From Mesostigma viride (lineage: Eukaryota > Streptophyta > Mesostigmatophyceae > Mesostigmatales > Mesostigmataceae), in NCBI GenBank assembly GCA_009746045.1, contig RPFO01000080.1:10820923-10884922 (forward strand): a stretch of 64,000 bases of DNA, read 5' to 3'. Shown piece by piece: positions 1-64,000 of the stretch (its first letter is position 1; each line of letters starts with the position of its first letter). The translations under genes were made by a program, and so were the position numbers. The notes under the pieces were generated by a model, which saw only the letters and a list, made by a program, of their open reading frames with translations, searched no databases and had not been told where the DNA came from.

Positions 1-3000
1 GTGTTGCGCAAAGGAGAACCCCGAACATCCTGACATCGCCGCGGGCGCCGTACCGTACGGCCTGATCGCACCCCCACGAACGGCTACTATCCTGAAATCC
101 TGCGGAGCCGCGAGTTACGGCCCGTAACCGCCGGCCTGAACGCCGTCACACCCTCCTAAGATCGAGTCTCAGGAGTTCTGAACGGAATCCGAATTCAGCA
201 AAATGCGCGAGAAATGCCGTGGGGCATATACGGCAGGGAAAGAGTTTCTTGCCGAAGCAAACATTTCAAGTGTTCAGACTGAACGAAAATTTCAAGTGTT
301 CAGACTGAACGAAAATTTAGTTCGAACACATTTCTGAACGGGTTTTTGTTCAATTTTCGGTTCGGCCTACTTCCCACGCAATTTCTGTGCCAATTTTTGC
401 GAGATGACTGACCTGAACGTGTTCAGACGGGGAGCATGGAAAAAAAACGGCTCGAAACTGTGGAAGCAGGGGGCTCCGCTTAAAAAACGGCCGTACGAAA
501 CCGAAATTTTTGGGCTCCCGCTGGCCCCCCCGCCTCGGCGCCCTCGGCCACTGCCCCTTCGCACTGCGCACCCCGCGTGGCGCCGGCGTTCCCGAGGACG
601 CACCCCGCGGGTGTACGCGCCAATCGCCCGCTCAGGCGCCAAAAAGTCTGGGCCCCGAAGGGGCCCCCAACTTGTCAACTACTTAACTACGATCGTGTTG
701 CGCAAGGGAGAAACCCGAACATCCTGACATCGCCGCGGGCGCCGTACCGTACGGCCTGATCGCACCCCCACGAACGAGGGCAAATCCTGAAATCCTGCGG
801 AGCCGCGAGTAACGGCCCGTAACCGCTAGTCTGAACGCCGTCACACCCTCCTAAGATCGAGTCTTACCTATTCTGAACAGAAGCTGAATTCAGCAAAATG
901 CGCAAGAAATGCCGGGGGCATATACGGCTGGGAGGAAGAGTTTATACACGAAGGATCTCTCTCCAAACAAAATACTAGAAATACTAAGGGTTCAGACTGA
1001 ACGGGAAATTTCGACTGTTCAGACTGAACGAGAAGTGTGCGGAAAATTTAGTTCGAACCCTATTTTGAACGGTTTGTCGGTTAAATTTTCGGTTCGGCCT
1101 ACTTCCCACGCAATTTTCGTGCCAATTTTAGCGGGATGACACAACTGAACGTGTTCAGACGGGGAGCGTGGCAAAAAACGGCTAGAAACTGTGAAAAGCA
1201 GGGGGCTCAGCCCCAAAAACGGCCGTACGGAACCGAAATTTTTGGGCTCCCGCTGGCCCCCCCGCCTCGGCGCCCTCGGCCACTGCCCCTTCGCACTGCG
1301 CACCCCGCGTGGCGCCGGCGTTCCCGAGGACGCATCCCGCGGGTGTACGCGCCAATCGCCCGCTCAGGCGCCAAAAAGTCTGGGCCCCGCAGGGGCCCCC
1401 AACTTGTCAACTACTTAACTACGATCGTGTTGCGCAAGGGAGAACCCCGAACATCCTGACATCGCCGCGGGCGCCGTACCGTACGGCCTGATCGCAACCC
1501 CACGCCCGAGGGCAAATCCTGAAATCCTGCGGAGCCGCGAGTTACGGCCCGTAACCGCCGGCCTGAACGCCGTCACACCCTCCTAAGATCGACTGTCAGC
1601 AGTTCTGAACGGAAGCCGAATTCAGCAAAATGCGCGAGAAATGCCGGGGGCATATACGGCAGGGCAAAGAGTTTGTTGCCGAAGCAAACATCCTACTACA
1701 AATACTAAGGGTTCAGACTGAACGGCAAATTTCAAGTGTTCAGACTGAACGAAATTGAGTTCGAACACATTTCTGAACGCGTTTTTGGTTGAATATTCGG
1801 TTCGGCCTACTTCCCACGCAATTTCAGTGCCAATTTTTGCGAGATGACTGACCTGAACGTGTTCAGACGGGGAGCATGGAAAAAAACGGCTCGAAACTGT
1901 GGAAAGCAGGGGGCTCCGCTTAAAAAACGGCCGTACGAAACCGAAATTTTTGGGCTCCCGCTGGCCCCCCCGCCTCGGCGCCCTCGGCCACTGCCCCTTC
2001 GCACTGCGCGCCCCGCGTGGCGCCGGCGTTCCCGAGGACGCACCCCGCGGGTGTACGCGCCAATCGCCCGCTCAGGCGCCAAAAAGTCTGGGCCCCGAAG
2101 GGGCCCCCAACTTGTCAACTACTTAACTACGATCGTGTTGCGCAAGGGAGAACCCGAACATCCTGACATCGCCGCGGGCGCCGTACCGTACGGCCTGATC
2201 GCAACCCCACGCCCGAGGGCAAATCCTGAAATCCTGCGGAGCCGCGAGTTACGGCCCGTAACCGCCGGCCTGAACGCCGTCACACCCTCCTAAGATCGAC
2301 TGTCAGCAGTTCTGAACGGAAGCCGAATTCAGCAAAATGCGCGAGAAATGCCGGGGGCATATACGGCAGGGCAAAGAGTTTGTTGCCGAAGCAAACATCC
2401 TACTACAAATACTAAGGGTTCAGACTGAACGGCAAATTTCAAGTGTTCAGACTGAACGAATATTGAGTTCGAACACATTTCTGAACGCGTTTTTGGTTGA
2501 ATATTCGGTTCGGCCTACTTCCCACGCAATTTCAGTGCCAATTTTTGCGAGATGACTGACCTGAACGTGTTCAGACGGGGAGCATGGAAAAAAAACGGCT
2601 CGAAACTGTGGAAAGCAGGGGGCTCCGCTTAAAAAACGGCCGTACGAAACCGAAATTTTCGGGCTCCCGCTGGCCCCCCCGCCTCGGCGCCCTCGGCCAC
2701 TGCCCCTTCGCACTGCGCGCCCCGCGTGGCGCCGGCGTTCCCGAGGACGCACCCCGCGGGTGTACGCGCCAATCGCCCGCTCAGGCGCCAAAAAGTCTGG
2801 GCCCCGAAGGGGCCCCCAACTTGTCAACTACTTAACTACGATCGTGTTGCGCAAGGAGAACCCCGAACATCCTGACATCGCCGCGGGCGCCGTACCGTAC
2901 GGCCTGATCGCACCCCCACGAACGGCTACTATTCCTGAAATCCTGCGGAGCCGCGAGTTACGGCCCGTAACCGCCGGCCTGAACGCCGTCACACCCTCCT

Positions 3001-6000
3001 AAGATCGAGTCTCAGGAGTTCTGAACGGAATCCGAATTCAGCAAAATGCGCGAGAAATGCCGTGGGGCATATACGGCAGGGGAAAGAGTTTCTTGCCGAA
3101 GCAAACATTTCAAGTGTTCAGACTGAACGAAAATTTCAAGTGTTCAGACTGAACGAAAATTTAGTTCGAACACATTTCTGAACGGGTTTTTTGTTCAATT
3201 TTCGGTTCGGCCTACTTCCCACGCAATTTCTGTGCCGATTTTTGCGAGATGACTGACCTGAACGTGTTCAGACGGGGAGCATGGAAAAAAAACGGCTCGA
3301 AACTGTGGACAGCAGGGGGCTCCGCTTAAAAAACGGCCGTACGAAACCGAAATTTTTGGGCTCCCGCTGGCCCCCCCGCCTCGGCGCCCTCGGCCACTGC
3401 CCCTTCGCACTGCGCACCCCGCGTGGCGCCGGCGTTCCCGAGGACGCACCCCGCGGGTGTACACGCCAATCGCCCGCTCAGGCGCCAAAAAGTCTGGGCC
3501 CCGAAGGGGCCCCCAACTTGTCAACTACTTAACTACGATCGTGTTGCGCAAGGGAGAACCCCGAACATCCTGACATCGCCGCGGGCGCCGTACCGTACGG
3601 CCTGATCGCACCCCACGAACGGCTACTATCCTGAAATCCTGCGGAGCCGCGAGTTACGGCCCGTAACCGCCGGCCTGAACGCCGTCACACCCTCCTAAGA
3701 TCGAGTCTCAGGAGTTCTGAACGGAATCCGAATTCAGCAAAATGCGCGAGAAATGCCGTGGGGCATATACGGCAGGGGAAAGAGTTTCTTGCCGAAGCAA
3801 ACATTTCAAGTGTTCAGACTGAACGAAAATTTCAAGTGTTCAGACTGAACGAAAATTTAGTTCGAACACATTTCTGAACGGGTTTTTGTTCAATTTTCGG
3901 TTCGGCCTACTTCCCACGCAATTTCGTGCCAATTTTTGCGAGATGACTGACCTGAACGTGTTCAGACGGGGAGCATGGAAAAAAACGGCTCGAAACTGTG
4001 GAAGCAGGGGGCTCCGCTTAAAAAACGGCCGTACGAAACCGAAATTTTTGGGCTCCCGCTGGCCCCCCCCTCGGCGCCCTCGGCCACTGCCCCTTCGCAC
4101 TGCGCACCCCGCGTGGCGCCGGCGTTCCCGAGGACGCACCCCGCGGGTGTACGCGCCAATCGCCCGCTCAGGCGCCAAAAAGTCTGGGCCCCGAAGGGGC
4201 CCCCAACTTGTCAACTACTTAACTACGATCGTGTTGCGCAAGGGAGAACCCGAACATCCTGACATCGCCGCGGGCGCCGTACCGTACGGCCTGATCGCAC
4301 CCCCACGAACGAAATCCTGAAATCCTGCGGAGCCGCGAGTTACGGCCCGTAACCGCCGGCCTGAACGCCGTCACACCCTCCTAAGATCGAGTCTTAGTTC
4401 TGAACAGAAGCTGAATTCAGCAAAATGCGCGAGAAATGCCGGGGGCATATACGGCTGAAAAGTTTTACACGAAGGATCTCTCTCCAAACATACTACATAC
4501 TAAGGTTCAGACTGAACGGGAAATTTCGAGTGTTCAGACTGAACGAAAATTGAGTTCGAACACTTTTCTGAACGGTTTTTGGTTCAATTTTCGGTTCGGC
4601 CTACTTCCCACGCAATTTCGTGCCAATTTTAGCGAGATGACTGACCTGAACGTGTTCAGACGGGGAGCGTGGAAAAAAACGGCTCGAAACTGTGAAAAGC
4701 AGGGGCTCCGCCTAAAAAACGGCCGTACGAACCGAAATTTTTGGGCTCCCGCTGGCCCCCCCGCCTCGGCGCCCTCGGCCACTGCCCCTTCGCACTGCGC
4801 ACCCCGCGTGGCGCCGGCGTTCCCGAGGACGCACCCCGCGGGTGTACGCGCCAATCGCCCGCTCAGGCGCCAAAAAGTCTGGGCCCCGAAGGGGCCCCCA
4901 ACTTGTCAACTACTTAACTACGATCGTGTTGCGCAAGGGAGAACCCGAACATCCTGACATCGCCGCGGGCGCCGTACCGTACGGCCTGATCGCACCCCAC
5001 GAACGAGGGCAAATCCTGAAATCCTGCGGAGCCGCGAGTTACGGCCCGTAACCGCCGGCCTGAACGCCGTCACACCCTCCTAAGATCGAGTCACATTCTG
5101 AACAGAAGCTGAATTCAGCAAAATGCGCGAGAAATGCCGGGGGGCATATACGGCAGGGAAAGAGTTTTTACCGAAGCAAACATCCTACTACAAATACTAA
5201 GGGTTCAGACTGAACGGGAAATTTCGAGTGTTCAGACTGAACGAAATTGAGTTCGAACACATTTCTGAACGGTTTTTGGTTAATTTTCGGTTCGGCCTAC
5301 TTCCCACGCAATTTCGTGCCAATTTTAGCGAGATGACTGACCTGAACGTGTTCAGACGGGAGCGTGGAAAAAAACGGCTCGAAACTGTGAAAAGCAGGGG
5401 GCTCCGCAAAAAACGGCCGTACGAACCGAAATTTTTGGGCTCCCGCTGGCCCCCCCGCCTCGGCGCCCTCGGCCACTGCCCCTTCGCACTGCGCACCCCG
5501 CGTGGCGCCGGCGTTCCCGAGGACGCACCCGCGGGTGTACGCGCCAATCGCCCGCTCAGGCGCCAAAAAGTCTGGGCCCCGAAGGGGCCCCCAACTTGTC
5601 AACTACTTAACTACGATCGTGTTGCGCAAGGGAGAAACCCGAACATCCTGACATCGCCGCGGGCGCCGTACCGTACGGCCTGATCGCACCCCCACGAACG
5701 AGGGCAAATCCTGAAATCCTGCGGAGCCGCGAGTAACGGCCCGTAACCGCTAGTCTGAACGCCGTCACACCCTCCTAAGATCGAGTCTTACCTATTCTGA
5801 ACAGAAGCTGAATTCAGCAAAATGCGCAAGAAATGCCGGGGGGCATATACGGCTGGGAGGAAGAGTTTATACACGAAGGATCTCTCTCCAAACAAAATAC
5901 TAGAAATACTAAGGGTTCAGACTGAACGGGAAATTTCGACTGTTCAGACTGAACGAGAAGTGTGCGGAAAATTTAGTTCGAACCCTATTTTGAACGGTTT

Positions 6001-6896
6001 GTCGGTTAAATTTTCGGTTCGGCCTACTTCCCACGCAATTTTCGTGCCAATTTTAGCGGGATGACACAACTGAACGTGTTCAGACGGGGAGCGTGGCAAA
6101 AAACGGCTAGAAACTGTGAAAAGCAGGGGGCTCAGCCCCAAAAACGGCCGTACGGAACCGAAATTTTTGGGCTCCCGCTGGCCCCCCCGCCTCGGCGCCC
6201 TCGGCCACTGCCCCTTCGCACTGCGCACCCCGCGTGGCGCCGGCGTTCCCGAGGACGCATCCCGCGGGTGTACGCGCCAATCGCCCGCTCAGGCGCCAAA
6301 AAGTCTGGGCCCCGCAGGGGCCCCCAACTTGTCAACTACTTAACTACGATCGTGTTGCGCAACGGAGAACCCCGAACATCCTGACATCGCCGCGGGCGCC
6401 GTACCGTACGGCCTGATCGCAACCCCACGCCCGAGGGCAAATCCTGAAATCCTGCGGAGCCGCGAGTTACGGCCCGTAACCGCCGGCCTGAACGCCGTCA
6501 CACCCTCCTAAGATCGACTGTCAGCAGTTCTGAACGGAAGCCGAATTCAGCAAAATGCGCGAGAAATGCCGGGGGGCATATACGGCAGGGCAAAGAGTTT
6601 GTTGCCGAAGCAAACATCCTACTACAAATACTAAGGGTTCAGACTGAACGGCAAATTTCAAGTGTTCAGACTGAACGAATATTGAGTTCGAACACTTTTC
6701 TGAACGCGTTTTTGGTTGAATATTCGGTTCGGCCTACTTCCCACGCAATTTCAGTGCCAATTTTTGCGAGATGACTGACCTGAACGTGTTCAGACGGGGA
6801 GCATGGAAAAAAAACGGCTCGAAACTGTGGAAAGCAGGGGGCTCCGCTTAAAAAACGGCCGTACGAAACCGAAATTTTCGGGCTCCCGCTGGCACC
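1..6896. repeat. Tandem satellite array, ~0.7 kb units
   Basis: Head-to-tail array. The anchor GTGTTGCGCAA recurs at 1, 695, 1427, 2135, 2844, 3541, 4231, 4926, 5619 and 6352, so units are 690-733 bp, with nine complete spacings plus a partial unit. Each unit has an AT-rich half carrying GTTCAGACTGAAC motifs and a GC-rich half. The GC-rich half is open on both strands (short overlapping frames of 60-150 codons). I do not call these genes because frames on opposite strands are equally open, lengths change between units through indels, and no known domain is visible. The array enters from the left edge. At 6896 it breaks into a diverged unit-like stretch (a degraded GTTCAGGTTGAAC near 6938). 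It may be a centromeric, subtelomeric or spacer satellite; the sequence does not say which. Confidence 0.93.
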
Positions 6897-8129
6897 CCCA
6901 GCCTTGGACCCTGACAAAAATACGGACTAGAAGTGTTCAGGTTGAACGGGGACAGTTGGACCGGTCGAACCGTACCAAATTTTAGTTCGCATGCAGGGCG
7001 GGGCGAGCGTCGCGTCGAACGCACCAGGCTGGGCAGTGGCAATGGGTAAAGTGAACGTGAATAATAAAAGCGGCATGGTCGGGGCAAAAAATGTTAATGA
7101 AACAAAGCGACGTGATGCGGAAGCAACCATAGTTGTTGCTGGCTGGCGATGGCGGGCGACGTAGCATGTGAAATCGGGATGGGGAATGCGAATTCATGGC
7201 TTTTATACATCAAAAGTTTGTATTGGAAGAGTACGTAGGAAACTTTCTGAGCTGGCGGGGCGTCAACCCCGTGCTACCTGCGTGGGAGAGGTTCGTGTCG
7301 CTATGGCATTTGCTGTACAATAGCCAGCGACCTGGAAATTGAACGTCGTCATCAGATTGTTTTGTTTCATTGTCGTCATTCTTCAGTTTTACGTATTTCA
7401 CGCCTTGTAAAATCAGTTTTGCTGTTCATGGAAGACGTGGCAAACGAATGTCTGGTGTCACCATAGACAATTCGGATTGAGCGCTGGATTGCTTGGCACG
7501 GGACGAACGCTGGCGATGGCGATTTGTGTCAAAGATGTGGTCAATGTATCTGCTTTTATCTAATGTGATTTACGTTTACCGTCATCTTATGCAATTTCCC
7601 TTTTTCCAGACGAATTTTCTTGGTCGCAGCGTGCACATACCGGACCAAGAGTCTGTCTTCCACTGTCGTATCCGTGGGGTGCGTCCTCTTCATTCTCCTT
7701 GGGAATGTCATTGCCACGTTATCCGTGTTGCTTTCTTCTGGAACAGACTGGGCAGGGAAAGCCCATGGTTGCTCATGGATGCTTGCTCATGCACCAATTT
7801 TGGGAGTCGTTGACTGCTGTGCTGCACGTGAATTTTTACTGGGCTATACGTGCAGGCGGGCAACCATGTGCTGTGCCATATTTTTCTACATGGATTCATC
7901 ATATTTGCTGTCAAACGTAGGCCCCATTGGCTTGCACACTGAATTTCACTTTGCTGGCTGTGTATTTTTGATGTCTCATTGTGCAGGCGTGCCCGCTACC
8001 TGATCAACCAGGTGTGCTTTGCATTGTGCCAGCGGGGCCATGTTTGTTTGCTTTGCTTGTGTAGGCAGGCAGGCTGGCAGGGGACATGGGGCACGAGGCT
8101 TGGGGCGTGGGGTATGTGGCATGGGTTAG
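6897..8129. other. Unique sequence, no supported gene
   Basis: The first ~100 bp resemble a decayed satellite unit, with GTTCAGGTTGAAC and a TTTTAGTTCG block similar to the satellite. The rest is single-copy looking. Open frames of up to about 127 codons (for example 7620-8003 plus) show no recognisable domain and overlap one another, so no gene is called. Confidence 0.5.
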
Positions 8130-9240
<1,111 letters not shown>

Positions 9241-10145
9241 GGACATGAAGATGGGTGACGGCGCCGTAACCGAGACGTGTGTGGTGGCAACATGCCGCCT
9301 GGATACCAGCTGGCCTTGCTTCGTTAGATACATTTATGGCTGCATGTGATGGCGTGCCCTTCCCGTGGTCACAGTGGTCACAGTGAGGGCCTGTGGTTGC
9401 ATCATACTGGTGGTGGTTATAAAGAAGTTAGCGAATACAAAACTGTCTTTCTTAAGATGATTTTGAAGTGGGCATGAGCGATCGTGCACATGCTAACATT
9501 TGATGGCCATTCCATGGTGAAGTTGGGAATTGGATGGGATTGTTTGATAAAGATGCGGTGGTGTGTCTTAAAATGAGCTGTGCTAATCTCATTATGAAGT
9601 GCTCAAGACAACTCATTATAATAAATCAGAGTTGGAACAAACATTGTCTGTATCATGCCCCAACTTGAACACTACATGAAGTGTGACACCTATGCTACGT
9701 GTGTTGCGGGCTAGCTGTGTCAGCAAACAATTTTAGCTTTTAGCCCTCAAATCGTGTCCAACTCGCGCCTAACAATAGGAGCCAGTTGCACCTTGCATGG
9801 TAATGTCCACAAACTAACCTAAAACAGTTTAGTGTCCATACTGGGACCAAAGCACACTCATATAGGGACTTTGGTCTGGCAGGCCCCCAGCGGCTTGGCC
9901 GGCCAGGGCGTCATATTGTGACCTGGCCTGGCCCCAAGGGCATTCCCAAAAGGGTAGGGAAACATGCCACGAACTACACCCAGATGTTGCTGGATGACCT
10001 ACTCGTCCCAGCCATAACTCATAAAAAATGCCTACAATATTTGGAACGAATCCATGCATCGATGCTCCTACACCAATCAGTTTTCTGCACCGCCATAGCC
10101 TCGACTTTGCATGTACGTAATTATTTCGTCCCAGTGGACCTTTAG
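9241..10145. other. Unique sequence, no supported gene
   Basis: Mixed-composition single-copy sequence. The open frame on the minus strand across 9829-10242 partly overlaps the neighbouring repeat and shows no recognised domain. Confidence 0.5.
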
Positions 10146-11118
10146 CGAGATGACTTGCCTGAATGTGTTCAGATGGGGCGCGTGCCAGGAAACGGCTCGA
10201 AGCTGGGAAAAGCAGGGGGCTCCGCCTGCGGACGGGCCGCACGAAGCCGAAATTTTATGGCTCCCGCTGGCCCCCCCGCCTCGGCGCCTTCGGCCACTGC
10301 CCCTTCGCGCAGCGCGCCCCGCGTGGCGCCGGCGTTCCCGAGGACGCACCCCGCGGGTGTACGCGCCAATCGCCCGCTCAGGCGCCAAAAAGTCCGGGCC
10401 CCGAAGGGGCCCCCAACTTGTCAACTACTTAACTACGATCGTGTTGCGCAAGGGAGAACCCGAACATCCTGACATCGCCGCGGGCGCCGTACCGTACGGC
10501 CTGATCGCACCCCCACGAACGGCTACTATTCCTGAAATCCTGCGGAGCCGCGAGTTACGGCCCGTAACCGCCGGCCTGAACGCCGTCACACCCTCCTAAG
10601 ATCGAGTCTCAGGAGTTCTGAACGGAATCCGAATTCAGCAAAATGCGCGAGAAATGCCGTGGGGCATATACGGCAGGGGAAAGAGTTTCTTGCCGAAGCA
10701 AACATTTCAAGTGTTCAGACTGAACGAAAATTTCAAGTGTTCAGACTGAACGAAAATTTAGTTCGAACACATTTCTGAACGGGTTTTTTGTTCAATTTTC
10801 GGTTCGGCCTACTTCCCACGCAATTTCTGTGCCGATTTTTGCGAGATGACTGACCTGAACGTGTTCAGACGGGGAGCATGGAAAAAAAACGGCTCGAAAC
10901 TGTGGACAGCAGGGGGCTCCGCTTAAAAAACGGCCGTACGAAACCGAAATTTTTGGGCTCCCGCTGGCCCCCCCGCCTCGGCGCCCTCGGCCACTGCCCC
11001 TTCGCACTGCGCACCCCGCGTGGCGCCGGCGTTCCCGAGGACGCACCCCGCGGGTGTACACGCCAATCGCCCGCTCAGGCGCCAAAAAGTCTGGGCCCCG
11101 AAGGGGCCCCCAACTTGT
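10146..11118. repeat. Detached copy of the 0.7 kb satellite (about 1.4 units)
   Basis: Bases 10146-10430 are a clearly diverged unit, with many substitutions such as TGCCTGAATGTGTTCAGATGG where array units have GACCTGAACGTGTTCAGACGG. From about 10440 to 11118 the sequence follows the array segment about 7.6 kb upstream (2843-3521) nearly base for base. It ends abruptly at CCCCCAACTTG. No gene is called. Confidence 0.9.
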
Positions 11119-11570
11119 TGCCCTTTATATTACAATTTTAGACAGCGATTTGTTTGCGCAAACCCTAAAAGCAAACTGTTGCCGCGTGCGAGTAGCGTTC
11201 CGCGGCGACCGCGATTGGGGGGTCGACCGTAGGGGTTCCCTTACATGCGTGCCGTTGGCTTGGTTGCGTCCACTGGTTGCGCGGCAAAGTTTGGCCCATT
11301 TGTGCCACCATTGCGGCCAAACTTTTGTCAGACAGCGTTTTGGCTGGCGTGCCTAAAGTTGTTTGCCCAAACTCTTGCCAAAAGTGTTGCGCAAACTCTT
11401 CCGTATTCGAGTAGCGTGGCCTATTGACCACAGAATTTCGGCATTGCGACCGATTCAAGCGGTATGTGTGCGACAAACGTGGTGGGGTTGTTGCCCGGTT
11501 ATTGGCCGGGAACTAGCGTCAGTTTGACCACAGAATTGTTGCCCAGTCGCTGCGTGTTGGTTCGTCACTT

Positions 11571-11960
11571 TGCATGTCGACTGCGCAGTCGCTGCGTGCC
11601 AGAGGACAGCTCGTTAAGGGTTTGTTTCAATAATTTCAACGGACGCAACGAGTGCACGATGGGACGAAGACAAGGATAGCATGCGGAATTCAGAGAATTC
11701 GCACGATTTCCATTAAAGAAGGTCATTTAATGGTGTTGTTTGTGCATGTTGCCCGGTTGCTGCCTGGTTTTTGCGTGTCGTGGCGACCGCAGTCGCTGCG
11801 TGCCAAAGGACAGCTCGGTAGCGTTGCTTTCAATGATTTCAACAGATTTTAACGGATGCAACGAAGGCACGAAGGGACGAAGACAACGATAGCATGCGGA
11901 ATGCAGAGAAATCATGCGAACTCGTGAAAGAAGGTCGTTGAATGATGTTGTTTGTGCATT
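11571..11960. repeat. Degenerate tandem duplication
   Basis: Two imperfect copies, about 11580-11745 and 11785-11960. Both contain CAGTCGCTGCGTGCCA, GGACAGCTCG, ATTTCAACGG/ATTTTAACGG, GGGACGAAGACAA and ATAGCATGCGGAAT. There is no coding evidence. The flanks 11119-11570 and 11961-12600 look unique and hold no supported gene. Confidence 0.75.
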
Positions 11961-12600
11961 TTGAAAAGTCAGGTGTTGTGGGATTCAATCAACGGCAAGG
12001 AAGCGTTTATACTGGCCTTTGAGTCGAAAGTGTGCTGCTTTACGTCAAGATTTCCATAACTATCGGTTTGCGCCACCAGTCTCGCGGGATGCGCGTCCTG
12101 CATGGAAGGGGGAAAATTTTTATCAAGGAGACATCTAGCGCAGGCCAGAAATCGGGAGAATTCGGACCCTTTCTTATGCCCCCGGGCGAGGGACGATACC
12201 TTTCGTGGTGGGATCTACTTTGTGGTGGGATCATCTTTTGTGGTGGCTCGCGCCTTGACACCTCACAGGCATGCAACGTAGATAACATCATTAAAACTCC
12301 GGCGGCGCTGCAGGGCGGCATGGCAAGGGATCTGGCGCTATCTGACGGGAAAGAAGGCATAACCTCACGTTGATAACGTTGCTAAGAAGCGAAACATGTC
12401 GGCTGTCGGGGTTTTATCGAGTGGTTTTTGAGTGGTTTGTTGGAAGGTGTTTGCTGCAGGCTGCTCAGTTGTATGTAAATATTGAGGCAATTAAACGTTT
12501 CTTAGCACCGGCTTCACTGTGCTTGGAGGCTTCACTGTGCTTGGAGGCTCACCAGCTTGTGTATTTTTAGCAAACGGATGTGTTGGAAAGAAAGTGACAT

Positions 12601-13060
12601 GGGTTGATCTGAGGGGCATACTGCACGGGTGAAACGCATGCAGGTAGGGAGTATCATTGGTAAGGCTGTATGTTATGTGTATACATATCTTGCGTATGCG
12701 TAGGTTGCATTATGCGTATGCGTATATTGAATTTGGCCTTGTGGCAAGCTTTGGTTTCTTACCAAAGGGTTGTGCTGGAAAGAAAGGTGACAGGGGTTGA
12801 TCTCAGGGGCATACTGCATGGGCGAAACTGCACTAGGTACTCCTTACCTGTCCGGTCATTGGTAAGGCACGGTGCGTGCCAGGGGTTGACCTGAGGGGCG
12901 TACGGCATGGGTGAAGCTGCATGTACGTATGCCCAATACCTATCATCATTGGTAACGCACTGCGTGACAGGGGTTGATCTAAGGGGCATACTCCATGGGT
13001 GAAACTGCATGTAGGTAGAGGGCATCTTTGGTAAAGCAGTATATAATGCCAGGTATACAT
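12601..13060. repeat. Degenerate tandem repeat with GGTTGATCTGAGGGGCATAC core
   Basis: Copies of a block GGTTGA(T/C)CT-AGGGGC(A/G)TAC-GCA-GGGTGAA occur near 12604, 12796, 12884 and 12971, each followed by a less conserved ATCATTGGTAA-type tail. Spacings are about 190, 90 and 90 bp. No coding function is seen. Confidence 0.8.
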
Positions 13061-13109
13061 GGTTGTCTCCTTGATACATATATTTCAGGTTCTTCTTTTC
13101 GGGGTTTAA

Positions 13110-15016
13110 GGGGACTCGCACGTCCAAAAGCCTGAAAAACAGACTTTAGTGAGTATCAGTTCCAATGCACATGGGAACCATCTAGTGATGATTGGGTACC
13201 ATAAATATGATGTTTGGACATTCATACCACCACTTGTTGGGGGTACTACCCCCAACCACGCACCGGTGGCGAGCTAAAAATAGAAAAAGACGCTATTTAT
13301 GAGATATTTTGCCCAAGACAAACCACTTGTCTAAATGACCTGCCCATACATTTCTGCAAAGTTCCCCCACTTTTTTAAAAGCTGGGCTATTTACATGGCC
13401 AAAATGGTCACATTTGTTTGAGTTATTAATTTTCCCGCAAAATGGGTACTTTTTTTAGCAAAAAAAAATAAATCAAATCATTAACACATCAGATTGGGTC
13501 ATCCATACATTTTAAATTCCACTGAGTGGGGGGAAACACACTGCCAAAATTTGAGCTCATTCTGACAAGCGTAGCTCAAGTTATTGATTTTCCTGTGATG
13601 CCACCTGGGTAGACGCTAAAAGAGAATTGAGCTAGTGCTGAGCCAAAATGACATCTGTTTTGCTACCCTAGACACCCAAAAACATGCCCACTTTGATCAC
13701 GGAGTGTGAGGAGGATGTCCGGAGCGTCATACGCCCCACCCCTCCATCGGCACAGCCAGCCTTGTGAGTCTACCCTTATCAACAAGGCTGGTAGGACGAC
13801 ACGCCTGAGCAGCATATGTCATGCCTATCTCAGGCTAATAATGTGCGATTTTGTGCCAACAACCAAGTTGTTCCACCCAACAACACATTAAAAACCCTGT
13901 TCCAAAATGCCCAACAAGCCGGACATGTGGAGGACCACACATGCAGTATATAAAGAGAAAATAAGCTGACTTTTTATCCAGCCAACCTGTGGCTAGCTGC
14001 TCTGGTTAGCATGACAAAGGCTATCATTTACTCAGTGGGAAAGGTGAAGAGACCATTGGAACAACCTACCTGACGCATGTGCCACCAAAGCATTGTGTCC
14101 CGCAAAATGCACACTGCCTCCTTTCTAACAAGGACGAGCCACTTTCTTTAGGAGACAGGTGCCAGCTCGTCAGTGTCTGGGGAAAATGATGCCGCTGCTT
14201 AGGAAGACCGCGTGAATTTCCTCGAACACAACTGTCTATAAAGCAAAAGAAATTTCAGAGAAGCATGTAAATAAAAGCATTACACCTTCCCGACAGGTTG
14301 TGGGCCACGCGCTGCAGCAAGCCAGCCACGTCACAGACGAACTTGCTAAAAAACATCCAGGAATCTAGCGATGCAGCGCCAGGACCCGCAAGTTCATGGC
14401 TGCATCTGGCCGGAAAGAAGGCAAAAAGCTTACGCTCAACGAGCTAAGAAAGCAGGAAAGCGCTATCTTAGGACGTTTAATACAAGAACGTACCATAACG
14501 GGCATTTATTCGTGCCCAGGCGCACAAGAAAGGCCACCCTTTCATGGAGAGGTCGGGCGCGCATCGCGCAGGCCTAATGTTATCTTACCGCAAAATGACG
14601 GGAAAGGTAAGGATAGCAGCGGGAATTTTTACGGCTTTAGAAACATCATTAAACTAGCTTCCATTAGGACCATCAAAACTGGCAACAATCGACAATCACA
14701 CCTGCAGGCATCCATTATACTTTATTCATCCCGACAGAAATTCAGGCCGAACCCCCCCTGCCGATGGTAAAGAAAAAAAGCCCACGACATTATAGATCGC
14801 AACCATCCCACCATAAAGTAGAATCAGTAACTAATTTTCTCCAACAATCGAGCATTTTTTCTGCTTTCCGCGAGCCAGATTTGTCACGTTTCGTCTAAAA
14901 GCAGTCGCCATGGCCACTTCCGCAAGGGGTGCGCGCACCGTGCACCCACTTTTCACGGTACGGAGGGTACCGCGGAATTTTTTTGGCGCGGAAAAAATTC
15001 GCCGCGCCGAGTCCCC
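13110..15016. mobile_element. Non-autonomous DNA transposon, TTAA target duplication (copy 1)
   Basis: The element is 1907 bp. It begins GGGGACTCG and ends with the inverted CGAGTCCCC, flanked on both sides by TTAA (13106-13109 and 15017-15020). It shares several blocks in the same order with the element at 24755-27041: a TGATGATTGGG(T/G)ACCAT block near the left end, AAAAATAGAAAAAGACGCTA, CCCGCAAAA-GGGTAC, TCATTCTGACAAGCG, and near the right end CAGTCGCCATGGCCACTTCC and GGTGCGCGCACCGTGCAC. TTAA duplications are known for piggyBac and Kolobok superfamilies; the short termini here do not decide which. No transposase frame is visible, so it would have been mobilised in trans. Confidence 0.88.
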
Positions 15017-15020
15017 TTAA

Positions 15021-17956
15021 TTTCCCTATGTTGCATGCCATTCTCACCCGCCTCTAATATTCTCAATGAATGCATATATTGCTTCCACTCCGGGCGACCA
15101 ACTTTACTGTAAATTGTCCTACGGTATAACCGGTTGTGATAAATTAATGGATGAATAGATTAATGTCGCGCTCATGGTCCTCCCTGCCTTACCAATGAAA
15201 TATAAATGCTTCCGTAACGCTCAATAAATGTCACAACTAAACCTAACGCACAAGCAATGATATACGCATACGTAATTTACACGTACCTCCGTCTGAACAT
15301 CGCACAGTGAACAAAGTGCAAGACGTGTTCGCTGTGTTACCCCAACGGTTACAAATGCTTACGGCCTCAGTCGCACATCTCCGTAGCGCAATGGGAAGGG
15401 CAAATGTCTCCAGAATCTCCGATTGGCCGGGAACTAGCGTACGATTTTCACAGATTTTCACTCCAGTTGGTCGCCCGGACTGGAATATTTGCTCGCGTTC
15501 AGTGGGCCCTAAATGTGCACACGTTCCGTAGACGGTTGTAGTAGAGTAGGTGACGTGTCCGGCCGGAGACCGGCCACAAACGCCGGACAGGCACAATATT
15601 GGTTACTACCGGGGGCCCGGGGGCGAAGCCCCCGTTCTTGTAGGAGTTAATTACAGTACTGTAGTTGGATCGCACGCCGCACATGGGCAGCAGAGAGTCT
15701 ACAGTATAGCGGCCGCGGGCCGGAATATACAACAAGAGTACGTAAGTTGCCCCCTCCTTAGTCCTTACCGTACAGTCTCGTGTAGGTTGATCTGTGATGT
15801 GAGGTTGTTGTGAGCGACAGCCTCATTCCAGCCTGAGAACTGGAAAACTAGAAATCGACAAATCCGACATCTGTACGGCGACGGCTCCGACATCTGCAAT
15901 ATACCGAGATATTCTGCTGCCATTTCGAGATCCGCGCGAGCTGTGACTCGTGCTCGACCCCGACGCTGTAGATGAGATCGGATGCTACGGCAAAATGCCG
16001 AAAAATGGTGCGGCTGTCCACAAGCTGACGTGGCGCTTCGCTTCGGGCCAAAGCCGTGGCCAACGCGCTCCGCGCCGCGAGGTGGAAATTAAAGAGCTCT
16101 TGGGGACGAACGAAACGAGCGCTGCTGCTGCGCTGCACCTGTGGCGCATCGTGTCAAGGACGCGTGTCCAGCAACAAGTTCTGCATCCTTGCGTGATCTA
16201 TCCATGGGGTTATCGCAGCGCTAGTTTTCCATCCGGCGAAAGTTGGAGGTAGAAGGGCACTCGCGCAGCAAACCCGTCCGTCCGGCCACGTGCGCCGACA
16301 CATCAGTCCAATTTATCCGTCCACGATTGCATTTACATACCGACACATCAGTCCACAAATTATCCATCCATGATTAATTTTATACATACAGGCGGCACCC
16401 GCGACAATTAGCACGAAACCTCGGTTTACGGTGGTTGTCTTTCCTCTAGCTGATCTGTGCTTAACTCGAGTTAATTACTCGATTTCCCGACGTTTACTAC
16501 GAGCATAGGTTGCACCTTACGTACTGCATGCGCATATGCTACGTTGGTTCTGTGGACGTCTCGTCTGCAATTGACGACATGTCGTCGCGCCCCACACAGC
16601 CTTGGCTGGTGGAGTAAGAGGTAACCCATGGCCAATTGCAGTACTAATGTAGGGTAAATCGGGCCTCTTCTCGAGATTTTTTAATTGGCTGACGGATTCA
16701 ATTGGAAATCACGGTCTGGCCAAAGGAAGCGCGTTGTAATAAAATTAATCACAAGGTGCGTATCGCGGGCTTTGGGCTCATGGCGTTGGTCGACTCGTCG
16801 GGTGATGGGAACCTTAGTCAGCCGGCGCTCCCTTCTTATATCATGAAGCGCGCATTTGGAATTCTTATCTCAATTCCCATAGCGCCCCGCGTGCTACGAT
16901 GTGTCATCAGCTTTGACATCAGGCTAGGTTATCAAATGTCTGAACATCCGCTGCATCATCTTAACAATGTGCTGTCCTGTTGGGATATCGCAATCGACGC
17001 CGGCTGCGGATTGTTGCTGTGTCGCGGCTTATACGATCAATGGGGCTTTTCCATAAGAATTCTCTCTCGTATTGGTACCATTCCCAATGATTGCTAGGCG
17101 CAGAACGCACATGGCTTGGCAGCGCCCTGCTGGTGGTTCGTAATGGTGCCCCTTGCGCGCCGGGGTACGTGAACAAGGCTGAACATTGAAGGTAGATCAG
17201 CTGCCTGAAAAAGGTTGATCAGAGTATGATGCTGACCGATCGAGGTCGATTGGATTATGGGCCCGGCTGCCATGAATTAATTGACCAGTTGATCAGGAAC
17301 TGGTGAGACAAGGGCGTACATCCATCGATCAGATCCCGGGGCTTTTCTCGGGATAGCAATCAAGCAGCCAAACACCCTGTAAAATCTTATCCCTGAATTG
17401 GAAATATAACACTTTGAAAACACAAACACAACCCCCCAATAGTTTGGCGTTTTCAGCTTCCATGCCTCTGCATGATGCCATCAGTGCATGCTGTTTAGTG
17501 CTTTGGTGAGGGAATCCTCTATCCTGGGAATAAGGTGGATTTGTAAAGTCCATGAATGAGCTTGGATCTGAGATTTTCCGTTCCGGCCATACATGGTACT
17601 GGGCCGCGTGTGCAAGGCACAGCTGCCTTGGTGTCATTGCGTGATCGTCACGTGGACATGTGCTGGAACCGTGTGACTGCTGCTTATAGTGCCTTCATGA
17701 TCGCTGTCACATGGACGACGGTCTTTTGTAACCCGAATCCATGCCCTCCTCCATGAAGCATGAGCTGAATGTGTCAAATCCGTCTATCATTGCACCTTGA
17801 TTTGAGTCTTCCCATCCTCAATTCCACATCCTCCTCTGTCGTTTGAATTCTATCAGCCATAAGATACTGTGATTTTGCCCACTGCCCTCCACCATTACCG
17901 TGAGTCGTTCTCTTACCCGTAATTCGGTGTCAGATCGGTCGACGCGCGTTTTGTTT
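15021..17956. other. Unique sequence with short hairpins, no supported gene
   Basis: A cluster of GC-rich dyads lies at 15556-15636: GGCCGG-AGA-CCGGCC nested in TGTCCGGC...GCCGGACA, then CGGGGGC-GAA-GCCCCCG. A 19-bp string at 15422-15440 (ATTGGCCGGGAACTAGCGT) repeats one at 11501-11519. Near 16295 and 16340 the string CGACACATCAGTCCA occurs twice. The open frames (for example 15950-16252 and 16702-17097 plus) show no domain I recognise. Confidence 0.5.
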
Positions 17957-18276
17957 GACTCCTAGCTGCCGTCACCTATTTTCTGCTTGACTCCTACCTG
18001 CCGTGACCTATTGTCTGCTTGACTCCTACCTGCCGTCATGTATTGTCTGCTTGACTCTCACCTGCCGTCACCTATTGTCTGCTTGACTCCTACCTGCCGT
18101 CACCTATTGTCTGCTCGACTCCTACCTGCCGTCACCTATTGTCTGCTTGACTCCTACCTGCCGTGACATATTGTCTGCTTGACTCCTACCTGCCGTCACC
18201 TATTGTCTGCTCGACTCCTACCTGCCGTCACCTATTGTCTGCTTGACTCCTACCTGCTGTGACGTATTGTCTGTTT
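17957..18276. repeat. 32-bp minisatellite, ten units
   Basis: Ten near-perfect 32-bp units, consensus GACTCCTACCTGCCGTCACC followed by TATTGTCTGCTT, total 320 bp. Variants are TGACC/TGACA/TGATG for the TCACC position and TCTGCTC for TCTGCTT. The array stops about 20 bp before the first plausible start codon of the F-box/LRR locus, so it would lie in that gene's promoter or 5' leader. Confidence 0.95.
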
Positions 18277-18298
18277 GACCGTGTCCAGGTACAGTCGC

Positions 18299-19745
18299 AT
18301 GGCAGAATCCCCATCTCGCTCTCGACTTGAAAAATCGTCACCCATGCGCGGCCCCCTCGCACGGGCCCCCTCGCCCTTGAGCGGCCAACCACTGCATGGC
18401 GCCCAGGACGCCACCCCTCCCCCGCCCACCCCTCCCCCATCCCTTGACCCGATGCAAGCGCCCCGTCCAGCCCCCCCATCGCAAGTGGCCCATCCGGCAC
18501 CCTCTGCTCCATCGCCGCGCCTGGAGCAGGGCCTTGCCGTGCCGCGCCCTGCGACAGACGCCGCTATGAATAGCGCGGTATCCAGCGACGTCCAGGTATC
18601 GCTGGTCGTGTCATCCGAGTCTGACGACCAGCCATGCGGCAGTGACCAGCCCAATGACGGCGACCAGCCAAGTGACAGCGACCAGCCAAGCGACGGTGAC
18701 CTGCCATGCGACGGTGACCTGCCAAGCGACGGTGACCAGCCAAGTGACCAGCTGGGCTCGAGGGTGGCGCTGGCTCCTTGTGCGCAGGCGCCGGTATCAG
18801 TGCGCCTGCTTACCCCACTAGTAATGCCCGATTGTCCTTCAATAATGACAGTGCCCGTCGGAGCCTGGAGCTGTGGCCGCCTTCCACGAAGGCCCCCCAC
18901 CCCCTGGAGACCTGAACGAGCCGCTGCCTCCTCCGCAGGGGGCGATGTCACCTTCATCTTCCCATGACGGCGTGTTGGTCCCTTTGCAAGAGGCCGAGCC
19001 GCACGGGCTCCCCTCTCTCGCTTGCTTTTCCCAGGAGCATCTGCCCCTCTCGCATCTACCTCAAGAGCCGCACGGGGGGGTGACTCTGCAGGGCATGCAG
19101 GCTTCCGCGGCTCTTCCCTACGCTTCACGGGAGGAGTTGGCCGCCTTCCATGACCCGCAGCCGCACGATGAGCTGACTCTGCAAGACGTGGTGGCCGTGC
19201 GCGGCGTGGGCGCGCTGCTGGTGTCCTTCCTGCCCCTCGTGCAGCGCGTGCGTCTGCGGTCACTGTGCCGGTCACTATGCGCCGCGGTGGACGAGTCGCT
19301 CGAGTCCCTCCGCTCGTTCGCCGGGGATGACCTGGCGGGGGCGTCCGGCGACGGCACGCGGGCGCTCGCATGGCTGACCGCCAAGTGTCGAAACCTGGTC
19401 GCGCTCGGCCCGCTCAAGGGCTACCGGAGAGACAAGGGGGGGGCAGCTTGGGTTAAAACTTTTGATGTATTGGACCCGTCCAGGATGACCACTTCTGTTG
19501 CGTCATCCGCGCCAGCTCTGACGGCTGGTAACGGGTCGTTGTCAGCGGGAGGGGATGCTGTGGGGGATGGGCGAGGGGGGGACGAGGAGGGCAGCGTGAG
19601 ACGGCGAGATGACGGGTCGGATGACGGCAAATACTACGTTCAATACGTGGCAGCGCACCGGCTGAGGTACAGCCAGGGGGATCGATGGGTGGGGTCATGG
19701 GGACGGGGAATCCGAGTCGTCTGGGGAGAGGGGCCCCCGGGGGCG
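18299..19745 (+). pseudogene. F-box/LRR protein, N-terminal part (frameshifted)
   Basis: The first frame starts at ATG 18299 (Met-Ala-Glu-Ser-Pro) and is Ser/Pro-rich. It includes an acidic stretch of short D-Q-P-S-D-G/S repeats around 18640-18750. The reading then passes to a second frame from about 18873 that carries an F-box-like helix region around 19170-19300 (a leucine-rich LLVSFLPLVQRVRLRSLCRS segment). F-box proteins recruit substrates to SCF ubiquitin ligases, and C-terminal LRRs usually bind the substrate. The frame changes near 18850-18880 and again in the G/C run at 19735-19750, so the gene is either inactivated or has base-calling errors at homopolymers. A 373-codon frame on the opposite strand is regarded as a GC-rich shadow. 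F-box assignment is inferred from pattern and from the LRR context. Confidence 0.6.
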
Positions 19746-20212
19746 TCGGGTCGAGTGGACGAGCGTGAACGGCGCGTTGCTGGCGGCGGCCGCGCATTGC
19801 CGGCATTTGCGGTACGTGGACGTGCGGCGCTGCGGCGGCGTGCTGCAGGAAGGGATCGTCGCGGTGGCGCGCGCGTGCCCGGAACTCCGCCACCTGGACA
19901 TTGCATGGATCAGGGACGCGGCGCGCGCGGGCGAGGATGCCAGTAGTCACAGCGGCGGCCACGCGAGCATGGGCTATGGCAGCATGGGGGCTTACGGTGG
20001 CATGGGCAGTTACGGAGGCATGGGGGCATACGGAAGCATGGGCCCTTACGGGGCCATGGGCCCCTATGGTGGCATGAACTACGGTGGCGGGCAAGGCTCT
20101 GGCCATTCCGGCGCCGGGTTCGGCTCAGGCTTTGGTTCTGGTTTCGGTGTTGGCATGCACGGTTACTTCCCCTCCCCCACGGTCGCATCCGCCGTGTCCT
20201 CCTCCCAGCCGC
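19741..20212 (+). pseudogene. F-box/LRR protein, middle part: LRRs then Gly-rich tract
   Basis: This continues the preceding segment in another frame. It holds two cysteine-type leucine-rich repeats (CRHLRYVDVRRCGG and CPELRHLDI), then a low-complexity Gly/Met/Tyr/Ser tract of GGMGAYGSMG-type repeats (about 19960-20090), followed by Gly/Ser/Phe repeats. Such tracts are usually disordered. The coding sequence is interrupted at 20213 by an AT-rich element with inverted termini; the LRR series resumes after it in a different frame. Confidence 0.68.
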
Positions 20213-20707
20213 GGCCGGGCCCACTTCAAATGTTCCGAAAAGTGTGACACTTTTTGTCGTTTTTTTGACTTTTTCGACGATCGTCACTCTGCAGAGTGAT
20301 TCGTCGTGCGAAATCGTGCGAAATTGTGCGAAATTTGCTGAAATCGTGTGAAATTTGCTGAAATCGTGCGAATTTGTGCGAAATTTGCTGAAATCGTGCG
20401 AAATTTCATGTGAAAAATATCGACATAAAAAATTTTGATGTGCACAATGTGTGTGAATTCATGCGAAATTTTGTCAAACGTCACTCCCCAAAACAACCCT
20501 TGGTTGAAATCCATGCGAAATCGTGCGAAATCATGCAAAATTGTGCGAAATCGTGCGAAATCGTGCGAAAATGTGTGAAAATTTTGCGAAAATCACGCGA
20601 AAATCACGCGAACTCGTGCGAATTTTTATTTTTTTTTTGCGAAAATAGCGAAAAAGTATCACACACTTGTTGGCTTGGACGGCGGAACATTTGAAGTGGG
20701 CCCGGCC
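20213..20707. mobile_element. AT-rich element with perfect 25-bp terminal inverted repeats, inside the LRR gene
   Basis: Bases 20213-20237 (GGCCGGGCCCACTTC...) are the exact reverse complement of 20683-20707. Further inside, AAGTGTGACACTTTTTG-like sequence recurs in inverted form after an 11-bp indel, so the inverted region exceeds 45 bp imperfectly. The interior is AT-rich and made of TGCGAAATCG-like repeats. Its composition contrasts sharply with the GC-rich coding DNA on both sides. GGCC flanks both ends but is palindromic, so it may be repeat end or target duplication. No coding sequence. It resembles a MITE; an introner-like role was considered, but the simplest GT...AG pair does not keep the LRR frame. 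Confidence 0.85.
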
Positions 20708-21696
20708 CGGCGCCACGTCGCCGACGACAGCATCAAGTCGATCGCGCTGGGGTGCATGTCCCTGATCCACCTGGACGTGACCGGCTGTCGTAGCATCGGC
20801 GACACGGGAATAGCGGCCATCGGAGAGCACTGCCCTCTCCTGGAGCACTTGAGTGCGGGGTATTGCCCAAAGGTAACGGACGGCAGCATCAGCGTGGTGG
20901 CCGAACGGTGCGCGCGGCTGCGCCACCTGGATGTGGGCGGGTGCAGCGGCGTGACGGACGCTGGGATCGGGCTCGTGTTGGAGCGGTGCGCGGAGCTGGA
21001 GGGCCTGGTCGTGCACAAGTGCATGCGGGTGACGGATAGAAGTATTACTGCAATCGGCCGCGCCAGCTCCTCTACCATGAACACCTCTACCCTGGCCTTG
21101 CCCGCCTTGCCGGCTGCCTACCTGCCCCTGAACGCTGACCCCGACGGACCTGCGATGTTTGGCAGCGGAAGCAGCCATGGGAGGTCGGATCATGGCAGCC
21201 GCGTGAGGGCTAATGCTAGTGATGGGCCGAGGAAGCTGCGACAGCTGGACTTGGGCGGGTGCCACCAGGTCACGGATGCCAGCGTTAGCGCAGTGGCCAT
21301 GCAGGAATTGCCCTCACCTCCAGGTGCTCCAGCTGGGTGGGTGTGGCGAGGTGACGGATGCCAGCGTAGGGTTGCTTGCTGGGAATTGCCCCTCGCTGAG
21401 GGAGCTGGGACTGGCGCGCTGTGCCGGGGTCACGGATGACAGTCTAAAGCGGGTGGGGGAGATCGAGCTGCCCCCGGCTGGTGCACCTGGACGTGGCGGG
21501 ATGCCATCGTGTGACGGACGAGAGCATTCGAGCGGTGGGGGAGAATTGCCGTGGCTTAGAGCACCTCGATATCACCAAGTGCTGGTACGTCACGGATGCC
21601 AGCATTGGCGTCGTGGTGGGCAACTGCCGGCGGCTGCGGTCGGTGTCGGCGGACGGGTCGGGGGTGACAAGGGTTTTGTTTCCGAGCAATACCTGA
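20708..21696 (+). pseudogene. F-box/LRR (AMN1-like) protein, C-terminal LRR array
   Basis: About nine cysteine-containing leucine-rich repeats of the form C-x2-L-x2-L-(D/N)-(V/L)-x-G-C-x2-(V/I)-(T/G)-D-x-(S/G)-I, as in AMN1 and FBXL proteins: for example LIHLDVTGCRSIGDTGI, LRHLDVGGCSGVTDAGI and LEHLDITKCWYVTDASI. The repeats occupy three frames in turn. Shifts fit one extra G near 21307 (CAGGAATTGCC) and one extra C near 21468 (GAGCTGCCCCC). Between repeats, 21060-21230 is a Ser/Gly-rich linker. The product ends at a TGA near 21696. The family assignment is firm; whether the gene is functional is not. Confidence 0.8.
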
Positions 21697-21714
21697 GTGC
21701 GCCGTGATGGATAC

Positions 21715-21900
21715 CAGAGTGGGCCTAGTCCATGGGTCCGAGTGTGCCTAGTCCATGGGTCCGAGCGTGCCTAATAAATGGATGTGAGCGTGCATGAACA
21801 GATCGGAGCTTGCAGTAGGTGGATACCTGAGTGAGCCTAGTCCATGGATCCGGCAATCATTAGTAGAGCGTGCATGAACGGATCCGATTGCGTATGTCGT
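21715..21900. repeat. Degenerate short repeats downstream of the LRR gene
   Basis: Variants of GTGCCTAGTCCATGGGTCCG recur around 21721, 21744 and 21832, with related GTGCATGAAC(A/G)GATC strings at 21790 and 21870. Probably 3' untranslated or intergenic. Confidence 0.6.
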
Positions 21901-23033
21901 TTTGGGTACATGGGTGTGCCGTGGTGAGTTCATCTAAGCAGCATGGACTACGCCTCAACGATCTTTTGTCCGGGAGCGCTAGCTAGTACCTAAGTGTGCA
22001 CTAATGCGTATCAGAGGGTGCAGTAATGGGGTCCCGTTCTCTGAAGCCTCCCTGGCACTAAGGACTGCTCGCGATGTTCGTGCGTTTGTCTCGGAGAAGC
22101 TCTTGCGCGTGCGGTGACGCAGTCCTATTTTTTTTCAGCTGAGCGCCTCCAAGAAAGGTGGGGCTGCCCTTAACAATCCATGGTGGATTTGATCCTTCCA
22201 GAACGTCACATGCGCTCAAGAATCCTGCCTTTGTCTGGAGCTAGGCACTTCCGCCAGTGAGTGCATTTTAAGGTCATGCAACGAATAGTAGACACTTGGC
22301 GTCAGTGCCAGGCTGCCAGCGCCTGAGCGTGCTTTAGATCAGTCAATGCCTGCAAGGAAGTGCGCGAGGCCACGCTATATCTTATGTGTATAGTATATAC
22401 GGTGTATAGTGCATCTAGTGGAAGTGGCATGGACAGTAGCTAACCTGGCCCCTTTTCTGATAAAGGTGATGATCCACACTTTCGGCATCCTGAGGGCCAG
22501 CAACTTGTATGTTCTGGCTTGTCTACTTGCTCCCTCAGTTTCTGCATTGACAGAATTGGCAGGATGTCTGCCATCTTGATGTTGCAAGGGTAACAGCTGC
22601 AATTCGCACAGGTCATAGTTATCTGCACTGATGACCGCCACACGTGCAAGCCTGCATATGTGAATTACGTTGGCAGGTGTTGATTTAGTTTGGTGTGCAG
22701 CATATCAAGGAGACAAGCAGCGCATATGTACAGAAGCCACCCGCCTCGACAATTTTTTTCTTTTTTTTTTCTGTTCGTTGCAAGGGGTTTCCATCCCCAC
22801 CTCATTTTCTTTTCCTTTTTTTTAACTTTACTTTTTCTTCTTCTCATTTTATTGTTGTCATTACTTTATTCTTTATTTTTAAATTTTTTCCCTCTTTCTT
22901 GCTTTTCTTTTTTTCTCTTATTAACATTGATTAGTCACGTACATGTGTGCCCATGACGCGACACACACCAGATGATGCCTCGCTTTATTATTTAGTTATG
23001 CTGTGACTACGCAGAGAGCCACTCTCTGTTGAG
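21901..23033. other. No supported gene; T-rich tract
   Basis: Unique sequence. 22750-22925 is strongly T-rich (TTTTTTTCTTTTTTTT runs) and codes only artificial Phe/Leu-rich frames. Nothing else is recognised. Confidence 0.5.
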
Positions 23034-23733
23034 AATTAATTAATTAATTAATTAGACTCGTGCTCCCGTTGGGGAGTCACGGAGCATTAACCCCGTGATG
23101 GATGGATGGGTGCAAACAGTCCTACCGGTCTACTCTATCTACATCGGCTACATACTACATCTATCTAACAGCATTCTAACTACAACATCTATCTCGGCAG
23201 CCGCACGCTGCCCTAGGGGAGCTATCTGGCGTGCCTCCCACGGGATTGCACACGCGGGCGCTTCCCCACAGGGGGGGGCTCGTTGTCCTCTATGACCTGG
23301 GCCCACTTGGACTTGTCCATCATCTTCTTCCAAATCACAGAGAGGCCTAGGCCCCCCATGTCCTCTACTAGCTGCTCTTTGAAGGTGCGGGCCTTGAGGC
23401 GTCTAACATTAGGGGGCCCGGCCCACGTCAGGAGGTGCCGGCCAGGCTGGGCTGGTCGCAGTCCTGCGGGGGGGCCACGTGAGGTGTCTACCTGGTTGGT
23501 GCGAGCTAGGTGCCCTACTAGCTGCAGGCGTCGTTGCTTAATGGTGCTGGTGATATAGGGCATGCCCTGGTACAGGTCCTCATTGCGGACATGAGCAGCA
23601 TATCCTACTCTGAAAATGGGACGCAGCATGCTGGTGACCGCGCCGTCCAGCTTGCGGGCCAGGTCGGCGGTGAGGGTCCACGTCTCGGCTCCATACGTGA
23701 GAACAGGAAGGACGAGGACCTTGAACTCTGTTG
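23034..23733 (-). mobile_element. 5'-truncated LINE, 3' end (minus strand)
   Basis: Read on the minus strand, this is the last part of the reverse-transcriptase protein, a 3' untranslated region and an (AATT)n tail (23034-23054). It matches the plus-strand LINE at 62364-63108 almost base for base, including the sequence before the tail (GGGGTTAATGC...GAGCACGAGTCTAATT). Its CATC tract has only about three copies where the other has about fifteen. Close identity stops at about 23733. Confidence 0.88.
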
Positions 23734-23953
23734 AGAAGCCATGCCTTAGCTTTTGTATAGCCATGCTGATCTTCCCTCCCCATGACAGGCTCCCCTTAGC
23801 TGGGTTGAGCTTGATAGATCGTGGGGGTGCAGGTGCCCTGGTGCACCTTGAGCAAGTATCGTTTACATTCCCACCAGGTTGAAAGCTTAGAATGAGCTTA
23901 GGAAGTAGCTTAGAATGCCCCTTCTTTGGGACATGTGCTACATTTACTCCCAA
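23222..23953 (-). pseudogene. LINE reverse-transcriptase protein, C-terminal fragment
   Basis: A 243-codon frame. Residues from about 75 on match the C-terminal region of the LINE protein at 62364-62867 (motifs VLTYGAETWTL, GYAAHVRNEDLYQ, RRLQLVGHLART, WAQVIEDNEPPP). The first ~75 residues are only loosely similar to the other LINE (a KISMAIQKLRHG stretch corresponding to HISLAWHALRQY), so two related elements may be joined here. The catalytic RT domain is missing. It cannot be active. Confidence 0.8.
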
Positions 23954-24754
23954 CGGAGTTATTGTCGTCAGAAAGTAACAAACGTGAAAACGCTAGCTGC
24001 CCAAATCTGAGATTCCGCGGAACACAGAAAGTAAGAAAGCCTAGAAGCTACCAGCAAGGAATCGAACATAGGACCTTTGGCATGATTTCGCGGCTGTGTG
24101 AGTCTCCTGATCCGAAGGCATCTCACTTAACGTTTCGAAACAGCCCAGCTGCGAAAAACCTCTTTACCGGAGAGGGGTGCCAATATGTCCGATATTGCTG
24201 AATCTATAGAAGATGACCTTCATCGCCAACTTCGCAACAAGGAGCGCCTGCTGGCTTTCGCAACCCGGCACTCCCAACGGTATGCTGCATTCTTTGAGTT
24301 AACGTTTTTATAAACGCAATGTATAAGGATATGGTTGCAATGCAGCAAGGTGTGAATATGGTTGGAAACGGAGCTTTGTTAAAATTATAGGCTTACAGCA
24401 CTCGTGCACGTGAGTGCTTAGACACGAGTTTGCCAAGTCAAGGCAACACACGTGAGGCGGGCTCGCAAGAGATCTGCCCAAATGGCACTGGCCTATTCTT
24501 TATATACTTGTGCACTGTGCTTTGCTAGTCCTGAGCAGCCTAGGAGGACTGCTCAGTATTAACACTCCCGGTACAGTATTCACTACCTGTACAGCGCCCA
24601 GTTCCTATACAGTAGGTCTGCCATACAGGCACAGTGACCACAGAGTACAGTCACCACAGTGATTATTGCATCCGCACCTAGAAGTCCAGGACTAAGTCTG
24701 CGGTACCAACAGACCACAGGTTAAGGTTCCTATTTCCTGCGTACGACGTATTAA
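23954..24754. other. Intergenic; possible LTR fragment on the minus strand
   Basis: On the minus strand, TGTTAATACTGAGCAGTCC starts at about 24559 after a purine-rich ACCGGGAG, and a TATATAAAG box follows some 50 bp further on (24499-24507). This is the expected look of an LTR start, and it lies downstream of the minus-strand Copia RT. I could not find its other end or partner LTR. Bases near 24060 contain GGAATCGAACATAGG, which resembles a B-box, but no tRNA fold is convincing. Confidence 0.35.
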
Positions 24755-27041
24755 GGGGAGGGGACACCCCTAAAGGGCACTTTTCTGGAAACCATACCTA
24801 TGCATGTGCTAAAAATCCAATGATGATTGGGGACCATTAATATGATAAAAAAAAAAATTTCCAGCCACTTGGGGGGGGTACTAGCCCCCACAGGGCACCG
24901 GTAACGCGCTAAAAATAGAAAAAGACGCTATTCTAGTCACATTTTTCCTAGGGCAGTGGGCAAACATATTGGGACCAAATCATATATTCCCATATAGTTC
25001 CCTGACTTTTGAGAAATGCTACCTAATTTTGAGCACAAAATAATCATGTTTACACACATTGATGGATTTTCCCGCAAAAAGGGTACTTTTTTAATGAAAA
25101 AAAAAATTATCAAATCATAAACACATGGAATAGGGCCAAATCATATATTCCCAAATACTAGAGGTTGGGGGACATGCAGCCCCAAATTTTCAGGTCATTC
25201 TGACAAGCGCAGCCCTATTTGATGGATATTCCTAGATTGCCACCTGTGACGAAGCTAAGGGAGGCTTTAGCTAGTATTTAACCACACTAACACCCCTTTA
25301 TACATCTAAGCCTCATGAAAACTGGCCAAACCACATACTACCATTCTCTGCACATATGGTACCTCCTATGTTCAAGGTTTGACGCCATTCTGACAAGAAC
25401 TGCCCAAGTTACAACCATTCCAAGACGGCCACCCATGTAGACGCTACAAGGAAATTAGAGTAACCATTTAGCCACACTAGCACCTCCTTCTTCATCAAAG
25501 ACATCTGCAAACTGACCAAAGCACACATAATCAACTCTTGCACGCTGACGGCAACGCATGCTCAATGTGGGGGGTCATTGCGACAAGAACTGCTCAAGTT
25601 GATGGGTTTCCTATATGACCACATGACAAGGCGCTAAGGACCACTCAGTAAGTTAGTAACCCCACAGTGCCACTTAATATGCCATCCAACATGCACCAAA
25701 ACCATGCAGAGTATGTTTACAAAGTACAAAGGGGTGGCCACGCACCTCATATGTCTTCATCATCCCTCCAGCATGGCCAGCCTTGTAAATATGTGCATAG
25801 CCTTGACGATGGTAGCCCTAACATGCCTAAGCGGCATTTCCTATGTTTCTCCCAGGTTAGAGTGTAAGGTTGATGCCAACCAAGCTAATCAACACAACAA
25901 CACCTCCTAAACTGTCCTCCCCGGCATGGATGACAAACTGGGACTATGGAGGGCAAGGAACCAAGTAAGAACATGGTATATATAGCTTGCATGCAGTCAT
26001 GCATGTCAACCATGGTTGGCTCAGCACATTGTAGTCTTGTCACATCATCATAACAAAGGAAAGCTCAAACAACCATTGGTGCCAGCTATCTACATGCAGT
26101 CACACAAATGCAATATCTCCAACATCATCATCACTATAACACTTCCATCCCTGCACGATAAAATGCAAAGAAACCATTGGCGGCCCTTCACCGCATGAGC
26201 GCTGTGATGCCGCTGCGGCCTGTGAGGAGAGGGTGCGTCACTCTCAAACAACAAGAAGCGTCCATGCGCACAACATCCTTGCCAGAACACGTTTTATGAA
26301 ATGCCTTATACCTTCCCGAAGAGCTATAGGCTGCGACTGAAGCGGCCCTGATCACGACATCAACGAAAACAATCTAAAGCTGCCAGGTATTCGACAACAC
26401 AACGGCAAGCGACGGCGAGCTAGCTGGCGGAAACTGCCCAAAAAGAACGCAAAAAACCTCGAACGATGAGCTCATAGAAGAAAGCACCGATAGCAGATAA
26501 CGTTCGCGACAAATCTGTACCTTGCCCCCGTAAATCCCTCGCCCAGGCGCGCAACAACAGCCGTTCTTCCATGGACAGGTCAGACACGCACTGCGCAGGT
26601 CTGAACAATTACTTACCGATAATGGCCGAAAATCTGGCAAAAAGCACCAGCTCGGTTTAGAATTCGATGCAACCGATATTAATGCCTGCTTCAAGGTCAG
26701 AACAGCCCCCAAAACCGCTATTTTACAGCCGCTATCATGAATTCTATTTCATTCCGCGCGACCAAAAAATTCAGATTACCCCCCATGCCGATGGCATAAA
26801 AAAACAACAGCGAAATTGTAAACCAGCTGATTTCCGCCAAAAACTAACATCATAAACTCATCTCCTTCTAGATTCGAGTAAAATTTTTGCATTTCGCCTG
26901 CCCTAGTGTGGTAGTTTCGCCTGAACGCAGTCGCCATGGCCACTTCCGCAAGGGGTGCGCGCACCGTGCACGTGAAATTTGTGACCTTCGGCTCCGGCGC
27001 GAATTTTTTGGCGCCAAAAAATTCGGGGGTGTCCCGTCCCC
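24755..27041. mobile_element. Non-autonomous DNA transposon, TTAA target duplication (copy 2)
   Basis: 2287 bp. Terminal inverted repeats of 16 bp with one mismatch (GGGGAGGGGACACCCC against the reverse complement of GGGGTGTCCCGTCCCC), flanked by TTAA at 24751-24754 and 27042-27045. It shares ordered blocks with 13110-15016. It is longer partly because an internal block (CATTCTGACAAG(C/A)-GC-GCCC...GGCCACC...GACGCTA) is repeated about every 190 bp near 25190, 25385 and 25570. No transposase frame is seen. The family is defined by the two copies; superfamily (piggyBac or Kolobok type) remains open. Confidence 0.9.
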
Positions 27042-27045
27042 TTAA

Positions 27046-28038
27046 TCCAATACCGTCGTAGGTTCAGCACCTAATTCCTGTCAGCCCAGGAATTACTGTC
27101 GACCCCATATGTCGTCGGCAAATATTCACGTCCGACTTAGAAGAACAGCCGGCTCGCGCTCGCGCGCGCGACCGGGAAGTCGGAACGCCATAACTTTCTT
27201 GATACTTGTCGGAATGAACTCGTTCCGGTGCCGCTGGAATCGCAGAGATATGCCGAATCAGGAACACGCCAATGCACTTGGCGTTAACTCCAATCCTTTC
27301 TTTTCTTGAGCTGTAGCAGCTCACACAAGTCTACATACAAACACACACAATGGGTACTGGACATCCTCCCCGACTACAAGTCACAACCCGCTGGGCATGA
27401 CAGTCAGCTTGGATTCCTTATTATATGTACATAGCACCCATACTGGTTCAGGAGCACAAACAAATTACAATGAGTCCCTATCCCTTCACGGGAGGCTCGT
27501 TGTGTTACCCATGTACAAGAGGTTGGCCAACTGTGGCAGCCCATAGGTGTTCAGCTATAAGAACTTGAGAAGTATGTACAACCTTCAGGACCTTAGGCGA
27601 AACCCCCCAGATCACCCACAACAGCTCATCAGAAAACAGTGCTGACCCCCAGACGGGAGTCGGCGCCGGTCTGCTGCCCCTTATCGAACCAGACACAACA
27701 TCTACGCGAAGCACATGCAAAACACAAGCTCCTATACTCATTCCAACCGTGGAAAATCAGGGGACCTGTCGCCACCTCACCAGCATGGTGGATGGGTCAG
27801 CCAGTCCGTGAAACTCCGCCTTAAGACGGCACCAGGGAATCGAACCCCGCCCACAAACCACAGATCTGGGGAAACCTCAGACTGAGATGAAAACCCCAGA
27901 TAGACATCTCTCCATCAGAGACAATGTCAGACATTCCCACACCAGAGACATGTCTCACCCCTCAAGGTGTGCTCAGGATTATGTACAATCAAGCTCCCAG
28001 CCTGATATCCAGAGACTTAAGCACCCAGCTCTCAGCTT
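27046..28038. other. No supported gene; downstream of Copia RNase H
   Basis: This lies 3' of the minus-strand Copia coding region and could hold its 3' untranslated region. On the minus strand near 27838-27860 there is GGGGTTCGATTCCCTGG, a good T-arm/B-box look-alike, but no acceptor stem or anticodon arm fits. No LTR boundary is recognised. Confidence 0.4.
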
Positions 28039-29417
28039 TTAGACAGATAGACCGACTTGACAGTCAGCATTCATGAGCTTCCTCAGTACATTGTACTGGG
28101 CTGGGGCCTTGTGTGGCAGCTTGGTCAATGCATCAGCAGGGTTCTCCTCGCCAGGGATATGCTTCAAGTCAACCAAACTGGCCAACTCCTTCAGCAACAA
28201 ATAATCCAGGTCCCGGCTTCTGGCCAGCTGCTTGTGAACAAACTGGACCATACCCATGCTGTCTGTTAGCAACAACGTCTCCATCTGCAAGGTCCAAGGG
28301 GTAACTGAAGCCAGCTCCAGCATTAACTCCTTTATGTACAAGCTGGACTGGATCCCCTCGCATATGGCCCTGCATTCTGCCACATCTGAACTGATACAGA
28401 CCCTCTTCTGCAGTCTGCTCTGCTGAACAAACTTGCCCTGCTCTGATAAAAAGCAAACAGAGCAGCAGATCTCCCCCTGACCTTGGTAACCTGGCGAGCA
28501 TCCATGGAACTGTCAACAAAGATCTCCAAGGTGATAGGCTGGGCAAAGTCAATCCCAGACAAAATCAGATCAGGGGTACTCTCCACCAATCGGGCTATGA
28601 CTCGAGGCTTCTCATCCTCAAGCACATCATCAGGCATTCTGCTATGGACCATCAAGGACGGACCACAGATGCTGGCAAACCAGGCCAACATGCCTCTCAA
28701 CTCAGGTCCTGCAGCCTGGGTGATCTTCTCTGGCAAGGCCTTCACAATGGTCTGTTTATAATCTCCTCCAGCCTGAAGCCTGATACTCCACTCCCCATCC
28801 CTCCTGAACAGGGTAGCCTGCATTCCACAGAACACTACAGGCTTGTTGGGCTCCTGCCACAGCTCCTTGCCCAGTGAAAACTTGCCACTGATGACAGGAA
28901 TAAACTTCTTCAGCCAGGTCGTGGGGGCTAGCAAATGCAGATCATCTCCATGCAAACTAGCATACACTGGCAGACCCTCCCATTGGGCCAGCAACAAACA
29001 GGGATCAACTGAAGACACTCTCAAGCCACACTCACTGATCAGAGCTTCCTGCAGCGTGAGTCTCCAGATGATGGGGCTCGACCTGAGTCCTTCCAGGCCC
29101 TTCAGAATAACCAGGAAATGTTGATGCAGCTCCAGCTTCCAGATAGCAGGCACCTCAACACAGTAAGGCTCATCCTGCTTCCATATCCTCCTGGCCACTT
29201 CTGGATCAGATTTTAAAAATGCCCTCTTGAAGTCCAGCAGCACTGATGACATAGCTGCTCCCTTGTTCAGCAACCCCACGTAGAGACATAGCAAAATTCT
29301 CCATGTGTCGTGTAACATCCCTGGCGTGTACAGCTCCTCTCCTGGCAGACTCCCCGTGCCGTGATACTCATTCAGGACAGGCCTGACATGGGGCACTGAT
29401 ACCTCATCCACAACCTT
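28039..29417 (-). pseudogene. Copia-like reverse transcriptase and RNase H (part of split element)
   Basis: The RT region on the minus strand shows the Copia order: a leucine-rich VLLDFKRAFL (motif A, catalytic Asp), then LRSSPIIW, then LHGDDLHLL (the YxDD box, with His-Gly for the usual Tyr-Val). A second frame (28383-28039) holds Copia-type RNase H motifs AECRAICEGIQ, LLTDSMGM and HIPGEENPADALTKL. A frame change near 28440-28460 separates the two. The N-terminus of this RT is at 42399, on the far side of element X; codon phase matches exactly across the 3-bp target duplication, so they were one gene. Confidence 0.88.
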
Positions 29418-29447
29418 GGGTGGTTTGTTTGGGTTAGGACAGATTTG
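29418..29447 (+). repeat. Element X left terminal inverted repeat
   Basis: Begins GGGTGGTTTGTTTGGG; pairs with 42366-42395. Followed by GGCTGCAGGTCTGTCCTAAA, which is also present near the right end in direct orientation. Confidence 0.93.
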
Positions 29448-30302
29448 GGAGGCTGCAGGTCTGTCCTAAATGAAAATTTGAAATCTGTGTTTTTTGGATG
29501 CTGTGGACTTCCCAAAATAGTTTGATAGAAGGTTTGGGCAAATTTTTGCATTGGTCGAGGAGTTTCAAGTCAATAATTGTGTTATATAATGACAAGTTGC
29601 CTTATATGCTGTAACCAAATGGGCATTCATGATTGTCAAGCTGGTATCTTATGATGAGTAGAGACAATTGCACTCACAGCTTGTAATTTTGCATACTTTA
29701 AAATTTAGTGACGTGATTGTAATTGCAAAGGCTGGAATGTATCTACTACATGAGACATTATCAAGGAGGATTCTGCGCATGTTCCATGTGGTTTTTGCCA
29801 GTTTCTGTCAGGGATTATATCGCGGCTTCGCGGAAAATGACTGACACTTGGGTCTCGTAAATCTCGGGCAAACCTTGAAATGCTCCATGACTGCGCAAAT
29901 GGACATGGCAAAAAACTCACATGAGCACACTAGTAATGGTCATAGCAGCCGCAGCAGCGACAAACAACCTCAACAGACTCATGCAGGCCAGGAATATAAT
30001 TAATCACATCAGAATCAGAACATGCATTGGTGTTGACAAGTTACATCATGACAATGGTGGCAGCACTATACTGGCATGCATGGCAGAGAGTGAATCAAAA
30101 GCACGGCATATCAGCGGAGAAGCAGCAAAGGAAGCAGCAATGTTGGCAGCCATGGTGCACACATAGCAATCATTGGTAGCAACAATGGTAGCAACCGCGA
30201 CTTCATGTTTCCATAGCCTCCGGGGCTCCATCGCTACCGCTGTCCGGACACACTATGTAACGGCGTGCCCGGCGACGACGGGAATCAGACAACATATCTT
30301 CT
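29448..30302. other. Element X left subterminal non-coding region
   Basis: AT-rich sequence with no recognised gene. On the minus strand it lies downstream of the 712-aa gene and would hold its 3' end. Confidence 0.5.
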
Positions 30303-32441
30303 TCAGCCGCGCCGGCTGCCGCGCGCGCAGGCGCAGGCGAGTCGGCAGGTGCAGCCGCGCAGGTGGCCGCGCGCGCAGGCGCAGGCGAGTTGGCAGGTGC
30401 TGCCGCGCGCGCAGGCGCAAGCGAGTTGGCAGGTGCAGCAGCGCCGGTGGCCGCAGGCGCGGGCGTAGGCGATCGAGTTGGCAGGTGCAGCCACGCCGGT
30501 GGCCGCGCGCGCAGGCGCAGGCGAGTTGGCAGGTGCTGCCGCGCGCGCAGGCGCAAGCGAGTTGGCAGGTGCAGCCGCGCAGGTGGCCGCAGGCGAGTTG
30601 GCAGGTGCTGCCGCGCGCGCAGGTGCAAGCGAGTTGGCAGGTGCAGCCGCGCCGGTGGCCGCAGGCGCGGGCGTAGGCGAGTTGGCAGGTGCAGCCACGC
30701 CGGCTGCCGCGCGCGCAGGCGCAGGCGAGTTGGCAGGTGCTGCTGCGCGCGCAGGCGCAAGCGAGTTGGCAGGTGCAGCCGCGCAGGTGGCCGCAGGCGA
30801 GTTGGCAGGTGCTGCCGCGCGTGCAGGCGCAAGCGAGTTGGCAGGTGCAGCCACGCCGGCTGCCGCGCGCGCAGGCGCAGGCGAGTTGGCAGGTGCTGCC
30901 GCGCGCGCAGGCGCAAGCGAGTTGGCAGGTGCAGCCGCGCAGGTGGCCGCAGGCGAGTTGGCAGGTGCTGCCGCGCGTGCAGGCGCAAGCGAGTTGGCAG
31001 GTGCAGCCGCGCCGGTGGCCGCAGGCGCGGGCGTAGGCGAGTTGGCAGGTGCAGCCACGCCGGCTGCCGCGCGCGCAGGCGCAGGCGAGTTGGCAGGTGC
31101 TGCCGCGCGCGCAGGCGCAAGCGAGTTGGCAGGTGCAGCCGCGCCGGTGGCCGCAGGCGCGGGCGTAGGCGACTTGCTAGGTGCAGCCGCGCCGGTGGTC
31201 GTGAGTGCAGGCGCAGGCGAGTTGGCAGGTGCAGCCGCGCCGGTGGCCGCACACGCGGGCGCACGCAAGTCACTTGCAGCCTTATCATTCAGGGCGCGCA
31301 CTGCTGCGCGCAAGTTGGTCGCCACCGCACGTGGGTTGCGCGTGGCTGTGCCGGTTGCTGCAGGCGCAGGCGGCTTGCGCTTAGTTGTGTCGGCCGTGCC
31401 GCGCGCTGCCTCAGGCGAGCTGCGCGCAGTTGCGCTGGTCAGCGCAGCGTGCACCTCCGCACGTAAGCGGGACTCGGCAACGGCGATCTCAGACGCTTGC
31501 AGAGGAGGGACGGACACACCGGGGCATCCACAGATTTTCTTCCCCAATTCTGGGAGGTCCACACACGTCACCGCCAGCTCTTCCCATTGAGCACCCCAAA
31601 ACATAGCCACCTTGCCATGTTCCGTGTCCACAGCTGCCACTTGACCATGGAATCTTCTAGGACGGTTCACTGTGCGGCCGCCGACGGACTCGTGCACAAT
31701 CTCATAGCTGCACACAAGTTGTCCTACCAGGCAGAGCTTGCCACCCATCACCTGCTCCAAGATCGTTTGCCAGCAACGTTCAGCCATGCGCACCACACCC
31801 TTGGGAGTTGAAGCTAGTTGCCAGTCAATCGTCGGGTGACCTGCGTCCCTTGGCACCTGCTTGAGCGCGGTCAGGCACGCAGCAGACAGCTTTTTCTTGG
31901 CATCCAAAGACACCAAGTGGCGCGAGGCGGGCTTCTTCGCCGGGATCCAATGGGTGAGGATGACCTCGGATGCTGCGATGGTGACTGTGTGGGAGTTTAC
32001 GGACGACTTGCTCGGCAGAGGCCATGTGGCGCTGTTCGGGTCCCACTGATGCCAAGCATCGGTCATGCTCCTGGCACGGTATACAGAGAGGACCAGGTGA
32101 GGCTCGCTGCCCCCCTCATCGGCAGGCTGCTCTACCTTCTTCACCACCCCCACCAATATGGGGGGCCAGGGGACGTCGGTGTTGCAGAGCATTTGGCACG
32201 TGGGATGCCAGTATAGCACGACCGAGCCCTCCTTCAGCCCCTCCATACGCCGGTCATGCGCCACCTTGGCGGCATAGGCGGCATCTTCCTGCCGCCACTC
32301 ATCAAGCGTGCGGCCTTCATGGCAGACAGGGTCCACGTGTGGCACCACTCGCAGTGCAGCCTCGTTGACGAGCGCCATGTTGTCCGGCGCCACGGCAGGC
32401 TGCGGCCCTGCAGGGGCGGCACGGTCAGCGGCTGCCGCCAT
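30303..32441 (-). CDS. Element X protein of 712 aa, Tudor-like module plus Ala/Pro repeats
   Basis: Starts at ATG (32439-32441). The N-terminal half (about residues 1-330) is ordinary globular-looking sequence. Around residues 75-180 there is EGSVVLYWHP...PPILVGVVKK...VILTHWIP; around 240-310, VGQLVCSYEIV...RRFHGQVAAVD...VAMFWGAQWEELAV. The latter has the alternation expected of a Tudor/Agenet-like barrel (inference, low certainty). The C-terminal half is a repeat of PAPARAAAPANS and PAATGAAAPANS units encoded by a GC-rich ~45-bp minisatellite (30310-31280), open in all frames. It lies inside X in the same direction as the transposase. No family is recognised for the whole protein. A role in DNA or chromatin binding of the element is a guess. 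Confidence 0.65.
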   Translation of the reverse strand: MAAAADRAAPAGPQPAVAPDNMALVNEAALRVVPHVDPVCHEGRTLDEWRQEDAAYAAKVAHDRRMEGLKEGSVVLYWHPTCQMLCNTDVPWPPILVGVVKKVEQPADEGGSEPHLVLSVYRARSMTDAWHQWDPNSATWPLPSKSSVNSHTVTIAASEVILTHWIPAKKPASRHLVSLDAKKKLSAACLTALKQVPRDAGHPTIDWQLASTPKGVVRMAERCWQTILEQVMGGKLCLVGQLVCSYEIVHESVGGRTVNRPRRFHGQVAAVDTEHGKVAMFWGAQWEELAVTCVDLPELGKKICGCPGVSVPPLQASEIAVAESRLRAEVHAALTSATARSSPEAARGTADTTKRKPPAPAATGTATRNPRAVATNLRAAVRALNDKAASDLRAPACAATGAAAPANSPAPALTTTGAAAPSKSPTPAPAATGAAAPANSLAPARAAAPANSPAPARAAAGVAAPANSPTPAPAATGAAAPANSLAPARAAAPANSPAATCAAAPANSLAPARAAAPANSPAPARAAAGVAAPANSLAPARAAAPANSPAATCAAAPANSLAPARAAAPANSPAPARAAAGVAAPANSPTPAPAATGAAAPANSLAPARAAAPANSPAATCAAAPANSLAPARAAAPANSPAPARAATGVAAPANSIAYARACGHRRCCTCQLACACARGSTCQLACACARGHLRGCTCRLACACARGSRRG

Positions 32442-32451
32442 TTCAATGGCA

Positions 32452-33499
32452 TGTCACGTCCGTGATCATTTACGTCCGTGCACTCAAGAAGTTACGCGGT
32501 TGCCGTAATCGGAATCGTTACCGACGTTTGGTTGGTTCCGATTCAGTAGGCCGCAGGCTTTGTTCCTTGGGCCGGTGTGGAGCGCCGCGCCGGAAAGGCC
32601 TGAATTTCTAGAGTGACAGTCTTAGGTGACCTGACTTAGGTTCAGGCGCAAGACTTTGGGGCGCAAAGCCTTGGTGGCTTGCGCAATATTCCGGTGCGTG
32701 ACATTTGGCAGTTATGAATCTTTTGTATTGTCCAGACGGAATGATGTTCAGTCCATCTGACAAAGCTAGATACGCAGATCGTAGTGTGCGGTGTGCTGGC
32801 TCGCACGTGGTTGTCGAACAGACTTGCTCTGCATTTTGCTGGCAGTCTAACTGCACGTCAGGCGGCTTGCTGGCAAATGCGACAGCGCATGGATGCCGGG
32901 ATTTTTGGAGGTATTTAGGAGCACAGCAGCGGCCATGGTGGTCGTTGTTCGCTCGTTACTCTCCCTCACAACTAGTTTGTTGTCTTCATGGGGTTAAACT
33001 TCTCGAACAGCCCGGAGCAGCCCCCGTGAGTGGTTGCATGTCGTTGCCATGACGATGGTTGATAGGATTGACAGTGGTTTGATCCGGTTGGGATGTTGTT
33101 GGCATTGTGGACGAGAAACGTTCTGCTGACCCGGGAACAGTCCCGGGAAAGGGCCGGTTCGTCGTTGGCCAGTGTGCCAGTAACTGGGACATGAGCGCAG
33201 AGTCACACAGTTGATATAGATTATGACGTAAGTAAACACTGTTGCGCCACAGTGGCGTCATGGTCGGTCTGTGGTGATTTCGATGGGTCTCAAGGATATG
33301 TAGTTACTCTTACAGTTGCGGCAGCACAACTCGGCATTCATTGTAATTTGTCAAATGTTATGGAATGAATGGTTTGGGCATTGCTTTCATCATAAAGCAT
33401 TATTGCAATCTTCATAATATAAATATCGGCTGGCTGCGCTGCCTGTCATGAAGGTGGTGGTGCCGTCAAGGACCACACCTATCATTTCCACATTATTTA
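32452..33499. repeat. 1.05 kb direct repeat inside X, copy 1
   Basis: Starts TGTCACGTCCGTGATCAT and matches 33901-34950 at nearly every base, with single differences such as GTTACTCTC against GTTTCTCTC and a 2-bp insertion near 34893. It contains small open frames that have no recognised domain and are duplicated with it. Confidence 0.95.
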
Positions 33500-33810
33500 A
33501 CCGAGCGAACAACCCTTGGCGGGTTCAGTTCGGACAGCCTGAGCCGGAGATATACCCAAGCTGCTTGCAGAATCAAGCACTTGGAAGAGGATTAAGCTTA
33601 TCCTTTAAAAAGCTATGAAGAGGATTAGGCTTATCCTTGAAAAAGCCATGAAGAGGATTATGCTTATCCTTGAAAAAGCACTGAAGAGGTTATTGCTTAG
33701 CCTATTTGAAAAGCATGTGTGGTCCTGTCGTGGGAATTTTTTTTTCCCTATGTGATCCTCTTTTTGACTTTTTGGCTCTTCATTTTTTCGAGCTAAAAAG
33801 TGGGGGGGAA
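33500..33810. repeat. 311 bp present only in copy 1 of the X duplication
   Basis: Copy 2 runs directly from ATTATTTA to TATAGTGGATC (34950/34951); copy 1 has 311 extra bases here. The extra DNA includes three tandem GAAGAGGATTA-GCTTATCCTT units (33590-33690). Either an insertion in copy 1 or a deletion in copy 2. Confidence 0.85.
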
Positions 33811-35039
33811 TATAGTGGATCACACACAAGAGTACTCTATTGCTATGGATATGCCTTCCAAGTGATAGGCTAGGATATAATGGCACGCAAACGCGACAGC
33901 TGTCACGTCCGTGATCATTTACGTCCGTGCACTCAAGAAGTTACGCGGTTGCCGTAATCGGAATCGTTACCGACGTTTGGTTGGTTCCGATTCAGTAGGC
34001 CGCAGGCTTTGTTCCTTGGGCCGGTGTGGAGCGCCGCGCCGGAAAGGCCTGAATTTCTAGAGTGACAGTCTTAGGTGACCTGACTTAGGTTCAGGCGCAA
34101 GACTTTGGGGCGCAAAGCCTTGGTGGCTTGCGCAATATTCCGGTGCGTGACATTTGGCAGTTATGAATCTTTTGTATTGTCCAGACGGAATGATGTTCAG
34201 TCCATCTGACAAAGCTAGATACGCAGATCGTAGTGTGCGGTGTGCTGGCTCGCACGTGGTTGTCGAACAGACTTGCTCTGCATTTTGCTGGCAGTCTAAC
34301 TGCACGTCAGGCGGCTTGCTGGCAAATGCGACAGCGCATGGATGCCGGGATTTTTGGAGGTATTTAGGAGCACAGCAGCGGCCATGGTGGTCGTTGTTCG
34401 CTCGTTTCTCTCCCTCACAACTAGTTTGTTGTCTTCATGGGGTTAAACTTCTCGAACAGCCCGGAGCAGCCCCCGTGAGTGGTTGCATGTCGTTGCCATG
34501 ACGATGGTTGATAAGATTGACAATGGTTTGATCCGGTTGGGATGTTGTTGGCATTGTGGACGAGAAACGTTCTGCTGACCCGGGAACAGTCCCGGGAAAG
34601 GGCCGGTTCGTCGTTGGCCAGTGTGCCAGTAACTGGGACATGAGCGCAGAGTCACACAGTTGATATAGATTATGACGTAAGTAAACACTGTTGCGCCACA
34701 GTGGCGTCATGGTCGGTCTGTGGTGATTTCGATGGGTCTCAAGGATATGTAGTTACTCTTACAGTTGCGGCAGCACAACTCGGCATTCATTGTAATTTGT
34801 CAAATGTTATGGAATGAATGGTTTGGGCATTGCTTTCATCATAAAGCATTATTGCAATCTTCATAATATAAATATCGGCTGGCTGCGCTGCCCGTGTCAT
34901 GAAGGTGGTGGTGCCGTCAAGGACCACACCTATCATTTCCACATTATTTATATAGTGGATCACACACAAGAGTACTCTATTGCTATGGATATGCCTTCCA
35001 AGTGATAGGCTAGGATATAATGGCACGCAAACGCGACAG
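33811..35039. repeat. X duplication: short block B, copy 2 of the 1.05 kb block, block B again
   Basis: Block B (33811-33899, TATAGTGGATCACACACAAG...) recurs at 34951-35039. Between them lies copy 2 of the 1.05 kb block (33901-34950). So the order is A, extra 311 bp, B, A, B, and the last B joins the transposase 3' coding end. Confidence 0.93.
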
Positions 35040-36535
35040 GCATACCGCCACGGCAGTGGGCACCACTCTTCCGGCACGTCATCCACGGAGCGCGGGACCT
35101 TTGCAAAGAACTCCTCGTTGCGCTTCTGCATGTCCTGGCAGCCGGGCACGTCAGGTTTAAAAAAGATTCGCCCTTGGCCGCTGGGTAGGTCGAGAACCTT
35201 CTTCTTGATGCCCTTCATGAGCTTGGTGGTGATGAACTGCATGTCGATGGGAGCGGGAGGAGGAGCATCGGCCAGGCCATGCTTGGCCAGCAGGTCAGGG
35301 TCGACAGCACGCACCCCGTACAGAGGCCTCCCCTTAGCATCATGTTTGTATGGGGCGACCTTGACCTTGCCGCTGCGTGGCGCCTTCTCCTCTCGCATAC
35401 CTTCTGGCAGCCACGGCGTCACCGTTGCCTCCGTGGTACGATAGACAAACCACTCTTCATCGCTGCCCTCCACCCTGAAAAATGCCACATGATGCGGCTT
35501 CATTGACTGACCGACCTTCTCAGGCACCTCCTCCCCCACCTTGGCGCACCAGTCGCGTGAGCTGCACCATCGCAGCAGCTTGAGGCTTTTTAGGATGAGG
35601 AGGAATGGGCGGCAGTCCCATGCCTTCCCGAGCACCTTGACCTCCGTGCCCATTGGCACTGTGACATTGCAGCTACCGGCGAGGCTGCTGGAGTCGAATG
35701 CGGCGCGGATTGCGTCCACCCAGCTCTCCAGGGTCCCATACGCGTGCGCCTGCCCGGATGCGCCATCGACACCATGTGACATGGACCCGAGTAGGACACC
35801 AAACTTCTGATCGGTGTCCGCGTGGGTGTGCCCCCGGCGCATCCGGTGCATCTCGACCACATCGAAGACACCGATGTGGACGAGGTACCACGCAAAGAGC
35901 AGGACGGTGTAATTCCTGTTCTCACTGCCACCGTCAGCCTGCAGCACCAAGCAGCGTGGCCTGGGCTTCCCGGACTTGCTCCAGGGACGGTCACGCATCA
36001 CACATGCCAAGCAATGCATGAGCATCGTCACGGTCAGGCTTCCGGATAGGTTGTCGCACATCAGCACCCAGGGGAGGACCACAAACCAAAAGGCCTTGTA
36101 GCCATGCACGGGCGCGCAGAAGAGGGAGAACTGCACCATGTCTTTGCCATCCCAGTTCTTCGAGGCTTGGAGGAGCTTCGGCCAGAATGTCTTGGCGTGG
36201 TCCAGTTTGTCAATATTCATGGAGATGAACTCCCACACCAGCGCCAGATCCCGTCTCGTCCAGTAATTCTGGCGCGCAAAGCGCACCAGCGCGACGTGAA
36301 GCTGGATGAGATGCTTGATCAGCGCACGCTCACCTTCAGTCGCGGCGTACCTCAACAGCTGTCGCAGCTCGGCGCATGTCTCGCACTCGCCCGTGTTCCG
36401 GCTGTGTGGATTTACACACACCTTGGGCGATCCCTCGTAATAATTTCCCTCGCGGTAGCGATGCCACACGGCGTAGAAACCGTGGTAGCCCAGGATCATC
36501 GACCGCGCGGCCTTGTCATTCCAGGGAAGTCGCGC
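34787..36535 (-). CDS. Element X transposase, catalytic part (DUF7869-like, DDE-type)
   Basis: A 570-codon frame, with in-frame coding extending a little upstream into the next entry. Order of motifs: CETCAEL (zinc-type Cys pair); SMNIDKLDH (candidate first catalytic Asp on a beta-strand); LVLQADGGSENRN (second Asp with the Asn that often follows); RRGHTHADTDQKFG (conserved GHTH-x-D-x-DQ-F box, candidate third acid). From memory this matches proteins annotated as DUF7869, which look like RNase H-fold transposases; that assignment needs a search. The last ~95 residues (34787-35050) read through duplicated blocks A and B and may not be genuine; a GTATGC at the WRYACR codons could be a splice donor. 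Likely role: cutting and joining of X ends. Confidence 0.78.
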   Translation of the reverse strand, partial: ARLPWNDKAARSMILGYHGFYAVWHRYREGNYYEGSPKVCVNPHSRNTGECETCAELRQLLRYAATEGERALIKHLIQLHVALVRFARQNYWTRRDLALVWEFISMNIDKLDHAKTFWPKLLQASKNWDGKDMVQFSLFCAPVHGYKAFWFVVLPWVLMCDNLSGSLTVTMLMHCLACVMRDRPWSKSGKPRPRCLVLQADGGSENRNYTVLLFAWYLVHIGVFDVVEMHRMRRGHTHADTDQKFGVLLGSMSHGVDGASGQAHAYGTLESWVDAIRAAFDSSSLAGSCNVTVPMGTEVKVLGKAWDCRPFLLILKSLKLLRWCSSRDWCAKVGEEVPEKVGQSMKPHHVAFFRVEGSDEEWFVYRTTEATVTPWLPEGMREEKAPRSGKVKVAPYKHDAKGRPLYGVRAVDPDLLAKHGLADAPPPAPIDMQFITTKLMKGIKKKVLDLPSGQGRIFFKPDVPGCQDMQKRNEEFFAKVPRSVDDVPEEWCPLPWRYACRVCVPLYPSLSLGRHIHSNRVLLCVIHYINNVEMIGVVLDGTTTFMTRAAQPADIYIMKIAIMLYDESNAQTIHSITFDKLQ

Positions 36536-37320
36536 TCCGCATCCTCCACGTACATGCTATGCATGTGAGTTATCGGCATGGCGTCCATGTACACCACGTC
36601 GGGCCGCGCAGGGTCACAGTCACCTAGATCCCTCACCAGGTTGCTGATCCACCTTGCTGCATACTCCGTGGCATCGGAGCGCCCCTTGACCCGCTCACGT
36701 CGCTCAGCATCCGCACGCGCACGCAGCAGCTGGTATTGGCCGACGTCATCACGGGCATCGAAAAACTGGGTCGAATGTGCGATGCACTTTACCACCTTGT
36801 TCCAGCCTGAAGAGTCAATGCCAAGGAGTTTGCGCATCGCAGTTGCGCACGCACTGAGGGTGACGGTTTGACGGCGAGGCCCGTCGCCGAGCTTGACGTC
36901 CACATGCACTTGACCCGTGATCGTGATGGTGCAGTGCCCACCCACCTCTGAGGGCTTCACCCGAATGTTGCCCACACCTACAGAGCGGATGATGCTGTTA
37001 AGTCGTTGAGTGCGTGCCTTGTCTGAGAGACTGTAAAAGTCCTCGCGCACGGCTGTCCACACGTCCGGGTTCGCGAGAAGACTGTCGTACGTCGTGAGGC
37101 AGTGGTTGCTGCACTTGCAGCTGCGGTCGTTGTGCCAATCAGCATTAACGGCAGCCACCTTCTTCTTTTTAAGCTCGCTTCCCGTCTGCTTGCCAGGACG
37201 CTTCGGCCGAGATGGCGCGTCTGCAGATGGGTGCATCGGGTCTCCGTCATGGTACGCAAAATCATCATCGTCGTCCGAGTCGGAGACAATACCTCCGTCC
37301 CACTCGACATGTTCGGCCAT
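36496..37320 (-). CDS. Element X transposase, N-terminal part
   Basis: A 274-codon frame from ATG at 37318-37320. It has an acidic start (a run of Asp at about residue 16), a basic patch with four Lys (about residue 51, possible nuclear signal), then CKCSNHC (three Cys) and a conserved region ending HSTQFFDAR. It is homologous to the protein at 50437-51099. It overlaps the catalytic frame by an ATGA. In the other frame the codons just upstream (W-N-D-K-A-A-R-S) join smoothly to the catalytic part, so a single missing base in TTCCCTGG (about 36533-36540) best explains the split. I therefore treat both as one gene of about 830 codons. Confidence 0.78.
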   Translation of the reverse strand: MAEHVEWDGGIVSDSDDDDDFAYHDGDPMHPSADAPSRPKRPGKQTGSELKKKKVAAVNADWHNDRSCKCSNHCLTTYDSLLANPDVWTAVREDFYSLSDKARTQRLNSIIRSVGVGNIRVKPSEVGGHCTITITGQVHVDVKLGDGPRRQTVTLSACATAMRKLLGIDSSGWNKVVKCIAHSTQFFDARDDVGQYQLLRARADAERRERVKGRSDATEYAARWISNLVRDLGDCDPARPDVVYMDAMPITHMHSMYVEDAERDFPGMTRPRGR

Positions 37321-37779
37321 TTTGCTATCCTAGCCTTTATCTCTAACGTTTATAAAAGTTTCAACCTAAACCAAAAGCAGGACTCCCCCGGCGCTGAATG
37401 GATGCCGGACCTCATAAGAGTAAGCAGCTCAGCGCCTATTACTGTCCTGTGTAAACCTAATCCCATTTTTGTCATCAATGCTAACAACTCGTCTCCAAAT
37501 CAACTACGTCGGCTATTTTTCGGCTCCGTGCCTATTCATTTCGGCGTCACTTGTTAAACCACAAAATAATATCCTGCAGTCAGCCTTGTCTGCCATAAAT
37601 CCAACTATAAACTGCTAAGGTACCGAAAGCTTCACGGCTATTTACGTAATAATGATGTGCCGCCAGGGCACGCACTGAAGACTTGAACGCAGGCGCCCCT
37701 GTTGGCAGTCACGTGGCGAAGTCGTTGCAACAACTTGCCTAAGCAGCGAACAGCTGGGGAACTTGCCGCCAAAATGTAC

Positions 37780-38285
37780 GCAGCCTGCCTCGGCAGCTGG
37801 GGAAGTAACTACTTGCGTCTTGCGGCCAAGATACGCAGCCTGCCTCGAGAGGGCTGCGTATCTTTGCCGCAGCCTGCCTCACCAGCTAAAAACCTTGCGG
37901 CCAAGATACGCAGCCTGCCTCCTCGAGAATTAGCTGGTGAGGCAGGCTGCGGCCAAGATACGCAGCCTGCCTCGGCAGCTGGGGAAGTAACTACTTGCGT
38001 CTTGCGGCCAAGATACGCAGCCTGCCTCGAGAGTCGAGGCAGGCTGCGTATCTTGGCCGCAAGACGCAAGTAGTTACCCTGGCAGCCAAATGACCAGCTA
38101 AAAACCTTGCGGCCAAGATACGCAGCCTGCCTCCTCGAGGATATCCTCGAGGAGGCAGGCTGCGTATCTTGGCCGCAAGGTTTTTAGCTGGTGAGGCAGG
38201 CTGCGGCAAAGATACGCAGCCCTCTCGAGGCAGGCTGCGTATCTTGGCCGCAAGACGCAAGTAGTTACCCAGCTGCAGCCAAATG
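37780..38285. repeat. Palindromic block between divergent genes of X
   Basis: Alternating forward and inverted copies of a ~50-bp core containing TTGCGGCCAAGATACGCAGC followed by CTGCCTC. Clear snap-backs occur around the CTCGAGAGTCGAGG centre (38022-38040) and the CCTCGAGGATATCCTCGAGG centre (38133-38152), with arms of 40 bp or more. It lies in the 1.1 kb gap between the transposase start (37320) and the PHD gene start (38465). It could serve as promoter, transposase binding region or silencing trigger; none is proven. Confidence 0.92.
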
Positions 38286-38464
38286 ACGCCGCAGCCTCTT
38301 GCCTAAACGTAAGTTATATTCAAAGTTCCAGATCCCGCGCAAATTGACTCGATACATTGCAGCGTGCAGCGCCCAGCAAACGAAGGTTAAATCGCAGCCG
38401 GCACCATTGGAAGGTTGCGTGCAATCTTTGTCTATTTTCCGGTGGTTAAATCTGTAGCAAGCGA

Positions 38465-41218
38465 ATGCAGGGGTCAAGCGGCCCCTGCTATGCAGGGAAT
38501 AGATGCAAGAAATTGCCCGGCGCTGATCATGCAACCGGATTTGATAGTGTCGACAAAAATGAGCTGCTGGGCGGAGCCAACCACCCATGCTCAGGCCAGT
38601 GTGGCAAGCACTTGCATGGGCTGTGCACCGGGATGTTTAGGGATGCATCGGCGGGTGAGGATGGCACAGAGTGGACTTGCCAGGAGTGTGGCGGCCCTTG
38701 GCCGCCTACCGCCATCACCAAGGAGGCCTCGCCTGTCGATTTTAAGGAAAAGGTGGTCGACGCCCAACTGGCCGGCCTTGGTGCTCTTTATTCGCTGGGC
38801 GGCAAGGGCAAGGTCGTTAAGGTTCCATCACGGAAACTCGTTAAGCTAGCCAAAGTCGTGGATGGAAGGGTCGACGATGGTGAGCTGGGTTCTGGTGATA
38901 ATATTGACGAGGGTCATGTCGATGATGATGCAACGGGTGGTGGCGTCGAGGAGAAGAACGGCCCAGGCGGTGTTGCGCTTGGTGGTGGCGTCGAGGAGGA
39001 GAGCGGCGCAGGCGGCAATGGTGCGATGGGTGATGGCGAGGAGGAGAAGAACGGCCCAGGCGGCAATGGTGCGATGGGTGATGGCGAGGAGGAAAAGAAC
39101 GGCGCAGGCGGCAAGGGTGCGATGGGTGATGGCGAGGAGGAAAAGAACGGCGCAGGCGGCGAGGGTGCGATGGGTGATGGCGAGGAGGAAAAGAACGGCG
39201 CAGGCGGCAAGGGTGCGATGGGTGATGGCGAGGAGGAAAAGAACGGCGCAGGCGGCAAGGGTGCGATGGGTGATGGCAATCAGGACAAGAGCGGCCAAGG
39301 TGATGCAGCTTTGCGTGCTGCGATGGGCCCCACGGTTGGCAAGCATGCTGTTGGCGGCGCGCACATTCCCGTGGTTGAGCGCGACGCCTCCAAGAAGGAG
39401 AACACCCCGGGCCCTGCAGCTGGTACCTTTCGGGCTTCGGCGTCGCGTCATTTCGATGTCGGCGACACAAGAAAAGAACTAGCTTTTTCTCCTCCACCGG
39501 CAGGGCCGGGGATGCACAAAACACCAGGCGGTGCTTCCACCAGCGACAGCGAGGATGATATCGTGGCCCTTGCAATCCCCGAATGGCCTCATGTGGGGGT
39601 GGTAGTGGGGGCAATCGCGAGCTCGTCAATCTGCGCGCATTTTGTGAGGCAGAGCCGCTACAAGAAATTTAAAAACTTGCTCGACCGACTCAAAGGCAGC
39701 CCAACCAGGCGACCGTCCGCGATCGGATTTTTCGACGCAGTGGTCATCGTTGTCAACGACAAGAATGCCACCACGTTTCCCACTACCCTGGGGTTGGAGC
39801 ACAAGGGCGTTCTCCCATCATCCGCTTGGAATGAGGACATGCAGGCGGTGATGAGTTGGGCCATCAAGAACAAGGCGGACCTGCTGCCCCAGATATTGAG
39901 TGCTGGCCCACCGCCATTCATCATGTCCGCTGAGCAGTTTCCAGGATCGGCCCTCTTGGCGAAATACCCGGCTACGCTGCCACGTCTGCCAGCTTGCATA
40001 ACACAAGACTCTGACATGCCCGACCCACAAATTGCAGGGCTGCCCGCGTTGCAGGAGGTCACCAACCTGCATGGGCGCGGCAAGCGCATCGTGAGCAAGC
40101 AGCCTGCCAAAGAAGCTGCGGCGACGAAACCAGTCAAGCGCCAGCGCCGCTCAGAAAACGGCTCAGCGCCTGCCAAGCAGCCTGACGCCCCGGCTGAAAA
40201 TTCGAAGGGGATGGCAGCGCTGCTGCAGCAATTCGACAGCATGATGAAGCAGCAACAGCAACAGCAACTGCAGCAATTTAATGCCATGATGACAAAGCTG
40301 CAGCAGCAGCAGCAGCAACAACAGCAGCAACAGCAGCGACTGCTGCAGAAGCATAAAGAGGCGGCGGCGGCAGTGGCAGCGGGGGCGGCAGCCGCCGCAC
40401 CCACCAAAGCAGCGGTGGCGGCAGCCGGTGTGCCCACCACGGCAGCGGCGGCAGCGGCGGCAGCGGTGGCAGCGGCGGCAGCGGTGCCGGCAGCCAGTGC
40501 GCCCCCTGCGGCAACAGCGGCAGCGGTGCCGGCACCAGACTATGCGCCACGCGAGGCGCCGCGCATGTATGTGCCATACGAATCTGCGCCACGCGAGGCG
40601 CCGCGCATGTATGTGCCACGCGAATCTGCGCCACGCGAGGCGCCGCGCATGTATGTGCCATACGAATCTGCGCCACGCGAGGCGCCGCGCATGTATGTGC
40701 CATGCGAATCTGCGCCGCGCATGTATGTGCCATGCGAATCTGCGCCACGCGAGGCGCCGCGCATGTATGTGCCAAGCGAATCTGCGCCACGCGAGGCACC
40801 GCGCATGTATGTGCCGTACGAATCTGCGCCACGCGAGGCACCGCGCATGTATGTGCCATGTGAATCTGCGCCACGCGAGGCGCCGCCCATGTATGTGCCA
40901 TGCGAATCTGCGCCACGCGAGGCACCGCGCATGTATGTGCCATGTGAATCTGCGCCACGCGAGGCACCGCGCATGTATGTGCCGTACGAATCTACGCCAC
41001 GCGAGGCGCCGCGCATGTATGTGCAATACGAATCTGCGCCACGCGAGGCGCCGCGCATGTATGTGCCATGTGAATCTGCGCCACGCGAGGCGCCGCGCAT
41101 GTATGTGCCATGTGAATCTGCGCCACGCGAGGCGCCGCGCATGTATGTGCCATGTGAATCTGCGCCACGCGAGGCGCCGCGCATGTATGTGCCATACGAA
41201 TTTGCGCCACCGCGTTAG
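38465..41218 (+). CDS. Element X PHD-finger protein, 917 aa, highly repetitive
   Basis: Starts at ATG 38465, or less likely at the in-frame upstream region. Residues ~8-78 hold Cys-x5-Cys ... CSGQCGKHLHGLC ... WTCQEC, i.e. C4-H-C3 with the Trp two residues before the last Cys pair, as in PHD fingers. Then come acidic/Gly repeats of 16 aa (GAMGDGEEEKNGAGG type, ~residues 185-275), a conserved-looking domain (~364-540), a basic KPVKRQRR patch (~557), a Gln-rich tract (~592-627), an Ala-rich tract (~632-688), and sixteen 14-aa APREAPRMYVPYES repeats (one shortened) to the end. The homolog at 48990-49478 keeps the PHD finger. PHD fingers often read histone H3 tails, so a chromatin-targeting role is plausible but inferred. 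It diverges from the transposase. Confidence 0.8.
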   Translation: MQGSSGPCYAGNRCKKLPGADHATGFDSVDKNELLGGANHPCSGQCGKHLHGLCTGMFRDASAGEDGTEWTCQECGGPWPPTAITKEASPVDFKEKVVDAQLAGLGALYSLGGKGKVVKVPSRKLVKLAKVVDGRVDDGELGSGDNIDEGHVDDDATGGGVEEKNGPGGVALGGGVEEESGAGGNGAMGDGEEEKNGPGGNGAMGDGEEEKNGAGGKGAMGDGEEEKNGAGGEGAMGDGEEEKNGAGGKGAMGDGEEEKNGAGGKGAMGDGNQDKSGQGDAALRAAMGPTVGKHAVGGAHIPVVERDASKKENTPGPAAGTFRASASRHFDVGDTRKELAFSPPPAGPGMHKTPGGASTSDSEDDIVALAIPEWPHVGVVVGAIASSSICAHFVRQSRYKKFKNLLDRLKGSPTRRPSAIGFFDAVVIVVNDKNATTFPTTLGLEHKGVLPSSAWNEDMQAVMSWAIKNKADLLPQILSAGPPPFIMSAEQFPGSALLAKYPATLPRLPACITQDSDMPDPQIAGLPALQEVTNLHGRGKRIVSKQPAKEAAATKPVKRQRRSENGSAPAKQPDAPAENSKGMAALLQQFDSMMKQQQQQQLQQFNAMMTKLQQQQQQQQQQQQRLLQKHKEAAAAVAAGAAAAAPTKAAVAAAGVPTTAAAAAAAAVAAAAAVPAASAPPAATAAAVPAPDYAPREAPRMYVPYESAPREAPRMYVPRESAPREAPRMYVPYESAPREAPRMYVPCESAPRMYVPCESAPREAPRMYVPSESAPREAPRMYVPYESAPREAPRMYVPCESAPREAPPMYVPCESAPREAPRMYVPCESAPREAPRMYVPYESTPREAPRMYVQYESAPREAPRMYVPCESAPREAPRMYVPCESAPREAPRMYVPCESAPREAPRMYVPYEFAPPR

Positions 41219-41311
41219 CGTCCCAACAGGACCTTGTGACTAATTATTACTAGAATAACCCGCTGGCTCCGCCCAGCCCAAAGCAGGGTCCCTTTTTTTG
41301 GCAGTAATTTG

Positions 41312-41907
41312 CCCCGCTGCCCGCAGCCCGCTGCCCGCTGCCCGCTGCCCGCTGCCCGCTGCCCGCTGCCCGCTGCGCGCTGCCCGCTGCCCGCTGCCCG
41401 CTGCCCGCTGCCCGCTGCCCGCTGCCCGCTGCCCGCTGCCCGCTGCCCGCTGCGCGCTGCCCTCTGCCCGCTGCCCGCTGCCCGCTGCCCGCTGCCCGCT
41501 GCCCGCTGCCCGCTGCCCGCTGCCCGCTGCCCGCTGCCCGCTGCCCGCTGCCCGCTGCCCGCTGCTCGCTGCCCGCTGCCCGCTGCGCGTTGCCCGCTGC
41601 CCGCTGCCCGCTGCGCGTTGCCCGCTGCCCGCTGCCCGCTGCCCGCTGCCCGCTTCCCGCTGCCCGCTGCCCGCTGCCCGCTGCCCGCTGCCCGCTGCCC
41701 GCTGCCCGCTGCCCGCTGCCCGCTGCCCGCTGCGCGCTGCCCGCTGCCCGCTGCCCGCTGCGCGTTGCCCGCTGCCCGCTGCCCGCTGCGCGTTGCCCGC
41801 TGCACGCTGCACGCTGCCCGCTGCCCGCTGCGCGTTGCCCGCTGCCCGCTGCGCGCTGCCCGCTGCCCGCTGCCCGCTGCGCGTTGCCCGCTGCCCGCTG
41901 CTCGCTG
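41312..41907. repeat. (CCCGCTG)n minisatellite near right end of X
   Basis: About 85 copies of the heptamer CCCGCTG, with occasional GCGCTG, GCGTTG and CACGCTG variants. Seven is not a multiple of three, so all frames stay open and encode artificial Cys/Pro/Leu/Ala repeats. It follows the PHD gene stop by about 95 bp. Confidence 0.97.
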
Positions 41908-42365
41908 GAATAGGATGTTTTATGACATGCTTAGATCACCGCCCATTCATGCATTATAGGACATGGCATTATTATTAAGAGCAACATCATGGGTATTGTG
42001 GTAGTGCAACATCTTGGCTAATCAGGACAACGATTTATTTCTCAGACAACTAGTAACGGCTTGTACTTACACGACGTTGGACCGCCTTGCGTCAAGGAAT
42101 AGTTGTCTCACTTAATCTATGCTCACGTGACGCAGTCTACATGATTACTAATTACTTTTAATAAATTAATTGATGTGCATTGTGCATAACTCAATGGTGA
42201 GAACATTTGTGTATTCACATACATACACGTGAAACAAGACGGCAGTTATATACACATAAAAACAGTTGAATCCCATTCAAAAAATTATCATGCAGAAGCA
42301 AGCATGCGTAAGGCACCAATAAGCTAATGTTTTCACGCTTTGGCTGCAGGACTGTCCTAAATGGA
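41908..42365. other. Element X right subterminal region
   Basis: AT-rich, no gene seen. Ends in GGCTGCAGGACTGTCCTAAA and then the right inverted repeat. Confidence 0.55.
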
Positions 42366-42395
42366 CAAATCTGTCCTAACCCAAACAAACCACCA
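42366..42395 (-). repeat. Element X right terminal inverted repeat
   Basis: Read on the minus strand, begins TGGTGGTTTGTTTGGG. It is preceded on the plus strand by GGCTGCAGGACTGTCCTAAA. The flanking CTT follows at 42396-42398. Confidence 0.93.
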
Positions 42396-42398
42396 CTT

Positions 42399-43514
42399 CC
42401 TCTTCAGCACAAATCTCAAAGCAAGCTTCCTTGATGCTGGGGGACGTCTGTCTGTTGGTGCAGCACACTCAAACTGCAACCACTCCTCCAATGCCTTGGA
42501 GAAGGCGAGCTTCCAAGCCTCAAACAAAGTAGGCGAGCTCATCTCTTGGACTAGCTGGTCATATGTCAAAGGAGAGTGTGCAGCAAGGCTCCTGTGAGTT
42601 ATGCCAATACTGCTGGGGTGCAACACAGCTGGAATCACCAAACTGGCTGCTGGGGGCACCTCCCCTTCATCCCATTTTACACCCTTGACCGGCTTGGCCC
42701 TGCACCTGACTGGAAATGTTGTCCTGAAATTTTCTAGGGGAATCATCCCCCAGCCATCTCTTCTCAGAGCTGTAGCTCTGATAGAAATCCCAGGATTGCC
42801 CAGAAAATTCTGACCCAAAATCACAGGGCCATCATAGTCCTCTAGGACAAGGAAGGTCACATCCACACCCATGACAGGGGCAGTAACCTCTCCCAACACC
42901 CTCAGATGCGTCCTACCACTGAAATCAGACACCCAGGGGCAACTTGGTTCTCCGACCAGCAGTTCTCCTGTATGCTGAGGTCCCATGACAGAAACCTGTG
43001 CATTGGTATCTATCTCCATGGCAGCTACCTCAGGTTCATCCAACTGGATAAGCTTGGACACCTTAGGTTCCTTCTTGGCTCTTTGCAAAGCCTGTACAAT
43101 ATCTGATAGACGCACACCCCTAGGCCTGGTGTCGGGCCGTTCCGGAGGTGCAGCCTGTCCGCCTGCTTGCCCAACCACCGTATGTGAAGGTACCCCAGGG
43201 GCCGGGCCAGGGTCACCCTGAGGGCTCGATACAGCTGTAGCACCCTGATCAGGAAGTTCCACGTCAACCCCGCCTTGTACACCAACGGGCACCTGGAAGA
43301 GGTCTCCTTGATTACCTCCCCGGGGACGGATCTTTGACCAGGACAGACGGTGCACTGCTTGGGAGCCATCAATGGCCACCCAGCACTTATGGCCAGCGGC
43401 TTCTACTCGGGTCACCACCCCATCTTGCCAGCTGCCACGTTTCCCTGGAAAGCTTGGCTCCTTCCACACAACAACCTGTTGTCCAACGTTAGGTTCTAGG
43501 ACACTCCAGCCCTT
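42399..43514 (-). pseudogene. Copia-like pol: integrase end, retropepsin-like domain, RT N-terminus
   Basis: On the minus strand the order is: an SH3-like integrase C-terminal stretch (VGQQVVVWKEPSF ... VAIDGSQAVHRLSW), a Pro/Gly-rich linker, a retropepsin-like domain (EIDTNAQVSVM, where DTNA replaces the usual DTGA, ending VILGQNFL), and an RT N-terminal region (FEAWKLAFSKALEEW ... LRFVLKRK). X interrupts right after the last Lys. At the other end the 5-bp duplication CCCTT marks insertion of the gag-only LTR element. Longer open reading beyond both points is only read-through into the insertions. A retropepsin between integrase and RT is not the usual Copia order. Confidence 0.82.
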
Positions 43515-44213
43515 TGTTAGAATTATATTCTGTCCGATGGCTTTCTTACGCTGAACAGTTACGGCCGATTTACAATATATGGCCGAGACGTTTACGCGTG
43601 AATGAATCTGTACTAGTGTGACGGAATCTTTTTCAGACGTACCTATATTTTCAGTCCACTTGGTCAAAGTCCGATGTAGTATAAATCGGCACTCAATATA
43701 TTTTCCAGCACTGTTTGCTGTCATCCGTAACGTACCGAGCACTGTCCTGCCGGTACTGTAGCCGTCGTACAAATTTGCCTGGATCCGCGCTTCGCGCCGA
43801 CCCCTTTTTCACTTAGTGCTGCCCTGGAGGCGCAATGTCCTTGTACTTGCATACTAGTGACCCAACGCATCATGTGTGTTGATGCAAGCCACCCACGTTT
43901 TGTGTGGCGGCTGGCCTGCACCCTAACTGTGCCGTAGATTTTTTACTAAATCGACGGCTATAGGGACGGTGTGCTTTTCCACATAATGTTGCTCTGGCAA
44001 TTTGTCCTGTAAGCCTTGACATGCTAAGCTATGGCAGCTGGCCGCCCCATGGCCGCAGCCTAGACTATGTTGGATGAATGATTAAACGAATATTACCAAT
44101 GAATTCGCCTCATTTTTCTCCATAAGTCAAAGGTCTTCAAGTACCGGAACTTTCCTCCGATAGCCAGCATTTATTGTGCAAGCTAGGAGAAGTTTTTGGC
44201 CATTTTCCTGACA
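43515..44213 (+). repeat. 5' LTR of gag-only element
   Basis: Begins TGTTAGAATTATATTCTG and ends TTTTCCTGACA. It contains a TATAAATCGG box at about 43680. Confidence 0.95.
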
Positions 44214-44232
44214 TGGTATCGGCTGCATAAGC
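44214..44232 (+). promoter_or_regulatory. Primer-binding site of gag-only element
   Basis: TGGTATCGGCTGCATAAGC directly follows the LTR. TGGTATC matches the 3' end complement of initiator Met-tRNA, the usual plant Copia primer. Confidence 0.75.
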
Positions 44233-44821
44233 TACGATTCGCTTTTGACCACTCAACAAATCGTAAGCCGGCCCTCTGCGGATTTTGCTGGCCCATATTT
44301 CTCTTCCTGCAGCTTTCTTTTGGAATTTTGGATGTCTAGGCATGTCTGGGCTTGATCACCCCAGCATAGACTTGGTGCAAGTAACTTTTGAATTCCAAGG
44401 CAAGAGAGCCATTGTGGCCATCAATCCGGTACAGGCAAGACGCTGGGTTATTGAGATTATTAGGGATACATACGATTCACCACAGGGGGAGTGTCCCCTG
44501 GACTTTGTAATCCTGAATACCCTGATTGGTTCTTACCTCCAATATCTTCAAAGTGAGGGAGCAGATATCGACTGAGCAACGAGACCTTTTGTTGGTTTCT
44601 TGTGAGCACTCCTACTGTGCTCCTGTTTTGACGCGTTGCGACTGTGCGGCACTCTGCTATTTCCATATCCAGTGTGACCTGGTGCCTGGCCTGCCCTGTC
44701 ACTGGTCTTAATCCGAGTTGTAGTCGCGTTTGCTGCGTCCCACCTTTTTTTTTCTGGAGCTATCCTTTCTGCTGCAATTACACTGTACTGGTGTGGTGAC
44801 TACTTTGTGGAGAGCTGAACC

Positions 44822-45727
44822 ATGTCGCGGGCAGCTGCGTCTCGTGACCCTGGCGAGCATCCTATGGTTGTGGGTGCCAGAGCCGTACAGCCATCACTCC
44901 GGAACGTGACACGTTTTGATCCATGCAACGACTTCGCGGGTTGGGTCGAGCTTGAGGCAATACTGGAGGCGTCCTGTGATGCCCAAGGGGTGCTGGGGGT
45001 GTTAGATGGTAGTGCTGATATGTCCCTGGAGCACGTCAAGGCGGCTGACAAGCTTCTGCGATCCACCTTGCTGGCTATTCTTAAGGGACAGGCCATCCGC
45101 GAGGCCCGCACTGTTGACCCCCCTACTGTAAGCGCCGTCTATAAGCATCTAAAGTCTACCATTCGCCAGCCGTATTTGACCGAGTCGTATAAACTGGAAA
45201 AGAAGCGTCAACTGTACCGGATTGCCATCATGCAGAATGAGACTGCGCCGAAGTACTGGTCCCGTGGTATGATGATGAAACAGGACCTAGAGGACGCAGG
45301 CGTTATGGTTACCTGGGACGAGTGGAAGGACTGCCTGCTGGCTGGGCTGTCGACCGCGCACCGCGCGGCCATGGCCGCCCGCCGCACACCTGGCATGACC
45401 CTCCAACAGATCCGTGACCTAGTATTTGAGATTGACGACCTGCTGGCGCCCCGGGATCCTGCCAAACCTACCAACAAGCCCGTGGACCCTGCTACCCACA
45501 CCGAGGGCGCCGCGTACTCTACCTCCTCCGGGGGTAGTAAGAAGCGGTGCACCTTCTGCCGTCGGCCTGGACATCTCCAGGAGACCTGTTACCGCAAGTA
45601 TCCCAACCTCCGGCCGCGTGACAACCAGGACAAGGCCCACCTCACTCAGGAGGCTGGAGAAGTTCCACCTGGTTTCTGTTTCAACACCATGGCCGCGGTC
45701 ACTGATGACTTAGCTACCCAGCTGTAA
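44822..45727 (+). CDS. Copia-type Gag with CCHC zinc knuckle
   Basis: 301 aa from ATG 44822 to TAA. It has the Copia gag fold pattern (F-x-G-W near residue 40; KHLKSTIRQPYLTESYKL; WDEWKDCLLAGLS; LQQIRDLVFEIDDLL), then a zinc knuckle CTFCRRPGHLQETC (C-x2-C-x4-H-x4-C) near residue 245. Gag would form virus-like particles and bind element RNA. The frame is intact, unlike every other retroelement gene in the window, consistent with recent activity supported in trans. No pol frame follows; the next feature is the polypurine tract. Confidence 0.92.
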   Translation: MSRAAASRDPGEHPMVVGARAVQPSLRNVTRFDPCNDFAGWVELEAILEASCDAQGVLGVLDGSADMSLEHVKAADKLLRSTLLAILKGQAIREARTVDPPTVSAVYKHLKSTIRQPYLTESYKLEKKRQLYRIAIMQNETAPKYWSRGMMMKQDLEDAGVMVTWDEWKDCLLAGLSTAHRAAMAARRTPGMTLQQIRDLVFEIDDLLAPRDPAKPTNKPVDPATHTEGAAYSTSSGGSKKRCTFCRRPGHLQETCYRKYPNLRPRDNQDKAHLTQEAGEVPPGFCFNTMAAVTDDLATQL

Positions 45728-45888
45728 AGTTTTTATCTCCTCTGTCCTGCTTGAGTTAATCTGGCAAGTCTGACCTGTGATGGTCTCATGGGCCCCGGGG
45801 TGTCCTGTACCCCCTAGTTATAGACTGGCCGTGTCTTCTCTGTGGGCAAGGGGGTGTGTTTGTTTTATTTTGCCCGTCAGCTTCAGCC

Positions 45889-45904
45889 ATCGACCAAGGG
45901 GGTG
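45889..45904 (+). promoter_or_regulatory. Polypurine tract of gag-only element
   Basis: GACCAAGGGGGTG lies directly before the 3' LTR. It is the expected plus-strand primer site for reverse transcription. Confidence 0.7.
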
Positions 45905-46603
45905 TGTTAGAATTATATTCTGTCCTATGGCTTTCTTACGCTGAACAGTTACGGCCGATTTACAATATATGGCCGAGACGTTTACGCGTGAATGAATCTG
46001 TACTAGTGTGACGGAATCTTTTTCAGACGTACCTATATTTTCAGTCCACTTGGTCAAAGTCCGATGTAGTATAAATCGGCACTCAATATATTTTCCAGCA
46101 CTGTTTGCTGTCATCCGTAACGTACCGAGCACTGTCCTGCCGGTACTGTAGCCGTCGTACAAATTTGCCTGGATCCGCGCTTCGCGCCGACCCCTTTTTC
46201 ACTTAGTGCTGCCCTGGAGGCGCAATGTCCTTGTACTTGCATACTACTGACCCAACGCATCATGTGTGTTGATGCAAGCCACCCACGTTTTGTGTGGCGG
46301 CTGGCCTGCACCCTAACTGTGCCGTAGATTTTTTACTAAATCGACGGCTATAGGGACGGTGTGCTTTTCCACATAATGTTGCTCTGGCAATTTGTCCTGT
46401 AAGCCTTGACATGCTAAGCTATGGCAGCTGGCCGCCCCATGGCCGCAGCCTAGACTATGTTGGATGAATGATTAAACGAATATTACCAATGAATTCGCCT
46501 CATTTTTCTCCATAAGTCAAAGGTCTTCAAGTACCGGAACTTTCCTCCGATAGCCAGCATTTATTGTGCAAGCTAGGAGAAGTTTTTGGCCATTTTCCTG
46601 ACA
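45905..46603 (+). repeat. 3' LTR of gag-only element
   Basis: Same length (699 bp) and nearly the same sequence as 43515-44213. Confidence 0.95.
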
Positions 46604-47527
46604 CCCTTGTCTTTCTGCCTCAGCTTGAGGAACTTGGCCTCTAGCTTCTCCTTCCATGCCTGCTCAGCATCAACTGGCAGCATCCTGGTGTGCAGCATAA
46701 GAGGATTGATGGCAATGTCACCAAAGAACATGGGAGTCCTGAGGTTCAGCCTACTGATCCTCCACAGAACGTAGCCATGCAGATGTCACAATGGCAGATG
46801 ACGTCCTTGGAATCCTCTCCACCAGCAGCACAGTCTTGATCTCTTGGATGGCTCTCTCCACAACCCCTTGCTGGCCGTGGCTCTCCCTGGGTGTAATCAG
46901 CAACTCTGGAAATTCTGGCAGGTTCTCACAGCACTCAAACTGAATGTCACACTGCAGCAACTCCAACCCAGGGTACCTGCTCCTTGTCAACTTCAGAGCA
47001 GCAATCAATGTAGGCTTCTCCATGTCAGGCAGGATCTCTAGGGTCTTGTACTTGGTATATCTGTCCACTGCCACCAGCAGCTTCAAACCCCTGATTCTCT
47101 GAATATCTACCTGCACATGGCCTGGCTGCAAAATAGGAGACCTGGCATGAGACTGCTTGGGCTTTCTAGCAACTAGCCTGCACTTGCAAGCTTGAGCAAC
47201 CTGTTGGCAAATGGAGTACAACTCACTTCCTCCCAGCCGTCTAGCAACTTGCAAAGACTGAGCTGCATGGCCAAACATGGTATGCAACCTTGAGGCAATG
47301 TCATACAAGAGAGAAAATCTTTTATTGTCATTATTAGCACTCAAGGTATGTACAGATCCCTTATGGACAGGAGGCACCAGGGTCGTGCCTGTCAGACTGT
47401 CTCCAGCCCTATCCTCATCCTGACCCTCCTGTGCCAGTCCTGCACGGTCAGAATGCTTCTGAGATCCACCTGGGTCCACAGCACCAGGTCCTACCTCAGG
47501 CTCAGCCGGCACCGCCATGGCGGGCAC
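46604..47527 (-). pseudogene. Copia-like integrase (part of split element)
   Basis: Minus-strand frame with an HHCC-like zinc domain (LHTMFGH ... ICQQVAQACKC) and a catalytic core with Asp in QVDIQRIRG, Asp in LLQCDIQFE and Glu in GVVERAIQEIK. The spacing between second Asp and Glu is 30 residues rather than the common 35. A frame change near 46770 precedes the last part (DAEQAWKEKLEAKFLKLRQKDKG), which connects in phase with 43514 across the CCCTT duplication. The gag-only LTR element split the gene at that point. Confidence 0.85.
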
Positions 47528-47708
47528 GTTGGCGAGTAACCACTGCAGCTACAGCTGGCATACTCTCTGTGGTAACCAAGCTTGCCCCATCGTGTCCAAT
47601 AGGCTCTGTCACTAGAGCATGGGGCTGCCCCTCACTGCTGTCACTAGCAGCTACATTACACACCCCTGGGGGCACCCTCCAGGGTTCAGGGATGTGTGCA
47701 GGCTCAAG

Positions 47709-48179
47709 TCAATGATCAGTAGCCTTGCCCTTGCCCTTATCCTGGGATGGACCAGCTTTCTCCTTGCTGCCACCCTGAGCGGGCTTGCTCTGACCTTCCT
47801 GCCTCAGGTACGAGGGACACTCATTCCTGAAGTGACCCTTCCCTTGGCAGAAATAACATTCCACCTGACTGATGTCCCGTGAGGTCCCACTGCTGGGCCC
47901 AGCCTTGGGAGGACCACCCACCCTCTTGAAGTCAAACTGGGACTGTGGATGCCCCGACTTCGGAGGTGTCCCCCGTCCAGCCATTCTGCCACGCCCCCTC
48001 CGGGACCTTCCTCGACCCCTAGAAGAGGTCTCAGGCCCCCTCGAGGACGCTGGGCCCCCGTGGCCCGATCCCCTCATGGCTGTTGCGGTGAGACTGTGCA
48101 GTGCGTTGTGGCACTGCTGGACCGACGAGACTTGCAGCCCACCGGTAACCTTCATGACTGATTTGCTCCCGCGCCTCAC
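47709..48179 (-). pseudogene. Copia-like Gag C-terminus with zinc knuckle
   Basis: 156-codon frame ending at 47709. An Arg/Gly-rich stretch (SSRGRGRSRRGRGR) is followed by a zinc knuckle CYFCQGKGHFRNEC (C-x2-C-x4-H-x4-C) and a Lys/Gly-rich tail. It is upstream of the integrase on the same strand. The ~180 bp between the two holds no protease motif. The gag N-terminus is not recognised beyond 48180, so the element's 5' end is missing, diverged or interrupted. Confidence 0.8.
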
Positions 48180-48989
48180 GAATGGTGTGCATGTTATGGA
48201 GGCTCATCAGTGGCGGTGCAGCGCAGGTAATAGAATTCATGCCAAAGTCGCAGCGTATTCTCGTCACAATGCTGACGCACCCGACTGCATGATCGATTGT
48301 CTTGCCCGACCCTGGAGTTTGTAGGTGCCAGCACGAAACCGGCATTCGGGTGCACAATAACTGCACGCAGCATGCTTGGTCTGACACGTAGCTGTGTGGG
48401 GCGACCACGTCACCCGCACTGACTTGACGAAACTGTCCAGCAGCATGTGTCCAGGAGACCGTTCCCTGCAAAAGTCGCGGTATGGGAAGACAAGCAATGC
48501 AATTTAAATAAAAACGCAAGCACTAGTCAGCTACCATTCCCATTGAATCACAACCAACAAGCAAGCCATAGTCTAGGTGGCTGGAGCTAAGTTCAATTGG
48601 AGTGCCTTCCTACCAAGAGAAACAGATTCCCTCGCGGGGGCGTGCAAACTCAGGCATAGCGTACTAGCCCGCAGCCCTACCGCTTTGCAACCCCCCACGA
48701 GTGAAATTTTATATTTTATAGTGCCATTAGCCGTGCAGGGTTTTATATACACACAGTGTAGAGCACTACTGTACACACAGTCTATAGCATTGTCAACCAA
48801 GCAAATCCAAATACATGTCACAGAAACAGTTTTCCTTCAAACACACCTGGTATAACGAGCTGCCAGGAGAAAACTCGACCGGCGAGGTGCCCTTGAGCAC
48901 TCTGAGAAACCAAAGGAGTTTCAACAGGAACTCCTACAGTGATAGGAACTCCTTTCGCCGTCGCGTTGCTCAGCGTCGTTTGCGGCACT
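48180..48989. other. Junction region between Copia gag and element Y
   Basis: No LTR or terminal repeat is recognised. Part of the minus frame across 48818-49150 continues the PHD gene of Y after a frameshift. The left boundary of Y is therefore unknown and lies somewhere here. Confidence 0.4.
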
Positions 48990-49478
48990 TCACCGGACGG
49001 CTGCACATCGCCGTTCGCCAGCCCTGAGACTTCCGGCAAGTGGCTCTGCGGCGTTTCCTGTGTGACCCTTGATGTCGCAGCCGTTCCCGCCGGATGCGTA
49101 ATTCCTGGTAAGGGCCCTGCTCCGAAATCCACCTCTAGCTGCCGTGAGGTGGGCCGGGTCGTTGGGACGCAGCCTAAACCTGTTAGCAAAGGCAGCCATG
49201 GCATCGTCTGGGGCATCTCCTGGTAACTGAGCATCGGGCACCGTGCACTGCACACATTTCCAAACAGTCTGTCCACTGCTGTTAGTACCGGTAGGGTTCG
49301 TCGGTGACAGCAAAAACGTGCATGCAGCATGCGCCTTTCTCCCGCACTTTCCGGAGCATTCGCAGGTAGCGCCCTTGAGAAACTTAGGGTCATTGCCATT
49401 TGCGGAGGCTACATGGCACTCTGCGATACCAGCCTCACAGTTAGCATCGTCCAATGCATCGTCGGCAGTAGTAGGCAT
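48990..49478 (-). pseudogene. Element Y PHD-finger protein (frameshifted)
   Basis: 162-codon frame from ATG at 49476-49478. The N-terminus matches that of the X protein: Cys-x5-6-Cys, then LKGATCECSGKCGRKAHAAC and W-K-C-V-Q-C, again C4-H-C3 with Trp two residues before the last pair. After about residue 110 the reading appears to move to another frame (GPLPGITHPAGTAATSRV ... down to about 48818). It lacks the long repeats of the X protein in what is left. It diverges from the transposase fragment at 50437. Confidence 0.72.
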
Positions 49479-49603
49479 GGGAGAAACCTCACGTAATTGT
49501 TACTGATCATAGTCAGAGCCGGTTGATCAATGCGCTTTGCGACTTGCGGGCACAATTAAAGTTGAACTCCGCGCTCACAGCCTCCGTTGAGCAAACCTGT
49601 TTC

Positions 49604-50082
49604 AATTGCCAACCGAGATGTCAAGTTGTCAAACGAGATGTCAAGTTGACAACCCAAGTGCCTCCTGAACTGTCAACTAAAAGTCTAAAGCCGCAATCGA
49701 CAGTACTACAAGTTGACAGTTCAGGAGGTAGGCTGGTTTTGCGCAATTGCCTACCTTCTGAACTGTCAACTAAAAGTCTAAAGCCGCAATCGACAGTACT
49801 ACAAGTTGACAGTTCAGGAGGTAGGCCGGTTTTGCGCAATTGCCTACCTCGGGCTTCTGAACTGTCAACTAAAAGTCTAAAGCCGCAATCGACAGTAAGT
49901 ACTACAAGTTGACAGTTCAGGAGGTAGGCCGGTTTTGCGCAATTGCATGACTACCTTCTGAACTGTCAACTTGTAGTACTGTCGATTGCGGCTTTAATTA
50001 GACTTTTAGTTGACAGTTCAGGAGGCACTTCGGTTGTCAACTTGACATCTCGTTTGACAACTTGACATCTCGGTTGGCAATT
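49604..50082. repeat. Large inverted repeat with internal direct repeats between divergent genes of Y
   Basis: Arms 49604-~49732 and ~49955-50082 are complementary over about 125 bp apart from small indels (an extra ATTA in the right arm). The arms contain GAGATGTCAAGTTG twice, GTGCCTCCTGAACTGTC and GCCGCAATCGACAGTACTAC. Between them the AACTGTCAACTAAAAGTC... block occurs twice more in direct order, separated by GGTAGGC(T/C)GGTTTTGCGCA. Function is not known. Confidence 0.94.
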
Positions 50083-50436
50083 TACCATCTCGTAATTTGG
50101 TGCCTGCAAGTCGGTGAACAACCTGTCAGCTCGCCGACCAACTCGACTTCCCGCCTAACTCAGGTGCTTCCCGCGTATTATGCATGACACTTCACTGCCA
50201 GGTTGGCTTGTCCCATTCTGCGTACTTCCGCGGCAACTGCATTTTGCCACTGTCGACTAACTGCTTGTGAATGTGTTACGAGGCAGTAATGCATTACGAG
50301 GATGAACTGATGTAAATGTGTGGAAATTAGCTCAGTCTTCTGTAGGAGTTGTGCATTGACTACTAGTAATTTCTCTATCAGTGGGTCATGTGGACAGGTC
50401 CACGTTCAGTTGACAGCTGCGCACCATGCGTTGAAA

Positions 50437-51099
50437 ATGGTGTCTTCTTGTTCGAGGTCAGCCACCCCCGGCGGCAGGACAGCAGCCTTTGTCTACAGGG
50501 ATGGTAGCGTGTGCGTCACCAATGTTGGCTCCCTCGGCACGGATTCTAACCAGCCGGGGGCAGCTGGCTGCCTTGGTAGCGAACGCAGGCAAGCAGGGAG
50601 AAAGAGCATCGCCACGGTGCGGTCGGAGAAACTGGTGGACAGCGTCATCGTCGCTGACATGAGCCTTATTCGCACATGCTGCCAAAAGGATTGCATGGGA
50701 CCAGTCGGCACCTCAGTCCGGGATTTCCGAGTCTGGTGTGCAGCCAGAGAAAAGTACCTTGGCTTGCAAAAGCAGGAGGAGCGCAGCCAATTCGTGGTCA
50801 GTCTGCTGCAGAAGCACGGACTTCAGAACATCGTCGTCGAGCCGCCGGGAGGCACGCATCCGATTAATTATTGGAAGTACGATGTGAAGGGCCAGATGTC
50901 CCTGCCTGTGAGCATGCCAAATGGTGACAAGGCCGAGATTGTCGCCTGCCACAAGGTTATCCAGGCTGTCCTGTGCATCTCGGCACCTGTGTGGCACAGT
51001 CTCTTGAAGGCGGCGGTGCATGCAGAGTCTGAGCACGAGTCGGGCGAGTTCGCCTACGATGATATCGCCCTCGACGTCGGAGCTAGGCTTGACCTCTGA
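50437..51099 (+). pseudogene. Element Y transposase N-terminus (truncated)
   Basis: Starts at ATG 50437 (Met-Val-Ser-Ser-Cys). It aligns with the N-terminal part of the X transposase: CCQKDC for CKCSNHC; VWCAAREKYLGL for VWTAVREDFYSL; HGLQNIVVEPPGG for VGVGNIRVKPSEV; VSMPNGDKAEIVACHKVIQAVLCI for LGDGPRRQ...CATAMRKLLGI; and a shared WHSLLKAAVHAE region for WNKVVKCIAHST. A TGA ends it at 51099, before any catalytic motif. Identity to X is low, so X and Y are different families of one superfamily. Confidence 0.75.
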
Positions 51100-51154
51100 A
51101 CAGCTGCAGCATAGAGGACAAATTAGGACAAAGTCCTAAATTTAGGACCGTGAG

Positions 51155-51750
51155 TGTTACGTCCCGGCCCTTTTAGCCGGACGTAACATTGGAATAAATT
51201 ACTAAGGCCTTGTGGCCGTTGTACTGAGTTTTATGAATATTGGCTATTGTGTGAATTGGACTAGTTATTTGGTCCTAGGCTGACCTTTTAGGGGCCGGTG
51301 CCGTGGCGCCGCGCCAGTTCTGGGTCTGTCTATGGTTCTAGGCGTGGATCCTGTAGTTGGGGGCCGATGTCGGCCCAGATCCTACGTGGAATGAGTGAAT
51401 TGGATTGGCCAGTACGATTTGGTGTGTATCTGCGCCGCAACCAACCTACCTAGGTTAAATTAGTCTGATCGAGGACGAGAGTCTCGTCCTCTTGGTTTGA
51501 TGAGTGATAAGTGCGAATACGCCTACACATTGAGCCCGGGGCAATTATCCATTTGTAATTGGTCTTGCTAGCCATTATAATAAGTGTGTACAAATCAGCT
51601 TGGCATCAAGCCGTGATGCCAGATATCTCACGACTCACGTCGTGAAGCGCAACCTACATTATGCTACCTTGAATTATTCCTAATTCCGGCAAGGAGGGTC
51701 TTTCGCTACGTAGCTCATCAGGCTAGAGGTGTCTGGGCTGGGACGTAACA
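51155..51750 (+). repeat. Chromovirus 5' LTR
   Basis: 596 bp, begins TGTTACGTCCCGGCC and ends GGGCTGGGACGTAACA. The first 34 bp are themselves an inverted repeat (TGTTACGTCC ... GGACGTAACA). Confidence 0.93.
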
Positions 51751-51950
51751 CTGGTTATATCGGAGGAAATGTGCTGGAAAGGTTAGCTAACTCTCGCGGA
51801 GAGGGTTAGTGAGCCAATTAGGATACCAAGGCGGAGTTTGACGTAGGTAGAGGTTCCGGAATCCAACGACTGCTGACTGGTCGGCGGCCAGCCCGTAAAG
51901 GGATTCAACGACGACCTAGGCAGCAAGCGGCCAGTCTGGGATACGCGTCT

Positions 51951-52412
51951 TTCCAGATGCTGATGAATGACATCCTCCGTCCGGTGATGGGCACGGCCCA
52001 CCTGCCGCAGGTCTCCAAGGATCTGACAGACCCGCAGAAGGGGGCGCGCCCACCATGGACCTACAAGCGCACGTGCGCGCTGGCGTACCTGGACGACATC
52101 CTGGTGTACTCCAAGACGTTCGAGGAGCACCTGGAGGATGTTGACGCAGTGCTTCAGATCATGGAAGACGAGCACCTGTCGGCGCGGAAGGCCAAGGTGC
52201 GCGCCGGCCGCTGTGTGCCCTTTCTGGGCCATACCCTGTCCGCAGACGGCATCGCGACCGACCCGGAGAAGATCGAGGCCGTACAGCAATGGCCGATCCC
52301 CACGGACGTGAAAGGGGTGCGCAGTTTCCTGGGGTTGGCATCCTACTACCGGCGGTTCATTCCGAGGTTTGCCACCATCGCCGCCCCGATCAACGCTCTT
52401 CTCAAGAAGGGT
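51951..52412 (+). pseudogene. Chromovirus reverse transcriptase, C-terminal half
   Basis: Contains FQMLMNDILRPVMG, the catalytic YLDDILVYSKT box, then FLGHTLSADGIATDPEKI and VRSFLGLASYYRRFI, the standard Ty3 RT order. The N-terminal fingers are missing. The frame is open to the insertion point of Z after the Lys-Lys-Gly codons; the frame resumes in phase at 54174. Confidence 0.9.
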
Positions 52413-54172
52413 ACCCAGTGCCCCAAACTTACATGTCCTCAATTGAGGACAAAATCCTCCCAATAAGGACAGCACCTTCAGCAGCAGGTATTGGCGCGAA
52501 ACCTTGGTCCCAACGGTCATCTGACCCTTTTCCCGCGAAAATGGACTCGGTACCCGGCGCGGCGCGGTACTGGGGTCGACAGGACCCGTCCGTACCTGTA
52601 AATTATGTGGTGGAGAAAAGTACCTATTTTGGTGGGAACGTTGCAATGCGTGCGTGTGTTCCCGCAAATTGCGGCTATGGGGTCGAGCCGGGTCCGAGGC
52701 TTGCCTGAACTACACAGGCGATCGTTTTGCCCCGGACCAAGACAGAATTATAGATCGACATCTAGAGCTTCCGCCCAAGCTGTTTTTGGGGGGCAGTCGC
52801 TTTTGATTCTCTAAAAAATTCTTTGATGAACGGAATTTGTCTAGTTTGCAGAAAAACGGGAGGCGACGTAGATTGCATGACAAGCCGGTATACTGCTCTG
52901 TGATGCGCGCTTTTTTCTTGACATTAGCAACGGATACCGTGAGGGTGGGTATTGTTGCGCTTTCGGGTTCAAGGGCGAGCTCTGGGTACAAGTATTTTGG
53001 GCGGTTGGAAGGGTTAAATATACCCAGTTTATATGTCGTCAGATCGTCGTTGCGCCTGGCGATGACGGCGGTGGGCGCGAGCCATAGATTTCATTTGCCG
53101 CAAGGCTGGGTGCTGCCCGCGCGTCCCCATGCTTTCTTTTATAATTTTCGAGCCTTTCCGCGCATCTGGCCGGCTGGGAGCACGTCGAGAAGCCGTCTCC
53201 GGACATCATCCGCATCCGTTTCTTCATATAAATTACGACAACACATGTCGTAGGTTGTTATTCGATTACATTGTATGATTTCGATGGTGTATTATGCCCA
53301 GCCCCTTCATTTTCATGCCGCTGTTGAATGGGGAGAGGCGAGTGTAAGCTGGCCACCGTTTTTTCCTTCCGTTCCGTCAATGCAAAGGTAATCGTTATCT
53401 GCATGGCCAACGCTGGCGTTAGAAGCAATGCCTTGCTTGCTATGGTAAGCGTACGTGTGGATAGTTTCTTGTTGCTGCCTTGTTGCTGAAAGTTTTTCCC
53501 AGTCTTTCTGGGATCTTGCCTATATGGTTTCTGACATATAACCCTTTTTCTAGAGGGAGCTAGGTAGAGGAGTTGACCTTATCATGTTGGCATTCTGCTG
53601 CTGTGCTAGCCTCTTCGTCTTTGCGATACCTATAGTCAGCCCTTTATATTGCATGCATGGCTCTACTTAGGGTGCTAAAGCACCATGGTGTCACCTAAGC
53701 GTCCTACGAAGACCTAGGACCTTACTCGGCCACTGAAAACCTGTCCTTACCCTAGTTTGGCTTAGCTAGCTTTCCTTGTGCTCTGCCAAGTGCAGTTGCT
53801 CGTATCGGGTTCCTGGCCATATGTCATAGCTGTACGTGGGGTGGCCAAGCATGGGCAGCCCCGGGGTGGCTGCCACATGTTAGGGAGGTGTCCTATGGGT
53901 TTGGTGACCGCTTGTGGTCCTTGGAATCATGGTCTTTGTGTCTCATTCTCTCGTGCATTATAGTGGAGGGTTTTCCTTGGTTGCCGATGCAGGCCCCCCT
54001 GCACGTAACAATTCATAATTAAATAGGAAATGCGCACATATGGATGATGTTAAGCATTGGAACTCTCAAACACATCATAAATGATCATGGTTCAAAGCCC
54101 CATATTTAATTTTTGTTGTGTGTGAGAGTTATTAACAGCATTGCACTGTCCTCAATTGAGGACAAAACTGTT
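52413..54172. mobile_element. Element Z: 1.76 kb insertion in chromovirus pol
   Basis: Z separates the RT and RNase H-linked parts of the chromovirus. GGGT (or GGT) is present on both sides (52409-52412, 54173-54176), and the GGT codon is in phase on both. Near each end lies the same perfect 18-bp palindrome TGTCCTCAATTGAGGACA (52434-52451, 54147-54164). GGACAG then CAGCAGCAGG follows on the left. Extended terminal inverted repeats are not clear beyond ACCCA/TGGGT. A 138-codon frame at 52837-53253 has no known domain. It is probably non-autonomous. The GGACA-type subterminal motifs recall X and Y. Confidence 0.75.
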
Positions 54173-54173
54173 G

Positions 54174-54700
54174 GGTGTGAGCCACCAGTTCCTTTGGGCT
54201 GAGCAGTGCCAACAGGCCTTCGAGGCACTTAAGTGCCACCTCACCACAGCGCCTGTCCTCGTCCTGCCGGACCCGTCCCTTCCTTTCGTCGTGGCTACTG
54301 ACGCCAGCAAGGTGGCCATCGGGGGTGTTCTCCTGCATGATCAAGGCAAGGGCCTTCAGCCCATTGAGTACATCTCACGCACTATGATTCCGGCGGAGCG
54401 GAACTATCCAGTGCATCAACAGGAACTCCTGGCAGTAGTTTACAGCTGCCACACGTGGCGTCATCATCTTCTGGGGGCCCAGTTTTCGGTGGCCATTAGT
54501 GAGCAGGGGGATCTCGACCCCCACCGCCTGGTAATCCACACTGACCACACCGGCCGCTCACCCACCTCCTGGTGCAGCCCAATCTGACGCCCCGCCTTAA
54601 GCGCGGTGGATGGAGTACTTGTCGCAGTTTGCGCCGTTCAAGATCCAATATGTCAAGGGTGCGGACACCGTGGTGCCCGACGCCCTCTCGCGACGGGCGG
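54174..54700 (+). pseudogene. Chromovirus RNase H
   Basis: Contains FLWAEQCQQAFEALK, then VVATDASKVAIGGVLL (catalytic Asp), QQELLAVVYSCHTWRHHL (catalytic Glu region) and VIHTDH. Two frame changes follow (near 54545 and 54600) before FAPFKIQYVKGADTVVPDALSR, the usual RNase H end. Confidence 0.88.
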
Positions 54701-56593
54701 ACTATTGGCTCTACGAGGACATGGACGTGCTTCATACCACCTGTGTACCAGTGGCCGCCCCGGGGACCGCCTATGGCGTGGAGCCACGGTCTCCCCGGGC
54801 CCGCCACCTGTTTCATCTTGGGCACACCACCATGGATGACTTGTCACCCCTCCTGGATGAGTCGGCTCGGCAGAGCGCCCACGAGGACGTGGACACCCCC
54901 GGGGAGGGGGAGGGGTCGCATACGCGCGTGCCCCTCAGTCATGTGGTGCCGCCCCAGGGAATTTTTCAGCTTCAGCCGCTCGGCCCACCCACAGTCTTCT
55001 CAGAATTCGTCAACCAGGCGAGTACGGATGCGGAGGACTTGGCCGCGGACGCGTTCACAGTTACGTCGGACCTAGAGACGATGATCAGTCGTTTCACGGT
55101 CACGGAGGAAGCGGCGCTTGAGGCCATCAGGGCACATCCGCCAGCAGATGGGCGCCTTCCCTTGCAAGTTCCAGGATGGGCGCCTGTTCGTGGGTGTCCA
55201 GCCGGAGGAATGGCGGCTGTACGTCCCTGAGCTATGTAGAGCCGCCTTGCTCCACGAGCTCCATGACTCCCTCCTAGGCGGACATCAAGGAAGCCACCGC
55301 CGGCTCCTTCCCCGGGCCCGCAAGCATTTCTACTGGCCAGGGATGAAGGAGTATATCGAGACGTATGTGCGCCAGTGCCCCTCGTGCCAGATCATGAAGT
55401 CCAGGAACACGGGCTCCCAAGCCGTCCCTAAGACGTTGCCTGATCTGATGGGTCCGTGGGATTCCATCATGATGGACTTCATCGGCCCGTTCAAGAAGAC
55501 GAAGAGCGGCAACAGCATGGTCTTGGTGTTCGTGGACCGCCTGACGCGTATGTGTCGCCTGGTCCCGTGTCCGGCCGACCTCACGGCGGAAGAGTGCGCC
55601 AAGATATACCTTACGCACGTGTTCCGGTTCCACGGGCTCAGCCGACAGTTCATCTCTGACCGCGACAAGCTCTTCACGGCCAAATTCTGGCAGGAGTTTT
55701 TCGAACGGCTGGGCACCAAGGTGTCGCTGGGCACGGCCTACCACAGCTCGTCGTCGCATCTGGTGGAGCGGCTGAACCGCACAGTGCAGCAAGAGACCAT
55801 GCGACACTACACCGATGCGGTGGGCAGCAATTGGGAGGAACTTCTGGGTTTGGTGGAGTTCTCCTTGAACAATGCCCCCCAGGCCGCCCATGGATTTACC
55901 CCCTTTTTCCTCAACTCCGGCCGACACCCTCTCACGCCGCCCGAATTGCTTATGAGCCCCGGACTTGGAGAGGATCAGGTCAAGCTGGACACCCTTCAGG
56001 GGGTCGATCGGCTGCTGCAGTGGATGCGACAGGCGCATAACAGCGCAGTCCAGGGCTACCGCGCAGCGACAGAGCGGTATCTGGAGAGGACAGCCGGCAA
56101 GCGGGATAACCGGACGCCGTCCATCGAGGTGGGCGATTGGGTCCTGGTGGAGGGCCCGCAGATCGGACGATTTTCACACAAGGTGGAGAAGGAGCTGAAG
56201 ACTAAGCTTCGTCCCATGTTCCTGGGTCCCTACAAGGTCCTCACCAAGTTCGACGATGTCATGTTCCAGGTGGACATCCCAGTGTCATGGAACCTCACGT
56301 CCAACCGTTTCCATCGTGACCAGCTCAAGTTGTATCACCAGAACACCATCCAGGGCCGGGTCAATCCCCCGGGCCCGCTGGAGTTCAATCCGGACTCGGG
56401 GGAACAGGAGGATGAGGTGGCAGCGATCGTGGGACACCGGGATGTCAAACGGGGACGAGGGGTCCAGGGACAATACCGGGTGCGATGGCGATTCGCGCAG
56501 CATGAGTCTGAGGACTCCTGGCGCACCGCTACTGAGTTAGCTGGGTGCGCCCGCTTACTAGAAGCGTACAAGAAGACGCACCAGTTGCGTTAG
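54701..56593 (+). pseudogene. Chromovirus integrase with C-terminal chromodomain
   Basis: The main frame is 55118-56593 (491 codons), preceded by a linker in another frame (54701-55140). Zinc domain HELHDSLLGGHQGSH ... CPSC (His-His-Cys-Cys). Catalytic core: Asp in MMDFIGPF, Asp in FISDRDKLF, Glu in HLVERLNRTV. GPY-type module LRPMFLGPYKVL. C-terminal chromodomain (EVAAIVGHRDVKRG ... YRVRWRFAQHESEDSW), which usually steers integration to particular chromatin. The frame is open to its TAG. Confidence 0.93.
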
Positions 56594-59294
56594 CAGACCA
56601 CATACGGTACAGCGGTGTAGGGTGAAAGTGGTGACAGTGTGAGCTGGGTACCAGGCACACGCCGACTAATGCCCTGGTATCTTGTGTGTGGGCTGTGCAG
56701 GGGGACGCCGCGGAGGCGCTTCCCAGGGGCCCGACTTCCTTCAGCGCCGCGGAGGCAGCAGATGCGGAAATCCGGGAAGCAGACGGGGAGTCCAGCGAAG
56801 AAGATCTGGTTGACATGGACATGCCAGACCAACCTGAGGTCCCTCAACCAGAAAGGGATGCGAGGACTCAGACAGCTCGCGGAGAGCCTGCAGTCCGAGA
56901 GGGTGCCTTAGTAGGGGCCGGAGGGTCGGGAGGTGGTGGCTGGCAGACGGGGCCTTCATCCGGTCGCGAACACCGGCAAGATACGTCATCCAGGCCCGGA
57001 GCACCGGACGCGCGCATGATGCAGCTAGTGAAGGAGCTGAACGAGGAGACATTTAATCCCCGAGTGTTTTGCGCGACTATGGTCGGGAGCGTGAAGCCTT
57101 GTTGGAACGACGACGTCGGCGCCGTAACCGGATGCCTTTGGATCTCCGCGCCGATTCCATTCTGGCGCGGGTTGGCCCCGGGCAGTTGGAAAATTTTCGA
57201 TGGTTCGTGCGGAGGAATGTGGGGTTCAAGGTCGAGACCCGCACCGCAGAGCGCGACGGCGTGGTGGTCGGCACGGCTTGGGATACCCATGAGCGGGAGT
57301 GCCTTTAATTGTCACGCGTGCGTGAACACGCTGGATGCGGGCCTGGTATTTCCACGGCTTTTGCTCCTTCTAGTTCCACCAGCGTTGCGGAACCTGCTGG
57401 GGAACCACTTTCCCAGGTACCTTCCGCCGGAGGGGGAGTTGCGGGGCGAAAAGTGCCTACGTGCGGGGCAGTATTCGCTATATACGACAGGCCCTGCATG
57501 GATCGCATCGTGACTATGGATGACGAAGACCAGGACGATGGGAGTGAGGGCTACGATTCTGATTCCGATGACCACCCCTCACGCCCTCCCCCTCGTTCTC
57601 CTCCGCGGGATCCACCGTCTCGGGGCACCTTGGAGGGCGGCGCAGGATCCCGTCCTGTGGCGCGTTATGAGGCGCCTCCGCCGGCGACAGGCTGGGGGCG
57701 ACCCCCCGGGCGTGAGTCGCGGAATCTTCCGAGGGCCACAGGATGGGGCGGGGGCAGTCAATCAGCTCCTCGGCGTGCTCCGGAACGACCTGTACGTCGT
57801 CGTTCGCCCTCACCGCCCTCGCGTTCGCGTTCCCGCTCGGACTCGGGGACCGAGGTACGAACCGCTCGCCGAGCGTCTCCGCCACCTCGTCGCCCGGATG
57901 ATCGTCACTGGGATCGCACGTGGGGGGCCGCGCTGGAGTTGGAGCGGGAGGCCCGGCGACCGCGGCAGGATACGACGGAGACCACTGTGGCTAGGACAGA
58001 ACAGCCGGCCAGGGGTGGGCCCTCTGATGCGGTCCCCGTGGGTCCACCGCCGGAGGTGGGACAACAGGAGCCTACCTTCCTTGTCTCCTTGGAGTCCCGT
58101 CCCCTGCCGGAAGTGGAGTTAGTGGACCCACAGGAGCCTACCTTCCTGCATGGTCTCCTTGGACCCCCGTCCCCGGCCTGACCGAGCCGGATCGTCATTC
58201 AGTCACGTCCCGCGGAGGGACCCAGCAGACCCACCACGTCGGCTCGACACTCGCACCGTTCTGCGGAGGAACCGTGCCTACAGACCACGGCTGAGACGCC
58301 ACCTCGGGTCGCGGAAGGTCCCAGGGAGATGGGCATTCAGGTGTCGGTGGAGTCCGTGGCCCACCTTGAGGCGCTCGTGGCAGCGGTGCAATCGGGACAC
58401 GACCTGATACAGCGTATGTTGGTCCAGCACGGTCGCCAAGACAAGGCGATCATTCCGCCGCCACGTCAGTGGGCTATGATGCAGCTTCCAGGGCTCCGGG
58501 GTCTTCACACGAGGAGTGGTCAATGGGGGTTTTCATACGTACGGGTGGTACCGGGCAAGGTGGTAAGGTACGGTGGGCCAGGGCCCCGTACGGAGAAGCT
58601 GTGTGTGGTGTTAGAGGGACCTTCGTCTCTCCAGGCCCCTCCTGGCATGCATCTGCCCGCTCCTTTGTTTGGTGTTTCAAGCGGGTCCCTGGTGCGCGGT
58701 GGATCGCGGTGCCTACTGGGAACAGGTAGAAATCACCTTCTTCCCTCAGGTTCCACTGCCCCTACCGCAACCCGCCGATCCTCGTCTTCCCCTGGCGGTG
58801 GGGCATACTGTGCGGTTTGGTTCTGAAGACTGGTGGGATTGGCGATATCATGTGGATGGGGTGGGACACGTGGTGCATGGCGCCTCCCAAGGTGGCCTCA
58901 ACGGAGGGGCGTGCCTTTCTGGACCGGCCGGGTGGTGCCCGATTTTGCAGGGGCTCAGAGGGCGACAATCAACGATGATCACGTGCGCACGGAGGTTTTT
59001 ATGATGGGGGTGCACTTCGTTCGCGAGCACCGCTGTGGGGTGGTGGATCGGTCGGCATTGACTCTTCTATTTACCCACCCCCAGTACCTCGCCGGGTTCC
59101 TGTCAATGTGGCCCCGAGGTACGTGGGTGGAGCTTTCCAGGTTGGGCCGGCAGAAGGTGTCTCCCTACCAGGTGGCCTTTGAGTGTGATCTGTGCTCGCA
59201 CCCCGGGACCATGATCCGGCAAATGACTCACGCGGGGCGTCGGGCTCTCACTGAGGCCCAGCAGCAGCGGCGTGCCACCAGCGGCGGACGCTAG
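56594..59294 (+). pseudogene. Extra coding-like region after chromovirus integrase
   Basis: Four overlapping frames in series (about 56686-57070, 57069-57308, 57309-58181, 58329-59294) give one long protein-like reading if frameshifts are allowed. Features: an acidic start (ESSEEDLVDMDMPDQPE), a basic helix (REREALLERRRRRRNR), an acidic patch, an Arg/Ser stretch (RRRSPSPPSRSRSRSDSG), then a C-terminal part ending TEAQQQRRATSGGR. No transmembrane segment or envelope-type signal is seen. It might be a displaced gag-like gene or an additional ORF; I do not recognise it. Confidence 0.55.
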
Positions 59295-59523
59295 AGTGGT
59301 TATGAAAGTTTTTGTGACGGATAGCGGAATGATCCAGTCACCAGAGTCCTTGCTACTACGTTAGGGTTGGTCATGTGTATCAACCTAGCTCTAGACGGGA
59401 ACTGGTATTACTGACCTGCGGGTGAACCGGGGTTGGGACATAGTACTCTAATAGTAGCGTTGCTTACTTGTTCTATCTTTGTACGGTAGGGACTACCGAC
59501 CCCCGTGCATGGGGGGGGAGGAG

Positions 59524-60116
59524 TGTTACGTCCCGGCCCTTTTGGTCGGACGTAACAATGGAATAAATTACTAAGGCCGTTTGGTCTGTTGTAATAATAA
59601 TGGGTTTTAGTAGGGATATTGGCTATTGTGTGACTTGGACTAGTTATTTTGGTCCTAGGTTGACCTTTTAGGGGCCGGTGCCGTGGCGCCGCGCCAATTC
59701 TGGGTCCGTCTGTAGTTCTATGCGTGGATCCTGTAGTTGAGGGTCGATGTCGGCCCGGATCCTACGTGGAATGATTGACTTGGAGTGTTCTAGAGGAATT
59801 GGCGTTGTATCTGCGCCGCAACCGACCTAGGTTAAATTAGTCCGAGGACGAGAGTCTCGTCCTCTTGGTTTGATGATTGTTAAGTGCGAAAACGCCTTCA
59901 CATTGAGCCTGGGGCAATTATCCATTTGTAATTGGTATTGCTAGCCAAAAGTGTGTACAATTAGCTTGGCATCAAGCCGTGATGCCAGATATCTCACGAC
60001 TCACGTCGTGAAGCGCAATCTACATAAAGCCACCTTGAATTATTCCTTATTCCGGCAAGGAGGATCTTAATTCGCTACGTAGCTCAGGCTAGGTGTGTCT
60101 GGGCTGGGACGTAACA
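59524..60116 (+). repeat. Chromovirus 3' LTR
   Basis: 593 bp, preceded by a polypurine tract GGGGGGGGAGGAG. It differs from the 5' LTR by scattered substitutions and small indels (for example AGCCGGACG against GGTCGGACG), so this pair is older or came from different copies. Confidence 0.93.
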
Positions 60117-60865
60117 CGGTCCCCGCGTGTGCTAGTGGCCACTTTTTCGGCCACTGAGGGCCATTCACACCACACGCTAACCGTTATCGTGGGATATGCA
60201 CCACATGCGGGTCGAGCTCAGGCGGAACGTGAGGCCTTCTTCGACGCCCTCAAGGAGGGAGAGGCCAACATCCCAGCTCGGCACTTCCTGGTTATGCTGC
60301 TCGACGCCAACGCCACGCTGCCGGTTGGCGCTGGGGGCGCTCAGTGTTCCCCACCCAACACGACAGCCAACGGTAACACGTTGTCGATGCTCGCGTCCTG
60401 CAAGATTCTGTCAGCATGGTGGAATCTGATCATCGTCTCGTGCTCGCTCGCATCAGATTGCGGTTTCCTGGGGTGAAACCGTCGCGACAGCTGGCACCTC
60501 AGCCAGATCTGAAGGTGCTCCGGATTGTGCTGAAGGATGCCAACAAGATGTCAGCAGCAGAGCAGGCCGCTATGTCGCACAGGGATGATTTCCTGGCCGT
60601 ATTCGACGCTCGGGGCAGCCGACAGCAGTTACACGCCATTCCGCCGCCTGGGGATATTTCAGTGATCCTCCGTGGTGTCGCCGCCAAGTATCGCCTGGCT
60701 GCCCGCACCCTCCCCACCTTGCCTCCGCGCCGGCAGCTTGCTGTCCACCGTCACGCACCGACAGTGGTCGCCGCCAGGCAGATGCTCCGCCGCAACAGAG
60801 ATCCGATCGCCAAACCTGGGGCCTGGGCTGCAAGCAGCTCTGAGGGCCGCCTACGAGCAGGCTGA
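60117..60865 (+). pseudogene. LINE apurinic-type endonuclease, C-terminal part
   Basis: Frame one contains VIVGYAPHAGRAQAEREAFFDAL and HFLVMLLDANATLPVG (strand with catalytic Asp-x-Asn). Frame two, from 60416, contains ESDHRLVLARIRLRF, the conserved SDH box of exonuclease-endonuclease-phosphatase enzymes. A frameshift lies between them. Target nicking is the family role. Confidence 0.85.
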
Positions 60866-61196
60866 GAAGGCAGATGCTCAGCAGATGGCCGGTCATGGAC
60901 CTGCGCAGCTGCCAGCAGAAGCATGACGGCAAGGGGGCCTGGTTCTGGTACAAGCGCCTCGGGCACCCGGACGGCCTCGGCCGGCCCCACCGCCACGACG
61001 TCCCCGGCGCCCCAGCCAAGCGGCTTCGTACCTGGGCCACGGCCACGGCCGAGGTCGTGGGGACAGCTGCGCCGCCCCCACGTACCCCTGCTCCCAGCCG
61101 CCGCCGCCCGCCCGGCCGCCCTGGCCGGCCCCGCTGGGCCCCCTGCCCCGCCTAGGTCAGCGGCGGACTACCTAGTCCCCCCGCTGGTCGGCCCAC
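60866..61196 (+). pseudogene. LINE linker region between endonuclease and RT
   Basis: GC-rich, open in several frames, Pro/Arg-rich where read. No domain is seen. Confidence 0.5.
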
Positions 61197-62867
61197 TTGG
61201 CGACCCGTCTGACATGCCTCCTTTCACCTCAGACTCGCGAGGTCACGCCGGAGGCGGTCCAGCGCCTGCGTTATGACGCAGCCACCGGCTCTGACGAGAT
61301 TCCGGCCGCAGTTGTAAAACTTGCAGCCGAATTCGAGGACACAGGTGTTATGCTGCTCTTCCGGGACATCTGCAACCGCCTTCTGCTGTCGTCGCAACCA
61401 CCTCCAGCGGCCTGGCAACACAGTTTTCGGACGATGCTGTACAAGAACAAGGGGTCGCCTGCCGACCCCGGCAACTACAGAGGGGTGTGCATTCAAAGTG
61501 CCCCCCTCAAGCTTCTTATGCGGCTCATCCTGAACCGCCTGCGCAAAGCCCTGGACGGTCACCTCAGCGAGACTCAGCACGGCTTCCGTTCAGGTTGCAA
61601 CACAGTACAGGCGCTCTTCGCTACTCGCCGACTGGTGGAGGAACTGCAACGCCTTCAGCCTGGCGAGTCCCCTTTGCACCTTGTGCTGATGGACTTCATC
61701 AAAGCCTTCGATTCGGTTTTCTGGCCTGCGCTTCAATGGGACATCCTCGAGTTGTTCCGGATCCCCCGCCCCCTGATTGCTGTCATCCGCAACCTGTATG
61801 AAGGGTCCACCACTTCGGTGCGCACTTCTTACGGGACCACGCCCCCATGCCCTTTACAGAAGGGTGTGTGGCAGGGCTGCGTGCTGTCGCCCTACCTGTT
61901 CATTATTGTTGTCGAATACGTAATGATTCAGGCGCGCAAGCGATTTGCCCGCATCGTGGGCAGGGAACCAGGCGTGCAGGTTGCTAACAAATTCTGGCAT
62001 GGCGGTGCGGACACGGAGATTCGGCTGGCAGACATCATCTACGCAGACGACACCACCCTCTTCGAGGACACTGAGCACGTGCAGACATGGCTTGACTGCC
62101 TGGCTCTCGAGGCCCGTGCAGTGGGGCTTGAGGTCAGCAAGAAGACAGAGGCCCTGGCGGGTGGGCTCACCAACTCACCGCCGCCCCTCTATCTCCTAGA
62201 CGGCTCTTGAGTCCTGTATCGGGATCGCGTTAAGCTGCTGGGCAGCCTGCTCCCCAGCTGCGAGGTTGATGTGGACCATCACATCTCCCTCGCCTGGCAC
62301 GCTTTACGCCAGTACCGGGCCCTGTGGCGCAAGCCCCTGGGCAAGATCGAGAAACAGGACCTGTTCAAGGTCCTCGTCCTTCCTGTTCTCACGTATGGGG
62401 CCGAGACGTGGACCCTCACCGCCGACCTGGCCCGCAAGCTGGACGGCGCGGTCACCAGCATGCTGCGCTCCATTTTCAGAGTAGGATATGCTGCTCATGT
62501 CCGCAATGAGGACCTGTACCAGGGCATGCCCTATATCACCAGCACCATTAAGCAACGACGCCTGCAGCTAGTAGGGCACCTAGCTCGCACCAACCAGGTA
62601 GACACCTCACGTGGCCCCCCCGCAGGACTGCGACCAGCCCAGCCTGGCCGGCACCTCCTGACGTGGGCTGGGCCCAGTGATGTTAGACGCCGCAAGGCCC
62701 GCACCTACAAAGAACAGCTAGTAGAGGACATGGGGGGCCTAGGCCTCTCTGTGATTTGGAAGAAGATGATGGACAAGGCCAAGTGGGCCCAGGTCATAGA
62801 GGACAACGAGCCCCCCCCAGTGGGGAAGCGCCCGCGTGTGGAATCCCGTGGGAGGCACGCCAGATAG
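61197..62867 (+). pseudogene. LINE reverse transcriptase and C-terminal domain (one in-frame stop)
   Basis: Continuous in one frame except for a TGA at 62208-62210. RT motifs: NYRGVCIQSAPLKLLMRLIL, HGFRSGCNTVQAL, VLMDFIKAFDSV (motif A), KGVWQGCVLSPYLF (motif B), IIYADDTTLF (catalytic YADD). Past the stop, the C-terminal region (VLTYGAETWTL, RRLQLVGHLART) reads to TAG at 62867. So only one base change interrupts this part; with the lost 5' end the element is nonetheless dead. Confidence 0.92.
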
Positions 62868-63108
62868 CTCCCCTAGGGCAGCGTGCGGCTGCCTAGATAG
62901 ATGTTGTATTTAGAATGCTGTTAGATAGATGTAGTAATAATGTAGCAGATGTAGATAGAGTAGACCGGTAGGACTGTTTGCACCCATCCATCCATCCATC
63001 CATCCATCCATCCATCCATCCATCCATCCATCCATCCATCCATCGGGGTTAATGCTCCGTGACTCCCCAACGGGAGCACGAGTCTAATTAATTAATTAAT
63101 TAATTAAT

Positions 63109-63606
63109 GGCACCTTGTGGTCATCAGCTTGCGCCTTAATTAGCCGATGTCTTGAGCCCACCTCACATTTGTAGCATAAGCTATGCGTCAGCCTACCTAT
63201 GGTATTGCACTGGTTGTATTGCACCCACAGTGTTGCGCCCCGGCATGATGCCGGCACCATGCCGTGGAGAGAGCGCTCTGTGGCCTGCCCACTTGCGGCA
63301 GTGAGAGAAGCTAGGGCGCCCTCCCTCCTTCTCGCTGTGTATATAGGGTTTAAGGTTCCTTTACTCTGTATTGGCTTATTAATTAATTAATTGATCCAAG
63401 GATCACGCCAGCTGCACAAGGTACAACTAACTAACTACATCACAAAACTACGACACGGAGCAACATCGCTGCCGGCCCACCATGCAGGCCTGGGAGGGAT
63501 CTAGACCGCGTGTCACGACAAAGTCGGCCCGGGTGCGGCGGATCGAATAACACATCAGCCACGGTGCGAGTGAGGGCGCGCGAGTGACAGGCGCTGCCGC
63601 TAGGCG
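63109..63606. other. No supported gene; second (TTAA)n run
   Basis: Another TTAATTAATTAATTGA run at 63378-63394 may be the tail of a further LINE copy. Nothing else is recognised. Confidence 0.45.
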
Positions 63607-64000
63607 CTAATACGAGGACCACGTGCGGGCAGACCACGGGGCGGTCTGACCCTCGAGGTCGAGGCGGTCTTCACGGCGCTGGCAGCACTCGTGGAAAAAC
63701 TCCGCTGTCTTGGGGCCCATGGCCCCGAACTCCTCAAGGACAAAGGGGATGACCCGGTGGGGCCCCACATTGCCGTAGGAGGCAAACTTGTCGCGCTCAG
63801 CCACAGTGGCAGCAGCGCCAGCATCCACAGCCGCCCGGAGAATGTGGCGACCGGGGAGCGGCCGAGCCACGGAGACATGGATGAGCAGGTGGCAACCCTG
63901 CCCGTCGTAGTCAAGCACGGTAATGTCGGGGCGTTGGTTGGGTGAGTAGAGGGCGGCCCCATCCGCGTCCTCGCACTTGATGGTGGAGTGGGGAAAGACC
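63607..64000 (-). pseudogene. PD-(D/E)XK-like C-terminal fragment of a retroelement protein
   Basis: The frame is open from the right edge down to TAG at 63607. It shows NQRPDITVLDYDGQGCHLLIHVSV, with PD and a beta-strand, but His where the second acid (usually IDV) is expected; then AERDKFASY (candidate Lys) and IPFVLEEFGAMGPKTAEFF. This pattern (PD ... strand ... GxAAxxAExxK-Y ... F/G) resembles the C-terminal endonuclease-like region that follows RT in some algal non-LTR elements. Family call is from pattern memory. The rest lies outside the window. Confidence 0.5.

Follow-up and report, generated by a model that had tools for sequence, protein, structure and literature searches.

Sequence analysis of the window, the whole 64,000-nucleotide stretch of Mesostigma viride DNA analysed here, revealed two elements, X and Y, each with a candidate transposase gene and a PHD-like gene that diverge from a common spacer (Table 1). 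X is complete as a cut-and-paste transposon, but it is broken: its transposase gene is interrupted twice, by a one-base frameshift and by a 2586-bp insertion; in copy X1 the frame is uninterrupted and encodes 1484 aa. The X PHD-like protein contains, in this order, a C4HC3 finger, acidic repeats, a second domain shared with group W, and a Q-rich and repeat-containing tail. Y is only a piece of a distantly related element, and a full-length Y relative (L060) was used for the comparison of its PHD-like protein with that of X. The gene starts given in a preliminary description of this DNA (transposase and PHD-like gene at 37320 and 38465 in X, and at 50437 and 49478 in Y) were confirmed, while the extents had to be corrected, since X is larger than described and its transposase gene is broken, and Y is merely a fragment.

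Table 1. Positions of X, Y and their parts in the window.
Feature	Position	Strand	Remarks
X, whole transposon	29418..42395	- (transposase strand)	12978 bp, 2586-bp insertion included; ends located with X1-X6
X target duplication, first copy	29415..29417		CTT, 3 bp
X target duplication, second copy	42396..42398		CTT, 3 bp
X TIR, transposase 3' end	29418..29444	+	with TTAGGACA
X TIR, PHD-side end	42369..42395	-	with TTAGGACA, one mismatch to pattern
X transposase, first open part	36496..37320	-	N-terminal 274-aa frame
X transposase, second open part	34787..36499	-	DUF7869 match; homology down to ~35039
Insertion in X transposase	32453..35038		later than X; ends TGTC..GACA; 1.05-kb direct repeat inside
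X transposase, third open part	30303..32441	-	C-terminal region with repeats
X PHD-like protein	38465..41218	+	917 aa
X divergent spacer	37321..38464
X spacer repeat array	37777..38287		inverted and direct copies
Y, related-transposon fragment	48079..51111	+ (transposase strand)	both ends lost; match to L060
Y PHD-like gene, open part	48990..49478	-	162 aa
Y transposase, N-terminal fragment	50437..51099	+
Y divergent spacer	49479..50436
Y spacer repeat array	49604..50082		inverted and direct copies

Proteins encoded by the elements

No fewer than four groups of copies (X, W, V, and Y) can be told apart in the genome, and the transposases of all four match the Pfam family DUF7869 (PF25273) with 46-58 bits against a cut-off of 26. 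The Pfam entry gives no function; invariant acidic residues occur in DDE-like motifs of the DUF7869 proteins, and we infer that the DUF7869 protein is the transposase of these elements. The transposase N-termini of the groups are 26-54% identical to that of X. The protein collection contained no match at E 0.001 to either the X transposase or the four-group alignment, the viral contigs scanned contained no transposase relative, and the transposase profile had four hits in the PDB, all with E ≥0.5. The structure model of residues 1-660 was too poor for use (mean pLDDT 46), and a fold search with it returned no match at E 0.001. No paper naming DUF7869 was found among the openly accessible papers searched.

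The C4HC3 pattern, with eight metal ligands and a Trp before the last Cys pair, is present in the PHD-like proteins of all four groups, and in the six frames of the window it occurs solely at the two PHD-like genes. The homology that the preliminary description had claimed between X and Y holds for both proteins: the PHD-like protein of X is 35% identical to that of L060 over 46 aa (E 7e-6), and the transposase N-terminus of X is 27% identical to a Y-type one (place C810; E 7e-12). The W, X, and V proteins scored 17.4, 17.3, and 16.6 bits, respectively, below the 24-bit cut-off of Pfam PF00628, and no Pfam family was matched by the Y proteins. In the PDB, the PHD profile matched best to a Pygopus-type PHD finger (E 0.0095, with only the second half aligned), which has F or W two positions before a metal-binding His, whereas X, W, V, and Y have H, H, V, and K. 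The structure model of the domain (mean pLDDT 38) was too poor for use. In L059, the only V element read, the PHD frame is short (115 aa), and this copy may be decayed. Within X, pN/pS was approximately 0.4 for the transposase and PHD-like genes alike.

Divergent pairing in the genome

A PHD-like match was located within 12 kb of 113 of the 134 X/W/V transposase matches (150 of 398 PHD candidates scored) and of 36 of the 39 Y transposase matches, and in all 149 paired matches the two genes were divergent, on opposite strands with the PHD-like gene upstream. The X/W/V count is based on 137 of 141 transposase matches, from which four second pieces of counted copies were left out and both pieces of the C2111 copy retained; three of the 137 are Y-type and lie outside the 134. 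In this count W and V are defined by their identity to X (bins of 46-89% and 33-45%, respectively), and each may hold several lineages. The Y count is based on 39 of 147 transposase and 39 of 78 PHD matches; the transposase matches left out are second pieces or relatives at ≤50%, mostly V copies again. Another 24, more distant, transposase relatives had no PHD match within 12 kb with the queries used.

Ends, target duplications and derivatives

TIRs are present in X and W copies, and TTAGGACA occurs twice at each end of X1 and W2. Among the nine X/W copies with both ends found, to which the count of target duplications (TSDs) is confined, eight had a 3-bp TSD and X4 was mismatched; the left end was not found in W1 and X3. 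The ends are GGGTGGTTTG in X and GAGTTGTTGC in W, and the right end ..CCAGCCC was the only Y end found. The possibility that the spacer motif is also the end motif was rejected for X1 and W2, where the two are disjoint: TTAGGACA is absent from the spacers, the outermost 400 bp at the ends lack the spacer core GATACG, and the 11-mers repeated in the spacer were not seen again close to the ends, a few being found inside the elements.

Copy X5 has TIRs, TSD, array, and an open transposase frame of 1364 aa, and has no PHD gene; the PHD gene therefore seems dispensable in cis, although X5 may receive the protein in trans or may result from misassembly. Y has amplified deletion derivatives that kept the spacer and lost the transposase core, as did L061, the only X derivative read. 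Near-identical copies, together with the amplified deletion derivatives, suggest recent activity of the family.

Organization of the spacers

As previously described, both spacers in the window are built of large inverted repeats, with arms of 126 nt in X and 85 nt in Y, 99% complementary in each case. The fraction of spacer in inverted 12-mers was 0.39 in X and 0.41 in Y, whereas 50 base shuffles reached at most 0.042; when the window was cut into 110 tiles of 1150 bp, a value above 0.3 was found solely in the two tiles that cover these spacers. That the two spacers are unrelated also held, for those of X1 and Y1 could not be aligned (score 22, 20-shuffle maximum 31). Repeats were measured in 6 X, 4 W, and 1 V spacers, in 26 of the 29 Y loci L010-L038, and in the Y of the window. 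The inverted array was found in all six X spacers, in all 26 measured Y loci and in the window's Y, these 27 Y spacers comprising nine distinct ones; the W and V spacers carry direct repeats, and inverted 12-mers were found in none of them (0/4 and 0/1, respectively).

Array position was measured in nine of these spacers. The distance between the PHD start codon and the beginning of the array is 125-229 bp in 9/9; on the other side, the array stops 354-456 bp short of the transposase start in 8/9, that of V1 extending to 78 bp from it. The X and W arrays are related (score 46, against maxima of 33 in 300 shuffles and 30 in 140 tiles). The spacer motif that they share occurs in both orientations in X1 and in a single orientation in W2, and orientation thus looks immaterial. 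No significant similarity to the spacers of other groups was detected for V and Y, and the array units differ from group to group. Direct-repeat arrays are common in the window (23/110 tiles), so that an array alone is weak evidence. Minisatellites were also observed at many places in these elements, coding parts included.

These results divide the proposal of the preliminary description that PHD-like gene, transposase, and palindromic spacer act together. When examined locus by locus, a divergent PHD-like partner within 12 kb was common, as counted above, and this part stood; a palindromic spacer was confined to X and Y, and the four W spacers and the one V spacer measured, having no inverted repeats, led us to reject the palindrome as the conserved functional feature. 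X5 and the 24 distant relatives also speak against a strict three-part unit.

Interpretation

We consider it somewhat probable that X and Y are members of a single family of cut-and-paste DNA transposons whose two genes are expressed from a divergent promoter common to both. The transposase would recognise the ends through TTAGGACA, and the spacer would be the promoter, its array of short sites acting on both genes whichever way the sites point, so that transposase and PHD-like protein would be made together. The X and Y spacers would be palindromes because their sites, by chance, point both ways. More speculatively, the PHD-like protein may be a trans-acting accessory, a histone-tail reader linking the transposase complex with chromatin, and it might not be required in cis.

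Of the two roles previously suggested for the spacer, the bidirectional promoter would be the better one, and the motifs give no support to a transposase-bound region, as far as the disjoint TTAGGACA and GATACG of X1 and W2 can tell. An internal region bound by the transposase or the PHD-like protein and required for transposition is quite unlikely. The array retained in X5 agrees with such a region, as does the spacer retained in the Y amplified derivatives and in L061, which have lost the transposase core, but the derivatives may retain the spacer only because one internal deletion produced them, and the repeated spacer 11-mers, a few of which are present elsewhere inside the elements, are not found near the X1 and W2 ends. 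The arrays might instead be neutral, functionless minisatellites, with the divergent gene pair as the only conserved part. The minisatellites elsewhere in the elements, the direct-repeat-rich tiles, and the differing units of the groups fit this reading, which we nevertheless regard as unlikely, given the same array position in 9/9 spacers and an X/W relationship beyond shuffles and tiles. Large inverted repeats are typical of foldback or MITE insertions. That the X and Y palindromes are separate insertions of this type is, however, very improbable, as the inverted array recurs in every X spacer and Y locus measured and the X unit is related to the direct array of W.

The role of the PHD-like gene is a separate question. 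It may be a passenger or a silencing regulator rather than a transposition partner, as would be consistent with X5, which has TIRs, TSD, and a transposase frame and no PHD gene, and with the chromatin genes that fungal DNA transposons carry as riders, as stated in the available text of PMC12730594. This is rather unlikely, since the pair has been kept in four groups whose transposase N-termini are as divergent as given above, pN/pS is approximately 0.4 in both genes, and X5 has the two other explanations already mentioned.

Comparison with known systems

DUF7869, a family to which Pfam assigns no function, is placed here as a candidate transposase, within elements with defined TIRs and 3-bp target duplications. 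EnSpm/CACTA elements have CACTA-type ends and a 3-bp TSD. The X and W elements are like them in TSD length, but the ends of X and W and the right end of Y differ from the CACTA type, and no CACTA transposase Pfam match was obtained. Zisupton (KDZ) elements differ in their 8-bp TSD (PMC12730594, available text) from the 3 bp of X/W, which also have no Pfam KDZ match. The canonical TSD of PIF/Harbinger is 3 bp according to the same text, and X/W resemble Harbinger in this and in being two-gene elements. The accessory DNA-binding protein of Harbinger, described in part of PMC9179366 as mediating nuclear entry of the transposase and its recruitment to the ends, is a Myb/SANT protein, whereas the transposases here match DUF7869 only and the proteins of these elements gave no Pfam match to a Myb/SANT partner or a Harbinger transposase domain. 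In Rehavkus, as far as PMC6446971 was available, the PHD finger is linked to the transposase, inside the same protein, and the TSD is 9 bp, unlike the separate gene and 3-bp TSD found here.

A further parallel is with the RAG-like transposons (RAG1L and RAG2L; TransibSU, ProtoRAG), TIR transposons that likewise encode a transposase and a second protein, with a PHD finger in RAG2 (PMC4411706, available text). Apart from RAG, no separate transposon-encoded PHD gene appeared among the listed titles and abstract openings of openly accessible papers. The RAG pairs are convergent in the available text of PMC7204232 (that of PMC4411706 words them as 'head-to-head'), as opposed to the divergent pairs of X, W, V, and Y (149/149), and the RAG-like TSD is 5 bp instead of 3 bp. 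Pfam gave no match to a RAG1-type transposase or a Kelch-PHD partner, and remote homology may nonetheless exist. We therefore propose only tentatively, as a possible but doubtful reading, a superfamily outside RAG/Transib in which a DUF7869 transposase and a separate trans-acting PHD reader, paired independently and expressed from one divergent array-driven promoter, would be the counterpart of RAG1/RAG2. In this reading the PHD-like protein, which lacks the aromatic residue normally found two positions ahead of the His, would be predicted to recognise unmethylated and not trimethylated H3K4. These elements would be a case, beside RAG1/RAG2, of a transposase with a separate PHD-like protein, and an independent pairing would allow the question why transposases need a PHD partner to be asked in another system. 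As the near-identical copies and amplified derivatives suggest recent activity, the need for both proteins and the role of the proposed promoter array would be directly testable.

Transposon copies and their ends

Contig C1106, one of 2243 that make up the 440-Mb genome, carries the window, and element ends were fixed by comparison with related copies. The transposon X starts with GGGTGGTTTGTTTGGGTTAGGACAG and closes with the reverse complement of GGGTGGTTTGTTTGGGTTAGGACAG, and the first bases of W, a related group found elsewhere in the genome, are GAGTTGTTGCGCTGGATTAGGACA. Identical 3-bp target-site duplications (TSD) border eight of the nine X and W copies having both ends located; in X4, with both ends located, the flanking 3-bp sequences are not identical. 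For the Y group, which the window holds as a fragment, the end that was reached is the right one; it reads ..CCAGCCC and was defined by eight short derivatives, each with a different flank. No element end was located for V, the fourth group. X copies other than that of the window are 10.1-10.5 kb long where both ends are present, and the transposase gene of the window's X copy carries a one-base frameshift and a 2586-bp insertion. This insertion, perhaps a small element of LTR type, ends in TGTC..GACA and contains a 1.05-kb direct repeat 99.5% identical. Where Y breaks off lies a TTAGGAC-rich, transposon-end-like stretch that adjoins an apparent LTR; paired TTAGGAC sites occur at just one other place in the window. 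The window also contains LTR-retrotransposon-like frames, which together with the genome size suggest a eukaryotic genome.

Positions of features in the window and TSDs of X and W copies
Feature	Window positions	TSD strand	TSD	Description
X (X0)	29418-42395	plus	CTT	whole element, window copy
X insertion	32453-35038			within the transposase gene
X minisatellites	38926-41914			within and past the PHD gene
Y	48079-51111			fragment
TTAGGAC-rich stretch	51112-51157			at broken Y edge
X1			TTG	
X2			TCC	
X5			CAT	
X6			TGC	
W2			ATG	
W3			TTC	
W4			TCG	

Linkage of the transposase and PHD-like genes

The preliminary description holds for all four genes, for the two spacers and for the homologies between X and Y, and its reading of the gene pair is right: the divergent pair is conserved. 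Transposase matches of the X, W or V type number 134, and 113 of them have a PHD match within 12 kb (X 10/11, W 15/15, V 88/108), the 20 V matches without a partner being an upper bound because only 150 of 398 PHD candidates were scored. All 113 paired PHD matches are upstream on the opposite strand, 105 of them within 2 kb. Likewise, 36 of 39 Y-type transposase matches have a Y-type PHD match no more than 12 kb away; every one of these 36 pairs is divergent, and in 33 the distance is below 2 kb. Copies of the same group are not independent, and it is the four groups that count as independent evidence; their N-terminal transposase identity to X over the matched part is 47-54% in W, 33-45% in V and 26-27% in Y. 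Around 24 more distant transposase relatives, the queries used gave no PHD match up to 12 kb away. At 16 places, e.g., C1:13654228 and C1391:4492222, the N-terminus of the Y transposase has distant relatives that are 31% identical, have open frames of 306-343 aa and likewise lack a PHD match up to 12 kb away; they may belong to a further subfamily or to a family of host genes.

Properties of the two proteins

The transposase of X1 is an open frame of 1484 aa. One transposase each from X, W, V and Y passed the Pfam cut-off for DUF7869 and no other Pfam cut-off. Six acidic residues are unchanged across the four (D371, D374, D463 in DGGSENRN, E467, D502, and D504) and resemble a DDE active site, a putative assignment given the poor structure model.

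In all four groups the PHD-like protein has retained eight metal ligands and the Trp; a six-frame scan of the window found this pattern at the two PHD genes and nowhere else. In Pfam, the X, W and V proteins match PHD with scores under the curated cut-off, and the Y protein has no Pfam PHD match. The top PDB match of the PHD profile was the Pygopus PHD (E 0.0095), covering its second half, and the X and W proteins have a second domain in common (31% identity, 201 aa, E 1e-17). Methyl-lysine readers often have an aromatic residue two before the His; this residue is H in X and W, V in V, and K in Y. PHD fingers in general are described as binding H3 tails, modified or unmodified (PMC8086355). 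Minisatellites with 48-bp, 42-bp and 14/21-bp units lie within and past the X gene.

Within X, pN/pS of the PHD gene was 0.35-0.46 between variants, while two pairs that differ at just two sites each gave 0.32 and 0; for the transposase, three pairs were compared, of which two gave 0.42 and one was identical. These values, from few differences, are consistent with constraint on both genes.

Organization of the spacer

The spacer between the two start codons had been described as palindromic. In X and Y, inverted 12-mers make up 0.39 and 0.41 of it, compared with a maximum of 0.042 across 50 base shuffles, and among 110 window tiles none but the two over these spacers has an inverted fraction above 0.3. 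The palindrome was found in 6/6 X copies (0.39-0.54) and, besides the window's own, in 26/26 measured Y loci representing 8 distinct sequences (0.33-0.56), but in none of four W spacers nor in the single V spacer, and so it is not a conserved feature of the family. The W and V spacers carry direct-repeat arrays instead (direct fraction 0.42-0.43 and 0.66, respectively). In nine measured spacers the distance from the PHD start codon to the array is 125-229 bp. On the transposase side, eight of the nine leave 354-456 bp between the array and the start codon, whereas the last repeat of V1 is 78 bp from it. The feature common to the groups is thus an array at a similar place, not a palindrome.

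The arrays of X1 and W2 are related (local score 46; the maximum was 33 among 300 dinucleotide shuffles and 30 among 140 other tiles), and no other pair of groups stood out in this comparison. Their common unit, approximately GAGGC-AGGC--CGTATCT, is found in both directions in X1 and in a single direction in W2; the core GATACG is present 10, 9 and 8 times in X1, W2 and V1, respectively, and was not found in the Y spacer. The proposal that the transposase binds the spacer gained no motif support, as TTAGGACA, with four copies at the ends of X1 and likewise of W2, is absent from both spacers. GATACG is in turn absent from the last 400 bp of X1 and W2, and these disjoint motifs therefore indicate that X and W each carry two distinct cis signals. 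The end signal presumably serves the transposase, and the second sits between the genes. An orientation-free array flanked by two divergent genes would fit a shared upstream regulatory region, and the bidirectional promoter suggested earlier is plausible. A neutral origin of the arrays is possible, since direct repeats are common in the window (23 of 110 tiles are rich in them).

Derivatives lacking part of the pair

Thirty X-type PHD matches have no transposase match and are mostly a 154-aa open frame of the PHD 5' part. The one that was read, L061, is an internal deletion derivative in which the transposase core is lost and about 26 of its codons remain, along with the spacer and the PHD finger; such short proteins could serve as regulators. 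Amplified Y derivatives (L014-L038) retain both gene starts and the spacer without the transposase core, and some are identical across 3.3-3.5 kb.

The copy X5 (L047/L048, contig C1646) has terminal inverted repeats and a TSD, and its array and transposase part are 99.9% identical to X6 over 5287 bp. Left of the array edge, about 4.3 kb of unrelated sequence, in which no PHD pattern was found, replaces the PHD half. If X5 is no assembly artefact, an X-type element can move without its own PHD gene, for which the protein could come in trans from other X copies. Because X5 lacks the PHD gene, a strict unit of PHD gene, transposase and spacer is disfavoured.

Comparison with known systems

Chromatin genes also ride in DNA transposons among the fungal TET/JBP elements (PMC12730594), and in Rehavkus the PHD is described within the transposase (PMC6446971). 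By the tests made, membership in Harbinger was rejected, as the partner protein and transposase family differ, and so was membership in RAG-like elements, from which orientation, TSD length and domains all differ. RAG2 of the RAG-like elements has a PHD finger (PMC4411706); their gene pair is convergent according to PMC7204232 and is given as head-to-head in PMC4411706, whereas that of X, Y, W and V is divergent. In Harbinger, a Myb-like protein is described as helping the transposase to enter the nucleus and reach the transposon ends (PMC9179366). The gene arrangement of X, Y, W and V works like that of these two-protein transposons.
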